The position numbers and the translations under genes were made by a program. DNA of 57,879 bases, taken from the IMG/VR virus record IMGVR_UViG_3300046011_002458, positions 1 through 57,879 of that record; one strand, 5' to 3'. Source of the DNA: a virus. Numbering within the stretch: the first letter of the stretch is position 1; each line of letters opens with the position of its first letter. The notes under the pieces were generated by a model that ran no database searches, was not told where the DNA came from, and was given only the letters and a program-made list of their open reading frames with translations. Shown here piece by piece: positions 1-57,879 of the stretch.

Positions 1-711
1 AGATCCGTGCTGACCACCGGCTTCAACGTCAGGGACATCGATTTCCTGGTGCTGCTGCGCGCCACCAAGAGCCCGGTCCTGTATGTGCAGATCCTGGGCC
101 GAGCACTGCGCACGGCCGACGGCAAGACCGACGCCCTGATCGCCGACTTCACCGACACGATCGCCACCCTGGGGCCAGTCGATGCAATCAAGGGCCGCGT
201 GCCCACCGGCAAGCGCAAGGGCGAGGCACCCACCAAGCTGTGCGGTAACTGCGGCAACCCGAACCCGGCGAGCGCCAAGGAATGCGTCGAGTGCGGGCAC
301 CCCTTCCCTGAGCCCGAGCTGATCAAGCATGGCGTCACCGCGTCTGCTGCGGCCGTGCTCAGCAGCCAGAAGGAAAACCTGTTCGAGACCGTGCCAGTCA
401 CCGAGGTGCGCTACCGCCTGCACCACAAGGAAGGCAAGCCGCCAAGCCTGCGTGTCGAGTACTACGACGGCATGCTCAAGAAGGCCGCCGAGTGGTGCTG
501 CCTGAGCCACGAAGGGTTCGCCAGGACCAAGGCCGAGAAGTGGTGGCAGCAGCGATCAAAGATCGACGCCATCCCCAGCAGCACCGAGGAGGCCATCGAG
601 TGGCTCGAGTACGACAACTCGATCCTGCGTGCCCCCGAGGCCATCATCGTCACCAAGGCGGAGAAGTACCCGTCAATCGTTTCATACCACTGGGAAAGGA
701 GAGCGTCATGA
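1..711 (+). CDS. DEAD/DEAH-box helicase, C-terminal part (gene continues from 56845)
   Basis: This is the 3' portion of the helicase whose 5' portion is at 56845-57879. Joined through the terminal repeat the protein is about 538 residues. This part carries the end of helicase domain 2, with motif VI (QILGRALR, about residues 332-339 of the joined protein), then a four-cysteine zinc ribbon (CGNC and CVEC, about residues 383-400) and a C-terminal region of unknown role. Superfamily 2 helicases of this SSL2-like type are common in phage recombination/replication blocks, next to Cas4-like nucleases as here. It overlaps the next gene by an ATGA. Confidence 0.9.
   Translation, partial: RSVLTTGFNVRDIDFLVLLRATKSPVLYVQILGRALRTADGKTDALIADFTDTIATLGPVDAIKGRVPTGKRKGEAPTKLCGNCGNPNPASAKECVECGHPFPEPELIKHGVTASAAAVLSSQKENLFETVPVTEVRYRLHHKEGKPPSLRVEYYDGMLKKAAEWCCLSHEGFARTKAEKWWQQRSKIDAIPSSTEEAIEWLEYDNSILRAPEAIIVTKAEKYPSIVSYHWERRAS
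4..129. repeat. Left copy of terminal direct repeat (assembly overlap)
   Basis: Bases 4-129 are identical to 57754-57879. The repeat lies inside the helicase gene and the reading frame is continuous across the join. Its length is close to common assembler k-mer sizes, so it most likely shows that the contig closes into a circle rather than being a biological terminal repeat. Bases 1-3 do not match. Confidence 0.9.
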
Positions 712-917
712 GTAAAGCAGTTCAAGATCAACAAGAGGTAGAGCGCCTGCGAGCGTCACTCGAGCACACCCTTCAGCGAGCGCCAGCATGGATTGCCGGC
801 GCATCCGTACAGGCCGTGCGCGATTGGAAGAAGCGCCACGCAGCAGCGAAGAAGACCGCCGGCAAGAAGACCGTCACCGCCACCGAGCTGGTGTCCGCAA
901 TTCAATCGGTGGCCTGA
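708..917 (+). CDS. Small basic protein of unknown function
   Basis: The 69-residue product starts at the ATG that overlaps the helicase stop (ATGA), with GGAAAGGAG just upstream, so it is translationally coupled to the helicase. It is helical, Ala- and Lys-rich in its second half (a KKTAGKK stretch), and has no recognisable catalytic motif. Its position suggests an accessory of the helicase/nuclease block, but this is inference only. Confidence 0.7.
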   Translation: MSKAVQDQQEVERLRASLEHTLQRAPAWIAGASVQAVRDWKKRHAAAKKTAGKKTVTATELVSAIQSVA

Positions 918-918
918 C

Positions 919-1119
919 ATGAGGGTCGTCGAAATCGAAGTGAAGATCGGGCTTGCCCGGCGCGAGATGGAGTACTGGCAAGGCATCTTGAAAAACAAGG
1001 TGTGCGGCGAGTGCCAAAACTTCCAGCAGGGTAACTGCCTGAAGTTCAACGCCCGCCCACCAGGCGGCGACAAAGAACCCGGCTGCGACGAATGGTCGTG
1101 GGACGAAATCCCTTTCTGA
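919..1119 (+). CDS. Small Cys-rich protein, putative zinc binder
   Basis: The 66-residue protein has CGEC near its middle and two further cysteines, one in a GNC and one in a GCDEW context, a spacing compatible with one bound zinc. The ATG follows the previous stop by one base. It resembles in style the 60-residue Cys-rich protein at 56663-56845 on the other side of the helicase, so two small putative zinc proteins flank the helicase. Function is unknown. Confidence 0.65.
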   Translation: MRVVEIEVKIGLARREMEYWQGILKNKVCGECQNFQQGNCLKFNARPPGGDKEPGCDEWSWDEIPF

Positions 1120-1124
1120 AGTAG

Positions 1125-1134
1125 TATCACAATG
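1125..1134 (+). promoter_or_regulatory. TATCACAATG site (exact)
   Basis: Exact copy of the recurring 10-mer, oriented with transcription. The last three bases are the ATG of the gene at 1132. No good -10 follows, so this one is more like a repressor stop site or a translation-initiation element than a promoter. Confidence 0.6.
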
Positions 1135-1374
1135 GCAATACCAACCAAACCCCAGCGCGACGGCGATCAGCCGATGCCAACACCAAACGCACACCCAGCC
1201 GTGTGGCCGATCGTCATGCAAGACATGCAGTCCCGCCACGAGCTGGGCGTCAAGCGCTACGGCACACCACTGCAGCCACACAACGGGCGCGACGCGCTGC
1301 GTGACGCATACGAAGAGGCACTCGACCTGGCGGTCTACCTGCGCACAGCAATCTACGAAAGGGATGGCAAATGA
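1132..1374 (+). CDS. Small MazG-like/all-alpha phage protein
   Basis: The 80-residue protein ends with a helical segment containing KRYGTPLQPHNGRDALRDAYEEALDLAVYL. This EE-A-LDLAVYL pattern is typical of short phage proteins related to the all-alpha NTP pyrophosphohydrolases. The ATG at 1132 lies inside the TATCACAATG site and has only a weak Shine-Dalgarno; the internal ATG about 14 codons later is a possible alternative start. A second, larger MazG-like gene is at 4829. Nucleotide-pool control is inferred from family resemblance only. Confidence 0.65.
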   Translation: MAIPTKPQRDGDQPMPTPNAHPAVWPIVMQDMQSRHELGVKRYGTPLQPHNGRDALRDAYEEALDLAVYLRTAIYERDGK

Positions 1375-1502
1375 AACTCTTGACCACTATGGCCGCAGCC
1401 TGGCTTGCAATCGGCGCTCTGGGCATGCTCTGCTTTGCACTGATGGGTGTGATGTTCAAGGTGCTTTACCTCGGCTTCATGTTTGGCTGGAGCGTGATGT
1501 GA
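1371..1502 (+). CDS. 43-residue membrane peptide
   Basis: ATG overlaps the previous stop (ATGA). The product is almost entirely hydrophobic, with one long or two short membrane segments (residues about 5-25 and 28-41) and few charged residues. Coupling on both sides (its stop overlaps the GTG of the next gene) supports it being real. Its role is unknown. Confidence 0.6.
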   Translation: MKLLTTMAAAWLAIGALGMLCFALMGVMFKVLYLGFMFGWSVM

Positions 1503-1726
1503 CCAATGACATCCTCACCGAAGACGACCTGTGCGCGATCGCGGACTACCACACCCGCGATGGTCTGAAGACCTGGCTGCGCTCGAACTGCATCCCGTTC
1601 ATCGAAGCCAAGAGCGGATGGCCGCGCGTGCATCGCAAGGCCCTCGAGCACGCGATGGGCGTGAAGCAGGGCGAAGACTTGACCAAAGGCGCGCCAGTGG
1701 AATTTAACTTCGACTCGTTGCGCTGA
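1499..1726 (+). CDS. DUF4224-like protein next to integrase
   Basis: The 75-residue product starts at GTG 1499, overlapping the membrane peptide's stop. It begins with an ILTEDDLCAIADYHTRDG segment and has RSNCIPF followed by GWPRVHRKALEHAMG, the pattern of DUF4224, a small winged-helix-like family that regularly sits immediately upstream of tyrosine integrases in Proteobacteria. By position it could be the recombination directionality factor; that is inference. Confidence 0.75.
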   Translation: MTNDILTEDDLCAIADYHTRDGLKTWLRSNCIPFIEAKSGWPRVHRKALEHAMGVKQGEDLTKGAPVEFNFDSLR

Positions 1727-1746
1727 AGTATCACAAGCCTTATAAT
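1718..1746 (+). promoter_or_regulatory. Integrase promoter with operator in the spacer
   Basis: -35 TTGCGC (1718-1723), 17-base spacer, -10 TATAAT (1741-1746). The spacer contains TATCACAAG (1729-1737), a variant of the recurring site. The predicted start of transcription falls on or next to the integrase ATG at 1753, so the message would be leaderless. The same -35, spacing and TATCACAAG arrangement appears before the primase gene. Confidence 0.7.
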
Positions 1747-1752
1747 TCACGC

Positions 1753-2838
1753 ATGAAAAGACTTCCACGCTTCAGCGAAAAACGCGGCACCAGCAAGAGC
1801 GGCAAGGAGTGGGTGGCCTACTACCACACGCCCAAGGTCGACGGCAAAGTCAAGTGGACGCCACTGGGCAACAACCGATCGGCCGCGCTGCGCAAGTGGG
1901 CCGAGCTGGAGTTCAAGCCTGTGCCCAACGAGGCCGGCACGTTCAACGCGGTGGCCGACCAGTACATGGTTTGGGCCGAGGCCGAGGTCGTCGTTGGCGA
2001 ACTGGCACCGCGCACGATCGCCGACCGCAAGAAGTACCTCAAGGTCATGCGCCCTGTGTTTGGCCAGCACCCCTTCGCCGCGATCAAGTCGTCGGACGTG
2101 GTCACCTACCTGGACGTGCGCGGCAAGACATCCAAGCACAGCGCCGGCCAAGAGCTGCGCTTCCTGTCGGTCATGTGGAACTGGGCCAAGGCCCGCGACA
2201 TTGTGACCACGGCCAACCCGGTGACGGGCATCAGGCTGCCGGGCACCGGCAATCGCATGATCGAGGTGCGGCCGCAGGACTACTGGCTGGTCCACGGCTG
2301 CGGCGATCGGATGGTGCAAGACGTCATGGAGCTGGCCGCCAGGCTGGGCACGCGCCCGCAGGAGGTCTTCGGCCTGACGTGGGGCAAGGTGGACCTGTCT
2401 GCGAGCCCGATCACGGTCAAGGTCTGGATGAACAAGACCACCGGTTTCAAGATCGTCGTTGCCGATGCCGAGCTGGAGGCGCTGATTCAACGCCTACGGG
2501 GCGATCGCGACCGCCCGAAGGGTCACGTACTGGTCGACGAGGATGGGGCCGCCCTGAACCCTGTGGGCGCTTTCCGGTACCGCTTCACCGCAGCACGGAC
2601 GGCGGCCGCCAAGAAAGCCGAAGAGGCCGAGGTCGATCACCAGGACTTCCAACTGCGGGACTTGCGCCCGATGGCCGGATTGGCCATGCTGGATGCCGAG
2701 GGCATGGACGCTGCGCGCCGCCTGCTTGGCCACACCACCGAGCGCATGACGGCGCACTACACCACCAAGCGTCGGGGCTTCGTCAGCAAGTCCGCGAGCA
2801 TCAAGGTTAGAAGTACTTCTAACCCTTCACAAGAGTGA
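1753..2838 (+). CDS. int: Tyrosine-family site-specific integrase
   Basis: The 361-residue protein catalyses attP/attB recombination. An N-terminal arm-binding region (about 1-55) is followed by a SAM-like core-binding domain (about 60-160) and the catalytic domain (about 175-345). Catalytic residues visible are Arg201 (LGTRPQEV), Arg305 in the LRDLRPMAG box (the usual box II His is replaced by Arg302), His327 in LLGHTTERM, and nucleophile Tyr336 in AHYTTKR. No Shine-Dalgarno precedes the ATG; the promoter -10 is only seven bases upstream. The attP candidate lies about 45 bases after the stop, as is usual for phages inserting into tRNA genes. Confidence 0.95.
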   Translation: MKRLPRFSEKRGTSKSGKEWVAYYHTPKVDGKVKWTPLGNNRSAALRKWAELEFKPVPNEAGTFNAVADQYMVWAEAEVVVGELAPRTIADRKKYLKVMRPVFGQHPFAAIKSSDVVTYLDVRGKTSKHSAGQELRFLSVMWNWAKARDIVTTANPVTGIRLPGTGNRMIEVRPQDYWLVHGCGDRMVQDVMELAARLGTRPQEVFGLTWGKVDLSASPITVKVWMNKTTGFKIVVADAELEALIQRLRGDRDRPKGHVLVDEDGAALNPVGAFRYRFTAARTAAAKKAEEAEVDHQDFQLRDLRPMAGLAMLDAEGMDAARRLLGHTTERMTAHYTTKRRGFVSKSASIKVRSTSNPSQE

Positions 2839-2881
2839 TTAAAATGCCCACTCGCAAGTGCTTGTCACTGCTCAGGAATTA

Positions 2882-2936
2882 TGGAGGCGGGGGTCGGAAT
2901 CGAACCGGCGTACACGGATTTGCAGTCCGCTGCCCA
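2882..2936 (-). other. attP: Candidate attP core: 3' half of a tRNA-Cys gene
   Basis: Read on the minus strand, 2936-2882 gives the anticodon arm with anticodon GCA (2921-2923), a T arm containing GGTTCGATTCC, an acceptor 3' strand CCCCGCC, a T discriminator and CCA (2884-2882). The matching 5' acceptor strand and D arm are not found upstream, so it is not a complete tRNA. A partial 3' tRNA copy beside an integrase is the classic sign of an attachment core that restores the host tRNA gene on insertion. A full but degenerate tRNA is the less likely alternative. Confidence 0.8.
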
Positions 2937-2950
2937 AAACTCACAGAAAC

Positions 2951-2966
2951 CCAGCAACCATGCTGG
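2951..2966. repeat. Small inverted repeat beside attP
   Basis: CCAGCA, ACCA, TGCTGG forms a perfect 6-bp inverted repeat 15 bases from the tRNA-like core. No T-run follows on either strand, so it is not a terminator; it could be an arm or accessory protein site of the attachment region. Confidence 0.4.
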
Positions 2967-3003
2967 TACCGGAGGTGGTCAGGCACTCTGATCACTTCTA
3001 ACA

Positions 3004-3013
3004 TATCACAATG
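3004..3013 (+). promoter_or_regulatory. TATCACAATG site (exact)
   Basis: Exact copy, plus orientation, 80 bases before the gp49-like operon. A -10-like TTGTAG follows after two bases but no convincing -35 is seen. It probably controls the 3084-5416 operon. Confidence 0.6.
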
Positions 3014-3083
3014 ATTGTAGGCTGGCGACCCGCATGAATCCTCAACCCACCGCCAAAAAGTTAGAAGCAGAAAGGACCATCCC

Positions 3084-3371
3084 GTGAACATCCCGGAGAC
3101 GAAACCCCAGCGCACAGCCGTGTCGCTGAACGACATTCAGGACAAGGTCAAAAAGACCACCTACACCGTGTTGCCCGACGGCAAAACCACGATCTGCCAG
3201 CTCCACATGGAGAACGGCTACACGATCAACGGCCATTCGGCTTGCGTCGACCCGACCCAATACAACCAGGCCCTGGGCGAGAAGTACGCCTACGAGGACG
3301 CCATCAACAAGGCCTGGCCGCTCGAAGGCTACCTGCTGGCCGAAGAGATTTACCAAAGGAGCCAAGCATGA
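3084..3371 (+). CDS. Gp49/Gp66-like phage protein (N4 gp49 / Sf6 gp66 family)
   Basis: The 95-residue product starts at GTG 3084 after AAAGGA. The segment from about residue 42 to 86 (MENGYTINGHSACVDP, then YEDAINKAWPLEGYLL) carries the family signature. The family is widespread in early or accessory regions of tailed phages with no established biochemical role. It overlaps the next gene by four bases. A 17-codon reading frame (3034-3087) just upstream ends in its start codon and might be a leader peptide, but nothing else supports it. Confidence 0.85.
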   Translation: MNIPETKPQRTAVSLNDIQDKVKKTTYTVLPDGKTTICQLHMENGYTINGHSACVDPTQYNQALGEKYAYEDAINKAWPLEGYLLAEEIYQRSQA

Positions 3372-3889
3372 AGCAGTACATCGGAGCCAAGCAGATTAAC
3401 GCGATGCCGATGACCCGGTCGGACTACAACGATTTCCGCAACTGGATCTTGCCCGACGACGAGGACGGCAACGACGAGGGCTACCTCGTGGAGTACATCG
3501 ACGGCGGCCAGCGCAACACAGAGGCCTACAAGGGCTACGTGAGCTGGTCTCCCAAGGACGTGTTCGAGCGCTCGTACCGCGAGGTCAGCGGCCTGAGCTT
3601 CGGCCTGGCTCTCGAGGCCTTAAAGCTGGGCAAGAAGGTGGCGCGCGCTGGCTGGAACGGCAAGGGCATGTGGCTGTCCCTGTCCGGCCCGCTCGAGGGG
3701 CGCGTCATCGGAGCTGACCAATTCTGGTCGGAGAACAACCGGGAATGGGCGCGCCAGTTTGGCGGTGCAATGGTCTTGCCCTGCATCACCATGAAGACCA
3801 TTAACGCCAGCGGCCGCGAGGCAATCCTCATGGGTTGGCTGGCCAGCCAAACAGACATGCTGTCCGACGACTGGAGCATTGTCGAATGA
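3368..3889 (+). CDS. DUF2829/Tad2-like protein, putative anti-Thoeris
   Basis: The 173-residue product has two parts. Residues about 1-75 are an acidic N-terminal module ending in a YVSWSPKDVFERSY segment. Residues about 78-173 match DUF2829: LSFGLALEALKLGKKVARAGWNG, then GMWL, then LPCITMKT and a C-terminal GWLASQTDMLSDDW. DUF2829 is the Tad2 family, shown to sequester the cyclic ADP-ribose signal of Thoeris defence. The start at 3368 overlaps the upstream stop and has GGAG spacing. Family assignment is firm; anti-Thoeris activity of this member is inference. Confidence 0.85.
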   Translation: MKQYIGAKQINAMPMTRSDYNDFRNWILPDDEDGNDEGYLVEYIDGGQRNTEAYKGYVSWSPKDVFERSYREVSGLSFGLALEALKLGKKVARAGWNGKGMWLSLSGPLEGRVIGADQFWSENNREWARQFGGAMVLPCITMKTINASGREAILMGWLASQTDMLSDDWSIVE

Positions 3890-4527
3890 CCTTCGTCTGC
3901 CCCCTGCCACCCGTCAAGGTGCTGGTCCGGCCCGAGTACCTCTACGACTTTCAGTGCGACGAAAACGCACCGCTGGTCGAGGGTATCTGGTGCAGCGTCA
4001 AGTCCATCAAGGGCGAGGCGTTTCGCTTTGAGACCTACCTGCCCGAGTACGGCGCGCTCTACGACAAGCTGCCGATCAGTGCGTTCAGACACAACGACGC
4101 CCGCCAGCTCGGCGGCGACTTGCCGCTGGACATCCTGCAGATCTGGGATGCGCTGAGCTACCACGTCACGGTGGTCGACAAGCCGCTGCTCAAGGGTCTG
4201 CGTGCGCAGTTCTTCGCCAAGGACAAGCAGATCTACCAAGGCGAGTTCATGTTCACCCTGGACACCTGCAGCCCTGACCCGCGCATCCCCGACTTCGGCT
4301 TCAGCGAGTCGATCGATGAGCACAAGAGCTACAACGTGCTGAAGCTGGACAACGGCCAGTTTGCACTGCAGCCAAACAACCGGTGCCAGTTCTTCGACCC
4401 TGCATTCAACCCGCAGGCCATGAAGCAGCCCGACTTCAAGGTGGCCACCACGAAGTACCGCGTCGAACAGCAAGCCAAATGGCGGCTGGGCGACACCAGC
4501 AATTTCAACTACGAGAGCAACACATGA
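3886..4527 (+). CDS. Conserved-looking phage protein of unknown function
   Basis: The 213-residue product starts at ATG 3886, overlapping the Tad2-like stop. It is a soluble, mixed alpha/beta protein with many aromatic and acidic residues (for example YEYLYDFQCDE near residue 20 and IPDFGFSES near 145). No catalytic motif or membrane segment is visible. It is translationally coupled on both sides inside the 3084-5416 operon. Confidence 0.75.
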   Translation: MTFVCPLPPVKVLVRPEYLYDFQCDENAPLVEGIWCSVKSIKGEAFRFETYLPEYGALYDKLPISAFRHNDARQLGGDLPLDILQIWDALSYHVTVVDKPLLKGLRAQFFAKDKQIYQGEFMFTLDTCSPDPRIPDFGFSESIDEHKSYNVLKLDNGQFALQPNNRCQFFDPAFNPQAMKQPDFKVATTKYRVEQQAKWRLGDTSNFNYESNT

Positions 4528-4832
4528 GCACCACCTATGCCATCGCCAACGTGCAGCACAGCCTGCAGGCGCTGAAGGAAATGATCCCGCCCGAGAAGTG
4601 GAGCGAGACCCCGCTGCCCGTCATCGCCGCCCCAGGCTGGTGGATGGAAGAGCTGCGCACCGAGATGGGCGTCGAGCCAGGCTTTGAGCCCGAGTCGATC
4701 CACGGCTGCGCAGTCATGCGCAACGACGAGGTCACCGAGCCCTGGCTGATTGACCACGACGGCAAGCGCTACCCCATCCTGCCCAAGTGGCAGCGGGCCA
4801 AGGCCGAAGACACAGAAGGCGGTGCAGTATGA
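4524..4832 (+). CDS. Hypothetical phage protein
   Basis: The 102-residue product starts at the ATG overlapping the previous stop. It has an amphipathic N-terminus and a proline/tryptophan-rich middle (PLPVIAAPGWWMEELR); the C-terminus is lysine-rich. Family not recognised. It belongs to the coupled operon ending with the MazG-like gene. Confidence 0.7.
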   Translation: MSTTYAIANVQHSLQALKEMIPPEKWSETPLPVIAAPGWWMEELRTEMGVEPGFEPESIHGCAVMRNDEVTEPWLIDHDGKRYPILPKWQRAKAEDTEGGAV

Positions 4833-5416
4833 GCACAGCAATCGTGACATTCGAGGACGCCGGCGACGAGGTCAAGATCAGCATGAACTTCGGCCCCGAG
4901 GGTGGCCAGGAGACCAGCGGCGCGCACCAGATGGCCGTCTCTGCTGTGCATGGCCTGCACAAGGAGCACGTCTCCAACTACCACCGCACGGCGGCCTGGC
5001 TGAAGGCCTGCGGCAAGGAGCCCAACCCCGAGGACCTCATGGTTCAGATCGGCTGCCACATCGAGGAGGTGTGCGAGTTCCTCGAGGTGCTGCGCACTGA
5101 CAAGGACGGCTACGCCAAGCTGCTTGATCGCACGCGCACCGACCTCGAGTGGTTCGCATCGAAGCTCAAGCGCCGGGAGCTCACGGTGTACATCCCACCA
5201 CACCTTCGTGAAGACGCCCTGGACGCCCTGTGCGACGCCGAGGTGACCGGCAACGGTGTGGCCTACATGGCCGGGCTGAACAAGCCCTCAGCCGACCAGG
5301 CTGTGCTGAACAGCAACGATGCCAAGCTAGTGGATGGCAAGCCCGTCATCCTCGAGGGCGGCAAGATCGGCAAGCCCGAGGGCTGGAAGCCACCGGACCT
5401 GCGATCGTTCGTCTAA
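4829..5416 (+). CDS. MazG-like nucleotide pyrophosphohydrolase
   Basis: The 195-residue product has the MazG-like helical core with the metal-binding pattern EEVCEFLEVLR (about residues 79-89) and ALCDAEVTGNGVAYMAG (about 133-149), followed by a C-terminal tail (SNDAKLVDGKPV and a KPEGWKPPDL end) typical of the phage members. MazG-type enzymes hydrolyse (d)NTPs or related signal nucleotides. It is the last gene before a strong terminator. The small MazG-like protein at 1132 is in the neighbouring operon. Confidence 0.8.
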   Translation: MSTAIVTFEDAGDEVKISMNFGPEGGQETSGAHQMAVSAVHGLHKEHVSNYHRTAAWLKACGKEPNPEDLMVQIGCHIEEVCEFLEVLRTDKDGYAKLLDRTRTDLEWFASKLKRRELTVYIPPHLREDALDALCDAEVTGNGVAYMAGLNKPSADQAVLNSNDAKLVDGKPVILEGGKIGKPEGWKPPDLRSFV

Positions 5417-5418
5417 AA

Positions 5419-5441
5419 GAAGGGGGCCTCGGCCCCCTTTC
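5419..5441. terminator. Bidirectional intrinsic terminator between convergent operons
   Basis: A perfect GGGGGCC / GGCCCCC stem with a two-base loop, preceded by AAAAGAA and followed by TTTCTT, lies between the plus-strand MazG-like gene and the 3' end of the giant minus-strand gene. It can serve both transcripts. Confidence 0.9.
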
Positions 5442-8400
5442 TTATTTCGGCACCACTCGCAAGTACTCGCGGTTCATGTCGGTCGAGAGCTTGTCACGCT
5501 CCACCTGAAGCTGCTTGCGCTGCAGCTTCTTCTCCGCGTCGGTCATGTCCTTGTCTTTGATGATCTCGATCTCGCGCTTGCGGATCATCGTCGACTGCTT
5601 CTGGTAGATCTCCTGCATCCCAGCCAGACGCATCAGGCGCTCTTCCTTGTCCTTGAGCTCAGGGTCTAGGCCCAGCTTCTGCTGCGCCTTCACCTCGTCG
5701 GACAGGGCCTTGACCTCACGCATGCGATCGCCGGCGGCCTTGATGTTGGCCCCCTCGTCGACTTCGCCGTAGAACTTGTTCAAGAACGGGATCTTGTTGG
5801 CCTTCAGGTCATTGCCGTCACCAGTCATCGCCACGACCGCCGTGCCAACCTGCTCGACGAAGGTGCCCAGGCCGCCCGTGGTGGCGCTGATCAGGGTCTG
5901 GATGGTGCCAGGTGCCACCGAGGTCTCCACGCCCATGATCTCGCCAGCTTTGGCCTCGTTGCCACCGCCCAGCTCGTTCAGTGCCTTGGCGATCTTGGCC
6001 GACACGGAGTCCTGCTGGCTGGTGAACATGCGCTCAGAGTCTGGGCGCTTATCGAACGGCGACTTCTGCGGAGACGATGGGGTGCCGAAGGTGCCGCGCT
6101 CAGTGATGATCTGGACCGGCAGGTCCACCAGGGTGGGCATGGCCGCCAATAGCACCTGGACGCCATCAGAAACGTCCACAGCGCCACCAAACGGGTTGAT
6201 TGAGCCCAGGACAGTGGACGTCATGTGCAAGGCCGCCTTGGTGGGTGTCATGCCACGCTTGGGGTCTTTCGCGTTGCGCAGGACGTCGGCCATCACGTAG
6301 CCCGCGTTGGGGAACATATTGAAGCCGTACTGCACAGGGATCGTCACGTAACGGCCGCGCTTGCCCACGCGATCGATGCCGCCTGCCAGGGCGTCGCCCG
6401 GTGGCAGCATGATCACGATGTTGCGCTCCTTCACGTAGCTCGGGATCTTGTCCCAGTAGGCTTCGCCGTCGTCGTCTTCGCCGCCGGCCGAGGCACCGTA
6501 CAGCGCCAGCATCATGCCGACACCAGTCACGCCGGCCATGGACGCCTGCACCGCTGGGCTCTTGAGCACCTTGAAGAGCTGGGCATTGCCCTGCACTGCG
6601 GCGTTGAAGAACAGGTACAGGTTGTTCAGTGCGCCGCCCCACTCGCCCTTGCGGTTGAAGTTGGTGGTGCCGTCCTTGGCCAGGATCGCAGCCTTTGCTG
6701 GGCTGTTGCCTTGCTCGCGCGAGGCTTGGTACAGCGCAAACCGGGTGGCGTTCTCTGAGGCCGAGCCCATGAACTCGAGCACGCGCAACGTGAGCTTGGC
6801 CAGCTTGAACGGGGGCAGCGACTTGACCGCTTCCCACGGGTTGCGTGCGGCCGCGCCAGCGAGCAGCAGCTCGTTGCGCAGGTCCTGGTTGATGTCGTCC
6901 AGCGAGCGCATGAAGAAGCCACCCGTGATGCCGCCGGCAGAGCGGAACTCTGCGAAGCGGGCATCCATCTGCGGGTTGCCAAACAATTTGTTGCTGGTGC
7001 CGGACACGCCGGCCTCTCGCCGGGCCGAGGCCATGAAGGCCTTGGGGTAGGAGGCCAGGTAGGTGGCCAACCCCTTGGGGCCAAGCTCAGCCAAAGCCGA
7101 GGCAGTGCCGGACCACAGCGCATCGCGAGGGATGTTGATCGCAGCGAATGCCGGGTTGTACTTTGTGAGCACAGCCCGCATCCAGTTGTTCCACCAGCCA
7201 GTCATGGCCAGGGTGGCGCGCTCGAGGCCGCTGGTCTCGTCCTTCCAGGCTTGGCGCAGTGCGCGTGTCAGCTCTTTGTCAGCGAACTTGATGTAGACCT
7301 GCTGGCCGCCCACCTTCACGCCGATCGTGTCCTCGCCCTTCTCAATGGACTTGGTGTACTGCACGGTGCCCTGGGCCTTGTTGAAGGCAGGCTTGCTGCG
7401 CTCGACATCCACACCCCACAGGTCTGGGTCTGGGTTCGACAGCACAAAGTCCAGCAGGACCTTGGCCACGTCATTCTTTTCGACGCGGCCAATCACGCGC
7501 TCGTAGTCGCGGATCACGTTTTCGATCAGGTCGCCGGCCTTGGACTTGCGGCCCATGGCGCGAACCGTCTCAGCACCGCGCACGTTGACGCCACGGCCAA
7601 CGCCTGGGCGTGCGACACCGGTATCGGCGTCGACGTTCTCGAAGCCACGCAGTGGGATGTAGTTGTCGTAAGCACCCTCGAGCGCCGTGAACTCGTCCGG
7701 CGTGATCAGGCCTTCGCTGAGCATGACCTGGCGCGTGGCCGAGGTGATGCCCATCAGGGCCTGGTGCAACTCCTCGAACTTCGCGGTGTCGCCGGCCAGG
7801 TCAACCATCTGCAAGATGTTGTCGGCCTCGTCGTTGGTCATGCCAGAGCCACCGTCAGGCATGCGCTTGTTGATGCTGGCGATGTAGGCGTTGCGCTCTT
7901 TGGCGTGCTTGGCGTAGCTGTACATGGACAGCTCGTCCATGTCGATGCCGTACTCAGCCGCCTTGTCGAGCATCGGCTTGACGATGTCGTTCTTGAAGTC
8001 GTCGATCGCTGCCTGGATGCGGCCAGGCATCAGGGTGTTGGCGTCGTAGAAGTTTTGCGCTTCGCCGACTGTGCCGCCCTTGGCCTTGACGGCCTCGATC
8101 ACGCGCTTCATGCGAAGCGCGTCGTCCTGCAGTTTGATGCGTGCGGCGTCGACGTTGCTGGTGGCGTCGACGTCGAAGTTGGAGCCGATCAGTTTTTGGC
8201 GGCGGTTGCTTCGGACTACGGCGTTTCCTTCTTCGACAGATCCGCCCCGCCCTTGAAGGCCTCCTCGACCCCCTTGCACATCTTCTTGAACTCGAGGTCC
8301 AGCTTCAGCTCTTCCTCCTTGGTCAGCGTAACCTTTGATGGTCGAGCGGTAGACTTGCTCGCTGATTCTTCCGGCCTTGAACTCTTGTTCGGTCGCATCT

Positions 8401-11400
8401 TGTAACCTCTCTTTCAATCCTGATTTTATCACGCTTGTGATATTTGCAAGCGGCACGATTTGAGCGTTGCCCGCCCCCTTTGAGTTGTCGATTGCAAACA
8501 GTCGGAAGCGGGGGTTGTCGCCAAACTCGTCCTGCAATTTGCGCACAGCCTCGCTTGAGCCTGCGTGGCCCTTGGTCAGGGCGTCGATGGTGACGGTCCG
8601 GCCCTTGCTCATCGCGCGGGTCAGCACGCCATTGCGCAGCGCTTCGACCGGCTCGCGGTAGATGTAGGCGATCAGCACGCGGTTGCCAGAATCGAGCGCC
8701 ATCTGCACGTTGCGGCGGGCCTTGTCGTAGCTCGAGAGCGTGCCATCCAAAATGGTGTGCGCCTTGTCCAGCTTTGACTTCAGCAATTCCTGTGCGCTCG
8801 ACTTGCCTGCGCCGCCACCGCCGGCCATGAATGCCACGGTGCCCTGCGGCTGGGTCTCGAGTCGAGACTCGAACATGCGCTGGGTCATGTCGCTTGCGGC
8901 CTCATGCACCTCGGGTGCGCGGCTGCGGTTCTGACGGTACTCGGGCGACAGCTCGCGCACCAGGTCGGTATCGAGCAAGCGGCCACCGTCGGAGCCCTTG
9001 AGGCCCGAGTACTCGGCCAAGGCACCGTCGAAGTCCTCGTCGATGCGAGCCTGCAGCGCAGCACCGATGCTGCGATTGCTGCGGCGGATGTCGGGATTGG
9101 TTGCGTCGAACGCGCCTTGAGCATGCTTTGGATTCAGGAGCAGTGCGCCCTCGTCGCCAAGGTCGGCCAGGATCAGCCAGCCGTCGACGGAATACTTCTT
9201 GATGTCCGAGCGATCGCCGTACTCCATGGCCTGCTCTACGGTGCGCGTCACCCAGATCGCGTCGGATGCCGGGATTGAAGCAAGGTCAACGCTCAGCTTG
9301 CCGGCGGATTCGCTGGCCAGCTCGCCGATGTCTTTATTGCCCAGTTCCTCGCTTTCGTACCGAACCACATCGGCCACCGTTGCATTTTTTGGTGGGTTGT
9401 AGTTCAGGGCTCGATAGCCATCACCGCGCCATGTGCGGTCTGTGCTTCTGCGGATGTCTGGGCGGTTGCTTGCCATGACGCGGCCAAACTGGAACGACGA
9501 GCCTGCATCGGCCAGTGCCTGGTCCGCGACTTCGGCCTCGCTTGCTTTGACGCGGGCCTCGCCAAACTCAAGACGGAACGATGGGGCCACCTCGGCCAGC
9601 GCTGGGCGGGCCTTGATGATGCTGACCATCTCGTTGCCCTCGGGCCGGCGCACCAGCTCGTCGCCTGCAGTGCGCGTGCGGTTGACGGCGACTGCGCGCT
9701 CGATCTTGCGCGGCACGATCGTCTGGCTAGAGGTTGTGCCTTGGTACTTGACCGGGACGTCGGAGTTGAGAACGACGGCCGTGCCTTGCTCGCGGTTGAC
9801 GTAACCACGGAAGCCGGCATCCAGGATGGCCGACTCGAACTCGTTGGGGGTTGCGGGGAAGGTGCGAGACCCGGCTGCCGGGTCGTACAGGTTGCTCAGG
9901 TCTGCGTTGTAGACGTGGCCACCGAGACCGAGCTCAGGCTGGGGGATGCCGCCGGCGACAGGCAGGTAGAAGTAGACGCGGCGCTTGATGCGGGCGTCAA
10001 CGCTTGGCTGGGCCAGGCGTGATTGCTCAGCGCCCTTGATGCCCGAACCGAAGCTGACGCCAGACAGGACACTCAGTCCCCCTTGCTTTCCGTAGTGGAC
10101 TGCCCCTGCAACCTTGATTGCATCGCCTTGATCGCCCCCAGCGCTGGATCTTCCGGCAGGTTCTGCAGGTCGGGCAGCGCGGTTGCTGAATTGGATTTTT
10201 CCTGCGTCGCCCCAGTCGTACCGCTCGCTGAAGTCGTCGAAGACTCGCTGGACCCGGGGCGCGAGATAAGCTCTGGCCCAGTCAAGAACATCGGATCTTC
10301 CTTCGGCACTGGCCCTCGCAACGTAATCTTGCCCATTTTGATTTTCCTTCCAATTGTTGGTCATCATGTCGCCGCTGGACGCAAACCACTGCGCGTCAGC
10401 ATCCGGCAACACAGATTCAGCCACACGCAGAATGTCCGCGTGCAGCTTTTCATTTGTGATGATACCAAAATTCACAAGCCTTATACCGCTTGGGGAGCTG
10501 ATAAAGGCGAATTGATCCTGCCAGCCCTCATGGCCATTGTCAGCCATCCACTGGCCGACAGCCGCCTCGAGGTCCGCCACTTCGCGGGGGTTGAGTGGGC
10601 GGCCAACCTTGATGTCCAGGCCATTGGCGTCGCGCTTCGTGCTTGAGTAGAACGGGCGGTGCCAGCCCACGCCCTCTTGGCGGGCCACCAGGCCAGCCAC
10701 GGCAGCGTAGACGTTGAGCGCCTTGGCCTGGGCGGGGTCGACGTTGGTCTTGCCGGCATCGCCCTTTGCTGGGGCCATGGCCACACCGAGCTGCGTGCTT
10801 GGCGAGATCTCGCCTTGCCACACGCCGGGGGCCAGGATGTCGTTGTCGACAAGCAAGCCCAACCGCATGGCCAACAGGTCATTGCCCTGCTCATCAAGGA
10901 ATGCCCGCTGCACAGCCTGCTGGAACTCCACCTGCTGCGCATAAGGCGCGTCGTGGATGCCGGGCAGAACACCCGTTGTGCGGCCAGGGCGAGCCTCAAA
11001 GGAGACCTGCCCGATGTGGCGCTTGAGGCCATCGCCAAAGTCGAACTTGGCCTGCTGTGTGTCGTCCTTTGTGACGTCGTGCGCGAAGGAATACTTGAGC
11101 CAGTTGTCGCGGTGCTTTTGCTTGTCGATGATGACCCGTTCCTTGCCCTTGCCGCCCTTGCCCGGCACGAACTTGATCCAGCCCTTCTTTTCGCTGGTGC
11201 GCTCGGTTTCTTTCTTAACGCCCTTGTTCTCCATGCGGGCCTTCATGGCCACCCAGATCGCGGCCTGCACCTGCTGCGGCTCCCAGCCCAGCTCTTGCGC
11301 CAAGCGGTTGGTCTCGTTCTCCATGAAAGAGTACTGCGTCGCAGTGGGCGCATCGGTCTCGTACTGACCGGCGCGCATCATCCACATGTCGATCGTCGCG

Positions 11401-14400
11401 CCCTGCTTGCCGGCGGTCGATGGGTCGATCTCGCGCAGCAGGTTGAAGAAGAAGTTGCCGGTCTTCTCGCCGGACCAGAATGCGTCGACGTCGTCGAGTG
11501 CGTTCTTGGCTTTTTTGTCCATGTCGCCGGTCTTCACGCTGATCGGCTGGCCAGCCTTGTACTGAGCCCACGCACGCAGCGCGAACGTGGAGTTGGCGTC
11601 GACCTTGGCTTGTGGCGAATAGATGGCCAGCAAGGCCACGAACTTGCGCGCTTCGTTGACGTCGCCACCCACCATCTTCAGCACTTCGCGGCTGCTGTTC
11701 TCGTACCAGTAGCGGCCTGGCGCACCCTCGTCCGCGAGCTGGCGCAGGATCTTGCGCAAGGTCGGGATCTTGCCGGGCGTGTTGAACTTCTCAGGCGCAC
11801 CCAGGTACTTGCCGTCTTTCATCGGCAGCTTCTCGGTGACCTGGCCGCCGCGACTGTAGGCGATGTTGCGACCCTCGAGCGCGGCGCGCACACGAGGCGC
11901 TGCGGCGTTGGTGAACACCACGCCTTCCTTGGTGACGCGGCCCACTGTGCCCTCGGGCATGGCCGCGCGGATGGCGTCGCTGTCGCCGAACACGGTGAGC
12001 GATCCATCTTTGGCGGTGGCCACCTCGTAGTCGCCGAACTTCTCGGTCTTCGCGCGGCGGGCCATCATCACGTCGCCAGTCACAGCGGCGTCGGGCGTCA
12101 GGCCCTGCTCCTGCATGGCCTCGGCGTAGGCAGTGGTCAACAGGTCTCGAGCCTTGGCCACGTCTGTGATGTACGTGTTGACGAACTCGTCGCCGTACTC
12201 GCTGCGAGCACCAGTCAGGATTTGGTTGAGCTTGGACAGGATGGCCTTGGCCACCTCGGCAAACTCGGCGTTGCCCATCTTTGCGCGCAACTCTTCCCAG
12301 AAGTCGGCTCGCTTGCTGATCGCCTGAACCATGAATGCGGGGATCTCTTCGTCGAGCTGAGCGTCGGTGTAGTCGAACACCTGCTTGAACTCGTTCGTCT
12401 TGTCCTCACGGAACAACTGGCGCAGTGCCGTGTTGAGGGTCGCACGCTTGTCGTCTGACAGGCCGTGGTAGGCCTCGTGCATCGTGACGAACAAAGGCGC
12501 GTCAACGGTGTCGTCGGCGATCATGATGTGCTTGCCGCCAGCTCGATTGATCAGGCCATTGGGCATCGACATCTCGGGACCGGACACGCGCGTGATCACA
12601 GTCAACGTCTTGCCAAGCAAGCGGGCAACAGTGCTGGCCAGCTTCTGGCCGTCGTTCATTTGACTGACCGACACTGGCGCAACGTCGAGGCCTGTCTCGG
12701 CCTGCAGCGCAGCGCGCACCGACTTGATTGCCCCAATCGGCGCGGGCAGCGCCAGCTTCAGTCCGGCAGGGACAGCACCTTGCACATTGGTCGGTGCTGC
12801 TGTGCCGACGGCTGCGGTTGCTCCGGCTGCTGGTGCTTCTTGTCCTTGCGCTTGGCCTTGGATGGCTTGAGGGGCTTGAGTGCCACTGACGTTCTCCTGA
12901 GTTTCGGAATAACCGGCCAAGCGGAACTTGCCGTTGGCCATCGACTCGACCTTCCAGCCGAGATCCGGGAACATGCGCTGACGACCTGGCAGCGCCTGCT
13001 GTGCATCGCCTTGCGTCACGTAGCCGTCGCCCTTGCGGCCGAACCACTGCTCGGCCGGCTGGACTACAGCATTGTTATTTTCTTGGCTCGCGATCGAGGC
13101 CTCGGTGCGTGCCAGCAGATCCTGATCAGTGGCCCGATCGAACGGGCGATTCAGGCCGGCAGTCGGTTGCCCGGCTGCGCCTGGAACAGAGACAGCCTGT
13201 GGAACATTGGTCCCAGCAAGTCCGGCAACTCCACCTCGCTGCCCGGTGGCGTCATTGACATCAAGTCCTGGAATGTCCAGGCCTCCGCCACGCTGATCGC
13301 TTGCGAGCTCACCGCTTCCTGCAGCTGCCAATGGAGGAATGCTTGTTGCGCTGACATCGGTTGTCTCCGGTGCGGTTGGAACGACAATGTCCACCAGGCC
13401 AGCCTGCTGTGTGGGCGAACCTGCTGGGGTGAAATTGATGGGTGCGGCTGGGCCGGTGTCGCCTTGCTGACGCGACGTCAGGCGCGGGTCGATCAGTGTG
13501 GGGTCGTAGTTGTTGACGTCGAAGAGCGCCACAGCTTGGCGCTCTGCTGCGATGCCAGGCGTCTGCGCTGCGCGGGCCTCTTGGAACTGGCTTGCAGCTC
13601 CGGCAGCACTGAATGGGGCTGAGGTTACGAGCGCCGTGGCCATGGCCTCGGGCACACCCTCTGTCAGCTTTTGGTTGGGGTCGACCGTGCGCGAGATGAC
13701 GTTGCCGCCAAACTGCGTGCCGCCCTCCTCGAACTGCTCGCCGACCAGGTCCTTGGCCAGCATCTTTCCAGCGCCGGCAAACGTCAGAGCTTCGGCTGTG
13801 GCCTTTCCCAGGCCCCTGGAGGCGATAGCGGCCTCGGCACCCATAAACCCCAGCAGACCCAGCGGCGCGGTGATCAGCGCGGCCATACGGGCCTTCGTGG
13901 TGGCAATCTCTTCGATCGCGTCCTTGCTGGACTTGCCTTCGGCGGTCAGCTTCTGGTAGTCGGGGTTCTGTTGCCACACGCTCAGCGGCGTTTGCTTCGG
14001 GTCGGTCAGTTTTTCGTACACGCCACCGGCTGCGTCGCCGCCAGCCATGACCATGGACGCACCCACACCGCCGGCGGTCGTGCCCGCGACGCGCGCGCCT
14101 GCCTGGATGGCTCCGCCGCTGATCGCTTCAGCCAACGCCACAGTGGGGCTGGCACGGCCAGCCAGGCCAACGGAGCCAGCGGTCGCTGCGCCAACAAAGC
14201 GGGAGGCTCCCACGACACCCAGGAAGTTGGGCACCTGCTTCACGGCCTCAGACAGGCCAAGCGCTGGGCTGGTGACAAGCTGCACAACGGTGGCGGCGTA
14301 CTTGTCGAGGAACCCGTCTTCGTTCAGCACGCGCTCGCGCAGCTGTTCGCGCTGAGCCTTCAGCACGCCGGACTCTTGAGCCTGCAATTCCTTCTGTGTG

Positions 14401-15083
14401 GCGCTCAGCGATGCCGCGATGTCGCTGCTTGGGGCGATGATGTTGATCGGCAGCTGCACCAGGCCAACCGCGCCTTGGCTCAGGTTGGACAGTGTGTCGG
14501 CCGCCCACTCGCCGGCGCTGCGGAACTCCTCGGCCTTGGCATCGCGAGCTGCGCGGATGTTCTCTGGCTTTTTGGCCGCATCGGCCAGGTCGGCAAAGCT
14601 CTTGTCGCCCCGGGCGTCCATGGCCTTGACGACCTTGTTGACCGTCGGGTCCTTGCTGACCATCTGGCCACGGCTGCTGCGCACCGAGTCGGCTGCAGAT
14701 TGCGCCTGCGAACTGATCGGGCCTGCGCCGTAGGACAGGCGTCGATCGATGTCGGCCTGCTTTTCCTCGGCCGTGGGGACGTAGTCCTCCATGACGCTCT
14801 TGAACTTAGGCCGCAGGGACTCGCCCACGCGCTGAATGATGCCGGGCTGAGGTGGTGCCTTGTAGCGCGCGGCCAGTCGGGCGGTCTCGTCGCCGGTGTC
14901 GATCACTGGCGCGGCCGCCGGGGCCGGAGCCTCGCCGCCGGACAGGAAGCCGATCACCTCCGATGCGCTGTAGCCAGACTGCAACGCCCCGCTCAGATCA
15001 AATTTATTCTCTGTGGCCAGGTAATCCGCGATCTCTTCGTCGGAATACCCGGAGCTGCGGGCTGCGTTGATGTCGAACTTCAT
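5442..15083 (-). CDS. 3213-residue polyvalent internal virion protein
   Basis: One uninterrupted frame covers one sixth of the genome, in the position of internal virion/ejection proteins, last in the late operon. Visible modules: two N-terminal repeats of about 24 residues (5-22 and 28-48, core SGYS); an HEAYH zincin motif (869-873) with an acidic EEIPAF segment near 912; a conserved helical domain (about 1090-1290, DUF7178-like); a further domain at about 1357-1600; two regions resembling ADP-ribosyltransferase-like domains (about 1700-1780 and 1885-1985); a zeta-toxin-like P-loop kinase (Walker A GGGGAGKS 2088-2095); and a 900-residue helical C-terminus with a hydrophobic stretch near 2845-2866 and a final coiled coil. 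NPDIRRS-type linkers recur between modules. Such ejected polyvalent proteins are thought to act on host defence or metabolism; specific activities are inferred. Confidence 0.9.
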   Translation of the reverse strand: MKFDINAARSSGYSDEEIADYLATENKFDLSGALQSGYSASEVIGFLSGGEAPAPAAAPVIDTGDETARLAARYKAPPQPGIIQRVGESLRPKFKSVMEDYVPTAEEKQADIDRRLSYGAGPISSQAQSAADSVRSSRGQMVSKDPTVNKVVKAMDARGDKSFADLADAAKKPENIRAARDAKAEEFRSAGEWAADTLSNLSQGAVGLVQLPINIIAPSSDIAASLSATQKELQAQESGVLKAQREQLRERVLNEDGFLDKYAATVVQLVTSPALGLSEAVKQVPNFLGVVGASRFVGAATAGSVGLAGRASPTVALAEAISGGAIQAGARVAGTTAGGVGASMVMAGGDAAGGVYEKLTDPKQTPLSVWQQNPDYQKLTAEGKSSKDAIEEIATTKARMAALITAPLGLLGFMGAEAAIASRGLGKATAEALTFAGAGKMLAKDLVGEQFEEGGTQFGGNVISRTVDPNQKLTEGVPEAMATALVTSAPFSAAGAASQFQEARAAQTPGIAAERQAVALFDVNNYDPTLIDPRLTSRQQGDTGPAAPINFTPAGSPTQQAGLVDIVVPTAPETTDVSATSIPPLAAAGSGELASDQRGGGLDIPGLDVNDATGQRGGVAGLAGTNVPQAVSVPGAAGQPTAGLNRPFDRATDQDLLARTEASIASQENNNAVVQPAEQWFGRKGDGYVTQGDAQQALPGRQRMFPDLGWKVESMANGKFRLAGYSETQENVSGTQAPQAIQGQAQGQEAPAAGATAAVGTAAPTNVQGAVPAGLKLALPAPIGAIKSVRAALQAETGLDVAPVSVSQMNDGQKLASTVARLLGKTLTVITRVSGPEMSMPNGLINRAGGKHIMIADDTVDAPLFVTMHEAYHGLSDDKRATLNTALRQLFREDKTNEFKQVFDYTDAQLDEEIPAFMVQAISKRADFWEELRAKMGNAEFAEVAKAILSKLNQILTGARSEYGDEFVNTYITDVAKARDLLTTAYAEAMQEQGLTPDAAVTGDVMMARRAKTEKFGDYEVATAKDGSLTVFGDSDAIRAAMPEGTVGRVTKEGVVFTNAAAPRVRAALEGRNIAYSRGGQVTEKLPMKDGKYLGAPEKFNTPGKIPTLRKILRQLADEGAPGRYWYENSSREVLKMVGGDVNEARKFVALLAIYSPQAKVDANSTFALRAWAQYKAGQPISVKTGDMDKKAKNALDDVDAFWSGEKTGNFFFNLLREIDPSTAGKQGATIDMWMMRAGQYETDAPTATQYSFMENETNRLAQELGWEPQQVQAAIWVAMKARMENKGVKKETERTSEKKGWIKFVPGKGGKGKERVIIDKQKHRDNWLKYSFAHDVTKDDTQQAKFDFGDGLKRHIGQVSFEARPGRTTGVLPGIHDAPYAQQVEFQQAVQRAFLDEQGNDLLAMRLGLLVDNDILAPGVWQGEISPSTQLGVAMAPAKGDAGKTNVDPAQAKALNVYAAVAGLVARQEGVGWHRPFYSSTKRDANGLDIKVGRPLNPREVADLEAAVGQWMADNGHEGWQDQFAFISSPSGIRLVNFGIITNEKLHADILRVAESVLPDADAQWFASSGDMMTNNWKENQNGQDYVARASAEGRSDVLDWARAYLAPRVQRVFDDFSERYDWGDAGKIQFSNRAARPAEPAGRSSAGGDQGDAIKVAGAVHYGKQGGLSVLSGVSFGSGIKGAEQSRLAQPSVDARIKRRVYFYLPVAGGIPQPELGLGGHVYNADLSNLYDPAAGSRTFPATPNEFESAILDAGFRGYVNREQGTAVVLNSDVPVKYQGTTSSQTIVPRKIERAVAVNRTRTAGDELVRRPEGNEMVSIIKARPALAEVAPSFRLEFGEARVKASEAEVADQALADAGSSFQFGRVMASNRPDIRRSTDRTWRGDGYRALNYNPPKNATVADVVRYESEELGNKDIGELASESAGKLSVDLASIPASDAIWVTRTVEQAMEYGDRSDIKKYSVDGWLILADLGDEGALLLNPKHAQGAFDATNPDIRRSNRSIGAALQARIDEDFDGALAEYSGLKGSDGGRLLDTDLVRELSPEYRQNRSRAPEVHEAASDMTQRMFESRLETQPQGTVAFMAGGGGAGKSSAQELLKSKLDKAHTILDGTLSSYDKARRNVQMALDSGNRVLIAYIYREPVEALRNGVLTRAMSKGRTVTIDALTKGHAGSSEAVRKLQDEFGDNPRFRLFAIDNSKGAGNAQIVPLANITSVIKSGLKERLQDATEQEFKAGRISEQVYRSTIKGYADQGGRAEAGPRVQEDVQGGRGGLQGRGGSVEEGNAVVRSNRRQKLIGSNFDVDATSNVDAARIKLQDDALRMKRVIEAVKAKGGTVGEAQNFYDANTLMPGRIQAAIDDFKNDIVKPMLDKAAEYGIDMDELSMYSYAKHAKERNAYIASINKRMPDGGSGMTNDEADNILQMVDLAGDTAKFEELHQALMGITSATRQVMLSEGLITPDEFTALEGAYDNYIPLRGFENVDADTGVARPGVGRGVNVRGAETVRAMGRKSKAGDLIENVIRDYERVIGRVEKNDVAKVLLDFVLSNPDPDLWGVDVERSKPAFNKAQGTVQYTKSIEKGEDTIGVKVGGQQVYIKFADKELTRALRQAWKDETSGLERATLAMTGWWNNWMRAVLTKYNPAFAAINIPRDALWSGTASALAELGPKGLATYLASYPKAFMASARREAGVSGTSNKLFGNPQMDARFAEFRSAGGITGGFFMRSLDDINQDLRNELLLAGAAARNPWEAVKSLPPFKLAKLTLRVLEFMGSASENATRFALYQASREQGNSPAKAAILAKDGTTNFNRKGEWGGALNNLYLFFNAAVQGNAQLFKVLKSPAVQASMAGVTGVGMMLALYGASAGGEDDDGEAYWDKIPSYVKERNIVIMLPPGDALAGGIDRVGKRGRYVTIPVQYGFNMFPNAGYVMADVLRNAKDPKRGMTPTKAALHMTSTVLGSINPFGGAVDVSDGVQVLLAAMPTLVDLPVQIITERGTFGTPSSPQKSPFDKRPDSERMFTSQQDSVSAKIAKALNELGGGNEAKAGEIMGVETSVAPGTIQTLISATTGGLGTFVEQVGTAVVAMTGDGNDLKANKIPFLNKFYGEVDEGANIKAAGDRMREVKALSDEVKAQQKLGLDPELKDKEERLMRLAGMQEIYQKQSTMIRKREIEIIKDKDMTDAEKKLQRKQLQVERDKLSTDMNREYLRVVPK
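8427..8442. promoter_or_regulatory. Palindromic operator-like site inside the giant gene
   Basis: TATCACGCTTGTGATA is a perfect 16-bp palindrome with the same TATCAC/GTGATA arms as the early operators. It encodes residues about 2214-2219 (N-I-T-S-V-I). It may be a chance match, or an intragenic repressor site. Confidence 0.35.
10471..10486 (+). promoter_or_regulatory. Intragenic copy of the integrase operator/-10 sequence
   Basis: TCACAAGCCTTATA here (10472-10485) is identical over 14 bases to the integrase promoter (1731-1744), but it lies inside the giant minus-strand gene in plus orientation and has no convincing -35. Confidence 0.3.
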
Positions 15084-15117
15084 GGGAATAGAGCGTCACG
15101 AAGGTTAAAAGAGACCG

Positions 15118-16035
15118 TCAGCGGTTGAAGCTGCTGAGCGGTGGGCGAGTGCCAGCATTATCGCCGGTCCTGGGTGCGGGCGTGCCGCCTGTCAAACGCT
15201 CAATTGCTTTCTGGCGTTTTTCTGCTTCCGGCAACTTGCCAAACGCGTAGTCGTTCTTGCTCATGGTGCTGACCAGGCTGGCCACCTGCTTGTCGAAGTC
15301 CATGCCACGGCCCAGGACCTTGGTTGAACCATCGGACATGACGGCGACCTTGTTGCCTTGGTCGTCGGTGTACGTGCTGCGCACCTTCGAGCTGCCACCA
15401 GCACCACCACTGCCGCCAGCCGGCTTGTTTGCGCGGATCGTGTCGGTCTTGTTCTGCGAAGTGATGCGCTCTTCCATCAGGTCCAGGCGGCGGTCCTGCT
15501 GCTCGCCGCGCTTGCGGTCGATTGCATCCTTGTCGGCGCGAGCCTCTGCGTCGACCGTTGCCTTGTAGGACTCGCGGCCTTCTTTGATCGCAGAGCTCGA
15601 GCCACCCAAGCGGCGGATCTCGTTGAGCACGTCTTCCTTCTGCTTGCTGTAGCGCTCAACGTAGCGGTCAGCCCCCTCGAAGTTGCCGACCTTTTTCTGG
15701 TTGTAACTCTCGTTAAAAATGTTGCGCAGCTCTTCTTCGGAGGCGTCGGTTTGCCCGACGTCCGCCTTGAACTTGTCGAAGCGGCGCTGGTCACCAATGG
15801 CCGGCGCGTTTTGCTCGGCCTGCGAGTAGATGTCCGCGTCCTTACGCAGCTTGGCCTCCTCGCGGTCGAGCTTGAGCTGATCCAGCGCCTCCTGGCGCTT
15901 GAGCAGCCGCTCTTCGCGCAAGACCTCGCGCTCGTCTTGGCGATCCATCTCGTACTGGCGCATGCCCGCCTGAGCGAACGTCTGCCCAGCGTCTGCAATG
16001 CCCTTGCCGATACCGGCCAGAATCAGTCCGCTCAT
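15118..16035 (-). CDS. Coiled-coil internal virion/structural protein
   Basis: The 305-residue product begins with a short amphipathic MSGLILAGIGKGIADAGQTFAQAG segment, then a long highly charged coiled coil (about 30-200, rich in E, R, K, Q), a Gly/Ser linker and a Lys/Ser-rich tail. This organisation, between membrane-active and giant internal proteins, suggests a component of the ejectosome or inner core. It overlaps the upstream gene's stop by an ATGA. No enzymatic motif is present. Confidence 0.75.
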   Translation of the reverse strand: MSGLILAGIGKGIADAGQTFAQAGMRQYEMDRQDEREVLREERLLKRQEALDQLKLDREEAKLRKDADIYSQAEQNAPAIGDQRRFDKFKADVGQTDASEEELRNIFNESYNQKKVGNFEGADRYVERYSKQKEDVLNEIRRLGGSSSAIKEGRESYKATVDAEARADKDAIDRKRGEQQDRRLDLMEERITSQNKTDTIRANKPAGGSGGAGGSSKVRSTYTDDQGNKVAVMSDGSTKVLGRGMDFDKQVASLVSTMSKNDYAFGKLPEAEKRQKAIERLTGGTPAPRTGDNAGTRPPLSSFNR

Positions 16036-16550
16036 GCTGGCACCTCTTCGCCTTTCGCAGCCTTCTCAAACACGGATGGGTCGACGCTGTTCATCGCCTG
16101 CTCGAGCTGGCTGGTGTCCATGCCGTTCTCGCCGAGGTATCGCAGCAGCATTTGCTTGAATGCGTCGGCGATGTCGACGGGCGACATCTCGAGGCCGGCG
16201 GCGTCGGCGATCTCGACAACCTCCTCGAGGATCTTCATGCCAAGCAAAGCCAGCAATTCGTCGGGCACGCGGCCGTCGGTGCGCTCATCGACGACAGACG
16301 TCATCTCGTAGGCGATGTCTGACACGCCGTCAATGACTGAAGGCGCAGACTTCAGTTGATTGGCCACGTCCTTGGCCGCGCCGTTGGCGTACAGGGCCTC
16401 CATCGCCAGGGCGATAGCCTCCTGAAACGCTGGGTCGTTTTCGTCGGGCTCTGGACCCTCGGACTCCTCACCCATTGCGCCCGCAGGCATTTGCTCTTCT
16501 TCCGCTGCCGGAGCACCGGCGGCCATTTGTTCTTGAATCAGTCCAGCCAT
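16032..16550 (-). CDS. Acidic structural/virion-associated protein
   Basis: The 172-residue, very acidic protein has an Ala/Glu/Pro-rich N-terminus (about 1-45) followed by a helical domain with several ELLALLGMKILEEVVEIAD-like amphipathic segments. It sits among the internal virion genes. Function is unknown; a chaperone-like or core-filling role is possible. Confidence 0.7.
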   Translation of the reverse strand: MAGLIQEQMAAGAPAAEEEQMPAGAMGEESEGPEPDENDPAFQEAIALAMEALYANGAAKDVANQLKSAPSVIDGVSDIAYEMTSVVDERTDGRVPDELLALLGMKILEEVVEIADAAGLEMSPVDIADAFKQMLLRYLGENGMDTSQLEQAMNSVDPSVFEKAAKGEEVPA

Positions 16551-16562
16551 GATGTGCTCCTA

Positions 16563-17483
16563 TCAGCCACGGTAGTAGTAAGGGTTGTAGACGGGGAAGT
16601 TGTTGTTCGTCATCGTCTGCGGGGTCGACATGCCGCGAGCAACAAGGCCAGTCGGTGGGTTCTGCGCTTCGTACTGCGCGCGATAGCGAGCGCCGATTGC
16701 CTGAGCCTCAGCCACTGGGTCGTAGGCGGGGGCTTGGCCAACTTGGCCAGGAGCACCGGGAACCGCTGCGCCAGCGTTCGCCTGGTTTGTGAAGTCCTGC
16801 ACGCTGGCCTCGTAGCGAGCGCGCTGATTTGCAATCTGCTGCTCCTCGTAGGTGCGCTGCTCGTCCTGAGCCTTCTGCATGCCAGCACCTTGGATTGCGC
16901 CACCGAGAAGCTGCGTGCCGCCACTGATCGCGGCAAACTGACCCATGGGGCTCAGGCTACCGATCAGGCCTTTGGCCGCAGGCGCTGCAGCGCCGGCAGC
17001 TCCGGCAGCTCCAGTGGTTGCCCCAGCAGTCCCGGCAGCGCCGGCGGAACCTGCGGCTGCGGTACCCGCGACTTCAGCACCAGTGACTGCGGCTCCTGCC
17101 GCGCCCGCTGCGGCTGCAGTGTTCGCAGCCTGCAGCGCAGTGGTGGTGCCACCAAAGCCCGCAGACAAAGAGCTGCCGGCGGCGCTGAGGTTGCCAGACA
17201 GGGCCGAGCTCCAGGCGGTGGACAGACTGGTTGCGGCGTTGGCCACGCCAGTGCCCATGCCGGATAGGAAGCTCCCTCCGGCCGCCGATGAACTGAAGCC
17301 GCCCGCTAGGGCTGCACCTCCGAAGTAAACGGCCGCAGCGACCAAGATGATTTTGCCGATCTTGGAGGAGGCGATTTTCTTCACGCCATCCACGACGGCG
17401 GTGGCCACCTTCTTCACGACGTTCACGACGCCCTTGACGACCTTGCTGATCGCACGGCCAACGCTCTTGACTAGCTTACTCAT
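16563..17483 (-). CDS. Membrane-active internal virion protein
   Basis: The 306-residue protein starts with a Val/Lys amphipathic helix (about 1-50), then a strong hydrophobic stretch (IGKIILVAAAVYFGGAALAGG, about 42-62), then a long Ala/Gly/Ser-rich region with small-residue repeats. The C-terminal third is Gln/Asn/Pro-rich. This is the pattern of podovirus ejection proteins that form a conduit through the cell envelope. Its start overlaps the stop of the GNAT gene upstream. Confidence 0.75.
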   Translation of the reverse strand: MSKLVKSVGRAISKVVKGVVNVVKKVATAVVDGVKKIASSKIGKIILVAAAVYFGGAALAGGFSSSAAGGSFLSGMGTGVANAATSLSTAWSSALSGNLSAAGSSLSAGFGGTTTALQAANTAAAAGAAGAAVTGAEVAGTAAAGSAGAAGTAGATTGAAGAAGAAAPAAKGLIGSLSPMGQFAAISGGTQLLGGAIQGAGMQKAQDEQRTYEEQQIANQRARYEASVQDFTNQANAGAAVPGAPGQVGQAPAYDPVAEAQAIGARYRAQYEAQNPPTGLVARGMSTPQTMTNNNFPVYNPYYYRG

Positions 17484-17923
17484 GATTCATTTCCTCTCAC
17501 GTAACCAAGGTTGAGTGACTCACGAGTGAAGCCCAACCGATTAAACAACTTGACCAGACGCGGATCTGCGCCTGGCTCCAACTCGATGACCGCCAGCTTG
17601 ATGGCCGATCGACTCTTGACCCACTTCGCGAACTCGCGCAGCAGCGGCGCGCCAGCGCCAGGCACTCGGGTGTAGTACAGCAGCACCGAGCACTGCATCT
17701 TGTGAAACCAAAAGCCCTGCTGCACGCACGCGACCACCGCCGCCACCACCTCGCCGTCCTGCTCCGACACCCACACAAAGTGAGCTGGGTTCAAGCAGGT
17801 GCGAACCGTGTCCGCCATCGCCGCCTTGTCGATCTTGACCGGCAACGGATCGATGGACACAGACTCCACCGCGATGTCCACGATGGCATCGATGTCGGCG
17901 GGTGTGGCCTTGCGAAAAATCAT
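17480..17923 (-). CDS. GNAT-family N-acetyltransferase
   Basis: The 147-residue product has the GNAT fold pattern: N-terminal IFRKATPADIDAIVDIA, a central beta strand AHFVWVSEQDGEVVAAVVACV, a VPGAGAPLLREFAKWVKS segment in the acetyl-CoA loop/helix position (the usual Q-x-x-G-x-G/A is degenerate), and a C-terminal KLFNRLGFTRE motif. ATG 17923 is preferred over TTG 17929. GNAT enzymes are recurrent in the late operons of podoviruses; the substrate is unknown and may be a virion or host protein. Confidence 0.8.
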   Translation of the reverse strand: MIFRKATPADIDAIVDIAVESVSIDPLPVKIDKAAMADTVRTCLNPAHFVWVSEQDGEVVAAVVACVQQGFWFHKMQCSVLLYYTRVPGAGAPLLREFAKWVKSRSAIKLAVIELEPGADPRLVKLFNRLGFTRESLNLGYVRGNES

Positions 17924-17925
17924 GC

Positions 17926-18948
17926 TCAAATTCTTGGGATGGCCGTGTTGTAGAAACGCTCAGCCCAAGCGATTTGGCCGTTGGCGTAGTTCACCAGCGA
18001 CTGCACCTGCGCGGCACGTTCTGCAGCGGTCGGTCGACCGTCTGCGCTCATGGGTTGCGCATACACGTTGCCCACGCCCTGCATCACGGTGTTGCTGACG
18101 TTGGCCGCAAACTGCGTTGGGATCTGGGCGTTGCTCGCCTTGATCTGCAAGCCCATCTTGTCGAGCTCCATTTGGTTTTGCAGGATCTGGCGGCGCTCGA
18201 GGTTGTTCTGCTCGACGTTGAACTGGCTGCTCTTGAGTGCGAGCTCTTTGTCGAAGCGGTTTGTGATGCCGGCCTGCTCGAGCTGGATGGATGCCTCGCG
18301 CGATGCGATGTCACGCGCCTGGCGGAAGTCCATGCCCGACTCCTGCAGCATTTGCATCTGCTTGTTGTAGTCGTTCTGAATCTTGGTTTGGCCAGCCTGG
18401 AACTCTTGCTGACCAACTTGCAGGTTGCTTTGCTGGTTGCGATCGAGCTGGGCCTGCTGGCCCTGGAAGTTTTGCTGCAGCGTCTGCTGGCCAAACTTGT
18501 TGATCTCGCCGGCGTTGAATTGGCCAGACGTGTTCAGCGTGTTCGCGTTCTCGGCGGCGACCTGGTTGTAGGTGGCGGCGTCCTGAGCGGCGATCGGGGC
18601 TGCCTTGTCGATCATCGCAGCCACGCCAGCGCCCTGGGCCATGGAGCTGTTGACCAACCCCCGCTGAGCCATGTTCTGGGTGGCCAGCGTGCGTGCGCGG
18701 GCCATCAGGGGGCTGTCCTTGGACAGGATCGAATTGACCTGGCCCTGCACCGTGCCTGTGGGCTGGTCCACCTGGCGAGTGGTGGGGGCGTAGGTCGCCA
18801 CGTTCGGGGTGGTGGGGGCGGTTGTGCCCACGTTGCCGGGCAGCTCGCCAGACGTGGTGGGCTTCTGCGTCATGGCACCACCCACGATGCCCGTGTTGGT
18901 CGCCTTCGGCTGCTGCGTGTCAAATGGATTTTCTACGGTGGTAGCCAT
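17926..18948 (-). CDS. Gln-rich internal virion/tail protein
   Basis: The 340-residue protein has a low-complexity Thr/Pro/Gly N-terminus (1-70) and then a long Gln/Asn-rich helical region (about 110-270) with repeated QQxxQ patterns, typical of proteins packed inside podovirus heads or attached to the tail. The ATG at 18948 follows GAAAGG. It is separated from the lysis genes by an intrinsic terminator and a TATCACAATG site. Confidence 0.7.
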   Translation of the reverse strand: MATTVENPFDTQQPKATNTGIVGGAMTQKPTTSGELPGNVGTTAPTTPNVATYAPTTRQVDQPTGTVQGQVNSILSKDSPLMARARTLATQNMAQRGLVNSSMAQGAGVAAMIDKAAPIAAQDAATYNQVAAENANTLNTSGQFNAGEINKFGQQTLQQNFQGQQAQLDRNQQSNLQVGQQEFQAGQTKIQNDYNKQMQMLQESGMDFRQARDIASREASIQLEQAGITNRFDKELALKSSQFNVEQNNLERRQILQNQMELDKMGLQIKASNAQIPTQFAANVSNTVMQGVGNVYAQPMSADGRPTAAERAAQVQSLVNYANGQIAWAERFYNTAIPRI

Positions 18949-18960
18949 GTGCGGCCTTTC

Positions 18961-18989
18961 AAACGAAAACGCCCCGGCTCAGCGGGGCG
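18961..18989 (-). terminator. Intrinsic terminator downstream of a promoter-like site
   Basis: On the minus strand CGCCCCG, a six-base loop and CGGGGCG are followed by TTTTCGTTT. It ends the lysis-gene transcript, but it lies downstream of the operator/-10 at 19027-19045, so transcription starting there would meet it before the internal-protein genes. Confidence 0.8.
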
Positions 18990-19026
18990 AGAGTGGGCAA
19001 ACTCCAGGCGGATTCGCCCGAAACGG

Positions 19027-19045
19027 ATTCTAAATCATTGTGATA
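19027..19045 (-). promoter_or_regulatory. TATCACAATG site (exact) with -10-like TAGAAT
   Basis: The exact 10-mer (19045-19036, minus) is followed after three bases by TAGAAT (19032-19027). The -35 (CTGGCG, 18-base spacing) is weak. Placement is directly after the endolysin stop. Confidence 0.55.
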
Positions 19046-19047
19046 GT

Positions 19048-19710
19048 TCACGCCAGCCCCTGCAAATGGGGGCTATTCATGGCCGCCACGTACAGCTTTT
19101 GACGGTCGGCCAGGCCGATGTCGCCGCCGTTGATCCGCTTGGTCATGGCCACCACGTCGCCCTTGTCGGCCAGCGCGTTCAGGCCGTTGGCGGACCAGAA
19201 CCAGCCCGCCGACAGCGCGGCATTGACCGGCTCGAGCAGGCGCTCGGGGTTGGCGATCAAGTCTTCGCCGATCGCGTCGCCGCACTTCTTGTAGTTGCTG
19301 CGGCCGGTGAGCTGCTTGAGCCCGCGACCGATGAAGCGGCTGCCATCGCCAGGCTCGGTGTTGCCCAGGTTTTTGCGCCCGAACTCGCCGCCGTATAGCA
19401 GGTTAGCCAGCATCTCTTGGTTGGCCTTCTGGCCGATGGCGTCGTTGCGGCCGTACTTGCGCGCGTCCGCCTCGCTGATCCGGTGGCGGCCAAACAAAGA
19501 CAGCAGCGCCTCAACCTTGTAATTCAGGCCCTCGGTGATGCGGGACAAGCCGCCCGACTCGACGCCGATCTGGCTGAGGAAGCCGGCCACGCGCAGGGGT
19601 GTGTTGATCTCGTAGGCCTTGCACGCGCCCTCGATGAATGGCTGGTACTTGGCCGCGTTGTCGCGAGTTGCGCCGGTGGCGGCCATGATCATTTCAATGC
19701 TGATATTCAT
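19048..19710 (-). CDS. Endolysin, glycoside hydrolase family 19
   Basis: The 220-residue protein has the GH19 chitinase/lysozyme fold. The catalytic acid/base pair is visible as Glu51 and Glu60 in GVESGGLSRITEGLNY, with the substrate-cleft signature RFIGRGLKQLTGRSNY at about 125-140. It would cleave peptidoglycan glycan strands at the end of infection. There is no signal peptide, so export depends on the adjacent holin gene, which it overlaps by four bases. Confidence 0.93.
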   Translation of the reverse strand: MNISIEMIMAATGATRDNAAKYQPFIEGACKAYEINTPLRVAGFLSQIGVESGGLSRITEGLNYKVEALLSLFGRHRISEADARKYGRNDAIGQKANQEMLANLLYGGEFGRKNLGNTEPGDGSRFIGRGLKQLTGRSNYKKCGDAIGEDLIANPERLLEPVNAALSAGWFWSANGLNALADKGDVVAMTKRINGGDIGLADRQKLYVAAMNSPHLQGLA

Positions 19711-20213
19711 AGCTTGCCTTTGAGTTGTTGGATTTCGCCGCCTTTATCCTTGGAGCCTTGCGAGCTGCCACGGTGAAAGTTCAGCACGGTGCCGCACATG
19801 GTGATGAGCGAGCCAAGCGCCATGTAGACCAGCTCTTTGTTCTGCTCCGGCACGCCTTTGATGAAGGCAAACCACGCCAAGAAGATGGTGGAGGCCACGA
19901 TGCCGATGTCCAGCGCGTAAGCGGTGTTCTTGGCCAACCAAGAGGCGCTGGCAGAGTCCTGGATCTTGGTGTTCATTTCGCGCGCGCTGGCCGTGTTGGC
20001 GTTGTGCAACTCGAACTGCTTCACGTCGATCTCGGCCAGCTTCTGCGCAGCCTCTGGGTCCGCCTGGATGGCAGCAGCGACGGCCTCGACCGTGTCCTCG
20101 ACACCCAGCTTCTCAGCGATGGCGCGAACGGCCATGCCACCCATTGGGCCGGCAACCGCCGTGGCCAGCATGGGGGCTACCGTCTTTAAAAGTCCTGCAA
20201 GTACGTCGTTCAT
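19707..20213 (-). CDS. Holin, 3TM type
   Basis: The 168-residue protein has an N-terminal hydrophobic Ala/Gly/Met region (about 5-35), an amphipathic central helix, and two clear membrane spans (about 98-117 ALDIGIVASTIFLAWFAFI and 126-145 ELVYMALGSLITMCGTVL), ending in a charged tail. This matches the 3TM holin family found beside endolysins. It forms the lysis pair with the GH19 enzyme. Confidence 0.8.
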   Translation of the reverse strand: MNDVLAGLLKTVAPMLATAVAGPMGGMAVRAIAEKLGVEDTVEAVAAAIQADPEAAQKLAEIDVKQFELHNANTASAREMNTKIQDSASASWLAKNTAYALDIGIVASTIFLAWFAFIKGVPEQNKELVYMALGSLITMCGTVLNFHRGSSQGSKDKGGEIQQLKGKL

Positions 20214-20830
20214 CAGTTACCCCTTTTGGTTAGCATGGCGCTGGCAATCTCCAGCATGAATTTGATTTGCTCCAGGCTCTCTGGCTGCTGCGCCCAGCCC
20301 ACTGTGATCTGCCCAACAAAACGGTGGTTGTCAGGCGGCACACTGATGCGGCAGGTGAAGGTCACACCCTTCTCGATGTACCAAAGCCCAACCTCGGATT
20401 GCGCGTAGCGGTACTCGGAGCACGGAATGTCGTTGGTCATCAGCTTGATGACGTCGCCGTTGTTCGCTGAGTTCTGACTGAACAGGCCGACGTCGATGTC
20501 CTCAATGCTCTTGTCGCGCCCGTCTTTTGTGTAGGCCTTGTAGAGAACCCGGCTGTTGAATAGTGGGTTGACTTTGAAGACTGCCACCACGGTGGCTCCG
20601 GTCTTCTTAAACAGCATGGCTGCCGTCTCATCTGCCCGGCTGGTGTTGATCTCCGGCAGCTTCTGAGATTCCTTGTAGGCGTCCCGCATGAACTCTTGGT
20701 TCTGCCACAGAAAGTAACCAGCGAAAGCCACAATGCCCATCACCAAAATGGCGAAGAGCTTGAATGGCGAATCGACGTACCCAAGAACTTTGTCCAGCGT
20801 CGAATTGGCGTTAAGTTTTTCATCGGCCAC
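20213..20830 (-). CDS. Single-pass membrane protein in the lysis cluster
   Basis: The 205-residue product has a cytoplasmic N-terminus, a membrane span at about 22-42 (FKLFAILVMGIVAFAGYFLW) and a large outer domain with two cysteines about 23 residues apart (PCSEYR, FTCRI). Its position directly upstream of the holin suggests a lysis or superinfection role, but it lacks spanin hallmarks. Stop and holin start overlap as TGATG. Confidence 0.65.
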   Translation of the reverse strand: MADEKLNANSTLDKVLGYVDSPFKLFAILVMGIVAFAGYFLWQNQEFMRDAYKESQKLPEINTSRADETAAMLFKKTGATVVAVFKVNPLFNSRVLYKAYTKDGRDKSIEDIDVGLFSQNSANNGDVIKLMTNDIPCSEYRYAQSEVGLWYIEKGVTFTCRISVPPDNHRFVGQITVGWAQQPESLEQIKFMLEIASAMLTKRGN

Positions 20831-21314
20831 AGTTAACCGCCTTGCAATAAATCAGCAGCTCGATGCCGCCCCACACCAACACGCCGACAGTGACGCTCCC
20901 AAGGATGATGGCAGTCCAAAGTTCGAGGTCTTCGCGGCGCTTCTTGCGCGCCTGCTTGGCCGCATCGGAAGCGCGCCTGCGCTGCGCCTTGTCGTCTTCG
21001 TCCATCTGCTTGCGACGGTTGACGATCTTTTCCCACACGTCCATGTTGTTCGGGAAGAACAGGCCCTTGACCTGCTCCTCGAACTGCCTGGCACTTTCGA
21101 TGGCGAGCTCCAGCTCCACGGCCTTGCCCATGTTGGAGCCCTTGAAGCCGCCCTTGTTGACTTCCTCGAGCACCTTGACCGCGTCGGCCTTGGCGTCGAA
21201 GTACTTGCCAAGCACAGGGCCAAGACTGCGCACATCATCGACCGTCTTGACGGCCTTCTTGACCAGGTTGACGGCGGTGGTGACCGCAGCAAGCGCGGTG
21301 AATGGATCGATCAT
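20820..21314 (-). CDS. Helical protein with C-terminal membrane anchor
   Basis: The 164-residue protein has an N-terminal helical region beginning MIDPFTALAAVTTAVN, a highly charged coiled-coil segment (about 95-130, KARKKRREDLE) and a C-terminal membrane span (about 133-152). Similar proteins beginning MIDPFTA occur in many phages near lysis or tail genes. Function is not established. Confidence 0.65.
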   Translation of the reverse strand: MIDPFTALAAVTTAVNLVKKAVKTVDDVRSLGPVLGKYFDAKADAVKVLEEVNKGGFKGSNMGKAVELELAIESARQFEEQVKGLFFPNNMDVWEKIVNRRKQMDEDDKAQRRRASDAAKQARKKRREDLELWTAIILGSVTVGVLVWGGIELLIYCKAVNCGR

Positions 21315-21412
21315 AGAAGAGCCCTAACAAGAGGTATCGTCTCCTTAACAACGAGCAGCACCACCACCACAAGGGCGACAGCCGCCGCGAGGGAGATGAG
21401 CCAATCTTTCAT
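21311..21412 (-). CDS. 33-residue membrane peptide
   Basis: A tiny gene with ATGA overlaps at both ends: its start overlaps the stop of the gene at 21409-21621 and its stop overlaps the start of 20820-21314. The product is one membrane helix (about 4-23, Ala/Val/Leu) with a basic end. The coupling supports translation; it may be a holin-like or anti-holin peptide (inference). Confidence 0.6.
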   Translation of the reverse strand: MKDWLISLAAAVALVVVVLLVVKETIPLVRALL

Positions 21413-21621
21413 TTTGCGAGTAGCTGAGCGAGCAGCATGATGATTGCCCCGAAGCCGGACATCACCGCGACAGCGCTGCCAATCATCAGGGACTCAATGC
21501 GCTTGAGCCGCGCATTGCTTGATCGGAACTGAACTTCAATTCCTTCGTATCGTTGCGCACAAACCGCTTCGTGCGTGTTGAGTTGGGCTTCGACTGCTGA
21601 TACCACTTGCAGCTCCTTCAT
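21409..21621 (-). CDS. XhlA-like coiled-coil membrane protein
   Basis: The 70-residue product has a charged coiled coil (about 1-45, with RLKRIESLM) and a C-terminal membrane span (about 47-68, GSAVAVMSGFGAIIMLLAQLL). This resembles the haemolysin XhlA/holin-accessory layout commonly seen in phage lysis clusters. Family assignment is by architecture only. Confidence 0.6.
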   Translation of the reverse strand: MKELQVVSAVEAQLNTHEAVCAQRYEGIEVQFRSSNARLKRIESLMIGSAVAVMSGFGAIIMLLAQLLAK

Positions 21622-21978
21622 TTACTTCAGGTTGGTTAACTTGTAGAGCGTGGACAGGTAAAGGCCCACAATCTCGTCGACGATGTTCTGCATCGCACGC
21701 TCGTCTTTACCGACGGCGGCGTCGCGATTGCTCTCAAGCCAAGCGAGTTGGTCGCGCATGGACTTAATGATGTCGCCAGGAAACTCGTTGTCCAGCAGCG
21801 GGATCTCGATGATCCCCTTGCGGCCCTGGTAGGCCTCGGCCAGGCTGTCGGCAAGATCGACGACGGCCGGGTAGAAGTCGCCGAGCGCCATGTGGTGTGC
21901 GTAGCTCTTCGTGCGCAGGTGCTCGCGGTGTGCGAGCTCGCGCGCTAGGAAGAGGACGGCGATGAATTGACCGATCAT
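21622..21978 (-). CDS. DUF5856-like (ferritin-like) phage protein
   Basis: The 118-residue helical protein starts at ATG 21978; the longer frame upstream is not needed. It contains ARELAHREHLRTKSYAHHMALGDFYPAVVDLADSLAEAYQGR, with the conserved H...H..L..FY...D..D...E...G pattern of the DUF5856 family, whose fold is ferritin/Dps-like. Biochemical role in phages is unknown. Confidence 0.7.
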   Translation of the reverse strand: MIGQFIAVLFLARELAHREHLRTKSYAHHMALGDFYPAVVDLADSLAEAYQGRKGIIEIPLLDNEFPGDIIKSMRDQLAWLESNRDAAVGKDERAMQNIVDEIVGLYLSTLYKLTNLK

Positions 21979-21994
21979 TGGGTTGACCCCTACA

Positions 21995-22279
21995 TCATTG
22001 TGATGGTTGAGCGGTGCCGAGTGTCGCCTCGTGCTCTGCATTTCGCTGTGCGCCGGACTTCACCCAGCCGCGAGCGAATGCCAGTTCAACGAGCTCGTCT
22101 TTCGTGCTTGGCACGGCGGTGTTTGAGTCGAAGCACTTTTGCATCGCAATTGCCGCGATCTCATCCATGGCCACCCTGCAGCGTTCTTTGGCGGCGTGGT
22201 TGATCCAGTCACCCTGAGAGAGGGCTACATACCCGAGAGCTTTGTCTTCGGCGCTTGTGAGTTGCACTGTGTAGTTCAT
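21995..22279 (-). CDS. Small tail-fibre-associated protein, copy B
   Basis: The 94-residue helical protein starts MNYTVQLTSAEDKALGYVA and shares DWIN(H/N)A, ERCR(V/I)A(M/I)DEI and TKDELVELA-like segments with the product at 23392-23667. Each of the two paralogues directly follows a tail-fibre gene, so a [fibre + small protein] pair is duplicated. A fibre chaperone or assembly role is likely from position but unproven. Confidence 0.75.
   Translation of the reverse strand: MNYTVQLTSAEDKALGYVALSQGDWINHAAKERCRVAMDEIAAIAMQKCFDSNTAVPSTKDELVELAFARGWVKSGAQRNAEHEATLGTAQPSQ
21996..22005 (-). promoter_or_regulatory. CATCACAATG site (one mismatch)
   Basis: Variant of the recurring site, minus orientation, in the 16-base gap between the small fibre-associated gene and the DUF5856-like gene; no -10 or -35 is evident. 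Confidence 0.45.
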
Positions 22280-22288
22280 GTGAGTTCC

Positions 22289-23329
22289 TTATCCAATCAA
22301 AAAGCCAGAGAATGAGCAGCGACCAAGGTCGAGTGAAAAAGATGTGCTGTTGTTGTTGGCAACGTAAACAGTTACGGAGTCGCTGGCATTGAGCTGAACA
22401 ATTGCAAAACCGGTCGACGATGCGTAGGCCGCCCCATACGCGATTGTCAATTCAGCACCGCTGTATATGACGCCGTTGATAAACAGGTTTGCTTGCGGTC
22501 CACCTGTTCCAGTGGTTGGAGTTATTTTTACCAAGAACAGATATGCCCCAGAGACTGGCGCGGTAAATGTGCTGGAAGAAAATGACGTGACTCGCGACCC
22601 AATAGAGAACACAGAGGCGAAAGGAACCTGCTGATAAACCTGTGCTCCAGACCACGATTGAAAGCCTGAACCGCAGGCCATAAACGCCGTCTGGTAAGGC
22701 ATCCGAACACGGCCAAGCGCGTCTACGATCATGCGCGCCGTAGGCGTGACGTTCGTTCCAATAGCAACAGTGTTATCGGGGTCGGCGTACATCGTGACTC
22801 CGCCGCCGCCAACAAGAACGGCTGATTTCGACCAGACGACGGAAACGCTGCTTGCAAAACCATTTGCACTCGCCGATCTCTGATAGCCACTGGCCAATAC
22901 TGCGGCGGCGCTGTTCTCCTGGTTGAAGATGTTCGCGTAGTTCTGCCCGTTCGGCCACTTGAAGCTAATGTTCTTCGTTGAATCCAAGGTGAAGCTTGGC
23001 GTGGTTGGGACCGCTCCCAACCCCAAGTTGCCGCCGGAGTCGATACGCATGCGCTCTGAGCCACCAGTGCCGTACCAGATATGTTGAATGTTGTTTGAAC
23101 CATCGTTGGTGATCTGGTAGCCGTTTGTTACGCCGGAAATGCCAAACGTATACGCATTACCGTTTTGCCCGGAGGCGGCAACTGCGTAAATAGCGCCCGC
23201 CGTGTTTGACGTTTGATTGACTTGCAGCTTTGCCAGCGTTGGCGAACTCGTCCCCACCCCCACGTTGCCCGTCGTCGGATCGACGAACAAGGACTTCACC
23301 AGGTTCGCAAGTTTTCTTGGAAAGCTCAT
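22289..23329 (-). CDS. Tail fibre/receptor-binding protein 2 with C1q-like head
   Basis: The 346-residue protein has a short N-terminus, the GNVGVGTSSP module (about 21-30) shared with the large fibre, a beta-rich shaft, and a C-terminal domain (about 215-346) with FTAPVSGAYLFLV, AYASSTGFAIVQLNASDSVTVYV and a FSGFLIG end, a C1q/TNF-like jelly-roll pattern. It probably trimerises and binds a host receptor. The C-terminal head parallels that of the 963-residue fibre. Confidence 0.8.
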   Translation of the reverse strand: MSFPRKLANLVKSLFVDPTTGNVGVGTSSPTLAKLQVNQTSNTAGAIYAVAASGQNGNAYTFGISGVTNGYQITNDGSNNIQHIWYGTGGSERMRIDSGGNLGLGAVPTTPSFTLDSTKNISFKWPNGQNYANIFNQENSAAAVLASGYQRSASANGFASSVSVVWSKSAVLVGGGGVTMYADPDNTVAIGTNVTPTARMIVDALGRVRMPYQTAFMACGSGFQSWSGAQVYQQVPFASVFSIGSRVTSFSSSTFTAPVSGAYLFLVKITPTTGTGGPQANLFINGVIYSGAELTIAYGAAYASSTGFAIVQLNASDSVTVYVANNNSTSFSLDLGRCSFSGFLIG

Positions 23330-23373
23330 GCTTGTGCTCCTTCAATTGCGTGCGACTGAGAGCACGACTTAGG

Positions 23374-23383
23374 CATTGTGATA
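23374..23383 (-). promoter_or_regulatory. TATCACAATG site (exact)
   Basis: Exact copy on the minus strand in the gap between small protein A and fibre 2; no convincing -10 or -35. Confidence 0.55.
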
Positions 23384-23391
23384 GTCATCGC

Positions 23392-23667
23392 TTAGGCTGC
23401 GGGCTGCTGGCGGGCGGCTTGTTCGGCTTCCATGCGTGCCTGGCGGTCCGCAGCAGATTCGATCTGCGCAGCCATCACGATGTCGTCTTTGCTGCCAGTG
23501 ATTGGCTCGCCGGCATCCAGCTTGCGCTTCACCTCAGCGGCCACGATTTCGTCGATGGCGATGCGGCAGCGCTCATGCACTGCGTTGTTGATCCAGTCCT
23601 CGGGGGACACGGCGACGGATGCCAGGGCTTTGTGCTCGGCGGCGGAGAGAGTGAGTGTGAAGTTCAT
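23392..23667 (-). CDS. Small tail-fibre-associated protein, copy A
   Basis: The 91-residue product begins MNFTLTLSAAEHKALASVAV at ATG 23667 after AAGGACAAC. It is paralogous to the gene at 21995-22279 through the DWINNAVHERCRIAIDEIV region and ends in a Gln/Ala-rich tail. It follows the large fibre gene by 13 bases. Confidence 0.75.
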   Translation of the reverse strand: MNFTLTLSAAEHKALASVAVSPEDWINNAVHERCRIAIDEIVAAEVKRKLDAGEPITGSKDDIVMAAQIESAADRQARMEAEQAARQQPAA

Positions 23668-23680
23668 GATGTTGTCCTTT

Positions 23681-26572
23681 TTAACCAATTAATCGTCCGC
23701 AGAAGTAGTCGTAACTTCCCCCGTATGTCAATTGAAACGCATTTAGTCGTACAGAGTCGCCAACCCCCAGGCTGACAATCATGTGGCAATGCGCCGCTCC
23801 GAACTGCGCGGTTCTACTATCTTCCGAAATAACTATGTTGGCACCGTTCGCCTGTAGCGCAATGGATGCTATGCCTGTCTGCCTTGATAGCACGGCACCG
23901 TGAAACTCGTAAACACCAGCGACAGGTGCGGTAAAGAGACCGGTTGATGTGCTGTAGTGGTTTCCAATGTTTAGAAGTACATCGGCAAAAATATATACGC
24001 CGGTTGGACCGCCGTTAGCGCTGTAATTGCTTCTGGCCATAAACGCAGGCTGATATGGCGTTATCACGCGGCCGCTGGAGTCGATACGCATGCGTTCTGC
24101 CGATGCAGTTGCGTCATAAATAGCAAATTCACCAGCGCCTGTGGAAAAGTTTGAGCCAATCTGCCAATTCCTGCCGTTTGTTGATGTGCTGTTAAAAGAT
24201 TGACGAACACCTAAAGCAGATGAGCTGCTAATACGGACTTGCGCCCCAACAACGTCCAAAGGGTATGTTGGCGAACTCGTCCCAATACCCACGTTACCGC
24301 TGGCATCCTTGTAGAACTGACCAGAGCCTAAGTTCACGACGCCGGTGCCACCTGTGAGCGTGCCTGCGTAGCTGGGGTTGGCGGCATTCAGCTTGAGCGC
24401 CAGCAGGGCGTCAGACTCAGCCTTGCTGTAGAAGTTGGCCAATGTGAAGGTGCCGTAGGCGACGATGTCCACCACGCTGTCGACATCCACCGCCACAGCG
24501 ATCACCACGCTCACGCCGTCGGTGGCGACGAAGTCCACGCCAGCGCGCAGCTTGGCACCGTTGAGGTACACGTCCACGTAGCCAACGTCGTAGGTCGCAG
24601 CGAAGGTGGTCTGGCCCGCTGTCGCGCTGTAGGTCACACGCGAGGCCGTGCCGTTGACTGACGAGCCCGCATTGACCCAGGCGGAGCCTGTGTAGACCTT
24701 CATCAGGTTGCCGGTGGTGTCGAAGTACAGCGCGCCGGTGATCAGCGCGTTGCCGTCGTTGTCGACCGTAGGAGGCGAGCTCTTGGCACCCAGGTAGCGA
24801 TCGTCGAACGAGTCGTAGCTGGCGGCCGCAGCGGTGGCCGAGGCGGCGGCAGCAGACTGGCTGGATGCCGCAGCGCTCTGGCTTGCGCTGGCTGCGCTGG
24901 CGGAGCCTGCTGCGGCGCTTTGCGACAAGGACGCAGCGGCAGCAGACGCTGCTGCAGAGGCTGTGCTGCCAAAGATCGTGTCGATGTAGTTCTTGGTTGC
25001 AGCGTCTTGGGCATTGGTCGGGTCACCCATGCCGGTGATCTTGTTGGTGCCCATCGCGATCGCGCCAGACATCGTTCCGCCAGTCAGGTTGAGCTTGAGC
25101 GCGAGCGCTGTGTCGACCTGAGTGATGGTGTAGGCGTCGCTGATCGCGTAGCCGGCGATCGTGGTGGGGTTGGTGCCACCGGTCACGCGGCCGTAGGCGT
25201 CCACGGTCACCGAGCGGTAGGTGCTGGCAGTCACGCCAGTCGTGGCCAGGTCGATGTTGTCCGAGTTAACGACGATGCGGGCGCTCGAGGCGGTGTTGAC
25301 GTTGAGCGTGTTGCCGCTCTTCGTCAGGCCCGAGCCGGCGGTGATCTGGCCTGCGCCAGAGAACTGCTCGAAGGTGACATCGGTGGTGCCCAGCGTGCCG
25401 CCTGCAGCGACCGTGCAGACCCATCCAGAGTTGTCGTTGACCGTGCCCTGCTCCACGAAGACAAACGCGCCAGGCAGCTCGGCCCATGCGTCTGCGTCGC
25501 TCGGGCGAGTCCAAGATCCGGCGGCCACCACGTAGATGCCGTTCTGGCTTGCGGTGGTCTGGTCCTTGACCAGCACGCGGTCGCCAGCAATGACTGCCAC
25601 GCCGTCGATGGTCTGGGTGCCGGACAGTGTGATGTTGGCGGTCGTGGCCACGCGGGCGGAGGCCTTGATGTCCAGGCCTTGGGCCACGCCGTCGACGTAG
25701 GCCTTGGTGGCCGCGTCAGCGTCTGCGGTAGGCGTCCCCAGGCCCGTGATCTTGTTCGTACCCATGGCGATGGCACCCGACATGGTGCCGCCTGCCAAGG
25801 CCAGGCGTAGGGCGTCTTGCGTGTCGACGTAGCCCTTGTTGGCAGCCTCGTCGCTGGACGTCGGCGAGGCCAGGCCAGTGATGGTGCCAGTGGTGCCGGC
25901 GTCCATGTTCAGCGTGCCGTTGATGGTCACGTTGGTGAACGTCGAGGTGCCGCTGCTGGCGGTCACGTTGCCGGCCAGGTTGCCAGTGACGTTACCCGTG
26001 ACGTTACCGGTCACGTTGCCAGTGACTGCGCCGGTCAAGTTGCCTGTCACGTTGCCTGTGACGTTGCCTGTCAGAGCGCCCGTGAAGCCGGACGTCGCGG
26101 CGATCGTGGTGCCCGTGATGGCCTGGGGCGTGGTGCCGCCGATCACGGCGTTGTTCAGCGTGCCGCCGGCGATGGTGACGCTGGCGAACGAGCTCGAGCC
26201 GGAGGACGTCACGTCGCCCGTCAAGTTGCCGGTGACGTTGCCAGTCAGGTTGCCAGTCACGTTGCCGGTGATGTTCGCGGTGATGCCGCCGCTGGCGCTC
26301 AGCGTGGTGAATGCGCCAGTGCTGGGGCTCGACGCGCCGATCGGGGTGCTGTTGATCGAGGAGGCTGTGATGGCCAAGGCCTGCAGCGCGCTCGAGGCGA
26401 CCATCGACAGGCCGTCGGCGCTGATCATCGCCACCTTGTAGCCGTTGCCGGCCAGGGTGGGCAGCTTGTTGAAGCCGGCGGTAACTAGGTCCAGCTCATT
26501 GCGCAACGCGGCCGACGAGCCAGGCGCGTTGGGGGCTGGATAAATGGAGTGGTTGTAAAACGAGTTGCTCAT
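23681..26572 (-). CDS. Large tail fibre with GNVTGNLTG repeats and C1q-like head
   Basis: The 963-residue protein starts with a tail-attachment region, followed by two tracts of GNVTGNLTG-type repeats, three copies of the tail-fibre repeat around MGTNKITGLGTPTADADAATKAYVD, an Ala/Ser-rich coiled region (about 510-555), a beta domain, the GNVGIGTSSP module and a C-terminal jelly-roll head with FTAPVAGVYEFHG and a YFCGRLIG end. This is the main receptor-binding fibre. Its ATG overlaps the stop of the tail nozzle gene. The repeat tracts are likely recombination-prone. Confidence 0.9.
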   Translation of the reverse strand: MSNSFYNHSIYPAPNAPGSSAALRNELDLVTAGFNKLPTLAGNGYKVAMISADGLSMVASSALQALAITASSINSTPIGASSPSTGAFTTLSASGGITANITGNVTGNLTGNVTGNLTGDVTSSGSSSFASVTIAGGTLNNAVIGGTTPQAITGTTIAATSGFTGALTGNVTGNVTGNLTGAVTGNVTGNVTGNVTGNLAGNVTASSGTSTFTNVTINGTLNMDAGTTGTITGLASPTSSDEAANKGYVDTQDALRLALAGGTMSGAIAMGTNKITGLGTPTADADAATKAYVDGVAQGLDIKASARVATTANITLSGTQTIDGVAVIAGDRVLVKDQTTASQNGIYVVAAGSWTRPSDADAWAELPGAFVFVEQGTVNDNSGWVCTVAAGGTLGTTDVTFEQFSGAGQITAGSGLTKSGNTLNVNTASSARIVVNSDNIDLATTGVTASTYRSVTVDAYGRVTGGTNPTTIAGYAISDAYTITQVDTALALKLNLTGGTMSGAIAMGTNKITGMGDPTNAQDAATKNYIDTIFGSTASAAASAAAASLSQSAAAGSASAASASQSAAASSQSAAAASATAAAASYDSFDDRYLGAKSSPPTVDNDGNALITGALYFDTTGNLMKVYTGSAWVNAGSSVNGTASRVTYSATAGQTTFAATYDVGYVDVYLNGAKLRAGVDFVATDGVSVVIAVAVDVDSVVDIVAYGTFTLANFYSKAESDALLALKLNAANPSYAGTLTGGTGVVNLGSGQFYKDASGNVGIGTSSPTYPLDVVGAQVRISSSSALGVRQSFNSTSTNGRNWQIGSNFSTGAGEFAIYDATASAERMRIDSSGRVITPYQPAFMARSNYSANGGPTGVYIFADVLLNIGNHYSTSTGLFTAPVAGVYEFHGAVLSRQTGIASIALQANGANIVISEDSRTAQFGAAHCHMIVSLGVGDSVRLNAFQLTYGGSYDYFCGRLIG
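25961..26081 (-). repeat. 12-base tandem repeat tract in the tail fibre (tract 1)
   Basis: About nine imperfect copies of a 12-base unit (GGCAACGTGACN on the minus strand) encode repeated Gly-Asn-Val/Leu-Thr. Length variation here would change fibre length. Confidence 0.8.
26209..26280 (-). repeat. 12-base tandem repeat tract in the tail fibre (tract 2)
   Basis: About five further copies of the same unit, separated from tract 1 by a non-repetitive segment. Confidence 0.75.
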
Positions 26573-28617
26573 CGGATTCCTCGGCGCATGGTGTAGTGAA
26601 CGATGATGCTGTTCACCGTGAAAGGCTGCAGCAGGTTGGACACCGACGAGATGCGGATGGCCATGTTTTCCGCTGTGCCGGTGACCTCAATTTCGGAGGG
26701 CGAGATGTCTCGGCCGTCGAACACGAAGTTGTCCCAAATGAACGAGTCCCAGTACGAGGGACGCAGGTCGTTGGTGTAGGACTCATCGCTTGGCTGGTTG
26801 ATCTCGGCCGAGCTGTAGCCCAGGTCGTAGCCGAAGCCGAACTCAGCGTAGTAGTTGCCGGTCATCTCAACGCTCGCGCGGCGATAGCGTTTCAAGATGC
26901 GCGGCGAGCCTGCGCTGTTGTAGGCCAGCGTGACGTTGGCGGGGATCGCCGCACCGTCGAAGCTGGTGCCCGCATCAAGGCGGTACACGAAGCCATTGTC
27001 AGATCCGAAGTAGGACACCTCGACGCCGTTTTGCAGGCCGCCCTCGACGCAGCACAGCACCGCGTTGGGGAACTGCACGGGCATCGCGCCCATGTACTTG
27101 CCGTTGGACAGCGTGAGGTACAGGCCTGTGCCGTCGCTGAAGAACACGCGGTACTGGCCCTTCTCACGGTTCACGACGCTGGCCGAGGCCAGGCTTCGGC
27201 GAGTCTGCAGGAACGGGCGAATGTTCATGGTCAGCGACGCTGCGGCGAAGTTGCCGAAGTTCAAGCTGGTGCCCATGCCGACGACGCCGCGCTGGCTGAA
27301 GATGTAGGTCTGCTCCATGTTCTGGCCAGTGTTCGCAAACGCGCCCGTGCCAGAGTTGAAGGTCGACAGTTGGAAGTTCTCCGAGCTGCTGCCGTACAGC
27401 ACCGAGGTGTCGGTCTCTGTGTAGACGCCGAGCGCGCCGCTCGACTGGTCGCCAGGCAGTGGCAGCACCTGCGAGATGGGCGCATTCATGGCGATCTCGC
27501 CCGCTCCCAGAACCGGGTCCCACACGTAGGGGTTGCCGATTGCGGAGAACTGCAGCGAGTGGCCAAAGGCCAAGAACAGGTGCTGCTTGTGGACAACGAT
27601 GCGCGTGGGCGCGTCAGGTGTCATTGACGTGAAGATGGGGATCAGAACCTCGCCGTCCCACTCGAATGCGTTGTTCACGCCGTCGCAGAAGTACAGCTTC
27701 CTGTTGGTCTGGCCGCCGCCAAAGTTGGCGATGACTGACTCCACGCGACCGCCAGGCAGCGGGGCGATTGTCGAGTAGGTGCCAACGGATCGCGCGTGCT
27801 TTGTGCCGCCGACATAGACCAGCTCGTTTGCGATGGGTGTGCCGGTCATGTTGGTGAACACGATGTAGCCAGCGGCGTCGCCACCAGCCCATGTGCCCGA
27901 CTTCAAGATGACCGCCTTGACCAAGGCCGTTGCACCGCTCGAGTGGCCAACAATCGTCTCGCCGGCAAAGATCTCGCTCGAGCCAATGTCAAAGTCGAAC
28001 GTGCCGTAGTAGGGGACGGCGGACCAACCCGTGGACGTGCTCTTGTGCATATCCAGCCGGGTGCCGCCGGCGTTGTTCCGCCAGGCGTAGACGTCGCCGT
28101 CGAAGTACGCGACGCCGCGAACTGGGCCGGACCCGGGCACAGCTTGAATGCTTGTGCGGTAGTCGTCAGCAGCCAGGGCCTTGTAGGTCGCATCAGTCAG
28201 GCCGTCGCCCACGGTGCCGATCACCTCGTCGATGATGCCCACCGTGGTACTCGACACGGCGAGCGATTCGCCGTCGACGAAGTAGCCGCTCAGGCGTGTG
28301 GTCACCACGGTGCTGCCGTCGACCAGGATCACTTTGCCGGTGGTGCCGGAGGTTGCACCTGTGACGGTGTTGCCCACGGCGATTGGATTGATCACAGACA
28401 CCGTCAGGACGGTGTACAGCGCGTCAGAAGGGTTAGCCCTGCCGTCGAACCGTTCGTAGCCTGCAATGCGGGTGTAGCCGCCTGTGATCGAGGCCTCGAA
28501 GTTGGCGGAGCGGCGCAGCACGCCGGGCTTGAGCGACAGCGTGGGTGTGACTTGATCCAACCCACCCGCCAAGCGGATGAGGTCGTATCGGACTTGTGGG
28601 ACACCTTCGAGATTCAT
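26569..28617 (-). CDS. Podovirus tail nozzle/tubular protein B-like
   Basis: The 682-residue beta-rich protein starts MNLEGVPQVRYDLIRLAGGLDQVTPTLSLKPGVLRRSANFEAS, a pattern of podovirus tail proteins that begin by defining the loops of a propeller-like nozzle. It has many aromatic-flanked beta segments and lacks membrane segments. It lies between the tail adaptor (28627-29325) and the fibre, the usual order head-adaptor-nozzle-fibre. Confidence 0.75.
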   Translation of the reverse strand: MNLEGVPQVRYDLIRLAGGLDQVTPTLSLKPGVLRRSANFEASITGGYTRIAGYERFDGRANPSDALYTVLTVSVINPIAVGNTVTGATSGTTGKVILVDGSTVVTTRLSGYFVDGESLAVSSTTVGIIDEVIGTVGDGLTDATYKALAADDYRTSIQAVPGSGPVRGVAYFDGDVYAWRNNAGGTRLDMHKSTSTGWSAVPYYGTFDFDIGSSEIFAGETIVGHSSGATALVKAVILKSGTWAGGDAAGYIVFTNMTGTPIANELVYVGGTKHARSVGTYSTIAPLPGGRVESVIANFGGGQTNRKLYFCDGVNNAFEWDGEVLIPIFTSMTPDAPTRIVVHKQHLFLAFGHSLQFSAIGNPYVWDPVLGAGEIAMNAPISQVLPLPGDQSSGALGVYTETDTSVLYGSSSENFQLSTFNSGTGAFANTGQNMEQTYIFSQRGVVGMGTSLNFGNFAAASLTMNIRPFLQTRRSLASASVVNREKGQYRVFFSDGTGLYLTLSNGKYMGAMPVQFPNAVLCCVEGGLQNGVEVSYFGSDNGFVYRLDAGTSFDGAAIPANVTLAYNSAGSPRILKRYRRASVEMTGNYYAEFGFGYDLGYSSAEINQPSDESYTNDLRPSYWDSFIWDNFVFDGRDISPSEIEVTGTAENMAIRISSVSNLLQPFTVNSIIVHYTMRRGIR

Positions 28618-28626
28618 CGGTGTCCC

Positions 28627-29325
28627 TTATGCGAGCGGGTTGCCCAGGTAGATTTCCGGGAGCTGCTCGCGCTCGAGTTGATTGAGCAGGCGGGTGTATT
28701 CTGTGTTGCCACGCTGCAGCACTTCGGGCGCAGCCTCGAACATGCCGTAGAACTGCATCGCCTTGTAGACGATCAGCATGTGCAGGGCTTCGTTCGGGAT
28801 GGCCGGCACGGCCGCGTCGCCCACCAGGCTGGCGGGGGTCGTTTGGTACTCGCCGCTGATCTGGTAGATGTCGTCAGGGATCTGGCCGAGCATCACCTCT
28901 TTGCCGTTGGGCTTGATGGCGAACACGACGGGACGGCCGACGACTTGCAGGTTGAAGCGGTAGGTGTTGCGGAACACCTGGTACTCCCACTCGACGAGCC
29001 ACTGCTCGTCCTGCACGCCAATGCTGACCTTCTGGCAGCGGAAGGTGTCCTTCCACCAGTAGCGCAGGTCAGTGATCGGCAAACCAGTGAGCGTGTCGGT
29101 CACGCTCAGAGGGTTGTAGTCGCCGGTGTTGGCCACCGTGTTGAATGCAAACGGCTCGCGCATCCATGCCCAGTTGTCATGCACGCCTTGGATCTCGAGC
29201 CATGCGCTCTGAATCCAGTTAACGAGCTTGGCGTTCATGCCTGTTTGGTTGGTTGTGGCTGACGGGCCATTGCCCGAGACCCCACACTCAACACTGAGAC
29301 GCTGCGCGAGCTGCAAGAAGTTCAT
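28627..29325 (-). CDS. Tail adaptor (tail tubular A-like) protein
   Basis: The 232-residue helical protein starts MNFLQLAQRLSVECGVSG and has a WIQSAWLEIQGVHDNWAWMRE segment (about 36-56), the signature of head-tail adaptor proteins in T7-like and related podoviruses. It would connect the portal to the nozzle, in line with its position between structural protein and nozzle genes. Confidence 0.8.
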   Translation of the reverse strand: MNFLQLAQRLSVECGVSGNGPSATTNQTGMNAKLVNWIQSAWLEIQGVHDNWAWMREPFAFNTVANTGDYNPLSVTDTLTGLPITDLRYWWKDTFRCQKVSIGVQDEQWLVEWEYQVFRNTYRFNLQVVGRPVVFAIKPNGKEVMLGQIPDDIYQISGEYQTTPASLVGDAAVPAIPNEALHMLIVYKAMQFYGMFEAAPEVLQRGNTEYTRLLNQLEREQLPEIYLGNPLA

Positions 29326-29328
29326 GTC

Positions 29329-29823
29329 TTAGGCCGGTTGTTGCAGGAGCTTTTTGAGCCATGGCACGCCCTGCTTGGGGTTCGGGTCGTGCATGACCTG
29401 GAACGGGTATGTCAGCGACAACACGTTCTCTTCTTGGAAACCCATGGACCCGTCGGGCGCAACGATCTTGCGCTGGCGCACGCGCGACTGCTTGGCGTTG
29501 GCCAATACAGCAACGTGATAGCGGCGCAGCGTCGCGGTGTTGCCGCGCACCACCATGCGGTAGTCGCCGTTGACGTTCACTTCCACGAAGGCGGGGTCGT
29601 GCTCGTTGTTCGGCTCATTGAAGAACACCTCGAGCTCGTCGCGCATGAAAGCCTCTTGGTCAATGGCGTCGGTACTGATCACGCGATCAGTGTCGATCTC
29701 GATGCCTTTGCCGCTCTGGGCTGCAGCGACAGTCTCGACGCCGCCACCGATCATGTCGGTTTCGTTTGAGTCGAGGCCCTTCTTGCGTTCGTAGGTGTTC
29801 ACGCGGCTGGGTGGGTTGGTCAT
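29329..29823 (-). CDS. Structural protein of unknown role in the head-tail block
   Basis: The 164-residue product has a disordered, charged N-terminus (about 1-50) and a beta-rich core (VNVNGDYRMVVRGNTATLRRYHVAVLANA). Its position between decoration protein and tail adaptor suggests a virion component. Family not recognised. Confidence 0.65.
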   Translation of the reverse strand: MTNPPSRVNTYERKKGLDSNETDMIGGGVETVAAAQSGKGIEIDTDRVISTDAIDQEAFMRDELEVFFNEPNNEHDPAFVEVNVNGDYRMVVRGNTATLRRYHVAVLANAKQSRVRQRKIVAPDGSMGFQEENVLSLTYPFQVMHDPNPKQGVPWLKKLLQQPA

Positions 29824-29843
29824 GGGTTAGGTCTCCAAGGGTG

Positions 29844-29880
29844 AAAAATTGGGGCGGGGGCCGCCCGAAGGCAGCCCCCA
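29844..29880 (-). terminator. Intrinsic terminator after the putative decoration gene
   Basis: On the minus strand a long GC stem (GGGGGCTGCC and GGCGGCCCCC, TTCG-type loop) is followed by GCCCC and AATTTTTC. It would reduce expression of tail genes relative to the head genes. Confidence 0.8.
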
Positions 29881-29888
29881 GTGCCGAC

Positions 29889-30404
29889 TTAGGCAGTCAG
29901 CGGGTTGGCAGGCACAGTGGCCAGGTTGTAGAACGTGTCGGTCACGCCGGAGGCGGACAGATCGGTCGAGCCAGGCGTGAAGGTGGTGCCGGCAGTCACA
30001 GCGATGCGCAGGGCACCGATGGGGCAGACGCCGCGAGGAGCGTCAGGGAACTGCAGAGCCACGCGGCCAGCGGCCAGCTCGACGCTGTCCACGATTGCGC
30101 CAGGCAAGATGCTGACAGCGCCAGCAGTGTCCAGGCTAATCAGGTACAGGCGAGTGGAGCCGTTGACGCCACCGGTGAAGCCACCATTCATGCCGCCCAC
30201 GCCGCCGGCTGCAGCTTGGTACACGGTGGGACCGCTGTAGCTGATGGCGATGTTGTCGGTGATGGCCTTGGCGAAGAACTGACCGTCGACGACGTAGTTG
30301 ATGGCCGCAGCGATCTGGATGGTGTTGGCGTTGGTGCCTTCTGCAAGGCCGCCGCTGTTCAGCGCAAACGTAGCGCCAGAGTCTTGGGAGAGGTTGTCAG
30401 ACAT
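29889..30404 (-). CDS. Putative head decoration/structural protein
   Basis: The 171-residue Ala/Gly/Thr-rich beta protein lies directly downstream of the capsid gene and has terminators on both sides, the layout of highly expressed decoration proteins. No metal or catalytic motif is seen. The role is inferred from position and composition. Confidence 0.6.
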   Translation of the reverse strand: MSDNLSQDSGATFALNSGGLAEGTNANTIQIAAAINYVVDGQFFAKAITDNIAISYSGPTVYQAAAGGVGGMNGGFTGGVNGSTRLYLISLDTAGAVSILPGAIVDSVELAAGRVALQFPDAPRGVCPIGALRIAVTAGTTFTPGSTDLSASGVTDTFYNLATVPANPLTA

Positions 30405-30430
30405 GACTATTTCCTTAAAAAGTTTTGTGG

Positions 30431-30455
30431 AGAAAACGGGGGCCGAAGCCCCCGG
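30431..30455 (-). terminator. Intrinsic terminator after the capsid gene
   Basis: CGGGGGC, a four-base loop and GCCCCCG, followed on the minus strand by TTTTCTCC, sit five bases after the capsid stop. Confidence 0.85.
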
Positions 30456-30458
30456 TCA

Positions 30459-31490
30459 TCACAGTGCCGAGGCGGCAACCTCGATGCGGACCATCCAGTT
30501 TTCGTTCAGGCGCACAGCGTTCTTGTAGAAGTTGGCACCGACGTAACCGAATTGACCCATGGGGTTGGCGTGTGTGATCTGCTTTGCGGGCAAGTAGATC
30601 GGCTGGATGGCGTTCATGCCCTTCAGCGACACTTGGCCCCAAGCCTCTTGCGCAACCACCATCACGGGGTACACGTCGGCAGTGGTGCCGGTGGTGCCGC
30701 CGTTGGACAGGAAGGTGCCAGCGGTGATCGTGCCGCCTGCGGACAGGAACGGACGGAAGTAGGGGCTGGTGACGATGCGGAAACGCTCGACCGAGCCAAC
30801 TTCGCGCTCATGCACAGGCTTCTGCGAACCGTACTTGGCAACGGGGACGAAGGTGTCCAAGTTACGGAAGTCAGATTCCAAGTCGGTGTGGATGAACACC
30901 AGGTAGGCGGGTTCCACGGCGGCTGTGCCGAAGTTGACCGAAGAGGCCAGCTTCTCAGTCACCAGTTGAGCGAAGGCCGACTCGAGCTGACGGGCAGCTT
31001 GACGCAGCTTGTTCTTGCTCACAGCGGTGTTCACAGCAGTGCGGGCGGTGCCGTTTGCGTAGACCACGTTGGTGCCGCCACGGACCACACCGTAAGAGAT
31101 CAACTCTTCGATGGAGGCCATGTGCTCGCCAACCAGCTTGACCATGTCGCCGGGGATGTCATCCTCGTACATGGCTTCGGCTTTGCTCGACAGCTTCATC
31201 AGCACGCCGTACTGCTGCAGTGTGACCTGCACGTCTTGGTATGTGATGGTGCGCGAGCCAGGCGTGACGCCTTCTTGCAGCAAGTAGTTGCTGGTGGTGA
31301 TGTTGGGTGCGCCGTTGGAGCCAGCGTCGATCGGCAGAGCGCGACGGAACACCACGGTGTCAGTCTTGTTCTGAGGGATCGGCTTCTGTGTACCGAAGGT
31401 GGACAACACTTTGATGGGCATGGCGTGCTTGAGCATTTCGCGCTCGGCCATGATGAGGTTCCGGCTAGGAACAAGGGAATAGGTTTGCAT
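30459..31490 (-). CDS. Major capsid protein, N4-gp56 family
   Basis: The 343-residue protein matches the N4-gp56 major capsid pattern: N-terminal MLKHAMPIKVLSTFGTQKPIPQNKTDTVVFRRALPI, the central VTLQQYGVLMKLSSKAEAM segment, the IHTDLESDFRNLDTFVPVAKYG strand and a KNAVRLNENWMVRIEVAA end. It forms the icosahedral head. It follows the scaffold-like gene and precedes its own terminator. Confidence 0.92.
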   Translation of the reverse strand: MQTYSLVPSRNLIMAEREMLKHAMPIKVLSTFGTQKPIPQNKTDTVVFRRALPIDAGSNGAPNITTSNYLLQEGVTPGSRTITYQDVQVTLQQYGVLMKLSSKAEAMYEDDIPGDMVKLVGEHMASIEELISYGVVRGGTNVVYANGTARTAVNTAVSKNKLRQAARQLESAFAQLVTEKLASSVNFGTAAVEPAYLVFIHTDLESDFRNLDTFVPVAKYGSQKPVHEREVGSVERFRIVTSPYFRPFLSAGGTITAGTFLSNGGTTGTTADVYPVMVVAQEAWGQVSLKGMNAIQPIYLPAKQITHANPMGQFGYVGANFYKNAVRLNENWMVRIEVAASAL

Positions 31491-31492
31491 GA

Positions 31493-32410
31493 TCAGTTAC
31501 CTTTTTTGCGATCAAGTTCATCTAGGTAGCGCCAGTACTCCTCCGGCGTCATGTCCTCGACGGCTTTTGCCCTGGCTGTGGAGCCCGAGCGGCCGGTGGG
31601 GATTGCCGCCGCAGCAGACAGTCGCTGCGTTCTTTGTGACGTTGCCGTGCTTGCTGCCTGGGTGTGCAGGTCCAGCAGGCGCACTGCGTCTTGCGGGCTT
31701 TCGCTCGCCGCAAGCATTTGCACCTCGCGTGGTTGGCGCTGCAGCCATCCAACAAATTCGGGCGTCTGTACACGATCCTGCCAACCCGGGTGCCGAATCT
31801 CGACTGCCACCTCAGCCCTCAGACGGTTGATTTCATCGGGGCTCACGCCAAGCTGCTGGGCCTGCTGGGGCTGCGCTGCGAGGCGCTGCTCCATGTTGCT
31901 CAGTCGCTCGTTGAGAGCTGACTCCATCGCGTCCGCGAACTCGGGATAGTCGCGTTTGAGGTTCGTCATTGCCTCGGGGTTTTGCTGCGCCGCGCGGATC
32001 TCTCCGGCTGTTGGCGCTTCGCCACCCTTCGCTGTGACTTGTTGAGCCGCCTGAACCTGTTGCTTCAGTTGACTGTTCAAGCCACCAATGTGACCCTCGG
32101 CATTTCGTAGACGACTCGTGACTTGGCCAAGCATGGTTTCAAGTCCAGTGATCTTGTCCAAGAGTGCTTGCTCCGCCGTCGGAGCTGCTTCTTCACCACC
32201 ACCATTTGCATCGGCCTCTTCGGCGGGTGCGGCGGGAGTGGATTCAGCCGGGCTCGGCGTGCTCTCTGGTGGGAAGTCCGTCGCGTCGTCGGCCGGCTGC
32301 GCGCCTCCGGCCTCTTCTGCTTCGAGCTGGTCCCAGATCTTCTGTGCTTCGTCTTGCGGGTTAACGGTTTCCTGTACGTTCATTTCAGTTGCGTCTCTCT
32401 TGGTGGTCAT
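31493..32410 (-). CDS. Scaffolding protein
   Basis: The 305-residue acidic protein directly upstream of the capsid has a disordered Ala/Pro/Glu N-terminus (about 15-80), a central coiled coil (LLDKITGLETMLGQVTSRLRNAEGHIGGLNSQLKQQV, about 84-120), further helical segments and a short basic tail (DELDRKKGN), the usual scaffold architecture. ATG 32410 overlaps the preceding stop; ATG 32383 is an alternative. Confidence 0.8.
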   Translation of the reverse strand: MTTKRDATEMNVQETVNPQDEAQKIWDQLEAEEAGGAQPADDATDFPPESTPSPAESTPAAPAEEADANGGGEEAAPTAEQALLDKITGLETMLGQVTSRLRNAEGHIGGLNSQLKQQVQAAQQVTAKGGEAPTAGEIRAAQQNPEAMTNLKRDYPEFADAMESALNERLSNMEQRLAAQPQQAQQLGVSPDEINRLRAEVAVEIRHPGWQDRVQTPEFVGWLQRQPREVQMLAASESPQDAVRLLDLHTQAASTATSQRTQRLSAAAAIPTGRSGSTARAKAVEDMTPEEYWRYLDELDRKKGN

Positions 32411-32646
32411 TGCTGACCGGGGGTGCCAACGCTGAGAAGTTCTTCAGGGTCGACGGCTTGACTCAGGCTGGCCTCATCGGCCAGGCTGAGAATCTTGGTG
32501 AGCTCTCTGATCCCCCCACGGATCAGGGCTGTCTGCTCGACGCCGTATGACGGGCTGTCGTTCAGCTTTCGTAGTTCATCGACGCGTTCGTTGATGTGCT
32601 GCGAAAGCCGCTTCCATGCTTGTGAGCGGAAGTCCTCTTGTCTCAA
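32407..32646 (-). CDS. Small protein between portal and scaffold
   Basis: The 79-residue helical product contains NERVDELRKLNDSPSYGV and an acidic C-terminus. The start is chosen as TTG 32646 (GGGGACG upstream), because an upstream GTG at 32673 would lie inside the terminator stem. It is translationally coupled to the scaffold by an ATGA. Function unknown. Confidence 0.65.
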   Translation of the reverse strand: MRQEDFRSQAWKRLSQHINERVDELRKLNDSPSYGVEQTALIRGGIRELTKILSLADEASLSQAVDPEELLSVGTPGQQ

Positions 32647-32661
32647 ATGCGTCCCCGAAAA

Positions 32662-32690
32662 TAAAAAGGGCACCCGGTGAGGGGTGCCCT
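32662..32690 (-). terminator. Intrinsic terminator between a promoter and the scaffold operon
   Basis: GGGCACCC, a five-base loop and GGGTGCCC followed by TTTTTATTTT (minus strand). It lies downstream of the promoter at 32746-32775, so it could work as an attenuator for the head operon or stop read-through from the portal gene. Confidence 0.85.
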
Positions 32691-32745
32691 AAGTTTCAAC
32701 TTGCCAAAAGGAGTGGACCGCTGCAGACGCAGTGACCCGGGGCAG

Positions 32746-32775
32746 ATATTAACATCATTGTGATAGGCCGTGCAA
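32746..32775 (-). promoter_or_regulatory. Head-operon promoter with TATCACAATG in the spacer
   Basis: -35 TTGCAC (32775-32770), 18-base spacer containing exact TATCACAATG (32765-32756), -10 TAATAT (32751-32746), minus strand. It would transcribe the scaffold-capsid genes through the terminator at 32662-32690. Confidence 0.65.
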
Positions 32776-32779
32776 GAGA

Positions 32780-35008
32780 TTAAATGCCGGAGCCTTGACG
32801 GACCTTAATGGCCGCCTCGGCATTGAACAATTGACGGTCGTTGTCGATGTCGATCATCTTCATGCGCTCGCGGCTGGCAATCTCTTCTTTGGTCAGCAGG
32901 CCGTCCTGCTCCATCTTGGCGAATGCCAGCTCGCGCTGCATCTGCTTGTCCTGCATGTTCTGCACGGACTCGCTGCGCTCGCGCTCGGACTGGTAGCCCA
33001 GGTTCTCGCGCTTGATCTGCATGTCCTGCGTGGCAAGCTGGGCGTCGACGGCGCGCTGCTCTTTGCGGTCCTCGATCTCCATCTGCTTGCCCTGCAGGTT
33101 GAGCTCGGCCACGGCCATGCGTGGGTCCTGCGGCGCGCCCTGCTCTTGCATTGCCTGCTGGTCCTGGGCGACCTCGTCCTCGTTCTTCATCAGCTCGTCC
33201 GGATTGACCTTGAAGGCCTTCAGGATCGCGCGCAGTTCCTCGCGCTCTTTGAGCAGCGGTGCGTAGCGTGGGTTGTTGGTGATGTTGGCCAGGTTCAGCA
33301 GCGCCTGGTTCTGGATGTCGCGCTCGATCAGCGCAGTGGAGCCGCGAGCGTCGACCTCGTAGTCGCCCTTGATGGCTGGCTCTGGGTCGTTGGCCATCTT
33401 CCAGTCGTAGTAGCGGCCGATGTGCGGGCGGGTGATGTTGTCGTCGTACAGCTTCACGCGCTGGCGCAGCACGGAGTTGGCGTTGTTGTAGAGCATGACC
33501 ATGCCACCGACGGTCTCGGGTGCGCTGCCCTGCTCTCCGCCCATGATCTGGGGCATGCCCGACTCGGTGTCGGCAAACGCCATGGCGGCCTGGGCAATGG
33601 CCAGCAGCTCTTGCAGGTGCGAGTTGAACTCGAACACGCTGAAGGCCTGGCGCACGTCCTCAAGGTCGTCCTTGGCCAGCCACACCTTGTTGGGCGTGAT
33701 CTCGTAGCTGCCGTTCTGGGGAATGACCATGCCCTTCTTCATGACGATCTGGCCACCCAGCGAAGTGCGGCCGTTGTCCATCACCTGACGCCAGGCGCTG
33801 TTGACCACGCGCTGCTGGTGCTCGAGCTCGTCCGGCAGGCCGTAGCCATACGGGGAGTCGTCGGCCTTGCGCCAGCACCACACGTCGATCGGCAGCGTCT
33901 CGTCGGCCACCCACGAAGGCATGGCACCGATGACCTTGTCGTTGACCATGACCAGCACGCCGAAGGTGACGTCTTCGATTGGATCGCCGGCGCGCTCGGT
34001 GAGTGTGAGCATCTCGTCGGGCTCGATCTCGCCGTGGTAGGTCCACATCTCGTAGCTGTCCTCTTGGATCACGTCACGCATGACGCGGCCCTCGGCCACG
34101 CGGATGCGGCAAGGGCTCGAGCGCAGGACCTCGCGCACGGCGTCTGTGTCATAGCCAGGCAAGCCCACGACGGAGCGCAGCTCTTTGCGGGTGACGTTGC
34201 GTCGCATCCAGAAGCCACGGCCACGCTGGTGGTCGTTGCCGCAGGCGGGGTCGAACCACACGTCCCACGGGTCCAGGCTCTGACTGGCCGGCACGATGTT
34301 CTCGTTGTACTTCAGGGTCTGCGTGCCGTCGGGCTGTGGCAGCCAGATCTTGCTGGTCTGGCGGGCCGGGAACGGTCCGTACACGATGCCGGTGCCCAGG
34401 CGCACGGCGTTCTCCACCAGCTTTCGGCTCTCGCCGTTGTACTCACACTCGGTCAGGCTGTCGTCGATCGAGTTGCGCATGGCCTCAGCTGCCTTCTTGG
34501 CAGCGTCCATGACCACGGTGGCCTCTTCGTTGGCGGTCATGCCGGTGGGCTCGCCAGTCTGCGGGTCAACGGTCGGGCGCTCGTCGCCAGTCATGTCGGC
34601 GATCTCAGGGATCGGCGTGGGCTTGATGTCCCAGTTGCGATCGTCCACGGGGAACAGGATCTCGCACATGCGGGCGATCGCCTGGTCGACCTTGGGGCGC
34701 ACGATGTTGATCACCACTCGCGAGCGGTTGCCGTCTTGCGACTTGCGCGCGGGCGGGCCGTTGCGCAGCGTGTTCTCGAACTCGCCGGTGCTCTCGGTGC
34801 GCTCGCCGAAGTAAAGCTGTGCGTTTCGTCTCCAGCGCTTTTCGACGTCAGTGGTGGCGCGGTGCTGCACCCACTTGTCGCGCATCTGGGTGAAGTAGCC
34901 GTGAAGTTTTTCAACCTCTGACTTCTTCATCTCGCTGTACTGCTCTTGCGTCATCATCTGGCCATTCATCTCGATGGCCATGTCTGGGGGGAAGTCGTTG
35001 GGGTTCAT
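32780..35008 (-). CDS. Portal protein
   Basis: The 742-residue protein is long for a portal: a central core with RSRVVINIVRPKVDQAIARMCEILFPVDDRNWDIKP, SLDPWDVWFDPACG, YGYGLPDELEHQQRVVNSAWRQVMDN and an NNANSVLRQRVKLYDDNITRP helix, followed by a C-terminal 150-residue highly charged coiled coil (about 590-742), which may form a barrel inside the head. It lies just downstream of the terminase. It overlaps the next gene upstream by one base. Confidence 0.9.
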   Translation of the reverse strand: MNPNDFPPDMAIEMNGQMMTQEQYSEMKKSEVEKLHGYFTQMRDKWVQHRATTDVEKRWRRNAQLYFGERTESTGEFENTLRNGPPARKSQDGNRSRVVINIVRPKVDQAIARMCEILFPVDDRNWDIKPTPIPEIADMTGDERPTVDPQTGEPTGMTANEEATVVMDAAKKAAEAMRNSIDDSLTECEYNGESRKLVENAVRLGTGIVYGPFPARQTSKIWLPQPDGTQTLKYNENIVPASQSLDPWDVWFDPACGNDHQRGRGFWMRRNVTRKELRSVVGLPGYDTDAVREVLRSSPCRIRVAEGRVMRDVIQEDSYEMWTYHGEIEPDEMLTLTERAGDPIEDVTFGVLVMVNDKVIGAMPSWVADETLPIDVWCWRKADDSPYGYGLPDELEHQQRVVNSAWRQVMDNGRTSLGGQIVMKKGMVIPQNGSYEITPNKVWLAKDDLEDVRQAFSVFEFNSHLQELLAIAQAAMAFADTESGMPQIMGGEQGSAPETVGGMVMLYNNANSVLRQRVKLYDDNITRPHIGRYYDWKMANDPEPAIKGDYEVDARGSTALIERDIQNQALLNLANITNNPRYAPLLKEREELRAILKAFKVNPDELMKNEDEVAQDQQAMQEQGAPQDPRMAVAELNLQGKQMEIEDRKEQRAVDAQLATQDMQIKRENLGYQSERERSESVQNMQDKQMQRELAFAKMEQDGLLTKEEIASRERMKMIDIDNDRQLFNAEAAIKVRQGSGI

Positions 35009-35727
35009 TACATGCCGTCCGATCCGTTGTACGGGTTGATTGCTTTGTTGATGAGGCCACCCTGTGGGTCCATTCCATCTGCCGGCGGCTTGATCGACCA
35101 GCCGGTGTAGGTGCTCAGGTTTTTCTTTTTCTCGGGGTCAAGGCCCAAGCCATAGGAGGCGTTGATTTTTTTGTCCTCGTCGGAGTAGCCCGACATCTCG
35201 TAGGCGTCGTACTGGTCTTTGACGTCCTTGAATGCGGCCTGCTGCTGCGTCTGCTGCAGCGCTTGCGATCGCTGGGCAGCGGCTTGACCAAGGCGGCCAA
35301 ACTTAAAGCCGCCCGCTGAAGGGGCTTGTGCCGCAGGCGCGATGGCCTTGTTGAACGAGTCAACGTCGCCGATCTCGAATTGAGGTTGACCCGCGCCAAG
35401 TCGGCCCGCTATGCCGCGCAGGCCGCCTGTGCGTGCGGCTGGTGCTCCAGGCGCTGCGGCAGGCATCGATGCAAAGCCAGCGCGGGCAGCCTCTGCGGCC
35501 ATGGTTGAGGCCTCAGCCTCTTTGCCCATGCGGATGGCGTTGGTGTACTGCATCACAGCGCCCTGAGCCACCTGTGGCGGCATCTTGCCGATTGCGGCGG
35601 CAAGTGTCGGGTCGGCCTGTTGCATGGCCTTCCAGCCGGCGTCCAGCACTGCAGCGGGGTCGGTGTTGTTTTGCGCGGCCTTGCCGGAAATTGCGCCGCG
35701 AATGTTTGCAAATAGTTTTGAAGCCAT
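35008..35727 (-). CDS. Ala-rich virion-associated protein
   Basis: The 239-residue protein has an Ala-rich helical N-terminus, a flexible Ala/Pro/Gly middle with a Gln-rich stretch (QRSQALQQTQQQAAF) and an SGYSDEDKKI segment. The SGYS core recalls the N-terminal repeats of the giant protein. It shares one base with the portal gene. Likely structural or packaging-associated. Confidence 0.6.
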   Translation of the reverse strand: MASKLFANIRGAISGKAAQNNTDPAAVLDAGWKAMQQADPTLAAAIGKMPPQVAQGAVMQYTNAIRMGKEAEASTMAAEAARAGFASMPAAAPGAPAARTGGLRGIAGRLGAGQPQFEIGDVDSFNKAIAPAAQAPSAGGFKFGRLGQAAAQRSQALQQTQQQAAFKDVKDQYDAYEMSGYSDEDKKINASYGLGLDPEKKKNLSTYTGWSIKPPADGMDPQGGLINKAINPYNGSDGM

Positions 35728-35753
35728 GATGTTTTCTTTCTGAGATTGTGTTG

Positions 35754-36155
35754 TTAGATCGCGCGCTTGATCGAGCGCCAGTCGAGTGCTGGCATCGCGC
35801 CAAGCTGGCTGCCTTGCATGCGCATCGCGTCAATCTCAGCCAACGTCATCATGGGCGGCGGAGCGCCCCGATACGCGAGCGAAGGGCCGTATGTGGGCCT
35901 GGCTGCCGGCGCGGCTGGCGGAGGGCGCGCGGGAGCTGCGGCTGTCGGTACTGGCACTGCCACCTGCTGCGGTGCGCCGGCGATCATTTGGGCCTGGCGC
36001 TGCTTCTCTACAGCCACCACCTGAGCGGCCTGCTGCGCCGCAGCCTGCTCGGCCTGCAGGCGTCGGTTGCCCTCTGCTTGAGCGGCCGCCATTTGCGCTT
36101 TGTCTTGCGATGACATGCCGCCACGCATTCTCGAGATGATTGAAGAAAAGCCCAT
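35754..36155 (-). CDS. Pro/Ala/Gln-rich protein of unknown function
   Basis: The 133-residue product has an N-terminal positively charged helix, an Ala/Gln-rich helix (about 20-60) and a Pro-rich disordered region (about 65-100). The C-terminus contains MTLAEIDAMRMQG. It lies between terminase and portal-block genes and is probably a virion accessory. Confidence 0.55.
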   Translation of the reverse strand: MGFSSIISRMRGGMSSQDKAQMAAAQAEGNRRLQAEQAAAQQAAQVVAVEKQRQAQMIAGAPQQVAVPVPTAAAPARPPPAAPAARPTYGPSLAYRGAPPPMMTLAEIDAMRMQGSQLGAMPALDWRSIKRAI

Positions 36156-36164
36156 GATTTTTCC

Positions 36165-37655
36165 TTAGTACCCAGTGACTTCATCAAGCGCGGCCCACGC
36201 ATGCTCGGAGCCCGTAGGCACCGCCCATGTGTCGTCCTCGTCTGGCCATGGCAGTGACAGCGACGGCTCGTCCAAGCGAGCCAGGGCGTCCATGCCGTCG
36301 TCAAATCTGCCCACCGGGAATGTGGCGTACTCGACGTCGATCAGCTCTTGCACGAGGTCGTGCTCGACTTCTTTCTGATCAATGTATTTCATCTGCTGCG
36401 GAAACCACATGCGGCCACCCTCGAACCACGGGATCAGGCGGCGAATGCGTGCGTTCTTCTCGACGGCACCGGCCACCTCGTGGATCTTGAAGCGGTACTG
36501 GCGCTGCTCCATCTCGTGCTGGATGTGCGCGATGTCGCCCATCATTCCGTAGCGCTCGTAGCGCACCTGCATGGGCTTGTGTTTCTTGTGCAGCTCGAAC
36601 AGCTTGTCGGCGCGCTGCGTGAGGCCCAGGCGATCGATGACGCCATCGAGTAGGTACGCGTTGCCGTCTGAGGCAAGGCCAACCACCCACATGACGGTGC
36701 GGTCGGACTTCTTGCGCTTGTTCGTGCTGTTCTTGCTTGGGTCTCCGGCCGGGTCGACCAGGATCACCTTGTTCATCTTTTTCGGCGCGACGTTGTAGCG
36801 GCTGATCCACGAGCGCTTGAACTCAGCACCCTCGAGCGGGCGCGGCTCCTGCTGGTACAGCGAGATCCACGAGCGTGGATCGGACTGGGCCTGCTGCACC
36901 ATGGCGTCGGTGAACCATTCCTTCCACAGGCGCTCACCTGGCTCACGGCCAAGCGGGTCGTTCTCGCTCGCGATCATCGGCAGCTTGATGACCTTCCAGC
37001 GCTGGGGCTCGCGCTCGAGCAGGCGGCCAGCAAGGTCGTCTTCGTGCCAGCGAGTCATGATCACCACGATGCGGCCGCCTGGCTTCAGTCGGGTCAGCAG
37101 GTCGTTGGTCCACCACTCCCAGGTCTTCTCGCGCACGCGATCGCTGTCGGCATCCTCGCGGCTTCGCACGGGGTCATCGACCACGATCAGGTCACCACGT
37201 CGGCCGGTGATCGAGCCACCCACACCGACGGCGGTGTACTCGCCACCGTGGCTTGTGCCCCAGCGGCCGGCGGCGGTGCTGTCAGCGGCGAGCGTGACGT
37301 TGAACAGGTTTTTGAACTGGACGTCGTCAACGCCGTTACGCACCCGGCGGCCGAAGCGCTCGGCCAGCTCAGCGGTGTGCGATGCGGCAATGATCGAGAG
37401 CTGCGGGTTGCGGCCTGCGAAGTACTCGGGGAAGTAGACCGAGCCGTAGGTCGACTTGGCAGAGCCAGGCGGCATCATCACCAGCAGCCGATCGCAGTCG
37501 CCCTTCTCCACCTCGTCGAGCGCCTTGGTCAGCAGCTCATGGTGCGGGGCCAGGACCATGTCATCCGGCAGCCGGTAGCGGCAGTACTCGGTGAACGTCT
37601 CGCGGGCCTTGCGCCGGGCCAGGAGCTCGAGGGCGGCGTCGGCTGGCGTGATCAC
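36165..37655 (-). CDS. terL: Terminase large subunit
   Basis: The 496-residue DNA-packaging ATPase/nuclease starts at GTG 37655 with AGGAG upstream, overlapping the small-subunit stop. Walker A is PPGSAKS (about 62-68) and Walker B LIVVDDP (about 156-162). The C-terminal nuclease shows LVDPAG, YLLDGVID and RFDDGMDAL acidic motifs. It powers DNA translocation into the prohead. Confidence 0.95.
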   Translation of the reverse strand: MITPADAALELLARRKARETFTEYCRYRLPDDMVLAPHHELLTKALDEVEKGDCDRLLVMMPPGSAKSTYGSVYFPEYFAGRNPQLSIIAASHTAELAERFGRRVRNGVDDVQFKNLFNVTLAADSTAAGRWGTSHGGEYTAVGVGGSITGRRGDLIVVDDPVRSREDADSDRVREKTWEWWTNDLLTRLKPGGRIVVIMTRWHEDDLAGRLLEREPQRWKVIKLPMIASENDPLGREPGERLWKEWFTDAMVQQAQSDPRSWISLYQQEPRPLEGAEFKRSWISRYNVAPKKMNKVILVDPAGDPSKNSTNKRKKSDRTVMWVVGLASDGNAYLLDGVIDRLGLTQRADKLFELHKKHKPMQVRYERYGMMGDIAHIQHEMEQRQYRFKIHEVAGAVEKNARIRRLIPWFEGGRMWFPQQMKYIDQKEVEHDLVQELIDVEYATFPVGRFDDGMDALARLDEPSLSLPWPDEDDTWAVPTGSEHAWAALDEVTGY

Positions 37656-38149
37656 TTGCGTTGCTCCTGTGCGGCCTGGGCTGCGATCTTGAGGAGCTCT
37701 TCGTCTGTCATGGCCAGCAGCTTGACCGGGCCACCGTTGGCACCCGTGAGCTCGACCTTGGACTTGTCGCCATACGCGGATGCGTGCAGCTTCGCGGCCA
37801 CCTTCAGGTTGGTGTCGATGGCAGCGCGCAGGCCTGCGGCGTCGCCAAGCGTTGCCGCCTTGCGGCCATAGTCCAGCGCAGCGTCGACCAGGTTGTGGGC
37901 GCGCTCGATGCCCGCCATGGCGTACTGGTCGCGCGTCTCTTCGCTGTCCATCAGGACCTGGCGCAGCTTCCAACCGGCGATCTTGAATGGCAGCGAGTCG
38001 GCAATGGCCTGAAAGGACTCACCCCAGACGTAGCGGTCGAACACCTCGTCGGCCACGGCCAAGACGTCTGCCTTGAGCTGCTCGGCGGCGGTGCGCTCGG
38101 GCTGCTTGTGCAGTGCGGTTCCGAGGCGGGTGTCTTTTTGCTTGGTCAT
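37652..38149 (-). CDS. terS: Terminase small subunit
   Basis: The 165-residue protein precedes terL and overlaps it by four bases. It has an N-terminal helical DNA-binding region and KLRQVLMDSEETRDQYAMAGIERA followed by a KLHASAYGDKSKVELTGANGG motif, typical of phage small terminases with a C-terminal portal/TerL-binding part. It recognises the packaging site. Confidence 0.85.
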   Translation of the reverse strand: MTKQKDTRLGTALHKQPERTAAEQLKADVLAVADEVFDRYVWGESFQAIADSLPFKIAGWKLRQVLMDSEETRDQYAMAGIERAHNLVDAALDYGRKAATLGDAAGLRAAIDTNLKVAAKLHASAYGDKSKVELTGANGGPVKLLAMTDEELLKIAAQAAQEQRK

Positions 38150-38223
38150 GGTTCTGGGTGGGTGGCCCCTCGGTCATCCTGCCTTGAAGGGAGACGATCT
38201 TGTTGGCGAGAGCCGGGGGCCGT

Positions 38224-38253
38224 AAATGAAAAAGCCCGCACGAGGCGGGCTTT
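38224..38253 (-). terminator. Intrinsic terminator between late promoter and terS
   Basis: AAAGCCCGC, loop, GCGGGCTTT is a perfect 9-bp stem; on the minus strand it continues to TTTTTCATTT. It lies downstream of the TTGACC/TATAGT promoter at 38278-38306, so packaging and head genes would be transcribed only past this terminator. Confidence 0.85.
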
Positions 38254-38277
38254 GTTGGGCGTAGTTGCCCGGGGAGG

Positions 38278-38306
38278 ACTATAGCATTGTGATACTGCGG
38301 GGTCAA
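38278..38306 (-). promoter_or_regulatory. Strong promoter before terS with TATCACAATG in the spacer
   Basis: -35 TTGACC (38306-38301), 17-base spacer containing exact TATCACAATG (38294-38285), -10 TATAGT (38283-38278), minus strand. This is one of the best sigma70 matches in the window. Confidence 0.75.
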
Positions 38307-38308
38307 AT

Positions 38309-38599
38309 TCAGTCGTCAATGCCCTGCGGGATGCGCGTCAGGCCCTGGCGGGTGCATAGCGTCAGAAAGCGCACAGCGGCCTCGACTGCCTCGCGGTCGG
38401 ACTCCATGCCCCACTCGCGGCGCAGGTAGATCAGCGACGCGGCGATCTCCGGCGACAGCGTCGTGTTGATGGTGCGGCCGCCTTCCTTGCGCCGGTACTT
38501 GCGCTGGCGCTCGGCCCCAGTCATGGCATCCGGGTTGCGCGATCGAAAGCCCCTGCGCGCCGTCAGTGCCTGGGCGCTGATCTTGTCGGGCTCGGTCAT
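38309..38599 (-). CDS. Ribbon-helix-helix-like protein
   Basis: The 96-residue product has a basic N-terminus (RGFRSRNPDAMTGAERQRKYRRKEGG) and a segment INTTLSPEIAASLIYLRREWGMESDREAVEAAVRFL that has a ribbon-helix-helix pattern. It may be a regulator close to the late promoter downstream of it, which is inference. Confidence 0.65.
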   Translation of the reverse strand: MTEPDKISAQALTARRGFRSRNPDAMTGAERQRKYRRKEGGRTINTTLSPEIAASLIYLRREWGMESDREAVEAAVRFLTLCTRQGLTRIPQGIDD

Positions 38600-38871
38600 G
38601 ACAGGATGGCGCTGGCCAGCACGGCGTACAGCAGCAGCGCCAGCACGCCAAGCATCCACTTGGCCAGCTCGCGCACCTGGCCGCGCCACCGGGTGGGCGG
38701 CAGGATCTCGCGATCGAGCATCACGGGCCGGGCCTTGGCCACCTTGGCGGGCGTGCCGTAGCTGCAGGTGCAGGCGTAGCCGCTCGCGTCGTAGCCCAGG
38801 CCGTAGCAGTGTTTGCAGGTGCGGACAGGGCAGTCGCGGCCCTGGTGGCAGTCGTAATCACAGCAGTTCAT
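38596..38871 (-). CDS. Zinc-ribbon membrane protein
   Basis: The 91-residue protein begins with a cluster of eight cysteines (CC, C, C, CKHC, C, C) suggesting one or two zinc sites, and ends with a membrane span (about 69-90, LAKWMLGVLALLLYAVLASAIL). It starts at ATG 38871 and overlaps both neighbours by four bases. Function unknown. Confidence 0.65.
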   Translation of the reverse strand: MNCCDYDCHQGRDCPVRTCKHCYGLGYDASGYACTCSYGTPAKVAKARPVMLDREILPPTRWRGQVRELAKWMLGVLALLLYAVLASAILS

Positions 38872-39068
38872 TGTTTCACCCGATCTTTGTAACGATTGAA
38901 TCTCCACGACGTGGCCTCGGTCTCGACGCGCTGCCAGACCACCTCGCGCTCTTGCTCATTCATGCCGCTCCACTGGGCCACCTCGAGGTAGGTGCGCCCA
39001 CAGCCCTTGCAGACCTCGTCGTAGAGCGTGGTGCAGACGGCGATGCACGGGCTGTCGGGGCGTGTCAT
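38868..39068 (-). CDS. DUF1289-family protein
   Basis: The 66-residue protein contains SPCIAVCTTLYDEVCKGCGRTYLEVAQWSGMNEQEREVVWQRV, the full DUF1289 signature with four conserved cysteines. This family is common in Proteobacteria and their phages; its function is unknown. Confidence 0.85.
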   Translation of the reverse strand: MTRPDSPCIAVCTTLYDEVCKGCGRTYLEVAQWSGMNEQEREVVWQRVETEATSWRFNRYKDRVKQ

Positions 39069-39253
39069 TCGTTGGCCTTCGGTGTGCAGGTGTGGATGTA
39101 GGCAAGGTCCCTGCTCAGCGTTGCGCCGCATTGTTGGCACGCCTTCGGACCCTCGGGCAGGTCACGTTGAAAGATGGCGTCCCAGCGCTTGCTCCACTCG
39201 TCGTGGGCCACGCTGAATGGACGTGGTGATGATCCCTTGCCGCCGTCGCTCAT
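39065..39253 (-). CDS. Small zinc-finger-like protein
   Basis: The 62-residue product has CQQCG in its second half followed by a HTC motif, suggesting a C-C-H-C metal site. ATG 39253 overlaps the upstream stop. Family not recognised. Confidence 0.6.
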   Translation of the reverse strand: MSDGGKGSSPRPFSVAHDEWSKRWDAIFQRDLPEGPKACQQCGATLSRDLAYIHTCTPKANE

Positions 39254-39810
39254 GTGTTCATCTCCTGAATCAGCGCTGCGCACAACTCACGAGCCGCGCC
39301 ATTGCCGCCGTGGACGGACACGACCACGTACTCCCTTTCCACGCGCACGCCCTGCATCAGCCCAACCCATTGCCGCTGTGCTGCGGGTGATATGGCTTTG
39401 AGTACGGCAACTGCCTCATCAATAACACCCGCCTCATCGTGATCTCCTTCCAGCCTACGCAAGTCGGCAACGCCATCAAGACGACGGACAAGACACGATG
39501 CTTGCTGCACAGGTGCTGCGGGTGGGGTGGTGTAGAGCATCCCGGTAAAACCTTTGGGCAAGTTTGACTTGGCAATCTCCCCTTGGTAGATGAAAAGTGA
39601 TGGTTCCTGCACAGGGGCTGAACGGGCTTGCTTGATGGCGGTGATGGCTGCTTCATGCTTCAACAAACCATCCTCCATCCCAAGCAAACGCGCTTGGCGT
39701 GATGGGTAATTCCCATACAGCTTTTTGGCGTTCTCATAGTCCTCACGCACAAGGTCAACGCTTTCTTCCAACGCCTCCAGCGCCTTGTCGAGTGCTTCGT
39801 CTTTTGTCAT
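39250..39810 (-). CDS. Hypothetical protein with helical N-terminus
   Basis: The 186-residue product has an N-terminal helical repeat (ALDKALEALEESVDLVREDYENAKKLYG), a middle with a PPAAPVQQASC linker and a C-terminal segment. The base composition of its middle (less GC-rich, codons such as AAA, TTT and ATT) differs from its neighbours, which may indicate a recent acquisition. Confidence 0.65.
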   Translation of the reverse strand: MTKDEALDKALEALEESVDLVREDYENAKKLYGNYPSRQARLLGMEDGLLKHEAAITAIKQARSAPVQEPSLFIYQGEIAKSNLPKGFTGMLYTTPPAAPVQQASCLVRRLDGVADLRRLEGDHDEAGVIDEAVAVLKAISPAAQRQWVGLMQGVRVEREYVVVSVHGGNGAARELCAALIQEMNT

Positions 39811-40112
39811 AAACCCATCTCCTTTCTGATCTGTCTAACTCTCGTCTCGGTCACGCCGACCTCGTCGGCGATGGCCAGTGGCTTGACGCGCTCGCGCAGC
39901 AACTCTTCGATGCGCTGGCGTCGCGTGTGTCTGCTGGTGCGCTGCTTCTCGCCGCGTTGCCAGGTCTCTATGAACTCCTGCACGCGCTTGATGCCGATGC
40001 TCTTGATGACCGTTGCCGGCAGCTCGATCGTGGTGATGCGGCGGCCGTCCTCGAGCTCGTAGCGGCGAGACTTCATGCCGTCGGCGCGCGTGCGTGTCTC
40101 GAGGCACTTCAT
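39807..40112 (-). CDS. Helix-turn-helix DNA-binding protein
   Basis: The 101-residue product starts at ATG 40112. Its C-terminal half (RQRIEELLRERVKPLAIADEVGVTETRVRQIRKEMG) is a clear HTH of the type that scans with a recognition helix TETRVRQIRKE. Its small size suggests a regulator or primosome-like adaptor. Coupled by ATGA to both neighbours. Confidence 0.7.
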   Translation of the reverse strand: MKCLETRTRADGMKSRRYELEDGRRITTIELPATVIKSIGIKRVQEFIETWQRGEKQRTSRHTRRQRIEELLRERVKPLAIADEVGVTETRVRQIRKEMGL

Positions 40113-40420
40113 GCTGCGTCCTTCAACAACGATCGCAGCTCGACGACGCGCGCGGCATCGCGCAGCTTCGACGGGTTGGTCTTCTTCATGATCTCCAGCG
40201 CCACAGCGATGAATGTCTCGAGCTCGGCGCGCTCTTCGTCGCCCCAGCCGATCAACGCTGCGACGCATGACTTCAGGCGCTCGTCCTTGAGCTTGTCGAT
40301 ACGCTCGACCAAGTACTCGAGGTCTTCGTGCGGGACGTTGGCCCGCATTTGCACCAGCTCGATCATGCGAGCGGCCATCTCGATGGGCAGGTCGCTGGGC
40401 ATGCGCTCGCGCCTGGTCAT
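40109..40420 (-). CDS. Hypothetical helical protein
   Basis: The 103-residue, all-helical protein starts at ATG 40420 and has LEYLVERIDKLKDERLKSCVAALIGWGDEERAE in the middle. It has no motif of known function and is part of the 38.3-42.8 kb chain of ATGA-overlapping genes. Confidence 0.65.
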   Translation of the reverse strand: MTRRERMPSDLPIEMAARMIELVQMRANVPHEDLEYLVERIDKLKDERLKSCVAALIGWGDEERAELETFIAVALEIMKKTNPSKLRDAARVVELRSLLKDAA

Positions 40421-40851
40421 GCTGCCGCCCCTGTCACCCACGAAGTGCGGACCGCCGGCAGTGCGCGCCCAGTCTTGGCGGCTCGCCGCTTGCGCTCTGT
40501 GTCGATGTGCCTGGCGTAGCTCAGCGTGTCACCCATCATCTTCTGGTGCTTGCGCGCCTGGCGCTGGGCCTTGGTAAGTGGCGCGGGCTTGTCGGCATCC
40601 TTGCGCGGCCTGACGGCGCGGTAGATCGGGCGCGGGTACATGCGCTCGCACTGCTCAACGTCGTGCGTCCAGTCGTGGATGTAGATGCGCTCGTCGTCCT
40701 TGAGGTGGTTCAGGTAAGCCTGCACCCAGCGCTTGCTGATCGGAACCGCCTCAGCCAGCTCGTGCGCAGTCATGCCGCGCTCTTTGAGCAGCTCGCGGAT
40801 CTTGGCCAGCTTGATGCGTGCGGCCTCGGTGGTGAAGCTCATGTCAGCCAT
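40417..40851 (-). CDS. Winged-helix-like putative DNA-binding protein
   Basis: The 144-residue product has an N-terminal HTH (IRELLKERGMTAHELAEAVPISKRWVQAYLNHLKDDERIYIHDW, about 18-62) followed by a basic, Lys/Arg-rich tail (about 90-135). ATG 40851 has GGAGG upstream; a second ATG four codons later is a minor alternative. It may regulate late genes or replication. Confidence 0.7.
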   Translation of the reverse strand: MADMSFTTEAARIKLAKIRELLKERGMTAHELAEAVPISKRWVQAYLNHLKDDERIYIHDWTHDVEQCERMYPRPIYRAVRPRKDADKPAPLTKAQRQARKHQKMMGDTLSYARHIDTERKRRAAKTGRALPAVRTSWVTGAAA

Positions 40852-40952
40852 GGTGCCTCCTCGGTCTGCTCGCGTTGCTGGCGCTGATACGCGCGCTGCT
40901 GTGCGGGTGTCCACGGTGTGGGTCCGGTCGGGGGTGGGAATGGCCAGCTCAT
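40839..40952 (-). CDS. 37-residue Pro/Gln-rich peptide
   Basis: A tiny frame whose ATG overlaps the previous stop (ATGA) and whose stop overlaps the start region of the next gene. The product is Pro-rich then Gln/Arg-rich. Its coupling supports it, but composition alone is weak evidence. Confidence 0.4.
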   Translation of the reverse strand: MSWPFPPPTGPTPWTPAQQRAYQRQQREQTEEAPWLT

Positions 40953-41152
40953 GACACCCACTCCTGGCCGAGGCTGCACCACGTCACCCGTTCGCTGTCG
41001 AGCAAGATGTGACCGCCAACAACGTCCTCTTGCGGGTAGCCGGTGCGGTAGTACACGTCTGGGTTGATGGCTTGGATGTGCTCGCCGGCGTCTAGCACTA
41101 CGACGACCTCTCGCTTGCCGTGCTTGTTGATTCGTTCGCGCAGGATCTTCAT
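40949..41152 (-). CDS. Hypothetical small protein
   Basis: The 67-residue product starts with a basic KILRERINKHGKREVVVVLDAG segment and forms a small alpha/beta fold. It overlaps its neighbours by four bases on both sides. Confidence 0.6.
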   Translation of the reverse strand: MKILRERINKHGKREVVVVLDAGEHIQAINPDVYYRTGYPQEDVVGGHILLDSERVTWCSLGQEWVS

Positions 41153-41451
41153 GACGCCCTCGCCTTCTGCATCGCGCGGGCGATCAGGTCTTCGGCTTCG
41201 ACGCCAGCCATCTCGCGCTTGAGGTTGCCACTGAGCGTGGTCATGATCCCGATGATTGTCAGGAGGCGCGCCTCGTCAGAGGGGGCACCAGCGATCACGG
41301 TGACCAGCAGGTCGATGGCGATGTTGGCTGCGACGCTCGCAGTGAACGAGTCGCCATGCGTGTCGGCCAAGGACAGCAAGTCCTTGCGCAGCGTGTCGTA
41401 CAGCCTGGCCGATGTGTCGGCCATCAGTGCGGTGTCAAACGGTGCAGTCAT
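41149..41451 (-). CDS. Hypothetical helical protein
   Basis: The 100-residue product from ATG 41451 is helical, with SFTASVAANIAIDLLVTVIAGAPSDEARLLTIIGIMT (about 36-72), amphipathic rather than clearly membrane-spanning. Function unknown. Confidence 0.6.
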   Translation of the reverse strand: MTAPFDTALMADTSARLYDTLRKDLLSLADTHGDSFTASVAANIAIDLLVTVIAGAPSDEARLLTIIGIMTTLSGNLKREMAGVEAEDLIARAMQKARAS

Positions 41452-41642
41452 GCCACACGCTCCACTCGGCCATCGCGCCACTCGCGCGTGACAGCGCGCC
41501 GGCTGGGCACGTTCTCGTGGTCCTGCGAGCCTGGGCGCGTGTCGGTCCAGGTGGGGATGTACTTGTCGTCGCCATTCAAGCTGCTGTTGGTGAAGTGGCG
41601 TGGGGGCGTGATGATGTCGGCCTCTTGGCGCGGATCGTTCAT
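41448..41642 (-). CDS. Hypothetical hydrophilic protein
   Basis: The 64-residue product starts at ATG 41642, preceded by GGAGACG; it is the first gene after the 41684-41711 promoter and follows a leader hairpin. It is rich in Pro, Asp, Arg and Thr. No family is recognised. Confidence 0.6.
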   Translation of the reverse strand: MNDPRQEADIITPPRHFTNSSLNGDDKYIPTWTDTRPGSQDHENVPSRRAVTREWRDGRVERVA

Positions 41643-41661
41643 GGGATCGTCTCCATGTGTT

Positions 41662-41679
41662 GCGTGCAAAATCGCACGC
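41662..41679 (-). promoter_or_regulatory. Leader hairpin after the 41.7-kb promoter
   Basis: GCGTGC, loop GATTTT, GCACGC on the minus strand, at the predicted 5' end of the transcript, just before the GGAG of the next gene. It resembles in position the leader hairpins of the plus-strand early promoters. Confidence 0.55.
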
Positions 41680-41683
41680 TCCC

Positions 41684-41711
41684 ATTATAACCATTGTGAA
41701 GTATTAGCCAA
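41684..41711 (-). promoter_or_regulatory. Promoter with CTTCACAATG in the spacer
   Basis: -35 TTGGCT (41711-41706), 16-base spacer containing CTTCACAATG, -10 TATAAT (41689-41684), minus strand. It overlaps the stop of the upstream gene and drives 41642 and the chain below it. Confidence 0.7.
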
Positions 41712-42057
41712 GGACATTGTCGATATATTTTTCGAGCATGCGTCCAGCCTCGAGCACGAGCTCGCGATCGCCAGGTTTCTCCTCGAGCGTGCGGCGTGAC
41801 CACACGCGGAACTCACGCGACAGTGCGCGCCAGTGGTCTGGGTGGTGCAGCTTGAGCCACTCGACGGCCGCCACCATGGCGCGCAGCTCTGCGTGGCTGT
41901 AGCCGGTGACGTCCTCGAACTCGAACGATGTGCCCATGGCTTTGGCGAACATTGGCGACACCGACGGGTAGCCCAGGTCACCGCGTGCGTCAGCCCAGTC
42001 GTGTGCGGCCCATTGGCCCAGCAGCTCGCCCACCCAGTCGGGTTCGATGCGGATCAT
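41704..42057 (-). CDS. Hypothetical conserved phage protein
   Basis: The 117-residue product starts at ATG 42057 after AAGGAAAAT. It is a helical, Trp-rich protein (IEPDWVGELLGQWAAHDWADARGDLGYPSVSPMFAKAMG, then a long helix). The W-x-x-W spacing with YPS(V)SPMF recalls phage antitermination/late-regulator proteins, but the match is weak, so the name stays hypothetical. It lies just before a promoter. Confidence 0.6.
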   Translation of the reverse strand: MIRIEPDWVGELLGQWAAHDWADARGDLGYPSVSPMFAKAMGTSFEFEDVTGYSHAELRAMVAAVEWLKLHHPDHWRALSREFRVWSRRTLEEKPGDRELVLEAGRMLEKYIDNVLG

Positions 42058-42293
42058 GATTTTCCTTTCGAGCATGCGGCCGCGACGGCAGCGTCGTAAC
42101 GATTGAGCCAGGCATTGAAGGCTGGCCACACGGGGTCGTTCTCGTCGACCGGGTCGTAGGGCTTGACGCCGCCCGAGTCGGTGGTGAAGCCTGGACCAGT
42201 CCACGGGTGATAGTCCAGCCAGATGTAGCGGTTGCCAACGTGCAGGCGCGCCCAGCGTTTGACCTTCGGTGGTGGGCAGCATCCACACCTCAT
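42054..42293 (-). CDS. Hypothetical small protein
   Basis: The 79-residue product from ATG 42293 begins MRCGCC and is rich in Trp, Tyr and Pro (RYIWLDYHPWTGPGF). ATGA overlaps on both sides. Function unknown. Confidence 0.55.
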   Translation of the reverse strand: MRCGCCPPPKVKRWARLHVGNRYIWLDYHPWTGPGFTTDSGGVKPYDPVDENDPVWPAFNAWLNRYDAAVAAACSKGKS

Positions 42294-42529
42294 CGCTGGC
42301 CGCCTTCCAACTGTGGGCGCTCGTTGCTGTACAGCGTGTATTCGCCGTCGCCGTTCTCGCACATGTCGTTGAAGCACTCGGGGTGCATCTTCGACTCAAA
42401 CCACCGGCCATCCCAGTTGCCCTTCTGGAACGTGTAGGCGCGGCCCTTGTTGATGGTTTCGCCGCAGTAGCTGCAGCGGTGGTCCTTGCGAGCCTTACGG
42501 CTTTCTGACGGGTTGTAGAAGTCGCTCAT
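42290..42529 (-). CDS. Small zinc-finger-like protein
   Basis: The 79-residue product from ATG 42529 contains CSYCGETINKGRAYTFQKGNWDGRWFESKMHPECF, a CxxC...HxxC zinc-site pattern as in several phage accessory proteins. Function unknown. Confidence 0.65.
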   Translation of the reverse strand: MSDFYNPSESRKARKDHRCSYCGETINKGRAYTFQKGNWDGRWFESKMHPECFNDMCENGDGEYTLYSNERPQLEGGQR

Positions 42530-42825
42530 GCTGCACCCCCGATCGTCTTGACTGCCGCCAGCAGACGCTCGCGACACTGCAGGGCTGCCTGCATTGGCGT
42601 CTTGCAGTTGAACTCGCTGCGCACCTCGAACTTGGCACCCAGCGGCGTGATGTTGGCGTCAACCCTGGCGGACCATTCGCCATCGCGGTGGCAATGCAGA
42701 TACGGGCAGCCCCACTTGGCCAGCTCGAGCAGCACATCCTCGAGCGACTCGCCGGAGGGTGCAGGCGTCTCGGTCGGTGCTGCGGACGCGGCGGAGGTCT
42801 TGGGCTTGAAGATGGACAGGTTCAT
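42526..42825 (-). CDS. Hypothetical protein
   Basis: The 99-residue product has a low-complexity Ala/Pro/Thr stretch (about 10-30), then a compact domain with several cysteines (GCPYLHCHRDGEW). It is coupled by ATGA to RusA upstream. Unknown function. Confidence 0.6.
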   Translation of the reverse strand: MNLSIFKPKTSAASAAPTETPAPSGESLEDVLLELAKWGCPYLHCHRDGEWSARVDANITPLGAKFEVRSEFNCKTPMQAALQCRERLLAAVKTIGGAA

Positions 42826-43250
42826 GGCAACACCTCAACGGTCAGGCCAATCGCTCCGCCAGGCATCGCCTGGGTCCACTCGAACGACTCACGCACCAGC
42901 ACCTTGTTGCTGTCGTCCTTCCAGAAGCCAGACTTGGTCAGCGCGTCCGCCACCACCTTGCGCACGTTGTCGACGTCCCGGGCGCGGTTGTCAGGCGGGC
43001 CAAGCAACCACGAAACGCTCAGCGGTCCAGCAAGGGGCTTTTGGCTGGTCAGGCGACCCATGCCCATGCTGGCCACGATCTGGCCGATCAGCGCGTCGTA
43101 GGCCACCGCCTCGGGCACTTTGTAGTGGCCGCCGGCACGCGTGTGCTTGGTTGCGTGATTGCCTAAGACCTTTGGCCAAGGCAGTTGAAATTCATAAGTT
43201 AGTGCGGACTGACTTGGTAGCGTTACTGTGACGTCATGAGTTTTTTGCAT
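42822..43250 (-). CDS. rusA: RusA-family Holliday junction resolvase
   Basis: The 142-residue protein has the family pattern PPDNRARDVDNVRKVVADALTKSGFWKDDSNKVLVRESFEW. Conserved acidic residues Asp92/Asp94 and Asp112/Asp113 are in place to bind catalytic metal. It cleaves Holliday junctions in recombination or replication intermediates, next to the replication gene. ATG 43250 lies downstream of a TATCACAATG site. Confidence 0.9.
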   Translation of the reverse strand: MQKTHDVTVTLPSQSALTYEFQLPWPKVLGNHATKHTRAGGHYKVPEAVAYDALIGQIVASMGMGRLTSQKPLAGPLSVSWLLGPPDNRARDVDNVRKVVADALTKSGFWKDDSNKVLVRESFEWTQAMPGGAIGLTVEVLP

Positions 43251-43271
43251 AAAGCTGGGTCTTTCAATACA

Positions 43272-43562
43272 TCATTGTGATACTTCGACCGACACCGGTT
43301 TGGCGGTCAAAACGATCTGCGTAGACAAAACAGGGGGGTGCTTATAGGGGGGTCTAGGTAAGAGAGTATTTGTATAAAAATATATATATATTTTTATTAT
43401 TGTTATATCCCTCAAACCATTGCCCCATGCGGCTTTCCGGCGGAGACAGAGGTGTCTACGTTTGTTGCTGCAGTTGACCCTTCTCCGGGTCACCAGGTCA
43501 TTGGCGTAGACGTTCTGGCCAATTGCGACGACAGCCTCTGTCTCTTTTAGTCCGACCATCAT
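43272..43562 (-). CDS. Doubtful small protein after the replication gene
   Basis: The start ATG 43562 overlaps the replication-gene stop and has AGAGGGGG upstream, so translation initiation is plausible. The first 50 residues look ordinary, but the C-terminal half runs through the AT-rich region (IKIYIYFYTN) and resembles no protein, and the frame crosses the inverted repeats. It may be only partly genuine. Confidence 0.3.
   Translation of the reverse strand: MMVGLKETEAVVAIGQNVYANDLVTRRRVNCSNKRRHLCLRRKAAWGNGLRDITIIKIYIYFYTNTLLPRPPYKHPPVLSTQIVLTAKPVSVEVSQ
43273..43282 (-). promoter_or_regulatory. TATCACAATG site (exact)
   Basis: Exact copy on the minus strand 22 bases before RusA. No clear -35 is present. 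Confidence 0.6.
43376..43395. repeat. AT-rich 20-base palindrome
   Basis: Five A, ten alternating TA, five T form a perfect 20-base palindrome within a strongly AT-rich stretch (about 43365-43410) in an otherwise GC-rich genome, between the replication gene and RusA. It is a candidate DNA-unwinding element. Confidence 0.7.
43444..43543. repeat. Nested inverted repeats near the AT-rich stretch
   Basis: Outer arms AGACAGAGG (43444-43452) and CCTCTGTCT (43535-43543) and inner arms GTCTACG (43454-43460) and CGTAGAC (43505-43511) form a nested arrangement; a third CGTAGAC is at 43320-43326. This could be origin-associated structure or binding sites. Confidence 0.5.
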
Positions 43563-46063
43563 TCGGCCCCCTCTTCTGCCTCTTCTGGCACCGGTGCGAA
43601 CTCACTGGCCACCCAGGCCATGCGGCTCTTTCCGCGTCCAGATGGCGGCTTGTACTGGACCAGCGACACCGCCTCGCGGCGCTTGAGTGAGTCCATGACG
43701 TTGTCTTGCTGCCGTGGCTCGAGGGCCTTGAACTGCCGGCAAAAGCGGCTCAGCTCTGCCTCGGTCCGACCTTGCGTGCCGGCTTGCTTGATCACCCGCA
43801 GGATCTCCTGGCACCAGCGGTCGAAGTCACTGTCACCCATGCGGGTGGCCACCTGCTCTTCCTGGATGGCCAGGGTGAACTTCACGAAGTCGATCGCCCA
43901 CTGGGTGCTGGATGGGTCCATCTCGAGGCCACCGCCGCTCGCCACCTGCTTGAGCTCCTGGGCTGTGTAGCGTGAGCAGGACATGGCCAGCGCCAGCTTT
44001 GCGGCGTGCTCCCATGCCCGGCCCCACAGGGGTGCCAGGCCCTTTGCCTTGACCGACTCCATGCGGTTCTCGATCCAGTCGTCGAACTCACGCATGAGCT
44101 GGGGTGTCATGGCCGCCATGGGCAGCTCAATCGGATTGGCTGGGTCCAGGCCCTGGATGCCGTTGGAAAGCTCCCTGGCGGCCTTCATCCACTCCACCAC
44201 GGCCGCCGGTGGCTGGCCTATGCCCACGTACTGCTTCGGCACCCGGCGATCGGGCACGAACATCAGCACCATTCGGTTCAGGTAGCCCGACACCACGTCT
44301 TGGCTGCCAAGGGCTGGCCAGAGAGTTTCGGGGGTGGTCGTGCCGTGCAGGCCCACGCACGGGTAGGCGATGTCTTGGCGCTCGCGGTTCTTCTGGTCCG
44401 CGTACTCGGTGCCGTTGTAGATCGTGCCGGCGCTCGAGAACAGCTTCATGAGGTTGGTCACGATGCTGGCCAGGTGTGGGCCTGCGCCCTTGGTTGCCAC
44501 GGCCTTGAGCATGAGCCCCAGCTCGTCGATCTGGAACAGGCTCACAGGATGATTGGCCGTGCGTGACAGCAAGGCCTGGCCAGACGCGATCTCTTCGCCG
44601 CCCAGCAGGTCGTTCATGCCTGCGGCCTGGAACAGGACCTTGATGCACTTTCGCCCGTGGTCCTTGCCGGCCGATGTCCCGGCGACGCCGACAAAGTAGA
44701 AGTTGGTGCGCAGCCCGGTGGGTGTGGCCACCTTGCGCCCGAGCACTGTGCCCACCACCGACAGCGCAGCTGCAAGCGCCAGGATCGGTTGGGGCTTCTG
44801 TGCGGTCTGCAAGATCCAGTCCGCGATCTCCTGCACGATGCCGCCGGGCTTGAGCAAGTGCTGCGGGTAGTCCGGCACGTCATACGCCGGGCCGTCGGTC
44901 TCTTGCTGCGCCTTTGGCTGCACCACCTTTGCCGGCGCATCGTCGCGCACCGCGACCTGGTCCGGCTGGCTGCGCTTTTCGCTGCGTGCGCGTTGCGCCT
45001 CGAGCGCCGCTTCCAGGTCGATCGTCACGTCTGGCTGGCGCTTGTTGGAGTGCCGCTCAACGCCCGCCACCTTGGCCGCCTCGTCGAGGGCTGACTTGAC
45101 GTCGCCGTTGTGCTGCAGCATGCACAGCAGGTCGAACGCGTCGTGTGCGTAGCCGTCCGCCAGCGGGTCACTGCCGTGGTGCGAGTAGCACCGCTCGTGG
45201 TCCTGGTCCTTGAAGACCACGACGCCTGGGATCTTGGTGCTCGAGCTGGGACACAGCCAACGCTTGCCCTTCAGCTTGTAGCCCGCCTGGGTCAGCAGGT
45301 CCTCGATCGATACAGCATTGTTATAGGCCCCGATCACATTGCCATGCTCGGTGTTGACGGAGCGCGACGCCTGCACGTACCGGCGGCCGCTGTGCATCTT
45401 TTTCCATGGGCACAGGTTCTCGATCTCTTCGCGAAGGCCTGAGCTCTTGTCTGCGAGCGCACGCCAGAAGTCCAGCAGCTTGGGCGGGATCTCCGGCAGC
45501 GCCTCAAAGTCCCACGGTGCCTTGCCCTCTGCCCATGTGTAGTAGTGCCCGTCAGGGTGCATCGATGGCGGCAGCACGTCCTGGTTTGGTCCTGCGCGGA
45601 ACTCCACGATCGTGAACCGATCGACTGGGCTCTTGGCGTCTTGCTTGAGCCAGCCCACCTTGAGCAGTGGCAGGTCGATGGGCACGCCGGCAAAGACTGC
45701 CTTGTCCCGGTTGGCCTTGCTGCGAATACGCATGCCCCAGTCCATCACCTCGTCATAGTCGATGCCGAACTCCTCGAAGATGTACCTGGCCCAGGCCTCG
45801 TCATCGATGTCGATCGCGCCGGTGCCAGAGGGCTGGTGGACCAGGCCCATGTTCTGTAGGCCCTGCGCCAGCTTCTTGATCACCTTGTCCGGTGTGTCGA
45901 CCAGTTGGCTCGGAGCATTCCAGCCAGGGTTCGTCGGACCCTTGGTCTTCATGGGCATCATCACCAAGCTCCAGCCGCGCTGGATGTAGGCAAATGCGTG
46001 TTCGACCTGAGCTCTTTGCTCAGGTGTCAGTTGTGTTTGTGGTGTCTCATTGCTGTCGTTCAC
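43559..46063 (-). CDS. Bifunctional primase/polymerase with DUF3987 ATPase domain
   Basis: The 834-residue replication protein has an N-terminal AEP/prim-pol domain (about 20-190), with the catalytic acidic motif AIDIDDEAW (Asp85, Asp87) and a HPDGHYYTW segment, then a linker with a cysteine/histidine-containing segment (about 230-320), and a DUF3987 ATPase domain (about 390-830) with GVAGTSAGKDHGRKC as the phosphate-binding loop. It would prime and drive replication of the phage origin. The start is GTG 46063. A structured leader (46100-46160) and promoter lie upstream. Confidence 0.88.
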   Translation of the reverse strand: MNDSNETPQTQLTPEQRAQVEHAFAYIQRGWSLVMMPMKTKGPTNPGWNAPSQLVDTPDKVIKKLAQGLQNMGLVHQPSGTGAIDIDDEAWARYIFEEFGIDYDEVMDWGMRIRSKANRDKAVFAGVPIDLPLLKVGWLKQDAKSPVDRFTIVEFRAGPNQDVLPPSMHPDGHYYTWAEGKAPWDFEALPEIPPKLLDFWRALADKSSGLREEIENLCPWKKMHSGRRYVQASRSVNTEHGNVIGAYNNAVSIEDLLTQAGYKLKGKRWLCPSSSTKIPGVVVFKDQDHERCYSHHGSDPLADGYAHDAFDLLCMLQHNGDVKSALDEAAKVAGVERHSNKRQPDVTIDLEAALEAQRARSEKRSQPDQVAVRDDAPAKVVQPKAQQETDGPAYDVPDYPQHLLKPGGIVQEIADWILQTAQKPQPILALAAALSVVGTVLGRKVATPTGLRTNFYFVGVAGTSAGKDHGRKCIKVLFQAAGMNDLLGGEEIASGQALLSRTANHPVSLFQIDELGLMLKAVATKGAGPHLASIVTNLMKLFSSAGTIYNGTEYADQKNRERQDIAYPCVGLHGTTTPETLWPALGSQDVVSGYLNRMVLMFVPDRRVPKQYVGIGQPPAAVVEWMKAARELSNGIQGLDPANPIELPMAAMTPQLMREFDDWIENRMESVKAKGLAPLWGRAWEHAAKLALAMSCSRYTAQELKQVASGGGLEMDPSSTQWAIDFVKFTLAIQEEQVATRMGDSDFDRWCQEILRVIKQAGTQGRTEAELSRFCRQFKALEPRQQDNVMDSLKRREAVSLVQYKPPSGRGKSRMAWVASEFAPVPEEAEEGAE

Positions 46064-46099
46064 AGTTCGCTTTCAAACACCGCTTTGCAAATACGAGGA

Positions 46100-46160
46100 A
46101 GACCCGGCGGACTCCGTGAAAGCGGGAAACCGGATAGCGTGGCCGCGCCCCGCCGGGTCT
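46100..46160 (-). promoter_or_regulatory. Structured 5' leader of the replication gene
   Basis: An 11-base perfect inverted repeat (AGACCCGGCGG at 46100-46110 and CCGCCGGGTCT at 46150-46160) encloses a GC-rich loop with further possible pairing. The predicted transcription start of the promoter at 46164-46192 falls at the edge of this stem, so the RNA would begin with it. It may be a translational control element or a protein-binding site. Confidence 0.6.
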
Positions 46161-46163
46161 AAA

Positions 46164-46192
46164 ACTTAACTCTTGTGATATTTTAAGCGCAA
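46164..46192 (-). promoter_or_regulatory. Promoter of the replication operon
   Basis: -35 TTGCGC (46192-46187), 17-base spacer containing TATCACAAG (46180-46172), -10 TTAAGT (46169-46164), minus strand. -35, spacing and operator are the same as for the integrase promoter; only the -10 is weaker. Confidence 0.6.
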
Positions 46193-46213
46193 CGAGATAC
46201 CCCAAAATAGGTG

Positions 46214-46250
46214 TATCACAAGGCTTGCAATTTACTTCACACCCGTGATA
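46214..46250. promoter_or_regulatory. Two operator-like sites in the Cro-like gene's 3' region
   Basis: TATCACAAG (46214-46222, plus) and the TTCACACCCGTGATA palindrome (46236-46250) lie 14 bases apart. The second overlaps the stop codon of the Cro-like gene. They may serve autoregulation of the minus operon. Confidence 0.5.
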
Positions 46251-46437
46251 CTTTTCGTTTCAGGATGTCGGCGGCTGCTTTCAGCCTGCCCTTCGTGACG
46301 TGCTCGATGCGCAATTGCTGCAGGTGCGGAATTGCGCCGCGTTTTTTCCAGTTGCTGAGGGTCGGCTGTGTGACGCCGATGGCGTCTGCTGCCTGGACCT
46401 GGGAGCCGAAGTGTTTGATCAGTTGGTCGAATTTCAT
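46237..46437 (-). CDS. Cro-like/YdaS-type transcriptional regulator
   Basis: The 66-residue protein contains an HTH spanning FGSQVQAADAIGVTQPTLSNWKKRG (about 10-34) and a short C-terminal helix, matching the Cro/YdaS-like regulators that face the repressor in temperate phages. It is first in the leftward operon (with primase) and divergent from the repressor. It would compete with the repressor for the TATCACAATTGTGATA-type sites; that target is inferred. Confidence 0.85.
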   Translation of the reverse strand: MKFDQLIKHFGSQVQAADAIGVTQPTLSNWKKRGAIPHLQQLRIEHVTKGRLKAAADILKRKVSRV

Positions 46438-46469
46438 GTTGTTGTCGCTGTTGATGCGGTTCGGATAAG

Positions 46470-46499
46470 TATAACTCCTGTGATAGCGGTTAAACAAGA
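46470..46499 (-). promoter_or_regulatory. Promoter of the Cro-like gene
   Basis: -35 TTGTTT (46499-46494), 18-base spacer with TATCACAGG (46487-46479), -10 TATACT (46475-46470), minus strand. The -10 and operator overlap the region between the divergent regulators. Confidence 0.7.
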
Positions 46500-46546
46500 C
46501 CCCGCAGTGTAGGTCTATTAAGCGCCCAAAAAGGCCGCCAACTCTA

Positions 46547-46891
46547 ATGACGAAGAATTTCGAGAAGCTCTCAATCGGCGATAGGCTTCGGTACTTGATC
46601 GAAGTACGCAAATACACGCAGGTTGAATTGGCAAAGAAAATTGGAGTAACCCAGGCTGCGATCAGCAACCTGGTGACGGACTCATCGAGAAAGCCAAGCG
46701 CCCCGACGCTGCTGAAACTGGCGGCCGCACTACAGGCAAATCCTGATTGGATCATGACCGGTGCAGGCGAGCCGTTCGAGATGAACATTGTGGGCAAGCG
46801 ATCCGAGCGCGAGCTGCTCGAGGCCTATCGCAACATGGACCCGCAGGCCCAGGCCGCCCTGATCGCTGCTGCAAAGGCCATGACAAAATAA
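46547..46891 (+). CDS. CI-like repressor without peptidase domain
   Basis: The 114-residue protein has an XRE-type HTH (GDRLRYLIEVRKYTQVELAKKIGVTQAAISNLVTDSSRKPS, about 10-50, with recognition helix GVTQAAISNLVT), a segment typical of phage repressors (LAAALQANPDWIMTGAGEP) and a short helical C-terminus. It lacks the S24/LexA-type self-cleaving domain, so induction is unlikely to work by RecA-stimulated autocleavage of this protein. It is divergent from the Cro-like gene, the typical immunity-region layout. Confidence 0.88.
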   Translation: MTKNFEKLSIGDRLRYLIEVRKYTQVELAKKIGVTQAAISNLVTDSSRKPSAPTLLKLAAALQANPDWIMTGAGEPFEMNIVGKRSERELLEAYRNMDPQAQAALIAAAKAMTK

Positions 46892-46892
46892 T

Positions 46893-46920
46893 ACCCGTGA
46901 AGTTTTGCGGGTCTTTGTTT
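46893..46920 (+). terminator. Weak intrinsic terminator after the repressor
   Basis: ACCCG, ten-base loop, CGGGT followed by CTTTGTTT. It separates the repressor transcript from the next early promoter. Confidence 0.55.
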
Positions 46921-46949
46921 GACGGTCGACTTCACAATTGTGATATAGT
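46919..46949 (+). promoter_or_regulatory. Early promoter P1 with palindromic operator
   Basis: -35 TTGACG (46919-46924), 19-base spacer containing TTCACAATTGTGA (46931-46943), -10 TATAGT (46944-46949). Confidence 0.7.
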
Positions 46950-46955
46950 CGAGGC

Positions 46956-46994
46956 GTCGGTTGATTGAAACCGACCCGGCCCAGAGGTTCTGGG
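46956..46994 (+). promoter_or_regulatory. Leader hairpins of P1
   Basis: A 7-bp hairpin GTCGGTT/AACCGAC (46956-46975) is followed by CCCAG, loop, CTGGG (46980-46994), then CAGGAG. The second hairpin is shared with P2, P4 and P5 leaders. Confidence 0.65.
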
Positions 46995-47014
46995 ACACGT
47001 CAGGAGACCAGATC

Positions 47015-47233
47015 ATGAGAAACATCACCACCATATCCGACAACGTGTTTGACCGGTTCATCAAGCCCATGGATTACGTTTCAAACGGAACTGACGTTGG
47101 TCGCTACTTTGGAACGACGGACAGGGGGACTCGCGTTGTGGCTTGGGGAGACAAGCGCGACGATCACGAGACCGCCGTTAAGCTTATTGCATACCTGCAA
47201 AGGCACTCAGCACAAAAAAAAATCGAGGCTTGA
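47015..47233 (+). CDS. Small early protein, unknown
   Basis: The 72-residue product starts at ATG 47015 after CAGGAG. It is a basic/acidic mixed protein with FDRFIKPMDYVSNGTDVGRYFG and a Lys-rich C-terminus. It is the first gene of the P1 cassette. Function unknown. Confidence 0.6.
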   Translation: MRNITTISDNVFDRFIKPMDYVSNGTDVGRYFGTTDRGTRVVAWGDKRDDHETAVKLIAYLQRHSAQKKIEA

Positions 47234-47240
47234 TCCGAAC

Positions 47241-47250
47241 TATCACATTG
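47241..47250 (+). promoter_or_regulatory. TATCACATTG site (one mismatch)
   Basis: Site directly before the Shine-Dalgarno of 47265 (TATCACATTG, then ATTTAGGA). Confidence 0.5.
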
Positions 47251-47264
47251 ATTTAGGAATCATC

Positions 47265-47471
47265 ATGCGAGCACAAAACCAATACCAAGTCACCATCCAG
47301 CCAGGCGGCTCGTGGCCAGCGTTTGAGACCACCGTCTTGGCGGCCACGCAGTACCGCGCTGAGTTGGCTGCCGTCCAGCAATACCGCGCCGACTATGCCG
47401 CCTCGGGCTGCATGGCACCAAGCATCACAAGCATCCAATGCGAAGAGTTGAACACTACTTCACAATTGTGA
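47265..47471 (+). CDS. Small early protein, unknown; stop lies in operator
   Basis: The 68-residue product starts at ATG 47265. Its last residues TSQL and the stop are encoded by the TTCACAATTGTGA operator of promoter P2. Mixed alpha/beta composition with several Gln/Ala. Function unknown. Confidence 0.6.
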   Translation: MRAQNQYQVTIQPGGSWPAFETTVLAATQYRAELAAVQQYRADYAASGCMAPSITSIQCEELNTTSQL

Positions 47472-47477
47472 TATAAT
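47448..47477 (+). promoter_or_regulatory. Early promoter P2 with palindromic operator
   Basis: -35 TTGAAC (47448-47453), 18-base spacer with TTCACAATTGTGA (47459-47471), -10 TATAAT (47472-47477), the best -10 of the family. Confidence 0.8.
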
Positions 47478-47488
47478 TCAATCACTGG

Positions 47489-47504
47489 CCCGGCAGATCC
47501 CGGG
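47489..47504 (+). promoter_or_regulatory. Leader hairpin of P2
   Basis: CCCGG, six-base loop, CCGGG, then ACGCGACAGGAG. Compared with P5 (CCCAG/CTGGG) the fourth stem pair changes from A-T to G-C on both sides, a compensatory change. Confidence 0.7.
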
Positions 47505-47522
47505 ACGCGACAGGAGTCCAAA

Positions 47523-47711
47523 ATGCAAGTTATCGAAGTCAATCTCAAAAGCGTGTACGGCGAAATCAAGGCCTACCCGATCAACGAAGCCGCCAAGCTG
47601 TTTGCAGACCTGGCCGGCACCAAGACCCTCACCGTCCAATCCCTCAAGAAGATCCAGGCCCTTGGCTATGAGATCAAGGCCGTCGACCCGCTGGCCCTCG
47701 CTTTCGCCTAA
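47523..47711 (+). CDS. Small early protein, unknown
   Basis: The 62-residue product starts with MQVIEVNLKSVYGEIKAYPINEAAKLF and has a basic helical middle. ATG 47523 follows CAGGAG. Function unknown. Confidence 0.6.
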   Translation: MQVIEVNLKSVYGEIKAYPINEAAKLFADLAGTKTLTVQSLKKIQALGYEIKAVDPLALAFA

Positions 47712-47713
47712 TT

Positions 47714-47723
47714 CATCACATTG
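47714..47723 (+). promoter_or_regulatory. CATCACATTG site (two mismatches)
   Basis: Divergent copy directly before TTCTGGAG of 47742. Confidence 0.4.
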
Positions 47724-47741
47724 CTTATTCTGGAGAACGAC

Positions 47742-48089
47742 ATGACTACACCAACCATCAACACCCGCAAAGACTATTTCGGCAAGTGGGTTGCCACCAG
47801 CAACATCGCCCTGGCTGGCGACCGCCAGCTCAAGATCAGCACCAGCAAGGACCAGCGCGGCAACCTGACCACCTACGCCAGTGTGGCGATCGTCCGCAAC
47901 GAAGCCGGTGCCCGCATCGAGACCTTCGAGGTGTACGGCGACTACATGAAGTCCATTCGCAAGAGCCAGCCCAAGATGGTCAACGAGAAGCGCGCCCGTG
48001 AGCAGCAAGAGCTCGTGCTCGAGGAAGACCTGCAGCTCGTGCTGTGCGACGTCAAAAACTTCTACGCCGAAAAAGGCATCGAGGTCTGA
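47742..48089 (+). CDS. Early protein of unknown function, 115 residues
   Basis: ATG 47742 has CTGGAG upstream. It is mostly beta-strand with charged loops in the first half (KDYFGKWVATSNIALAGDRQLKISTSKDQRG) and a helical C-terminus (NEKRAREQQELVLEEDLQLVLCDVKNFYAEKG). No family recognised. Confidence 0.65.
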   Translation: MTTPTINTRKDYFGKWVATSNIALAGDRQLKISTSKDQRGNLTTYASVAIVRNEAGARIETFEVYGDYMKSIRKSQPKMVNEKRAREQQELVLEEDLQLVLCDVKNFYAEKGIEV

Positions 48090-48117
48090 CACAGCAACAT
48101 CAAACCAGGAGATAGCC

Positions 48118-48336
48118 ATGTCGTATTACAGCAAACGCCGTTACAACCCGCCTGCAGATGTTTACGCCGCCAGCACGCTGATTGGCCGCAACACCGGCAA
48201 CTGGCAGACCCCAGTGCGCGGCACCAACGATCAGGAGTATCAGGTCTACCTGACCTGCGCCGATGACGGCAAGGGCGGCGACATCACCCGGGGCGGTGCC
48301 CCACTCAAGAGCTACGACGAGTGGCTCGCGTCTTGA
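48118..48336 (+). CDS. Small early protein, unknown
   Basis: The 72-residue product starts with MSYYSKRRYNPPADVYAAS and is rich in Tyr and Gly. ATG 48118 follows AGGAG. Unknown function. Confidence 0.6.
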   Translation: MSYYSKRRYNPPADVYAASTLIGRNTGNWQTPVRGTNDQEYQVYLTCADDGKGGDITRGGAPLKSYDEWLAS

Positions 48337-48350
48337 ACCAGGAGATCGCC

Positions 48351-48569
48351 ATGTTCACCATCTACATCGTCGACCGTGCCAACCAACTCTCACAGCAGAC
48401 CTTTGGCCGCCAGGACGACGCAGACGCTGCCACCGACCAGTGGGAAGCCGTCGGCGGCTGCGAGGTCTACACCAACCGCCTGGCCGCAGTCCTGGCCAAA
48501 GATGACTATGACCGATTCATTCGTCGTCAGTCGCAGCGATCAGGCTTGTGCATGACTTCACAATTGTGA
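48351..48569 (+). CDS. Small early protein, unknown; stop lies in operator
   Basis: The 72-residue product starts MFTIYIVDRANQLSQQTFGRQDDADAATDQWEAVGGCEVY. Like the product at 47265 it ends in TSQL encoded by a TTCACAATTGTGA operator. Unknown function. Confidence 0.6.
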   Translation: MFTIYIVDRANQLSQQTFGRQDDADAATDQWEAVGGCEVYTNRLAAVLAKDDYDRFIRRQSQRSGLCMTSQL

Positions 48570-48575
48570 TATACT
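48546..48575 (+). promoter_or_regulatory. Early promoter P3 with palindromic operator
   Basis: -35 TTGTGC (48546-48551), 18-base spacer with TTCACAATTGTGA (48557-48569), -10 TATACT (48570-48575). No leader hairpin follows here. Confidence 0.75.
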
Positions 48576-48594
48576 GACATCAAAGGAGAACGAA

Positions 48595-48741
48595 ATGAGA
48601 GACCTGGCCCTAGCACTTGAAAGACTGAACGACTTGATCGACGGCGGATGGGAGTTCCCTGACGCCTGCGGCAAAGTGGCCCGCGAAGATGGCGTTAACT
48701 ACGACGCCCTGCGCGATGCCTATGACGAACAGTTTGCCTGA
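48595..48741 (+). CDS. 48-residue acidic protein
   Basis: A short gene starting at ATG 48595 after AAAGGAGAACGA, the first gene of P3. The product is acidic and helical (LALALERLNDLIDGGWEFPDACGKVAREDGVNYDALRDAYDEQFA). Its position right after a promoter and its own Shine-Dalgarno support it as real. Confidence 0.65.
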   Translation: MRDLALALERLNDLIDGGWEFPDACGKVAREDGVNYDALRDAYDEQFA

Positions 48742-48743
48742 CC

Positions 48744-48753
48744 TATCACATTG
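48744..48753 (+). promoter_or_regulatory. TATCACATTG site (one mismatch)
   Basis: Site just before ATTTAGGAG of 48770; the 20 bases from 48744 resemble those before 47265. Confidence 0.5.
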
Positions 48754-48769
48754 ATTTAGGAGACCCCAA

Positions 48770-49048
48770 ATGAACAACTTGAACCCCGTCTTCGCCCTGG
48801 CCCTTGCACCCTTTGCGCCACCCGTCGAGATCGACATCAAGTGGCTTGCCTTCTGCGAGAGCGAGCTGCGCAACGCCCGCCGTCAGTACGACAGCAAGCC
48901 TGACTGGAACGCAGACAAGCAGACCTGGGCCGCTGAGATCGTCAAGCTCGAGCGCGACATCGAAGAGCTGAAGGCCGGCGTGGCACGCGACGACCTGACC
49001 AGCGTGAAGAACTGGAACATGCCCGCCTGGGGCTACAGCGGCACCTGA
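48770..49048 (+). CDS. Early protein of unknown function, 92 residues
   Basis: The product has a hydrophobic N-terminus (VFALALAPFAPPVEI), then a coiled segment (KQTWAAEIVKLERDIEELKAGVARDDL). ATG 48770 follows AGGAGA. Unknown function. Confidence 0.6.
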   Translation: MNNLNPVFALALAPFAPPVEIDIKWLAFCESELRNARRQYDSKPDWNADKQTWAAEIVKLERDIEELKAGVARDDLTSVKNWNMPAWGYSGT

Positions 49049-49050
49049 AA

Positions 49051-49060
49051 TATCACAATG
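49051..49060 (+). promoter_or_regulatory. TATCACAATG site (exact)
   Basis: Exact copy followed by CCATAGGAGA before ATG 49076. Confidence 0.55.
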
Positions 49061-49075
49061 CCATAGGAGAACGAC

Positions 49076-49324
49076 ATGAGCCGATTCAACAGCCCTGCAG
49101 AGGTCCTGGCCGCCGCCGAGAAGTGGGCCGCTCAGCTTTACCGCAACAACCTCGAGAAGGGCCACGCCCTCAACCCTTACTGTACCCCGGGAGCCATCGC
49201 CGAGTTCGACCATGGGTTCAACGGTGACCCGCGCCGCTCGTGGGACATCCCGGTCGAGTGGGACTTCCGCTATCAGGCTGGTGCAGCAGTGCGCCGCCTT
49301 GTTGATCAAAAGGTGGCCGCATGA
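49076..49324 (+). CDS. Early protein of unknown function, 82 residues
   Basis: The product is helical, with several Trp residues (EVLAAAEKWAAQLYRNNLEKGHALNPYCTPGAIAEFDHGF). It overlaps the next gene by ATGA. Unknown function. Confidence 0.6.
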   Translation: MSRFNSPAEVLAAAEKWAAQLYRNNLEKGHALNPYCTPGAIAEFDHGFNGDPRRSWDIPVEWDFRYQAGAAVRRLVDQKVAA

Positions 49325-49446
49325 GATACGACCTGTTCGAGCTCACCACCGCCGGCATGACGCCAGCCCAGCGCGCCTGGCGCGTTGCCTTCCTGCTGGC
49401 AACCATTGCGGTGTGCTTGCTTGACCTTTTTGTTTGGAGACCATGA
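49321..49446 (+). CDS. 41-residue membrane peptide
   Basis: ATG 49321 overlaps the previous stop. It has one membrane span (about 20-37, AWRVAFLLATIAVCLLDLFVW). Unknown role. Confidence 0.6.
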   Translation: MRYDLFELTTAGMTPAQRAWRVAFLLATIAVCLLDLFVWRP

Positions 49447-49676
49447 TGACCCTGATTGCAAACCTGCGGCACGCTGCCCGCAACCGTGAGACCGTGACCA
49501 TAGGTGGCGGAGAGTTTGGACCTGCCGAGCTGCTCGAGGCTGCGCGCGTGCTCGAGCTACACAGCCAGCTGCTGGGGGCGCTGAAGGCTTCACTGGACTG
49601 GGTCCCGGCCCACCTAAATTCGCGGCGTCTTGCCGAGGCCGCCATCGCCGAGGCAGCAGGAGCCAGCCATGGGTGA
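49443..49676 (+). CDS. Small helical protein, unknown
   Basis: The 77-residue product starts at ATG 49443 (TTTGGAGACC upstream; a TTG start at 49434 is less likely). It is helical with GPAELLEAARVLELHSQLLGALKASLDW. Unknown function. Confidence 0.55.
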   Translation: MMTLIANLRHAARNRETVTIGGGEFGPAELLEAARVLELHSQLLGALKASLDWVPAHLNSRRLAEAAIAEAAGASHG

Positions 49677-49872
49677 CATGGCCGAAGCCTTCCGTGACCT
49701 GCGCGACCACAAGAAAGCCCTACGTCAGCGCTACGGCGTGCTGTGCCCGCAGTGCCAGATCGTGCGTCCCAAGGCGCACCCCACCATCCTGATGCCGGGC
49801 CAGAAGTGCAAGGTCGACGGATACCGAGACGCGCGCCCTCATTTGACCGAAGAACAATGGAGCAACCCATGA
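49669..49872 (+). CDS. Small protein with CxxC motif
   Basis: The 67-residue product from ATG 49669 has LCPQCQIVRPKAHPTILMPGQKC, a zinc-finger-like arrangement with three cysteines. Unknown function. Confidence 0.55.
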   Translation: MGDMAEAFRDLRDHKKALRQRYGVLCPQCQIVRPKAHPTILMPGQKCKVDGYRDARPHLTEEQWSNP

Positions 49873-50051
49873 ACACTCGCAAGTACCCCCGAACCATGAA
49901 CGAGGCATTCCCGAAGACCGTGGAGTACGCCTGCTCAATCGACCGCCCTGGCCGCTACGCCCTGCGAACCTGGCCACGCATCCTGGGTGCCGCGTGCCTG
50001 GTGCTGCTGGTCATGTACGGCGTCGCATGTTCATTCCCGACTAAATCATAG
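49869..50051 (+). CDS. Small membrane protein
   Basis: The 60-residue product from ATG 49869 has one membrane span (about 38-54, ILGAACLVLLVMYGVAC) after a basic N-terminus. Unknown function. Confidence 0.55.
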   Translation: MNTRKYPRTMNEAFPKTVEYACSIDRPGRYALRTWPRILGAACLVLLVMYGVACSFPTKS

Positions 50052-50053
50052 GG

Positions 50054-50083
50054 TCTTGCATGACTTCACAATTGTGATATAAT
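50054..50083 (+). promoter_or_regulatory. Early promoter P4 with palindromic operator
   Basis: The sequence from TTGCATGAC to TATAAT (50056-50083) shares about 25 bases with P3. Operator TTCACAATTGTGA (50065-50077), -10 TATAAT (50078-50083). The -35 is TTGCAT with a 16-base spacer or TCTTGC with 18. Confidence 0.75.
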
Positions 50084-50112
50084 AAATTCAACGAAGCGAA
50101 ATTCGTTACCGA

Positions 50113-50127
50113 CCTGGCGGTTCCAGG
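50113..50127 (+). promoter_or_regulatory. Leader hairpin of P4
   Basis: CCTGG, five-base loop, CCAGG, in the same position relative to the promoter as the hairpins of P1, P2 and P5, with different paired bases. Confidence 0.65.
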
Positions 50128-50150
50128 CGCTCCTAAGAAGGACACCCAAA

Positions 50151-50618
50151 ATGGCACGCTCTGTATCTACCCCCAGCAACACTGTCTACACCGAGTACAA
50201 CTCTTGCGACTTTGAAGACAGCTACGAGTTCGACATGGCCGTCGAAAACCTTCAAGACGCACTGCGCAGCGCATTCCCAAGCGTCAGCGCTTGCAGTGAG
50301 TGGCTCGACCGCGAAGACCGCGCCATTGCTGAGAACAGCTACGCCTACTTTGGCGTGAGCGAGTACTGCGGCCTGGTTGCCGTGTGGTGCGCAGCAAAAG
50401 ATCCTGACTACTACGCCAACGGCGGCTTCGAGGCCTTGCGTGACCGGTGGATCGATCAGATCGAGGGCAAGTTCCGCGCTGCAGCTCGCGGCAGCTTCGG
50501 CCAGGCATTGGTCCAGACCGCCCGCTTCAGCAACGGCGAAGCGATGTTCTCTGCGGTTGGCGCTCCCAACCAAGGCGAGCTGGGCCTCGGCTACAGCAGC
50601 AAAGAAGGCTGGATCTAA
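50151..50618 (+). CDS. Early protein of unknown function, 155 residues
   Basis: The product is acidic and aromatic-rich, with YNSCDFEDSYEFDMAVENLQDALR near the N-terminus and an IDQIEGKFRAAARGSFGQAL helix near the C-terminus. ATG 50151 follows AAGGACACCC. It is the first gene of P4; such a placement is typical of host-takeover or anti-defence genes, but no family is recognised. Confidence 0.65.
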   Translation: MARSVSTPSNTVYTEYNSCDFEDSYEFDMAVENLQDALRSAFPSVSACSEWLDREDRAIAENSYAYFGVSEYCGLVAVWCAAKDPDYYANGGFEALRDRWIDQIEGKFRAAARGSFGQALVQTARFSNGEAMFSAVGAPNQGELGLGYSSKEGWI

Positions 50619-50619
50619 A

Positions 50620-50629
50620 TATCACATTG
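50620..50629 (+). promoter_or_regulatory. TATCACATTG site (one mismatch)
   Basis: Followed by CTATAGGAGA before ATG 50647. Confidence 0.5.
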
Positions 50630-50646
50630 CTATAGGAGAAACCATC

Positions 50647-51123
50647 ATGACTTCATTCAACAAAATCCTTCTCGGCAAACTCAAGGCCAACGCTGGCATA
50701 CAAATCGCCGACGGCGAAAACATCTGGCTTGAAAAACACAAGTGGGACTGCGGGTGGTACTGGGGCTTCGGCTACGTCGGCAACGCGAAATGCCACTTTC
50801 ACTTCGACAGCCTGCTGTACATCAAGGACAGCAAGGGCTCAGTCTCGTACACCGCCAGCGACTTGTTTCAGTCCACCGAAATCACAGACCGTGAGTGGTG
50901 GGTCATCCGTGACCTGTTCGTGCAGGCCTATGCCCTAAAGAAAGCCGCCGAGGTTTATCAGAAGGGCGGCCACCAAAGCACCGAGCCCGGCACGACTGAC
51001 GTCATCAAAAACACCGCCTTGGCCAAACAGATCAACGCCGACCTGCAGAAGGTGCTCGACCTTGCATGGGACTACACCTGCAAGGCAGTGAACAAAAAAT
51101 ATTTGATCAGCACGCCCGCTTAA
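50647..51123 (+). CDS. Early protein of unknown function, 158 residues
   Basis: The product has an unusual aromatic-rich N-terminal half (WDCGWYWGFGYVGNAKCHFHFDSLLY, about 38-63) and a helical C-terminal half (about 85-150). No membrane segment. Unknown function. Confidence 0.65.
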   Translation: MTSFNKILLGKLKANAGIQIADGENIWLEKHKWDCGWYWGFGYVGNAKCHFHFDSLLYIKDSKGSVSYTASDLFQSTEITDREWWVIRDLFVQAYALKKAAEVYQKGGHQSTEPGTTDVIKNTALAKQINADLQKVLDLAWDYTCKAVNKKYLISTPA

Positions 51124-51124
51124 C

Positions 51125-51144
51125 TATCACAATTGTGATATACT
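51125..51144 (+). promoter_or_regulatory. Early promoter P5 with perfect palindromic operator
   Basis: TATCACAATTGTGATA (51125-51140) is a perfect 16-base palindrome directly before -10 TATACT (51139-51144). No good -35 is visible at 17-18 bases, so activation or a different element may be needed. Confidence 0.6.
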
Positions 51145-51155
51145 AAACACACTGG

Positions 51156-51171
51156 CCCAGCAGATTCTGGG
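51156..51171 (+). promoter_or_regulatory. Leader hairpin of P5
   Basis: CCCAG, loop, CTGGG, then GACGCTTCAGGAG; nearly identical to the P2 leader with compensatory changes in the stem. Confidence 0.7.
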
Positions 51172-51189
51172 ACGCTTCAGGAGAACACC

Positions 51190-51666
51190 ATGTCCGCATT
51201 CATTGTCAGCAACGCCCAGATCAACGCCCTCGTGCGTTTCGCAAGCATCAACAACATCAGCTTTTTTTACGGCGCAACGTCGCAGCGCTGGAACATCTCC
51301 GGCAACGAAGATGCCACCGCCCAGGTCCTACTGGACGAGAACGTCCGCAGCGTCAACTACCGTTACAAGGAAGAAGGCGAGCCTGCCGCGATCGTGTACC
51401 AGATCGACGCCCCAGTCCTGACCCCTGTGCAAATCATCAAGGCCGCGCAGTGCCTCGAGTATCAGAGCTGCGAGACGCCTGACTGGGACAAGACCATGGC
51501 CAAGCAACTGATCGACGCCATCATTTCCACGGCCATCACCAAGCTGCCAGGCTACGACGATGCGCCATGGTCCATCTACGAAGACACATTTCCCAAGGGT
51601 CCGGTCGGTCTGCTGGACGTGGCCCGCAAGATGGGCAAGTTGCAAGTCGTTCGCGTGGGAGACTGA
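51190..51666 (+). CDS. Conserved early protein of unknown function, 158 residues
   Basis: The product begins MSAFIVSNAQINALVRFAS and continues with ATAQVLLDENVRSVNYRYKE and ILA-rich helices near the middle. Proteins of this N-terminal type are found in several proteobacterial phages and plasmids, always uncharacterised. ATG 51190 follows CAGGAG. Unknown function. Confidence 0.65.
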   Translation: MSAFIVSNAQINALVRFASINNISFFYGATSQRWNISGNEDATAQVLLDENVRSVNYRYKEEGEPAAIVYQIDAPVLTPVQIIKAAQCLEYQSCETPDWDKTMAKQLIDAIISTAITKLPGYDDAPWSIYEDTFPKGPVGLLDVARKMGKLQVVRVGD

Positions 51667-51668
51667 TC

Positions 51669-51842
51669 ATGATCACCATTGAAATCAACAACAGCGGCAG
51701 CGCATTCGACGAGCCACGCGAGGAAATCGCCCGCATCCTGCGCGAGCTGGCTGTGCAAATTGAGGCGGGCAACACCCCCTACTTTTTGCGCGACTTTAAC
51801 GGCAACCGCTGCGGCACCGTGCAAATGAAGCTGGAGAATTAA
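51669..51842 (+). CDS. 57-residue protein of unknown function
   Basis: ATG 51669 follows the previous stop by two bases. The product has ARILRELAVQIEAGNTPYFLRDFNGNRCG. Unknown function. Confidence 0.55.
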   Translation: MITIEINNSGSAFDEPREEIARILRELAVQIEAGNTPYFLRDFNGNRCGTVQMKLEN

Positions 51843-51844
51843 CC

Positions 51845-52054
51845 ATGAAAGTCCGCACCATCATCGGCGCACAGGCCGCCTACGCCTGCATCGAGATCGA
51901 CACCACGTCGATGGACGTCCGCCTTGAGCCCGGCCGCTCAGCAGCGCAGTCGCTGCGCGAAACCGCAGAGGAGTGGCGCGAGAAAGCCAGACGCCTGCAG
52001 GAGCGAGCAAACCTCCTGAGCGTGGCGGCCGTCAAGCTCGAGGAGGCCGCATGA
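51845..52054 (+). CDS. 69-residue coiled-coil protein
   Basis: The C-terminal half (REKARRLQERANLLSVAAVKLEEA) is a coiled coil. Unknown function. It overlaps the next gene by ATGA. Confidence 0.55.
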   Translation: MKVRTIIGAQAAYACIEIDTTSMDVRLEPGRSAAQSLRETAEEWREKARRLQERANLLSVAAVKLEEAA

Positions 52055-52239
52055 AATACGCCATCAAGCTCCTCTACGACAACGGCCAGTGCGCCTACCT
52101 CGACGTCAAGGGCAAGAGCTCTTGGAAGACCAAGCGTGCCGCGCAAAAGCACCTTGACGTCTGCCTGCAACTGCTGGCCAAGGACCGCTTCTTCAGAGGC
52201 GTGGTCGAGGTCACGCTGGAAAAAGATTTTTTTGTTTGA
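52051..52239 (+). CDS. 62-residue protein of unknown function
   Basis: The product is basic, with KLLYDNGQCAYLDVKGKSSWKTKRAAQKHLDVCLQLLAKDRFF. Unknown function. Confidence 0.55.
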   Translation: MKYAIKLLYDNGQCAYLDVKGKSSWKTKRAAQKHLDVCLQLLAKDRFFRGVVEVTLEKDFFV

Positions 52240-52243
52240 CCCC

Positions 52244-52271
52244 TTGCAACACTTCACAATGCTGATATACT
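52244..52271 (+). promoter_or_regulatory. Early promoter P6 with imperfect operator
   Basis: -35 TTGCAA (52244-52249), 16-base spacer with TTCACAATGCTGA (52253-52265), -10 TATACT (52266-52271). It drives the recombination/replication block. No leader hairpin. Confidence 0.7.
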
Positions 52272-52316
52272 GACAACAGACGACACGTTTTTAACCACTC
52301 CTTAAAGGACGCAATC

Positions 52317-52700
52317 ATGCAAGCAATCACCATCGACCAACTCATCGCCGCCCGTCTCGCCGCCAAGCGTGCCGAAGACGCAGCAGTCGCAACCCGCCGC
52401 GAGATCGATGAGCAAATCACCAACCTGCTCCGCCCTGCCGACAAGCTCGAGGGCACCGTCAGCCAGAAGGCCGGCGAGTACAAGATCTCTGTCACCTACA
52501 AGCTGTCCCGCTCGGTCGACACCGACGACCTGCAGAAGGCCTGGGACAAGCTCTCCGCCGAGCAGCAAGGTGCATTCAAGTGGAAGGCCGACGTCAGCGT
52601 CAGCGCCCTGCGCAAGCTGGATGACAAGGCGCAGATCGCTGTGTCCAAGTTCATCACCAGCAAGCCCGCCTCGCCCACCATCACCATCGAAGCAATTTAA
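52317..52700 (+). CDS. DUF7173-like protein
   Basis: The 127-residue helical protein (IDQLIAARLAAKRAEDAAVATRREIDEQITNLLRPADKLEGTVSQKAGEYK) matches small phage proteins found at the start of recombination blocks. No enzymatic motif. Family label from resemblance; function unknown. Confidence 0.65.
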   Translation: MQAITIDQLIAARLAAKRAEDAAVATRREIDEQITNLLRPADKLEGTVSQKAGEYKISVTYKLSRSVDTDDLQKAWDKLSAEQQGAFKWKADVSVSALRKLDDKAQIAVSKFITSKPASPTITIEAI

Positions 52701-52711
52701 TTCCGCAGGAG

Positions 52712-52721
52712 TATCACAATG
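52712..52721 (+). promoter_or_regulatory. TATCACAATG site (exact) on a start codon
   Basis: The exact 10-mer includes the ATG of 52719, with CAGGAG directly upstream. Confidence 0.55.
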
Positions 52722-53126
52722 GATAAGAACATCGCCGCCATCCTGCGCGAAGACGCTAAGACTTGCGCCGTGCAATTTGCAAGCAACGATGGGGGCTCGG
52801 TGAGCCAGCCATACATCTACGTGACGCACCTCGACCTCGAGCCTGGCGACTACGTTGTCGTTCCGACCGGAGGTCAAGACGCTCTCAAGATAGCAGAGGT
52901 CGTTCGCGTTGATGACGACTTGGAAATCGAGCCAAACGCCAGCGTCAAATACAAGTGGGTGGTGGATGTAGTCAACGTCAAGGCCGCCCGAGAAAACCGC
53001 GACCGCAATGCTGAGATCGAAAAGATGTTGGCGTCCTCTTACCGCACCAACGCACGCCAAGCCTATGCGCAGCAATTCCTGTCTGGTGCTGATCCAAAGG
53101 TGCTGGCGCTCGTCAAAGGCAACTGA
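52719..53126 (+). CDS. Early protein of unknown function, 135 residues
   Basis: The product has a beta-rich N-terminal half with a GDYVVVPTGGQDALKIAEVVRVDDDLEIE segment and a helical C-terminus. It lies between DUF7173 and the Sak4-like gene. Unknown function. Confidence 0.6.
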   Translation: MDKNIAAILREDAKTCAVQFASNDGGSVSQPYIYVTHLDLEPGDYVVVPTGGQDALKIAEVVRVDDDLEIEPNASVKYKWVVDVVNVKAARENRDRNAEIEKMLASSYRTNARQAYAQQFLSGADPKVLALVKGN

Positions 53127-53143
53127 TTTTCTAACCCTGGAGA

Positions 53144-53153
53144 TATAACAATG
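53144..53153 (+). promoter_or_regulatory. Degenerate TATAACAATG site on a start codon
   Basis: One mismatch to TATCACAATG; it includes the ATG of the Sak4-like gene, as at 1132 and 52719. Confidence 0.4.
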
Positions 53154-53843
53154 GCTATTCAACTCGTATCGACCAAGCAGGCAGCGCAGCTGTCTGGCTT
53201 GAAGTTCCTGGTCCACGGACCAGCCGGCGCTGGCAAGACCACCTTGTGTGGCACTACTGGCGAGCCGACCATCATCATCAGCGCCGAGTCGGGCCTGCTG
53301 TCACTGCGTCACCTGGACATCCCAGTGATCGAGGTCAAGACCCTCGAGCAACTGTATGAGGCCTACGACTTCGTGGCCAACACCGAAGAGGGCCAGTCCT
53401 TCAAGTGGATCTGCCTGGACTCGATCAGCGAGATCGCTGAGGTGGTCCTGAACCACGAGAAGAAAGTCGCCAAGGACCCACGCCAGGCCTACGGTGCCCT
53501 GGCCGAGAAGATGACCGACCTGATCCGCGCATTCCGCGATCTGCCCAGCCGCAACGTGCTGTTCCTGTGCAAGCAAGAGCGCGCCAAGGACGAGCAGTCG
53601 GGCGCGATGCTGTACTACCCCGCCATGCCCGGCAACATGCTGAAGCAAGGCGTCGGTTACTTCTTCGACTTCGTCTTTGCGCTGCGCGTCGAGAAGGATG
53701 CCGACGGTAACCCCACTCGCTGGTTGCAAACCAACCGCGATTACAACTACGAGGCCAAGGACCGCTCCGGCAGCCTCGAGATGTTCGAGTCCCCTGACCT
53801 TTCGGCACTCGCCACAAAGGTCAATTTCACCAACGCCACTTAA
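53151..53843 (+). CDS. Sak4-like RecA/Rad51-fold ATPase (single-strand annealing)
   Basis: The 230-residue protein has Walker A GPAGAGKT (23-30), Walker B WICLDS (about 85-90) and a CKQER segment (about 142-146). Size, lack of other domains and the DUF669 neighbour match the Sak4 family of phage recombinases. It would anneal or exchange DNA strands during recombination-dependent replication. Confidence 0.82.
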   Translation: MAIQLVSTKQAAQLSGLKFLVHGPAGAGKTTLCGTTGEPTIIISAESGLLSLRHLDIPVIEVKTLEQLYEAYDFVANTEEGQSFKWICLDSISEIAEVVLNHEKKVAKDPRQAYGALAEKMTDLIRAFRDLPSRNVLFLCKQERAKDEQSGAMLYYPAMPGNMLKQGVGYFFDFVFALRVEKDADGNPTRWLQTNRDYNYEAKDRSGSLEMFESPDLSALATKVNFTNAT

Positions 53844-53864
53844 TCCCTAGAAAGGACACCCACC

Positions 53865-54404
53865 ATGGCGCAATTTTCGTTTGATACCAACACCGCTCCC
53901 AAGAGCGAACGCAACTTCGAGCTGCTGCCCGCCGGCTGGTACACCGCACAGGTGACCGAGTCCGAGATCGTGCCCTTGTCGTCCGGTAAAGGCCAGGCAC
54001 TGAAGCTGACCTTTGAGGTGCTGCAAGACGGCTACCGCAACCGCAAGGTGTGGGCTCGCCTGAACATCCGCCACAGCGAAAGCCCCGAGGCCGAGCGCAT
54101 TGCCAACGAGCAGCTGCGCGACCTGTGCGAGTCAGTCGGCGTCGTTCGCATGAGCGACACCGTCGAGCTGCACAACAAGCCCACGCAGATCCGCGTGAAG
54201 ATCCGCGAAGACAAGACCGGCAAGTACGAGCCGCAGAACGAAGTCATCGGCTACAAGCCGGCCGGCGGCGTCGCTACCGGCGGCCCAGTGGTGCCTGGCG
54301 GCATGGCCCAGCGCGCAGCGACACCTGCAGCCAACGCCCCTGTGGCTGCGGCAGCGGCAGCGGCCGGCGGCTCGACACCGCCATGGGCCAAGAAGACAGC
54401 GTGA
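53865..54404 (+). CDS. DUF669 single-stranded DNA-binding-like protein
   Basis: The 179-residue product has the DUF669 signature: FDTNTAPKSERNFELLPAGWYTAQVTESEIVP, then GKGQALKLTFEVLQDGYRNRKVWARLNI, an OB-fold-like region, and a flexible Ala/Gly/Pro tail. DUF669 proteins accompany Sak4-type recombinases and act as SSB. Confidence 0.85.
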   Translation: MAQFSFDTNTAPKSERNFELLPAGWYTAQVTESEIVPLSSGKGQALKLTFEVLQDGYRNRKVWARLNIRHSESPEAERIANEQLRDLCESVGVVRMSDTVELHNKPTQIRVKIREDKTGKYEPQNEVIGYKPAGGVATGGPVVPGGMAQRAATPAANAPVAAAAAAAGGSTPPWAKKTA

Positions 54405-54496
54405 TGTTTCGGGGCCGCCAAAGCGGATGCAGTGCCACCGGGGGTTCCCAGTGGACCGGCCACTGATGCAGCGAGTAGCGGCCCCACCTCAACACC

Positions 54497-54778
54497 ATGG
54501 CAATCGGCTTTCACGAATCGTACCGCCGCGAGATCGATCACCTCATCGACAGATCGAGGATGGCGAGAAGCCGCGACGAGCACGACTACTACATGGGGCG
54601 AGCGCACGAACTAGAGCGCGAGCTATCCATGCGAGATGCGCGCTACTTCGAGCCGCCTCGCATGATGCCCTTGCCCGCGCCAACATCGATTGGCGCGGAC
54701 CTTGCGAAATCTGAGGCAACAGCACTGGCCTTTTTGAACAGTGCAAACAAACTTCTTTTGGTAGGAGACCAACCATGA
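54497..54778 (+). CDS. Hypothetical protein in the recombination block
   Basis: The 93-residue product starts MAIGFHESYRREIDHLIDRSRMARSRDEHDYYMGRAHELERELSMRDARYF, a highly charged helical protein. It overlaps the next gene by ATGA. Unknown function. Confidence 0.6.
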   Translation: MAIGFHESYRREIDHLIDRSRMARSRDEHDYYMGRAHELERELSMRDARYFEPPRMMPLPAPTSIGADLAKSEATALAFLNSANKLLLVGDQP

Positions 54779-55065
54779 AACTGAAACCATTCGCCGAGAT
54801 CATCGCCCTCTCCAAAGAGAAGCTGGCCGAGTCCCTCGCCCCCGTGCGTGCCCGCAAGGTGCGCTCGCAGGCTGAGCTGGAAATGGCCAAGCTGGACGAC
54901 GAGATCATCCGCCTCGAGGCCGACATCCAAGAGCAGTGCAGCAAGGAAGACATCAACTTCCCCGCGCTGCTGGACAAGCTCGACAAGGCCGCGCTGCTCG
55001 AGCGCCGCAAGGCCCAGTACGAAGCCGTGCTGGCCCAACTCTTCCCAGCAAAGGCCGCAGCATGA
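54775..55065 (+). CDS. Coiled-coil protein in the recombination block
   Basis: The 96-residue product is nearly all coiled coil (about 25-90, with RLEADIQEQCSKEDINFPALLDKLDKAALLERRKAQYEAVLAQLF). Unknown function. Confidence 0.6.
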   Translation: MKLKPFAEIIALSKEKLAESLAPVRARKVRSQAELEMAKLDDEIIRLEADIQEQCSKEDINFPALLDKLDKAALLERRKAQYEAVLAQLFPAKAAA

Positions 55066-55325
55066 GCCAGGTCCCAATCCTCACCATCAAGATGGTCCCC
55101 GCCGGCGTCGAGCTGACGCTTCATGCCCTGAGCAAGCTGCCCTTCGAGCAGTCTGCCGGCCTGATTGCCGAAGTTCGTGCCCAGGCCGAGTACCAACTGC
55201 AAGAGCTGCAGAAGGCCGCACAAGCCTCTGAAGCGCCAGCTGCTATCAACCCCTCACCCGATGCCGAACAAGCGCCCAGCGCCCCGGCTGACCCCGTTTC
55301 CGCAACCGCCAACACAGGAGAGTAA
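55062..55325 (+). CDS. Hypothetical protein in the recombination block
   Basis: The 87-residue product starts at ATG 55062. It has a beta-rich N-terminus (VPILTIKMVPAGVELTLHAL), a helical middle and a Pro/Ala-rich tail. ATGA overlap with the previous gene. Confidence 0.55.
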   Translation: MSQVPILTIKMVPAGVELTLHALSKLPFEQSAGLIAEVRAQAEYQLQELQKAAQASEAPAAINPSPDAEQAPSAPADPVSATANTGE

Positions 55326-55329
55326 TTCC

Positions 55330-55536
55330 ATGGCAACACGTATCTACGCCGTCCAAGCCGGTGACATTTTTAAGCTGGTCGAGGCTGGCAGCAAACAAGC
55401 TGCTTTGCGCCACGTCGCCAAAGACCTGATCACCGTCGAGGTGGCCACCCAGAAAACCCTGGTGGGTGCCATGACCGATGGCGTAAAGGTCGAGCAAGCC
55501 GGGGCTGAAGAGCCCGAGGCTGCGACCGCCGAGTAA
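55330..55536 (+). CDS. Small protein in the recombination block
   Basis: The 68-residue product starts MATRIYAVQAGDIFKLVEAGSKQAALRHVA, resembling small phage proteins that accompany recombinases. Unknown function. Confidence 0.6.
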   Translation: MATRIYAVQAGDIFKLVEAGSKQAALRHVAKDLITVEVATQKTLVGAMTDGVKVEQAGAEEPEAATAE

Positions 55537-55595
55537 TCAGCCTGTGCCCTCGCGTGCGGGGGCATGGATTGTTTATTCACCACGGAGAAATCCCA

Positions 55596-56666
55596 ATGGC
55601 AGCACTGCCCGAGCCGGTCCACACGACCGTCAACATGATCTACACCGCATACGAGAACGATGCGGACGATGGCAACCGCCCTCACCTGGGTGCCAGCCTG
55701 ATTGGCCACGCCTGCGAGCGCTACCTGTGGATGACCTTTCGCTGGGTCGACAGCAAGAAGTTTCCCGGCCGCATGCTGCGCCTGTTCGAGACAGGCAGCT
55801 TGGCCGAGGCACGCTTCGTGGCCAACCTCAAGCGCATCGGCGTCGAGGTCCACGACACCACGCCAGACGGTAAGCAGTGGCGAGTGTCCGCCCTGGGTGG
55901 CCACTTCGCCGGCAGCATGGACGGCGCAGGCCGTGGCTTCCCCGAGGCCCCCAAGACCTGGGCCGTGATCGAGTTCAAGACGCACAGCGAAAAATCCTTT
56001 ACCGATCTGGTAAAGAAAAAAGTGCAGGCGGCCAAGCCCCAGCACTACGCCCAGATGCAGGTCTACATGGGCGAGACCGGCATGGAGCGCGCCATGTACA
56101 TGGCCGTCAACAAGAACACCGACGAGCTCTACTGCGAGTGGGTCCACTTCGACCCGGTCGAGTACGCCAAGCTGAAGGCCCGCGCTGAGCGGGTGATCCG
56201 CGCCGCCGAGCCGCCGCTGCGCGTGAGCAACGACCCGTCGTGGTTCGTGTGCAAGATGTGCGACTTCGCCGAGCACTGTCACGGCGAGAAGGCCCCGGCC
56301 GTCAACTGCCGCACCTGCGCGCACAGCACCCCGATGACCGGCGCAGAAGGTGGGCAGTGGCATTGCGCAAAGATGGATGAGGCTCAGTGCGACGAGTCGA
56401 TTGACGACTCAACCATGCGCACCGGGTGCCCCGATCACCGCTACATCCCCATCCTGCTCGAGCGCTTCGGTAAGCAGGTCGACTATGTCAATGGTGATGT
56501 GGTCTACGAGGGCGAGGCCGGGCGCTTTGCCAACGGCGACCCCACCAACGGCGCGCTGGCATCGCAGGAGATCCGCGACTGCGAGCAGAAGGTCATGTTG
56601 CCCGATGCGTACCGCATCAAGTGCGAGCTCATGGGCCAGGGCATTGACGCGAAGGTGGTCTCATGA
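55596..56666 (+). CDS. Cas4/RecB-like nuclease with iron-sulfur cysteines
   Basis: The 356-residue PD-(D/E)xK nuclease shows the catalytic residues Asp109 and Glu126-Lys128 in SMDGAGRG and AVIEFKTH. Cys40 with Cys219, Cys222 and Cys228 (CKMCDFAEHC) make a Cas4/AddB-type iron-sulfur site; a second Cys-rich segment lies at about 240-300. It would resect DNA ends to feed the Sak4/SSB pair. The start at 55596 has CGGAG upstream. Confidence 0.88.
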   Translation: MAALPEPVHTTVNMIYTAYENDADDGNRPHLGASLIGHACERYLWMTFRWVDSKKFPGRMLRLFETGSLAEARFVANLKRIGVEVHDTTPDGKQWRVSALGGHFAGSMDGAGRGFPEAPKTWAVIEFKTHSEKSFTDLVKKKVQAAKPQHYAQMQVYMGETGMERAMYMAVNKNTDELYCEWVHFDPVEYAKLKARAERVIRAAEPPLRVSNDPSWFVCKMCDFAEHCHGEKAPAVNCRTCAHSTPMTGAEGGQWHCAKMDEAQCDESIDDSTMRTGCPDHRYIPILLERFGKQVDYVNGDVVYEGEAGRFANGDPTNGALASQEIRDCEQKVMLPDAYRIKCELMGQGIDAKVVS

Positions 56667-56845
56667 AATGCGCTGACTGCAAATTCTTTTCGCCCCACAT
56701 CGAGCACGAGTGCTTTGGCACCTGCACGTTCACGTTCCCGCCACAACTGCAAGAGCCCGCGAACAACTTCGCGTCGAGCACGCGAACGGACAACGGATGC
56801 GACCTGGGCCAGCCCAAGGACGCGGACAGCAAGGCGGTGGACTGA
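56663..56845 (+). CDS. Small Cys-rich putative zinc protein
   Basis: The 60-residue product starts MKCADCKFFSPHIEHECFGTC with five cysteines and two histidines in the first half. ATG 56663 overlaps the nuclease stop. It is of the same type as the protein at 919-1119, so two Cys-rich mini-proteins flank the helicase. Unknown function. Confidence 0.6.
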   Translation: MKCADCKFFSPHIEHECFGTCTFTFPPQLQEPANNFASSTRTDNGCDLGQPKDADSKAVD

Positions 56846-57879
56846 TGCTGATACCCCGCCCCTACCAATCCAAAGTTGTCGAGGACCTGTGGTCCTACTT
56901 CAACACCCACCCTGACGGTAACCCCGTCGTCGAGGCCTGCGTTGGTGCAGGCAAGTCGATGATGGTGGCCATGATCGCGCAGCGTGCCATGCAGGAGTAC
57001 CCAGGCACCCGCATCGTCGTGATCGTGCCAAGCAAAGAGCTGCTGGTGCAGAACGTGCAGGAGCTCTACACCGTCTGGCCCGAGGCCAGCGCCGGCATCT
57101 ATTCGGCCGCCGTCGGGCGCAAGCAACTGGGCTATGACCTGACCTACGCCACGATCGGCAGCATCTACAAGCAAGCCGCCGTGATGGGCCGCGTGGACCT
57201 GATCCTGGCCGACGAGTGCCACGGCATCGCGACGTCCGACACTGGCATGTGGCGCAAGCTGATTGCCGACCTGCGCCTGTACGGCAGCCCCGCCCGCGTG
57301 GTGGGCCTGACAGGCACCCCATTCAGGGGCAACGGTGTCTGGCTCACGCACGGCGAAGACCCGCTGTTCACGCACATCTGCAGCCGCGTGACCATCAAGG
57401 AGCTGCTGGACCTGGGCTTCCTGTCACCGCTCACGACGGTGCCGACCGAGACCCACATCGACACCAGCGCCGTGCGGACCGTGGCCGGCGACTACAACCT
57501 GCAAGACCTGGCCAAGGTGTCAGACAAAGATGAGGTGGTGCAGGCCGCGTGCGACGAGATCGTCGTCATGGGAGCGCCTCGAAAGAAGTGGCTTGTGTTT
57601 GCCGTCAATGTGGCACACGCCGAGCACGTCTGCGCCGCCTTGCTGCAGCGTGGCGTGCCCACCGCCGTGGTGACCGGAGACACGCCTGCCGCGACGCGCG
57701 ATGCGGCGATCGCAGCGTACCGCCGGGGAGACCTCCGGTGCCTTGTCAATGTGTCCGTGCTGACCACCGGCTTCAACGTCAGGGACATCGATTTCCTGGT
57801 GCTGCTGCGCGCCACCAAGAGCCCGGTCCTGTATGTGCAGATCCTGGGCCGAGCACTGCGCACGGCCGACGGCAAGACC
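56845..57879 (+). CDS. DEAD/DEAH-box helicase, N-terminal part (continues at 1-711)
   Basis: The 5' 345 codons of the helicase include the N-terminal Q-like segment, Walker A ACVGAGKS (31-38), motif II DECH (123-126), motif III-like VVGLTGTPFRG (about 152-162) and the start of domain 2. Coding continues in frame through the terminal repeat to the start of the window. Superfamily 2 helicases in this position unwind recombination intermediates or stalled forks. Confidence 0.92.
   Translation, partial: MLIPRPYQSKVVEDLWSYFNTHPDGNPVVEACVGAGKSMMVAMIAQRAMQEYPGTRIVVIVPSKELLVQNVQELYTVWPEASAGIYSAAVGRKQLGYDLTYATIGSIYKQAAVMGRVDLILADECHGIATSDTGMWRKLIADLRLYGSPARVVGLTGTPFRGNGVWLTHGEDPLFTHICSRVTIKELLDLGFLSPLTTVPTETHIDTSAVRTVAGDYNLQDLAKVSDKDEVVQAACDEIVVMGAPRKKWLVFAVNVAHAEHVCAALLQRGVPTAVVTGDTPAATRDAAIAAYRRGDLRCLVNVSVLTTGFNVRDIDFLVLLRATKSPVLYVQILGRALRTADGKT
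57754..57879. repeat. Right copy of terminal direct repeat (assembly overlap)
   Basis: Identical to 4-129; see the left copy. Confidence 0.9.

What the first reader, a model, noticed from the sequence alone, without database searches (positions are those of the whole stretch)
5442..15083. 3213-residue polyvalent protein with zincin, ART-like and zeta-toxin-like modules
One frame holds an HEAYH metallopeptidase motif, two ADP-ribosyltransferase-like regions, a P-loop kinase resembling zeta toxin and several unassigned conserved domains. It lies last in the late operon among membrane-active internal proteins, as expected for a protein ejected with the DNA. Such proteins may disarm several host processes at once.
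Basis: partly seen in the sequence, partly recalled or inferred. Interest (0 to 1): 0.75.

Follow-up and report, generated by a model that had tools for sequence, protein, structure and literature searches.

The report
Giant injected phage multi-enzyme protein
A phage gene encodes one 3213-residue protein that strings together a protease-like, a DNA-glycosylase-like, an ADP-ribosyltransferase-like and a toxin-like kinase module between two conserved scaffold ends; it belongs to the known 'polyvalent proteins' thought to enter the host with phage DNA, and its DNA-glycosylase-like module appears not to have been described in that class.

Summary
The 3213-aa ORF is real: uninterrupted, conserved in relatives, last gene of the late operon and followed by a terminator. 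It is a phage-type polyvalent protein (LPD38, E=1.6e-21). Its last ~900 residues match the C-terminus of the giant DarB-like proteins of Bcep22-type podophages (E=4e-66); the JC1 family member is in purified virions (published proteomics).

Modules: N-terminal scaffold; zincin (HExxH...E conserved 32/32); DUF7178 plus a companion domain; an ART-like domain; a rare region F; a zeta-toxin kinase (PDB zeta_1, E=2.6e-15); C-terminal scaffold. The C-terminal model (pTM 0.81) has no clear PDB match. Relatives keep both ends and permute the cargo; the zincin is first in 31/31 non-redundant cases.

New here: DUF7178, the most conserved cargo, looks like an HhH-GPD DNA glycosylase. Foldseek's best PDB hit is AGOG (probability 1.00, E=0.046); Lys1207 and Asp1232 are invariant and fall on the EndoIII catalytic pair; stand-alone homologues are annotated N-glycosylase/DNA lyase. 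Activity, ejection and zincin processing are inferred. Verdict: new member of a known kind with one newly interpreted module.

The parts
5442..15083 (-). 3213-aa polyvalent protein ORF (first base of residue r, on the minus strand, is window 15086-3r)
13404..15083 (-). N-terminal scaffold, residues 1-560; begins with two copies of an ~25-residue 'FDxxxAxxxGYSxxEIxxxL' repeat (residues 3-49)
   Evidence: shared with relatives that carry different cargo; repeat seen
12048..12746 (-). zincin-type metallopeptidase module, residues 780-1012 (H869, E870, H873, E913)
   Evidence: alignment A4; conserved 32/32
11109..11801 (-). DUF7178, residues 1095-1325: predicted HhH-GPD DNA-glycosylase-type domain (K1207, D1232)
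   Evidence: Pfam 4.6e-13; Foldseek top hit AGOG; invariant K/D; annotated homologues
10164..11066 (-). companion domain D, residues 1340-1640, always linked to DUF7178 in polyvalent contexts
   Evidence: confident model, weak ferredoxin-like fold hits only
9714..10136 (-). module E, residues 1650-1790: ART-like (H1663, Y1706)
   Evidence: alignment A2; weak profile match to ART-PolyVal C-terminal signature; mobile module
9084..9401 (-). module F, residues 1895-2000: rare region, possible second ART-like domain (unproven)
   Evidence: only one close relative in IMG/VR; hhalign probability 8%
8208..9086 (-). zeta-toxin kinase module, residues 2000-2292 (Walker A 2088-2095, K2094; D2113)
5445..8216 (-). 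C-terminal scaffold, residues 2290-3213 (PHROG 14770/616/10691)
   Evidence: 522 related stretches in IMG/VR; DarB-like homology; model pTM 0.81 without clear PDB match
5781..6455 (-). LPD38 domain, residues 2877-3101
   Evidence: Pfam 1.6e-21
5419..5440 (.). terminator-like stem-loop directly after the stop codon (the scan lists it on the + strand; on the - strand the stem is followed by TTCTTTT)
15118..18948 (-). upstream block of probable virion-associated proteins (305 aa charged, 172 aa, 306 aa with hydrophobic N-terminal segment, 149 aa GNAT, 340 aa Gln-rich)
   Evidence: comparable position to the virion-associated genes before DarB in BcepIL02

Best explanation
This is a phage-type polyvalent protein. 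The N- and C-terminal scaffolds (about 560 and 900 residues) are the conserved parts that place it in the virion and let it leave with the DNA (inferred from homology and gene position). The zincin, always the first cargo module, probably cuts the chain after entry so that the other modules act separately (inferred). The cargo is: (i) a DUF7178 module with the HhH-GPD DNA-glycosylase fold and a conserved Lys/Asp pair, predicted to excise or cleave at modified or damaged bases in DNA early in infection (fold and residues supported, activity inferred); (ii) an ART-like domain that would modify a host target with NAD+ (inferred); (iii) a zeta-toxin kinase that would phosphorylate UDP-activated sugars and slow wall synthesis (family shown, activity inferred).
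For: [quoted passage not shown] The C-terminal 900 residues match the DarB-like giants of BcepIL02/DC1/BcepMigl at up to 4e-66; in BcepIL02 the profile covers residues 3765-4660 of 4667 and the gene likewise ends the late operon. JC1 gp69 of the same protein family (79% identical to Bcep22 DarB-like) was found in CsCl-purified virions with 51 unique peptides (PMC9144972). Scaffold ends stay while cargo changes order: zeta before E in L003/L010/L112, E before DUF7178 in L027/L058, other cargo (InPase, PBECR5, ART-PolyVal) in other relatives. Zincin first in 31/31 non-redundant cases. Zeta: PDB zeta_1, 2.6e-15 over 250 residues. DUF7178: model pLDDT 86, Foldseek rank 1 AGOG, probability 1.00, and rank 7 another AGOG; K1207 and D1232 invariant in 51/51 and in 14/14 sequences down to 21% identity; hhalign places them on EndoIII K120/D138, score 20.5 against a shuffled 95% point of 17.3; AGOG Lys140/Asp172 are the catalytic pair; homologues that match Pfam DUF7178 at 1e-57 to 1e-62 are annotated N-glycosylase/DNA lyase or glycosylase.
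Against: No direct evidence that this protein is in virions or enters a host. The AGOG Foldseek E-value is only 0.046 and sequence-only searches do not reach significance (hhalign probability 1.3%; PDB hmmsearch 0.62 for AGOG). Annotations of the actinophage homologues may themselves come from fold searches. The zincin has no significant match to a known family, including N4 vRNAP, and no cleavage site is known. The ART-like module lacks a formal family match. In some relatives the scaffold is split into two ORFs, so a single polypeptide is not required.
Confidence: 0.72

Rival explanations
1. It is mainly a structural/ejection protein (an internal core or tail-extension protein, like T7 gp16 in role); the enzymatic modules help DNA passage or assembly (zincin as a maturation protease, zeta/ART as vestigial or assembly-linked) and do not attack the host.
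For: The two ends are the most widely kept parts and the C-terminal scaffold, with other cargo or little mapped cargo, occurs in many phages. It sits in the morphogenesis operon.
Against: Catalytic residues of several unrelated enzymes are preserved and cargo is swapped and permuted among relatives, which is typical of conflict effectors and unnecessary for a structural role.
Confidence: 0.2
2. It is a DarB-like antirestriction protein: the whole polypeptide shields incoming DNA from type I restriction, as DarB of P1 does.
For: Relatives sharing the C-terminal scaffold are annotated DarB-like antirestriction; P1 needs virion-associated DarA and DarB against host type I restriction (literature cited in PMC9144972).
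Against: The shared part is only the C-terminal scaffold; no DNA methylase or helicase module of the kind listed for antirestriction polyvalent proteins was found here by Pfam or PHROGs. The name DarB-like rests on partial homology.
Confidence: 0.12
3. DUF7178 has the HhH-GPD fold but is not a glycosylase: it binds or processes modified nucleotides or DNA in another way (as some phage HhH-GPD-fold enzymes of thymine hypermodification are thought to do; own knowledge).
For: Foldseek E-value is modest, the motif is 'GEKT...TIDMW' rather than a canonical HhH-GPD, and the domain always travels with the uncharacterised domain D in giants.
Against: Both catalytic positions are invariant throughout the family, including free-standing 194-198-aa proteins.
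Confidence: 0.3

Closest known systems
Polyvalent proteins, phage type (Iyer et al. 2017, PMC5512222)
   Same: Very large multi-domain protein in the late region with zincin, ART-like and LPD38 domains; the zeta-like kinase is on their list for conjugative elements and MuF fusions
   Different: Carries the DUF7178 + D module, which matched none of the LPD models in Pfam and for which the main text has no glycosylase entry; here zeta sits in an LPD38-type phage protein
DarB-like giant proteins of Bcep22-type podophages (BcepIL02 gp70, JC1 gp69)
   Same: Homologous C-terminal ~900 residues, last gene of the late operon before a terminator
   Different: None of the window's N, zincin, DUF7178, E or zeta modules found in BcepIL02 gp70
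AGOG, archaeal 8-oxoguanine DNA glycosylase (HhH-GPD superfamily)
   Same: DUF7178 model's best PDB match; conserved Lys and Asp in matching order, long linker between them
   Different: Low identity (16% in the Foldseek alignment), significance only by fold, fused in a giant protein with domain D
Zeta toxin (Neisseria zeta_1, PDB 6eph/6epi)
   Same: Profile match over 250 residues with Walker A lysine
   Different: Embedded in a giant protein; no antitoxin was recognised among the neighbouring ORFs in the Pfam/PHROG scans
ART-PolyVal (PF18760)
   Same: Module E shares H in strand 1, Y in strand 2 and the 'AGYDG' end
   Different: Does not match the Pfam model; true ART-PolyVal domains occur as separate modules in relatives

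Membership tests
Polyvalent protein (phage type) | Several domains of unrelated biochemistry in one polypeptide | tested here: met
   zeta kinase, DUF7178, zincin motif, ART-like, LPD38
Polyvalent protein (phage type) | LPD38 or another polyvalent-associated domain | tested here: met
   PF18857, 77.7 bits against cut-off 27
Polyvalent protein (phage type) | Encoded among late/virion genes | tested here: met
   terminase, portal, capsid, tail genes upstream on the same strand; terminator after it
Polyvalent protein (phage type) | Packaged in the virion and delivered with DNA | not testable with these tools
   family-level support only: JC1 gp69 in virions (PMC9144972)
Zincin metallopeptidase | HExxH with downstream Glu ligand | tested here: met
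   H869, E870, H873, E913 conserved 32/32
Zincin metallopeptidase | Significant profile or fold match to a known zincin clade | tested here: not met
   PDB profile search and hhalign to N4 vRNAP not significant; fold not predicted
HhH-GPD DNA glycosylase | Fold | tested here: met
   AlphaFold model; Foldseek rank 1 AGOG, probability 1.00, but E=0.046 and TM (target) 0.46
HhH-GPD DNA glycosylase | Catalytic Lys after the hairpin and Asp before the next helix | tested here: met
   K1207, D1232 invariant 51/51 and aligned to EndoIII K120/D138
HhH-GPD DNA glycosylase | Pfam HhH-GPD or AGOG match, or significant sequence homology | tested here: not met
   PF00730 and PF09171 do not hit; hhalign probability 1.3%
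HhH-GPD DNA glycosylase | Base excision or AP-lyase activity | not testable with these tools
   needs an assay
Zeta toxin | Pfam Zeta_toxin above cut-off and Walker A | tested here: met
   40.8 bits against 22.3; K2094
Zeta toxin | Phosphorylation of UDP-sugars | not testable with these tools
   needs an assay
ART-PolyVal / Tox-ART-HYD2 | Pfam ART-PolyVal match | tested here: not met
   no hit for module E or F in the window protein
ART-PolyVal / Tox-ART-HYD2 | H-Y-D/E active-site pattern | tested here: inconclusive
   E: H1663 invariant and Tyr1706 nearly invariant, third residue not identified; weak hhalign on the end signature
P1 DarB antirestriction protein | Protection from type I restriction | not testable with these tools
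   only C-terminal homology to proteins annotated DarB-like

The most novel reading that the evidence does not exclude
DUF7178 plus domain D is a virion-delivered DNA glycosylase/AP lyase: phages carry into the cell, in a self-processing giant protein, an enzyme that excises modified or damaged bases, either to break modified host or rival DNA or to clean lesions or defence-made base adducts from the incoming phage genome. It would add base excision to the known chemistry of ejected effectors.
Probability: 0.4. Interest if true: 0.7.

Novelty: new member of a known kind. Interest (0 to 1): 0.48.

Why it matters
It ties an unnamed Pfam family (DUF7178; no paper in the held library mentions it) to a testable enzyme class and to a delivery vehicle. 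It also shows a simple construction rule for these giants in this clade: fixed ends, protease-like module first, other cargo permuted. Both make the long-standing guess that polyvalent proteins deliver many enzymes at once, and are cut apart by their own zincin, directly testable with single-module assays.

Tried and rejected
Sequence-only PDB profile searches of the DUF7178+D unit, of E, of the zincin and of the C-terminal scaffold gave nothing usable; the designed-helical-repeat, asparaginase and ETV6 hits were rejected as compositional or chance. A 2H phosphoesterase reading of domain D (from a weak match to 2fyh, E=0.026) was rejected: only one conserved histidine and no second HxS/T motif. 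Foldseek of the C-terminal scaffold returned only improbable transporters (probability <0.1), so no function is drawn from it. Membership of the zincin in the N4 vRNAP clade was tested and not shown. Module F as a second ART was tested with profiles and a further IMG/VR scan and left open. NCBIfam gave nothing. A genome-contig scan with the C-terminal scaffold found no close relative. AGOG family PF09171 could not be aligned directly because no AGOG sequence was available in the control genomes.

Full report
1. What is there. A single ORF runs from 15083 down to 5442 on the minus strand: 3213 codons, ATG start, no internal stop. It is the last gene of a late operon that reads terminase (36 kb), portal-like head-tail adaptor (33-35 kb), major capsid (30-31 kb), tail fibre/tail genes (22-29 kb), a lysis cassette with a GH19 endolysin (19-21 kb), then a block of probable internal proteins and this gene. 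A GC-rich stem followed by TTCTTTT follows its stop codon. The same order, giant gene last and then a terminator, is annotated in Burkholderia phage BcepIL02. The window also encodes an integrase at 1753-2838, so the phage is probably temperate.

2. Domain map. Pfam finds LPD38 (residues 2877-3101, 1.6e-21), DUF7178 (1119-1282, 4.6e-13) and Zeta_toxin (2.1e-10); PHROGs finds three families over 2309-3213. Comparing 20-odd relatives found through the C-terminal part, and further relatives found through inner modules, splits the protein into modules that occur in different orders: N (1-560), zincin (780-1012), DUF7178 + D (1005-1640), E (1650-1790), F (1895-2000), zeta (2000-2292), C-terminal scaffold (2290-3213).

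3. Grammar of the family. The two ends are kept; the inside is exchanged. Zeta precedes E in L003, L010 and L112 but follows it in the window; E precedes DUF7178 in L027, L034, L036, L040 and L058 but follows it in the window, L030, L038 and L045. Relatives add ART-PolyVal, InPase, PBECR5 or MuF_C. In 31 of 31 non-redundant proteins that have the zincin and at least one other mapped cargo, the zincin comes first; the sequences are related, so the naive chance product (2e-14) overstates the evidence, but no exception was seen. In several relatives (L012-L017, L022, L062) the protein is split into two ORFs, the second carrying the C-terminal scaffold, sometimes with an ART module in front. This fits the idea in Iyer et al. 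(PMC5512222) that zincins process polyvalent proteins into working units; processing itself is not shown.

4. Virion association. Nothing here shows that this protein is in virions. The support is by family: the C-terminal 900 residues match the DarB-like giants of BcepIL02, DC1 and BcepMigl (27.9% identity, 4e-66), the profile matching residues 3765-4660 of the 4667-residue BcepIL02 gp70. JC1 gp69, 79% identical to the Bcep22 DarB-like protein, was found in CsCl-purified virions with 51 unique peptides (PMC9144972). Related C-terminal modules occur in Stx-type, Vibrio, Ruegeria and Bacteroides phages and in the archaeal virus MetMV and at 522 stretches in IMG/VR. An AlphaFold model of this module is fairly confident (pLDDT 81, pTM 0.81) and has no clear PDB match: a probable new fold.

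5. Zeta kinase. A profile of six relatives hits the Neisseria zeta_1 toxin (6eph/6epi) at 2.6e-15 across 250 residues with the Walker A lysine K2094 in place. Known zeta enzymes phosphorylate UDP-activated sugars and block wall synthesis; Iyer et al. [quoted passage not shown]

6. Zincin. H869, E870, H873 and a downstream E913 are conserved in 32/32 relatives although overall identity falls to ~20%. No family or structure match is significant, so this is a motif-level assignment.

7. ART-like regions. Module E has an invariant strand-1 His (H1663), a nearly invariant strand-2 Tyr (Y1706) and an 'AGFDGY' end like that of ART-PolyVal (profile match over 29 columns, probability 82%), but no Pfam match and no ART among the top fold hits. 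I consider it probably ART-like. Module F shows only a faint resemblance to the ART strand-2 signature (probability 8%) and is rare; I do not accept it as a second ART.

8. DUF7178, the main new point. The DUF7178 + D unit is the best conserved cargo (41-83% identity in relatives) and DUF7178 was followed by D in all 80 IMG/VR loci. A model of residues 1005-1800 is confident (pLDDT 86). Its top PDB match is AGOG, the archaeal 8-oxoguanine DNA glycosylase, with probability 1.00 but E=0.046 and target TM 0.46; a second AGOG is rank 7. In the model, Lys1207 lies in a short hairpin just before a helix and Asp1232 directly precedes the next helix, the HhH-GPD layout. Both residues are invariant in 51/51 homologues and in a set reaching down to 21% identity. 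hhalign against EndoIII/MutY, although not significant by itself (probability 1.3%), aligns exactly these two with K120 and D138 of EndoIII; its score (20.5) exceeds the 95% point of 200 column shuffles (17.3; maximum 21.0). Published work identifies Lys140/Asp172 of AGOG as the catalytic pair equivalent to hOGG1 K249/D268, with an unusually long linker in AGOG (PMC3397491, PMC9638937). Independent annotation agrees: free-standing actinophage proteins that match DUF7178 at 1e-57 to 1e-62 are labelled 'N-glycosylase/DNA lyase' and 'glycosylase', although those labels may rest on fold searches too. No paper in the held library names DUF7178 and the main text of the polyvalent-protein survey has no glycosylase. 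I put the fold at about 0.8 and a DNA-glycosylase/AP-lyase activity at about 0.5.

9. Mechanism. Shown: the modules, their conservation and active-site residues, the swapping, the gene position, virion presence of a family member. Inferred: packaging and ejection of this protein, processing by the zincin, and the activities of the modules. The most economical account is an ejected, self-processing carrier whose cargo acts on DNA (DUF7178), on a host target through NAD+ (E) and on cell-wall precursors (zeta). Which DNA DUF7178 would act on, host, rival or incoming, cannot be told.

10. Verdict. A new member of a known kind, with one module newly interpreted.

Noticed in passing
L012-L017, L022, L062 (for example L017:2824-8184 and 8666-12673): In several relatives the giant protein is split into two ORFs about 480 bp apart; many second ORFs start with a conserved 'M..CTYTF..(D)G..TIKG...LKAFL..GG(L)D' segment.
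   Followed up: partly
window 14934-15083 (residues 1-50); L046, L112, L015, L138: The protein starts with two copies of an 'FDxxxAxxxGYSxxEIxxxL' repeat also found at the start of some relatives; possibly a packaging or assembly tag.
   Followed up: no
window 17480-17929: A GNAT-like acetyltransferase (PHROG 1249) lies among the internal-protein genes and may be a further virion-borne effector.
   Followed up: no
window 1753-5416: Integrase, then a ferredoxin-annotated family (PHROG 3704, 5.7e-82) and a MazG-like pyrophosphohydrolase on the opposite strand beyond the giant gene.
   Followed up: no
window 22289-23329: Tail-region protein ending in a C1q-like domain (PF00386, 3.2e-6), with an end also shared by the 963-aa tail protein at 23681-26572 (PHROG 15750).
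   Followed up: no
MK170447.1 40141-42549: The archaeal Methanosarcina virus MetMV encodes a relative of the C-terminal scaffold (27% identity, 2e-51), so this scaffold crosses the bacteria/archaea host boundary.
   Followed up: no
BFVD G8EYE9 (Synechococcus phage S-CBP42) and A0A2I6UH43 (Salinibacter phage M31CR41-2): Free-standing ~200-aa proteins with the DUF7178 fold (target TM 0.65-0.67) in isolated phages.
   Followed up: no
L050 5830-7899 (same contig as L221): The DUF7178+D unit is spread over three short frames, a broken or frameshifted copy.
   Followed up: no
L282 3243-14060 (Halomonas sp. NO4): A 3606-aa relative (DUF7178-D-ART-C-terminal scaffold) in a bacterial isolate genome, a possible experimental source.
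   Followed up: partly

What the first reader, a model, noticed from the sequence alone, without database searches (positions are those of the whole stretch)
46919..52271. Promoter architecture: operator fixed just upstream of the -10
At 46919, 47448, 48546, 50054, 52244, 46470 (-), 46164 (-), 41684 (-), 38278 (-), 32746 (-) and 1718 a TATAxT-like -10 follows the TCACAA core after a nearly constant distance, with a TTGxxx -35 16-19 bases upstream. The operator therefore lies inside the spacer, where a bound protein would block RNA polymerase directly. Integrase, Cro, primase, terminase and early genes would all belong to one regulon.
Basis: seen in the sequence. Interest (0 to 1): 0.75.

Follow-up and report, generated by a model that had tools for sequence, protein, structure and literature searches.

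The report
Two-class repressor sites across a phage
In a family of uncultured bacterial viruses almost every strong promoter has a repressor-binding site wedged against its -10 box, and a second, one-directional version of that site sits at gene starts inside operons and disappears in relatives that have lost the repressor gene, which suggests the virus silences itself both at promoters and along its operons.

Summary
An unbiased sigma-70 scan of the window gives 14 promoter-like sites, 10 with TCACA in the spacer, including the nine best. The distance to the -10 takes two values, not one: palindromes TCAC-N4-GTGA abut the -10 directly (core plus 6 nt; TAnnnT lies at offset 0 in 47 non-redundant sites, at most 4 at any other offset), while asymmetric sites lie 3-4 nt away.

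They point with transcription 45:1 where orientation is not forced.

Related phages that lost the repressor gene (at least three times) provide a natural test. In the closest group, palindromes are kept 29/29 and asymmetric sites 8/41; between repressor-bearing phages, between-gene asymmetric sites are kept 89/147.

Best reading: Cro (P22/N15-Cro-like) holds the promoter palindromes, and the small P22-c2/DicA-like CI holds the asymmetric sites, blocking initiation at promoters and probably elongation inside operons. It works like mycobacteriophage L5 stoperators, with an unrelated repressor. No binding or transcription data exist. New variant of a known kind.

The parts
46919..46949 (+). Early promoter: -35 TTGACG, palindrome TCACAATTGTGA 46932-46943, -10 TATAGT
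47448..47477 (+). Early promoter: TTGAAC-18-TATAAT with palindrome 47460-47471
48546..48575 (+). Early promoter: TTGTGC-18-TATACT with palindrome 48558-48569
50056..50083 (+). Early promoter: TTGCAT-16-TATAAT with palindrome 50066-50077
51125..51144 (+).
52244..52271 (+). Promoter TTGCAA-16-TATACT with imperfect operator CTTCACAATGCTGATA; conserved in relatives
46468..46497 (-). cro promoter TTGTTT-18-TATACT with TATCACAGGAG in the spacer
46163..46192 (-). Site TATCACAAGAGTTAAGTT upstream of primase; weak promoter
   Evidence: 5.6 bits
46237..46248 (.). Palindrome TCACACCCGTGA at the 3' end of cro; present in most relatives as TCACGCGCGTGA or similar
41684..41711 (-). Promoter TTGGCT-16-TATAAT with CTTCACAATGG
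38278..38306 (-). Terminase-operon promoter TTGACC-17-TATAGT with TATCACAATGC
32746..32775 (-). Promoter-like TTGCAC-18-TAATAT with TATCACAATGATG
1718..1746 (+). Integrase promoter TTGCGC-17-TATAAT with TATCACAAGCC
47241..47258 (+). S-type site TATCACATTGATTTAGGA next to the Shine-Dalgarno of the gene starting at 47265
48744..48761 (+). S-type site TATCACATTGATTTAGGA next to the Shine-Dalgarno, gene start 48770
49051..49068 (+). S-type site TATCACAATGCCATAGGA, gene start 49076
50620..50637 (+). S-type site TATCACATTGCTATAGGA, gene start 50647
47714..47731 (+). Degenerate S-type site CATCACATTGCTTATTCT, gene start 47742
52712..52721 (+). D-type site GGAG-TATCACAATG whose ATG is the start codon (52719)
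1125..1134 (+). D-type site TATCACAATG whose ATG (1132) starts a predicted gene
19028..19045 (-). Asymmetric site after the endolysin stop codon
43265..43282 (-). Asymmetric intergenic site TATCACAATGATGTATTG
46547..46891 (+). CI: 114-aa repressor, HTH_3, P22 c2 / DicA-like, no peptidase domain
46237..46437 (-). Cro: 66 aa, P22_Cro family, N15 Cro / DicC-like

Best explanation
This is a dispersed immunity regulon of a temperate phage family with two overlapping classes of sites. (1) At promoters, a palindrome TCAC-N4-GTGA (or an imperfect version) sits in the sigma-70 spacer with its right arm abutting the -10. A dimer of Cro (and probably CI) bound there excludes RNA polymerase. (2) Between genes and at gene starts, an asymmetric site TATCACA-[A/T]-TGnT, pointing with transcription, is bound by the small CI in the lysogen and stops polymerases that escaped or read through, a stoperator-like road-block. 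Shown by sequence: both classes, their spacing, orientation, conservation, and loss of the asymmetric class in CI-less relatives. Inferred: which protein binds which class, and the road-block step.
For: 14 promoter-like sites at 10.5 bits or more in 58 kb, 10 with the motif, top nine all with it. TAnnnT at offset 0 from GTGA in 47 non-redundant sites against at most 4 at any other offset. Motif about 7-12-fold over expectation in each full-length repressor-bearing phage checked. Asymmetric non-promoter, non-start sites co-oriented 45:1 (17:0 S-type plus 28:1 other). CI-less relatives keep Cro (PF14549), have a clean CI gap and no tyrosine integrase. Orthologous palindromes retained 29/29, asymmetric sites 8/41. 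In the other two CI-less lineages between-gene sites are retained 0/7 and 0/22, against 89/147 between CI+ phages. At least three separate CI losses are forced on a Sak4 tree. In one lineage the terminator in front of Sak4 is kept while its loop changes from TATCACA to CGCTATC/CGCGAGC/CGCTAGC. Small DNA-binding regulators can act as elongation road-blocks (Kpn2I C-protein, PMC6237814).
Against: No binding, footprint or transcript data. CI loss coincides with loss of a detectable integrase, so the asymmetric sites could depend on lysogeny in general. D-type sites are partly kept in CI-less phages (3/3 as CATCACAATGG in G030), so they may serve translation initiation. CI-broken G026 still has all classes (recent loss or assembly error). 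CI+ genome G023 had no tyrosine integrase hit. Some CI+ phages (G012, G028, G031, G032) have few or no TCACAnnTGTGA palindromes. Ortholog counts are not independent events. The swap test, a different CI with a different motif, was not available.
Confidence: 0.6

Rival explanations
1. Classical operator occlusion only: one repressor (CI) binds the promoter sites, and the asymmetric sites inside operons are decayed promoters or weak promoters without function as road-blocks.
For: Several asymmetric sites are promoters, and the right half of the asymmetric motif resembles an extended -10.
Against: S-type sites have no good -35, a predicted start would fall after the Shine-Dalgarno, and the left arm TATCACA is the conserved part while the -10-like part is degenerate. 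They are kept in 61% of CI+ comparisons.
Confidence: 0.17
2. The gene-start sites (S and D) act on the mRNA: a ribosome-binding-site module or the target of a phage antisense RNA, unrelated to the promoter operators.
For: Placement next to the Shine-Dalgarno or over the ATG; D-type sites partly kept in CI-less phages.
Against: The same 8-mer sits upstream of the transcription start in promoters, where it is not in the RNA. S-type sites vanish in CI-less phages although the genes and their Shine-Dalgarnos stay.
Confidence: 0.1
3. The motif is an activator site or phage-specific promoter element, not an operator.
For: It is found at nearly all good promoters.
Against: The promoters already have TTG -35 and TAnnnT -10 boxes, and the site lies between them, where activators rarely sit. 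Palindrome symmetry is kept while the centre varies.
Confidence: 0.05
4. The sites are read by a host regulator and not by a phage protein.
For: The host is unknown and was not examined, so no tool result speaks for this; it is simply not excluded.
Against: The asymmetric class follows presence or absence of the phage's own CI within one phage family.
Confidence: 0.03

Closest known systems
Mycobacteriophage L5 / cluster A stoperators (PMC9283540, PMC6550527)
   Same: Many asymmetric repressor sites, both in promoters and in short intergenic gaps, mostly oriented with transcription; the repressor is proposed to stop initiation and elongation.
   Different: L5-type repressors are larger monomers with an HTH plus a stoperator domain. 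Here the repressor is a 114-aa P22 c2/434-type HTH protein with two extra helices, the motif is unrelated, and there is a separate Cro with palindromic sites.
Phage P1 C1 operators (PMC8546580)
   Same: Asymmetric operators (22) dispersed over the genome, controlled by one repressor.
   Different: 17-bp ATTGCTCTAATAAATTT with no resemblance here; no oriented gene-start class is reported in the passages read.
P22 c2/Cro, N15 and DicA/DicC immunity regions
   Same: Protein families: CI resembles P22 c2 (PDB 1adr, E 6.6e-6) and DicA; Cro resembles N15 Cro (2hin, E 1.5e-6) and DicC.
   Different: From general knowledge these systems use a few operators near the immunity region, not a genome-wide oriented set.
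T1-like phage direct repeats (PMC11447400, PMC4319613)
   Same: Asymmetric, mainly intergenic, one orientation; authors compared them with stoperators.
   Different: Sequence ATAGCACnnnTTGnTAAAA, about 76 nt upstream of start codons (TLS), in lytic phages; role unknown.
Kpn2I C-protein road-block (PMC6237814)
   Same: A transcription regulator acting as an elongation road-block.
   Different: It acts on its own gene in a restriction-modification system, not across a phage genome.

Membership tests
L5-type stoperator system | Many asymmetric sites, oriented with transcription, in short intergenic gaps | tested here: met
   45:1 co-orientation in non-redundant intergenic non-promoter sites
L5-type stoperator system | Same sites also lie in promoters as operators | tested here: met
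   P_asym class inside sigma-70 spacers; position only, function not tested
L5-type stoperator system | Repressor homologous to L5 gp71 / TipsytheTRex with a stoperator domain | tested here: not met
   CI matches P22 c2/434, not L5-type, by sequence and fold; 114 aa with only two C-terminal helices
L5-type stoperator system | Repressor binding halts elongation, orientation-dependent | not testable with these tools
   needs in vivo or in vitro transcription
P22/N15-Cro family (PF14549) | Sequence family membership of the 66-aa protein | tested here: met
   PF14549 E 5.7e-16, above curated cut-off
P22/N15-Cro family (PF14549) | Binds the palindromic operator as a dimer | not testable with these tools
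   inferred from palindromes kept in CI-less, Cro-bearing relatives
Lambda-type operator occlusion | Operator overlaps RNA polymerase contacts of the promoter | tested here: met
   operator in the spacer, sharing TA with the -10
P1 C1 operator set | Consensus ATTGCTCTAATAAATTT | tested here: not met
   no such motif among the enriched words of the window

The most novel reading that the evidence does not exclude
A stoperator system that arose independently of actinobacteriophages, run by a very small P22 c2/DicA-type repressor, in which site symmetry divides the labour: palindromes at promoters for Cro, asymmetric oriented sites at gene starts and in terminator loops for CI.
Probability: 0.45. 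Interest if true: 0.7.

Novelty: new variant of a known kind. Interest (0 to 1): 0.52.

Why it matters
Repression of elongation by a phage repressor at many oriented sites has been studied mainly in L5-like actinobacteriophages. Here an unrelated, minimal repressor appears to do the same, and natural CI-deletion relatives show which sites depend on it. It would make testable how an asymmetric HTH-protein site stops RNA polymerase in one direction only, and it offers a way to sort Cro from CI targets by comparing temperate and virulent relatives.

Tried and rejected
Megablast of 18 kb of the window against named phages: no match. CI in genome contigs: only distant HTH proteins, no prophage and no host. 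Named-phage Cro relatives (EBPR podovirus 1, Pseudoalteromonas AL, N15, phiAH14a, D14O): no TCAC-N4-GTGA near cro; they have other recognition helices. Attempt to link Cro helix type (SNW versus SMW) with palindromes: suggestive but inconclusive. Rfam and tRNA scans: empty. The motif strings are not in the open phage literature searched. Distant CI loci L027-L033 carry no TCACAATTGTGA and show no clear enrichment of the half-site, so no repressor-swap test was possible.

Full report
What is in the sequence. The window is a 57.9-kb virus record, 61% G+C, with integrase (1753-2838), terminase genes, endolysin, a Prim-Pol/DUF3987 primase and an immunity region of two divergent genes: a 66-aa P22_Cro protein (46237-46437, -) and a 114-aa HTH_3 repressor, here CI (46547-46891, +). 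The word TATCACAA occurs 19 times where 0.4 is expected, and TCACAATTGTGA occurs at five places where none is expected.

The promoter claim. All 11 listed places have a TCACA core between a TTGxxx hexamer and a -10-like hexamer at spacers 16-19. Scanned without reference to the motif, the window has 14 sigma-70-like sites of at least 10.5 bits; ten have TCACA in the spacer, including the nine best. The distance is two-valued: 6 nt for the five listed early sites, 51127 and 32746, and 3-4 nt for the others. The weak members are 46164 (TAAGTT), 51127 (no -35) and, less so, 32746. Across 25 relatives the palindrome TCAC-N4-GTGA is followed at once by TAnnnT (47 non-redundant cases at offset 0, at most four at any other).

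The same left arm occurs where there is no convincing promoter: TATCACATTGATTTAGGAG and similar, 22-28 nt before start codons and merged with the Shine-Dalgarno (S-type), or GGAG-TATCACA-ATG with the start codon inside (D-type). Many directly follow the stop codon of the preceding gene. Leaving out promoter and D-type sites, whose direction is forced, the non-redundant asymmetric intergenic sites point with transcription 45:1 (17:0 S-type, 28:1 other). The left arm TATCACA-[AT]-TG is the conserved part and the right side is degenerate (the arm itself was part of the search definition).

Relatives. Twelve viral contigs carry the exact 19-mer. Protein searches with CI, primase and Sak4 gave many more metagenome relatives, none a named phage. 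Three 47% G+C contigs (L005-L007) share the 19-mer but have just one to three such sites and no CI or Cro close to the window's; G003 has a Cro-like protein with a similar SNW recognition helix beside its sites.

The natural experiment. Several Sak4 relatives have Cro but no CI: G014/G016, G018/G020/G025 and G030; G026 has a truncated CI. L110 and L111 are nearly identical on both sides of the missing gene. Of the CI+ records checked, the window, G008, G009, G012, G028, G029, G031 and G032 have a tyrosine integrase; the CI-less records checked have none; CI+ G023 had no hit either. A Sak4 tree forces at least three CI losses. In the G018/G020/G025 group, orthologous palindromes are kept 29/29 and asymmetric sites 8/41 (Fisher p about 1e-12, but the counts are not independent). 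In G030 the between-gene sites are kept 0/7 while asymmetric promoter and D-type sites stay 3/3 each. In G014-G017 between-gene sites are kept 0/22 (some of these comparisons are within genes, identity is 60-75% and alignments there are loose), and palindromic promoters remain. CI+ to CI+ comparisons keep 89/147 between-gene, 45/61 asymmetric promoter, 18/22 palindrome and 14/32 D-type sites. One promoter changes from CTTCACAATGCTGATATAAT in CI+ phages to the palindrome TTTCACACCTGTGATACAAT in a lineage where no CI was found. In front of Sak4 an intrinsic-terminator-like hairpin GGGCAA-TATCACA-TTGCCC-ATTTTTT is kept in CI-less relatives with another loop.

Mechanism. The simplest reading is that Cro, retained in every CI-less relative whose immunity region is covered, is the protein that keeps the palindromes, and that CI keeps the asymmetric sites. 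CI may also bind the palindromes, which contain the same half-site on the other strand. At promoters, binding would exclude polymerase. Inside operons the site lies in transcribed DNA, so CI would have to act on elongation, as in L5. The direction bias fits this. Binding partners and the road-block step are inferred.

Comparison. It works like L5 stoperators (PMC9283540, PMC6550527) but is not a member of that family: CI is a P22 c2/434/DicA-type protein by sequence and by fold, and the motif is unrelated. P1 C1 also has dispersed asymmetric operators (PMC8546580). T1-like phages have oriented intergenic repeats of unknown role (PMC11447400, PMC4319613). The promoter part alone is textbook occlusion; the added value lies in the oriented second class, the small repressor and the CI-loss test.

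Limits. Promoters are consensus matches, gene starts come from a simple gene caller, contigs may be incomplete, the host is unknown, and D-type sites may partly reflect translation initiation.

Noticed in passing
window 46950-47010, 47478-47522, 50084-50150, 51145-51189: Early leaders contain a short hairpin just upstream of the Shine-Dalgarno (CCCAG..CTGGG, CCCGG..CCGGG, CCTGG..CCAGG) with changes on both sides, also in relatives; a possible conserved 5' leader element.
   Followed up: partly
L045 (G006) near 18150; L110 and relatives upstream of Sak4: The asymmetric site forms the loop of an intrinsic-terminator-like hairpin GGGCAA-TATCACA-TTGCCC-ATTTTTT; CI-less relatives keep the stem and change the loop.
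   Followed up: yes
window 8408-8449, minus strand: A promoter-like site with TATCACAAGCGTGATA and TAAAAT lies inside the 3213-aa ORF, in the ORF's own direction.
   Followed up: no
window 1741-1753: The predicted start from the integrase promoter falls on the first base of the predicted integrase ATG, so the message would be leaderless, or the start codon is further downstream.
   Followed up: no
window about 2800-3010: Repeats TTAGAAGTACTTCTAA / CACTTCTAAC around the end of integrase next to operator-like sites; similar in G012. They could be integrase or attachment-site elements.
   Followed up: no
window 43370-43420: AT-rich inverted run ATATATATAT near a RusA-like gene; one of the few strong promoter-like spots without the motif; a possible replication origin.
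   Followed up: no
L095 1708-2408, L097 1495-2195: Cluster of about ten TCATCCGCA repeats in both orientations beside the primase gene in CI-less relatives, possibly iterons.
   Followed up: no
L005, L006, L007: 47% G+C phages carry the identical 19-mer ACTTCACAATTGTGATATA at only one to three sites; G003 has a Cro-like gene beside it.
   Followed up: partly
L126 3321 (G026): CI is truncated after about 22 matching residues by a short repeat insertion (GCGCTACTGTT repeated) while most sites are intact: recent loss or assembly error.
   Followed up: partly
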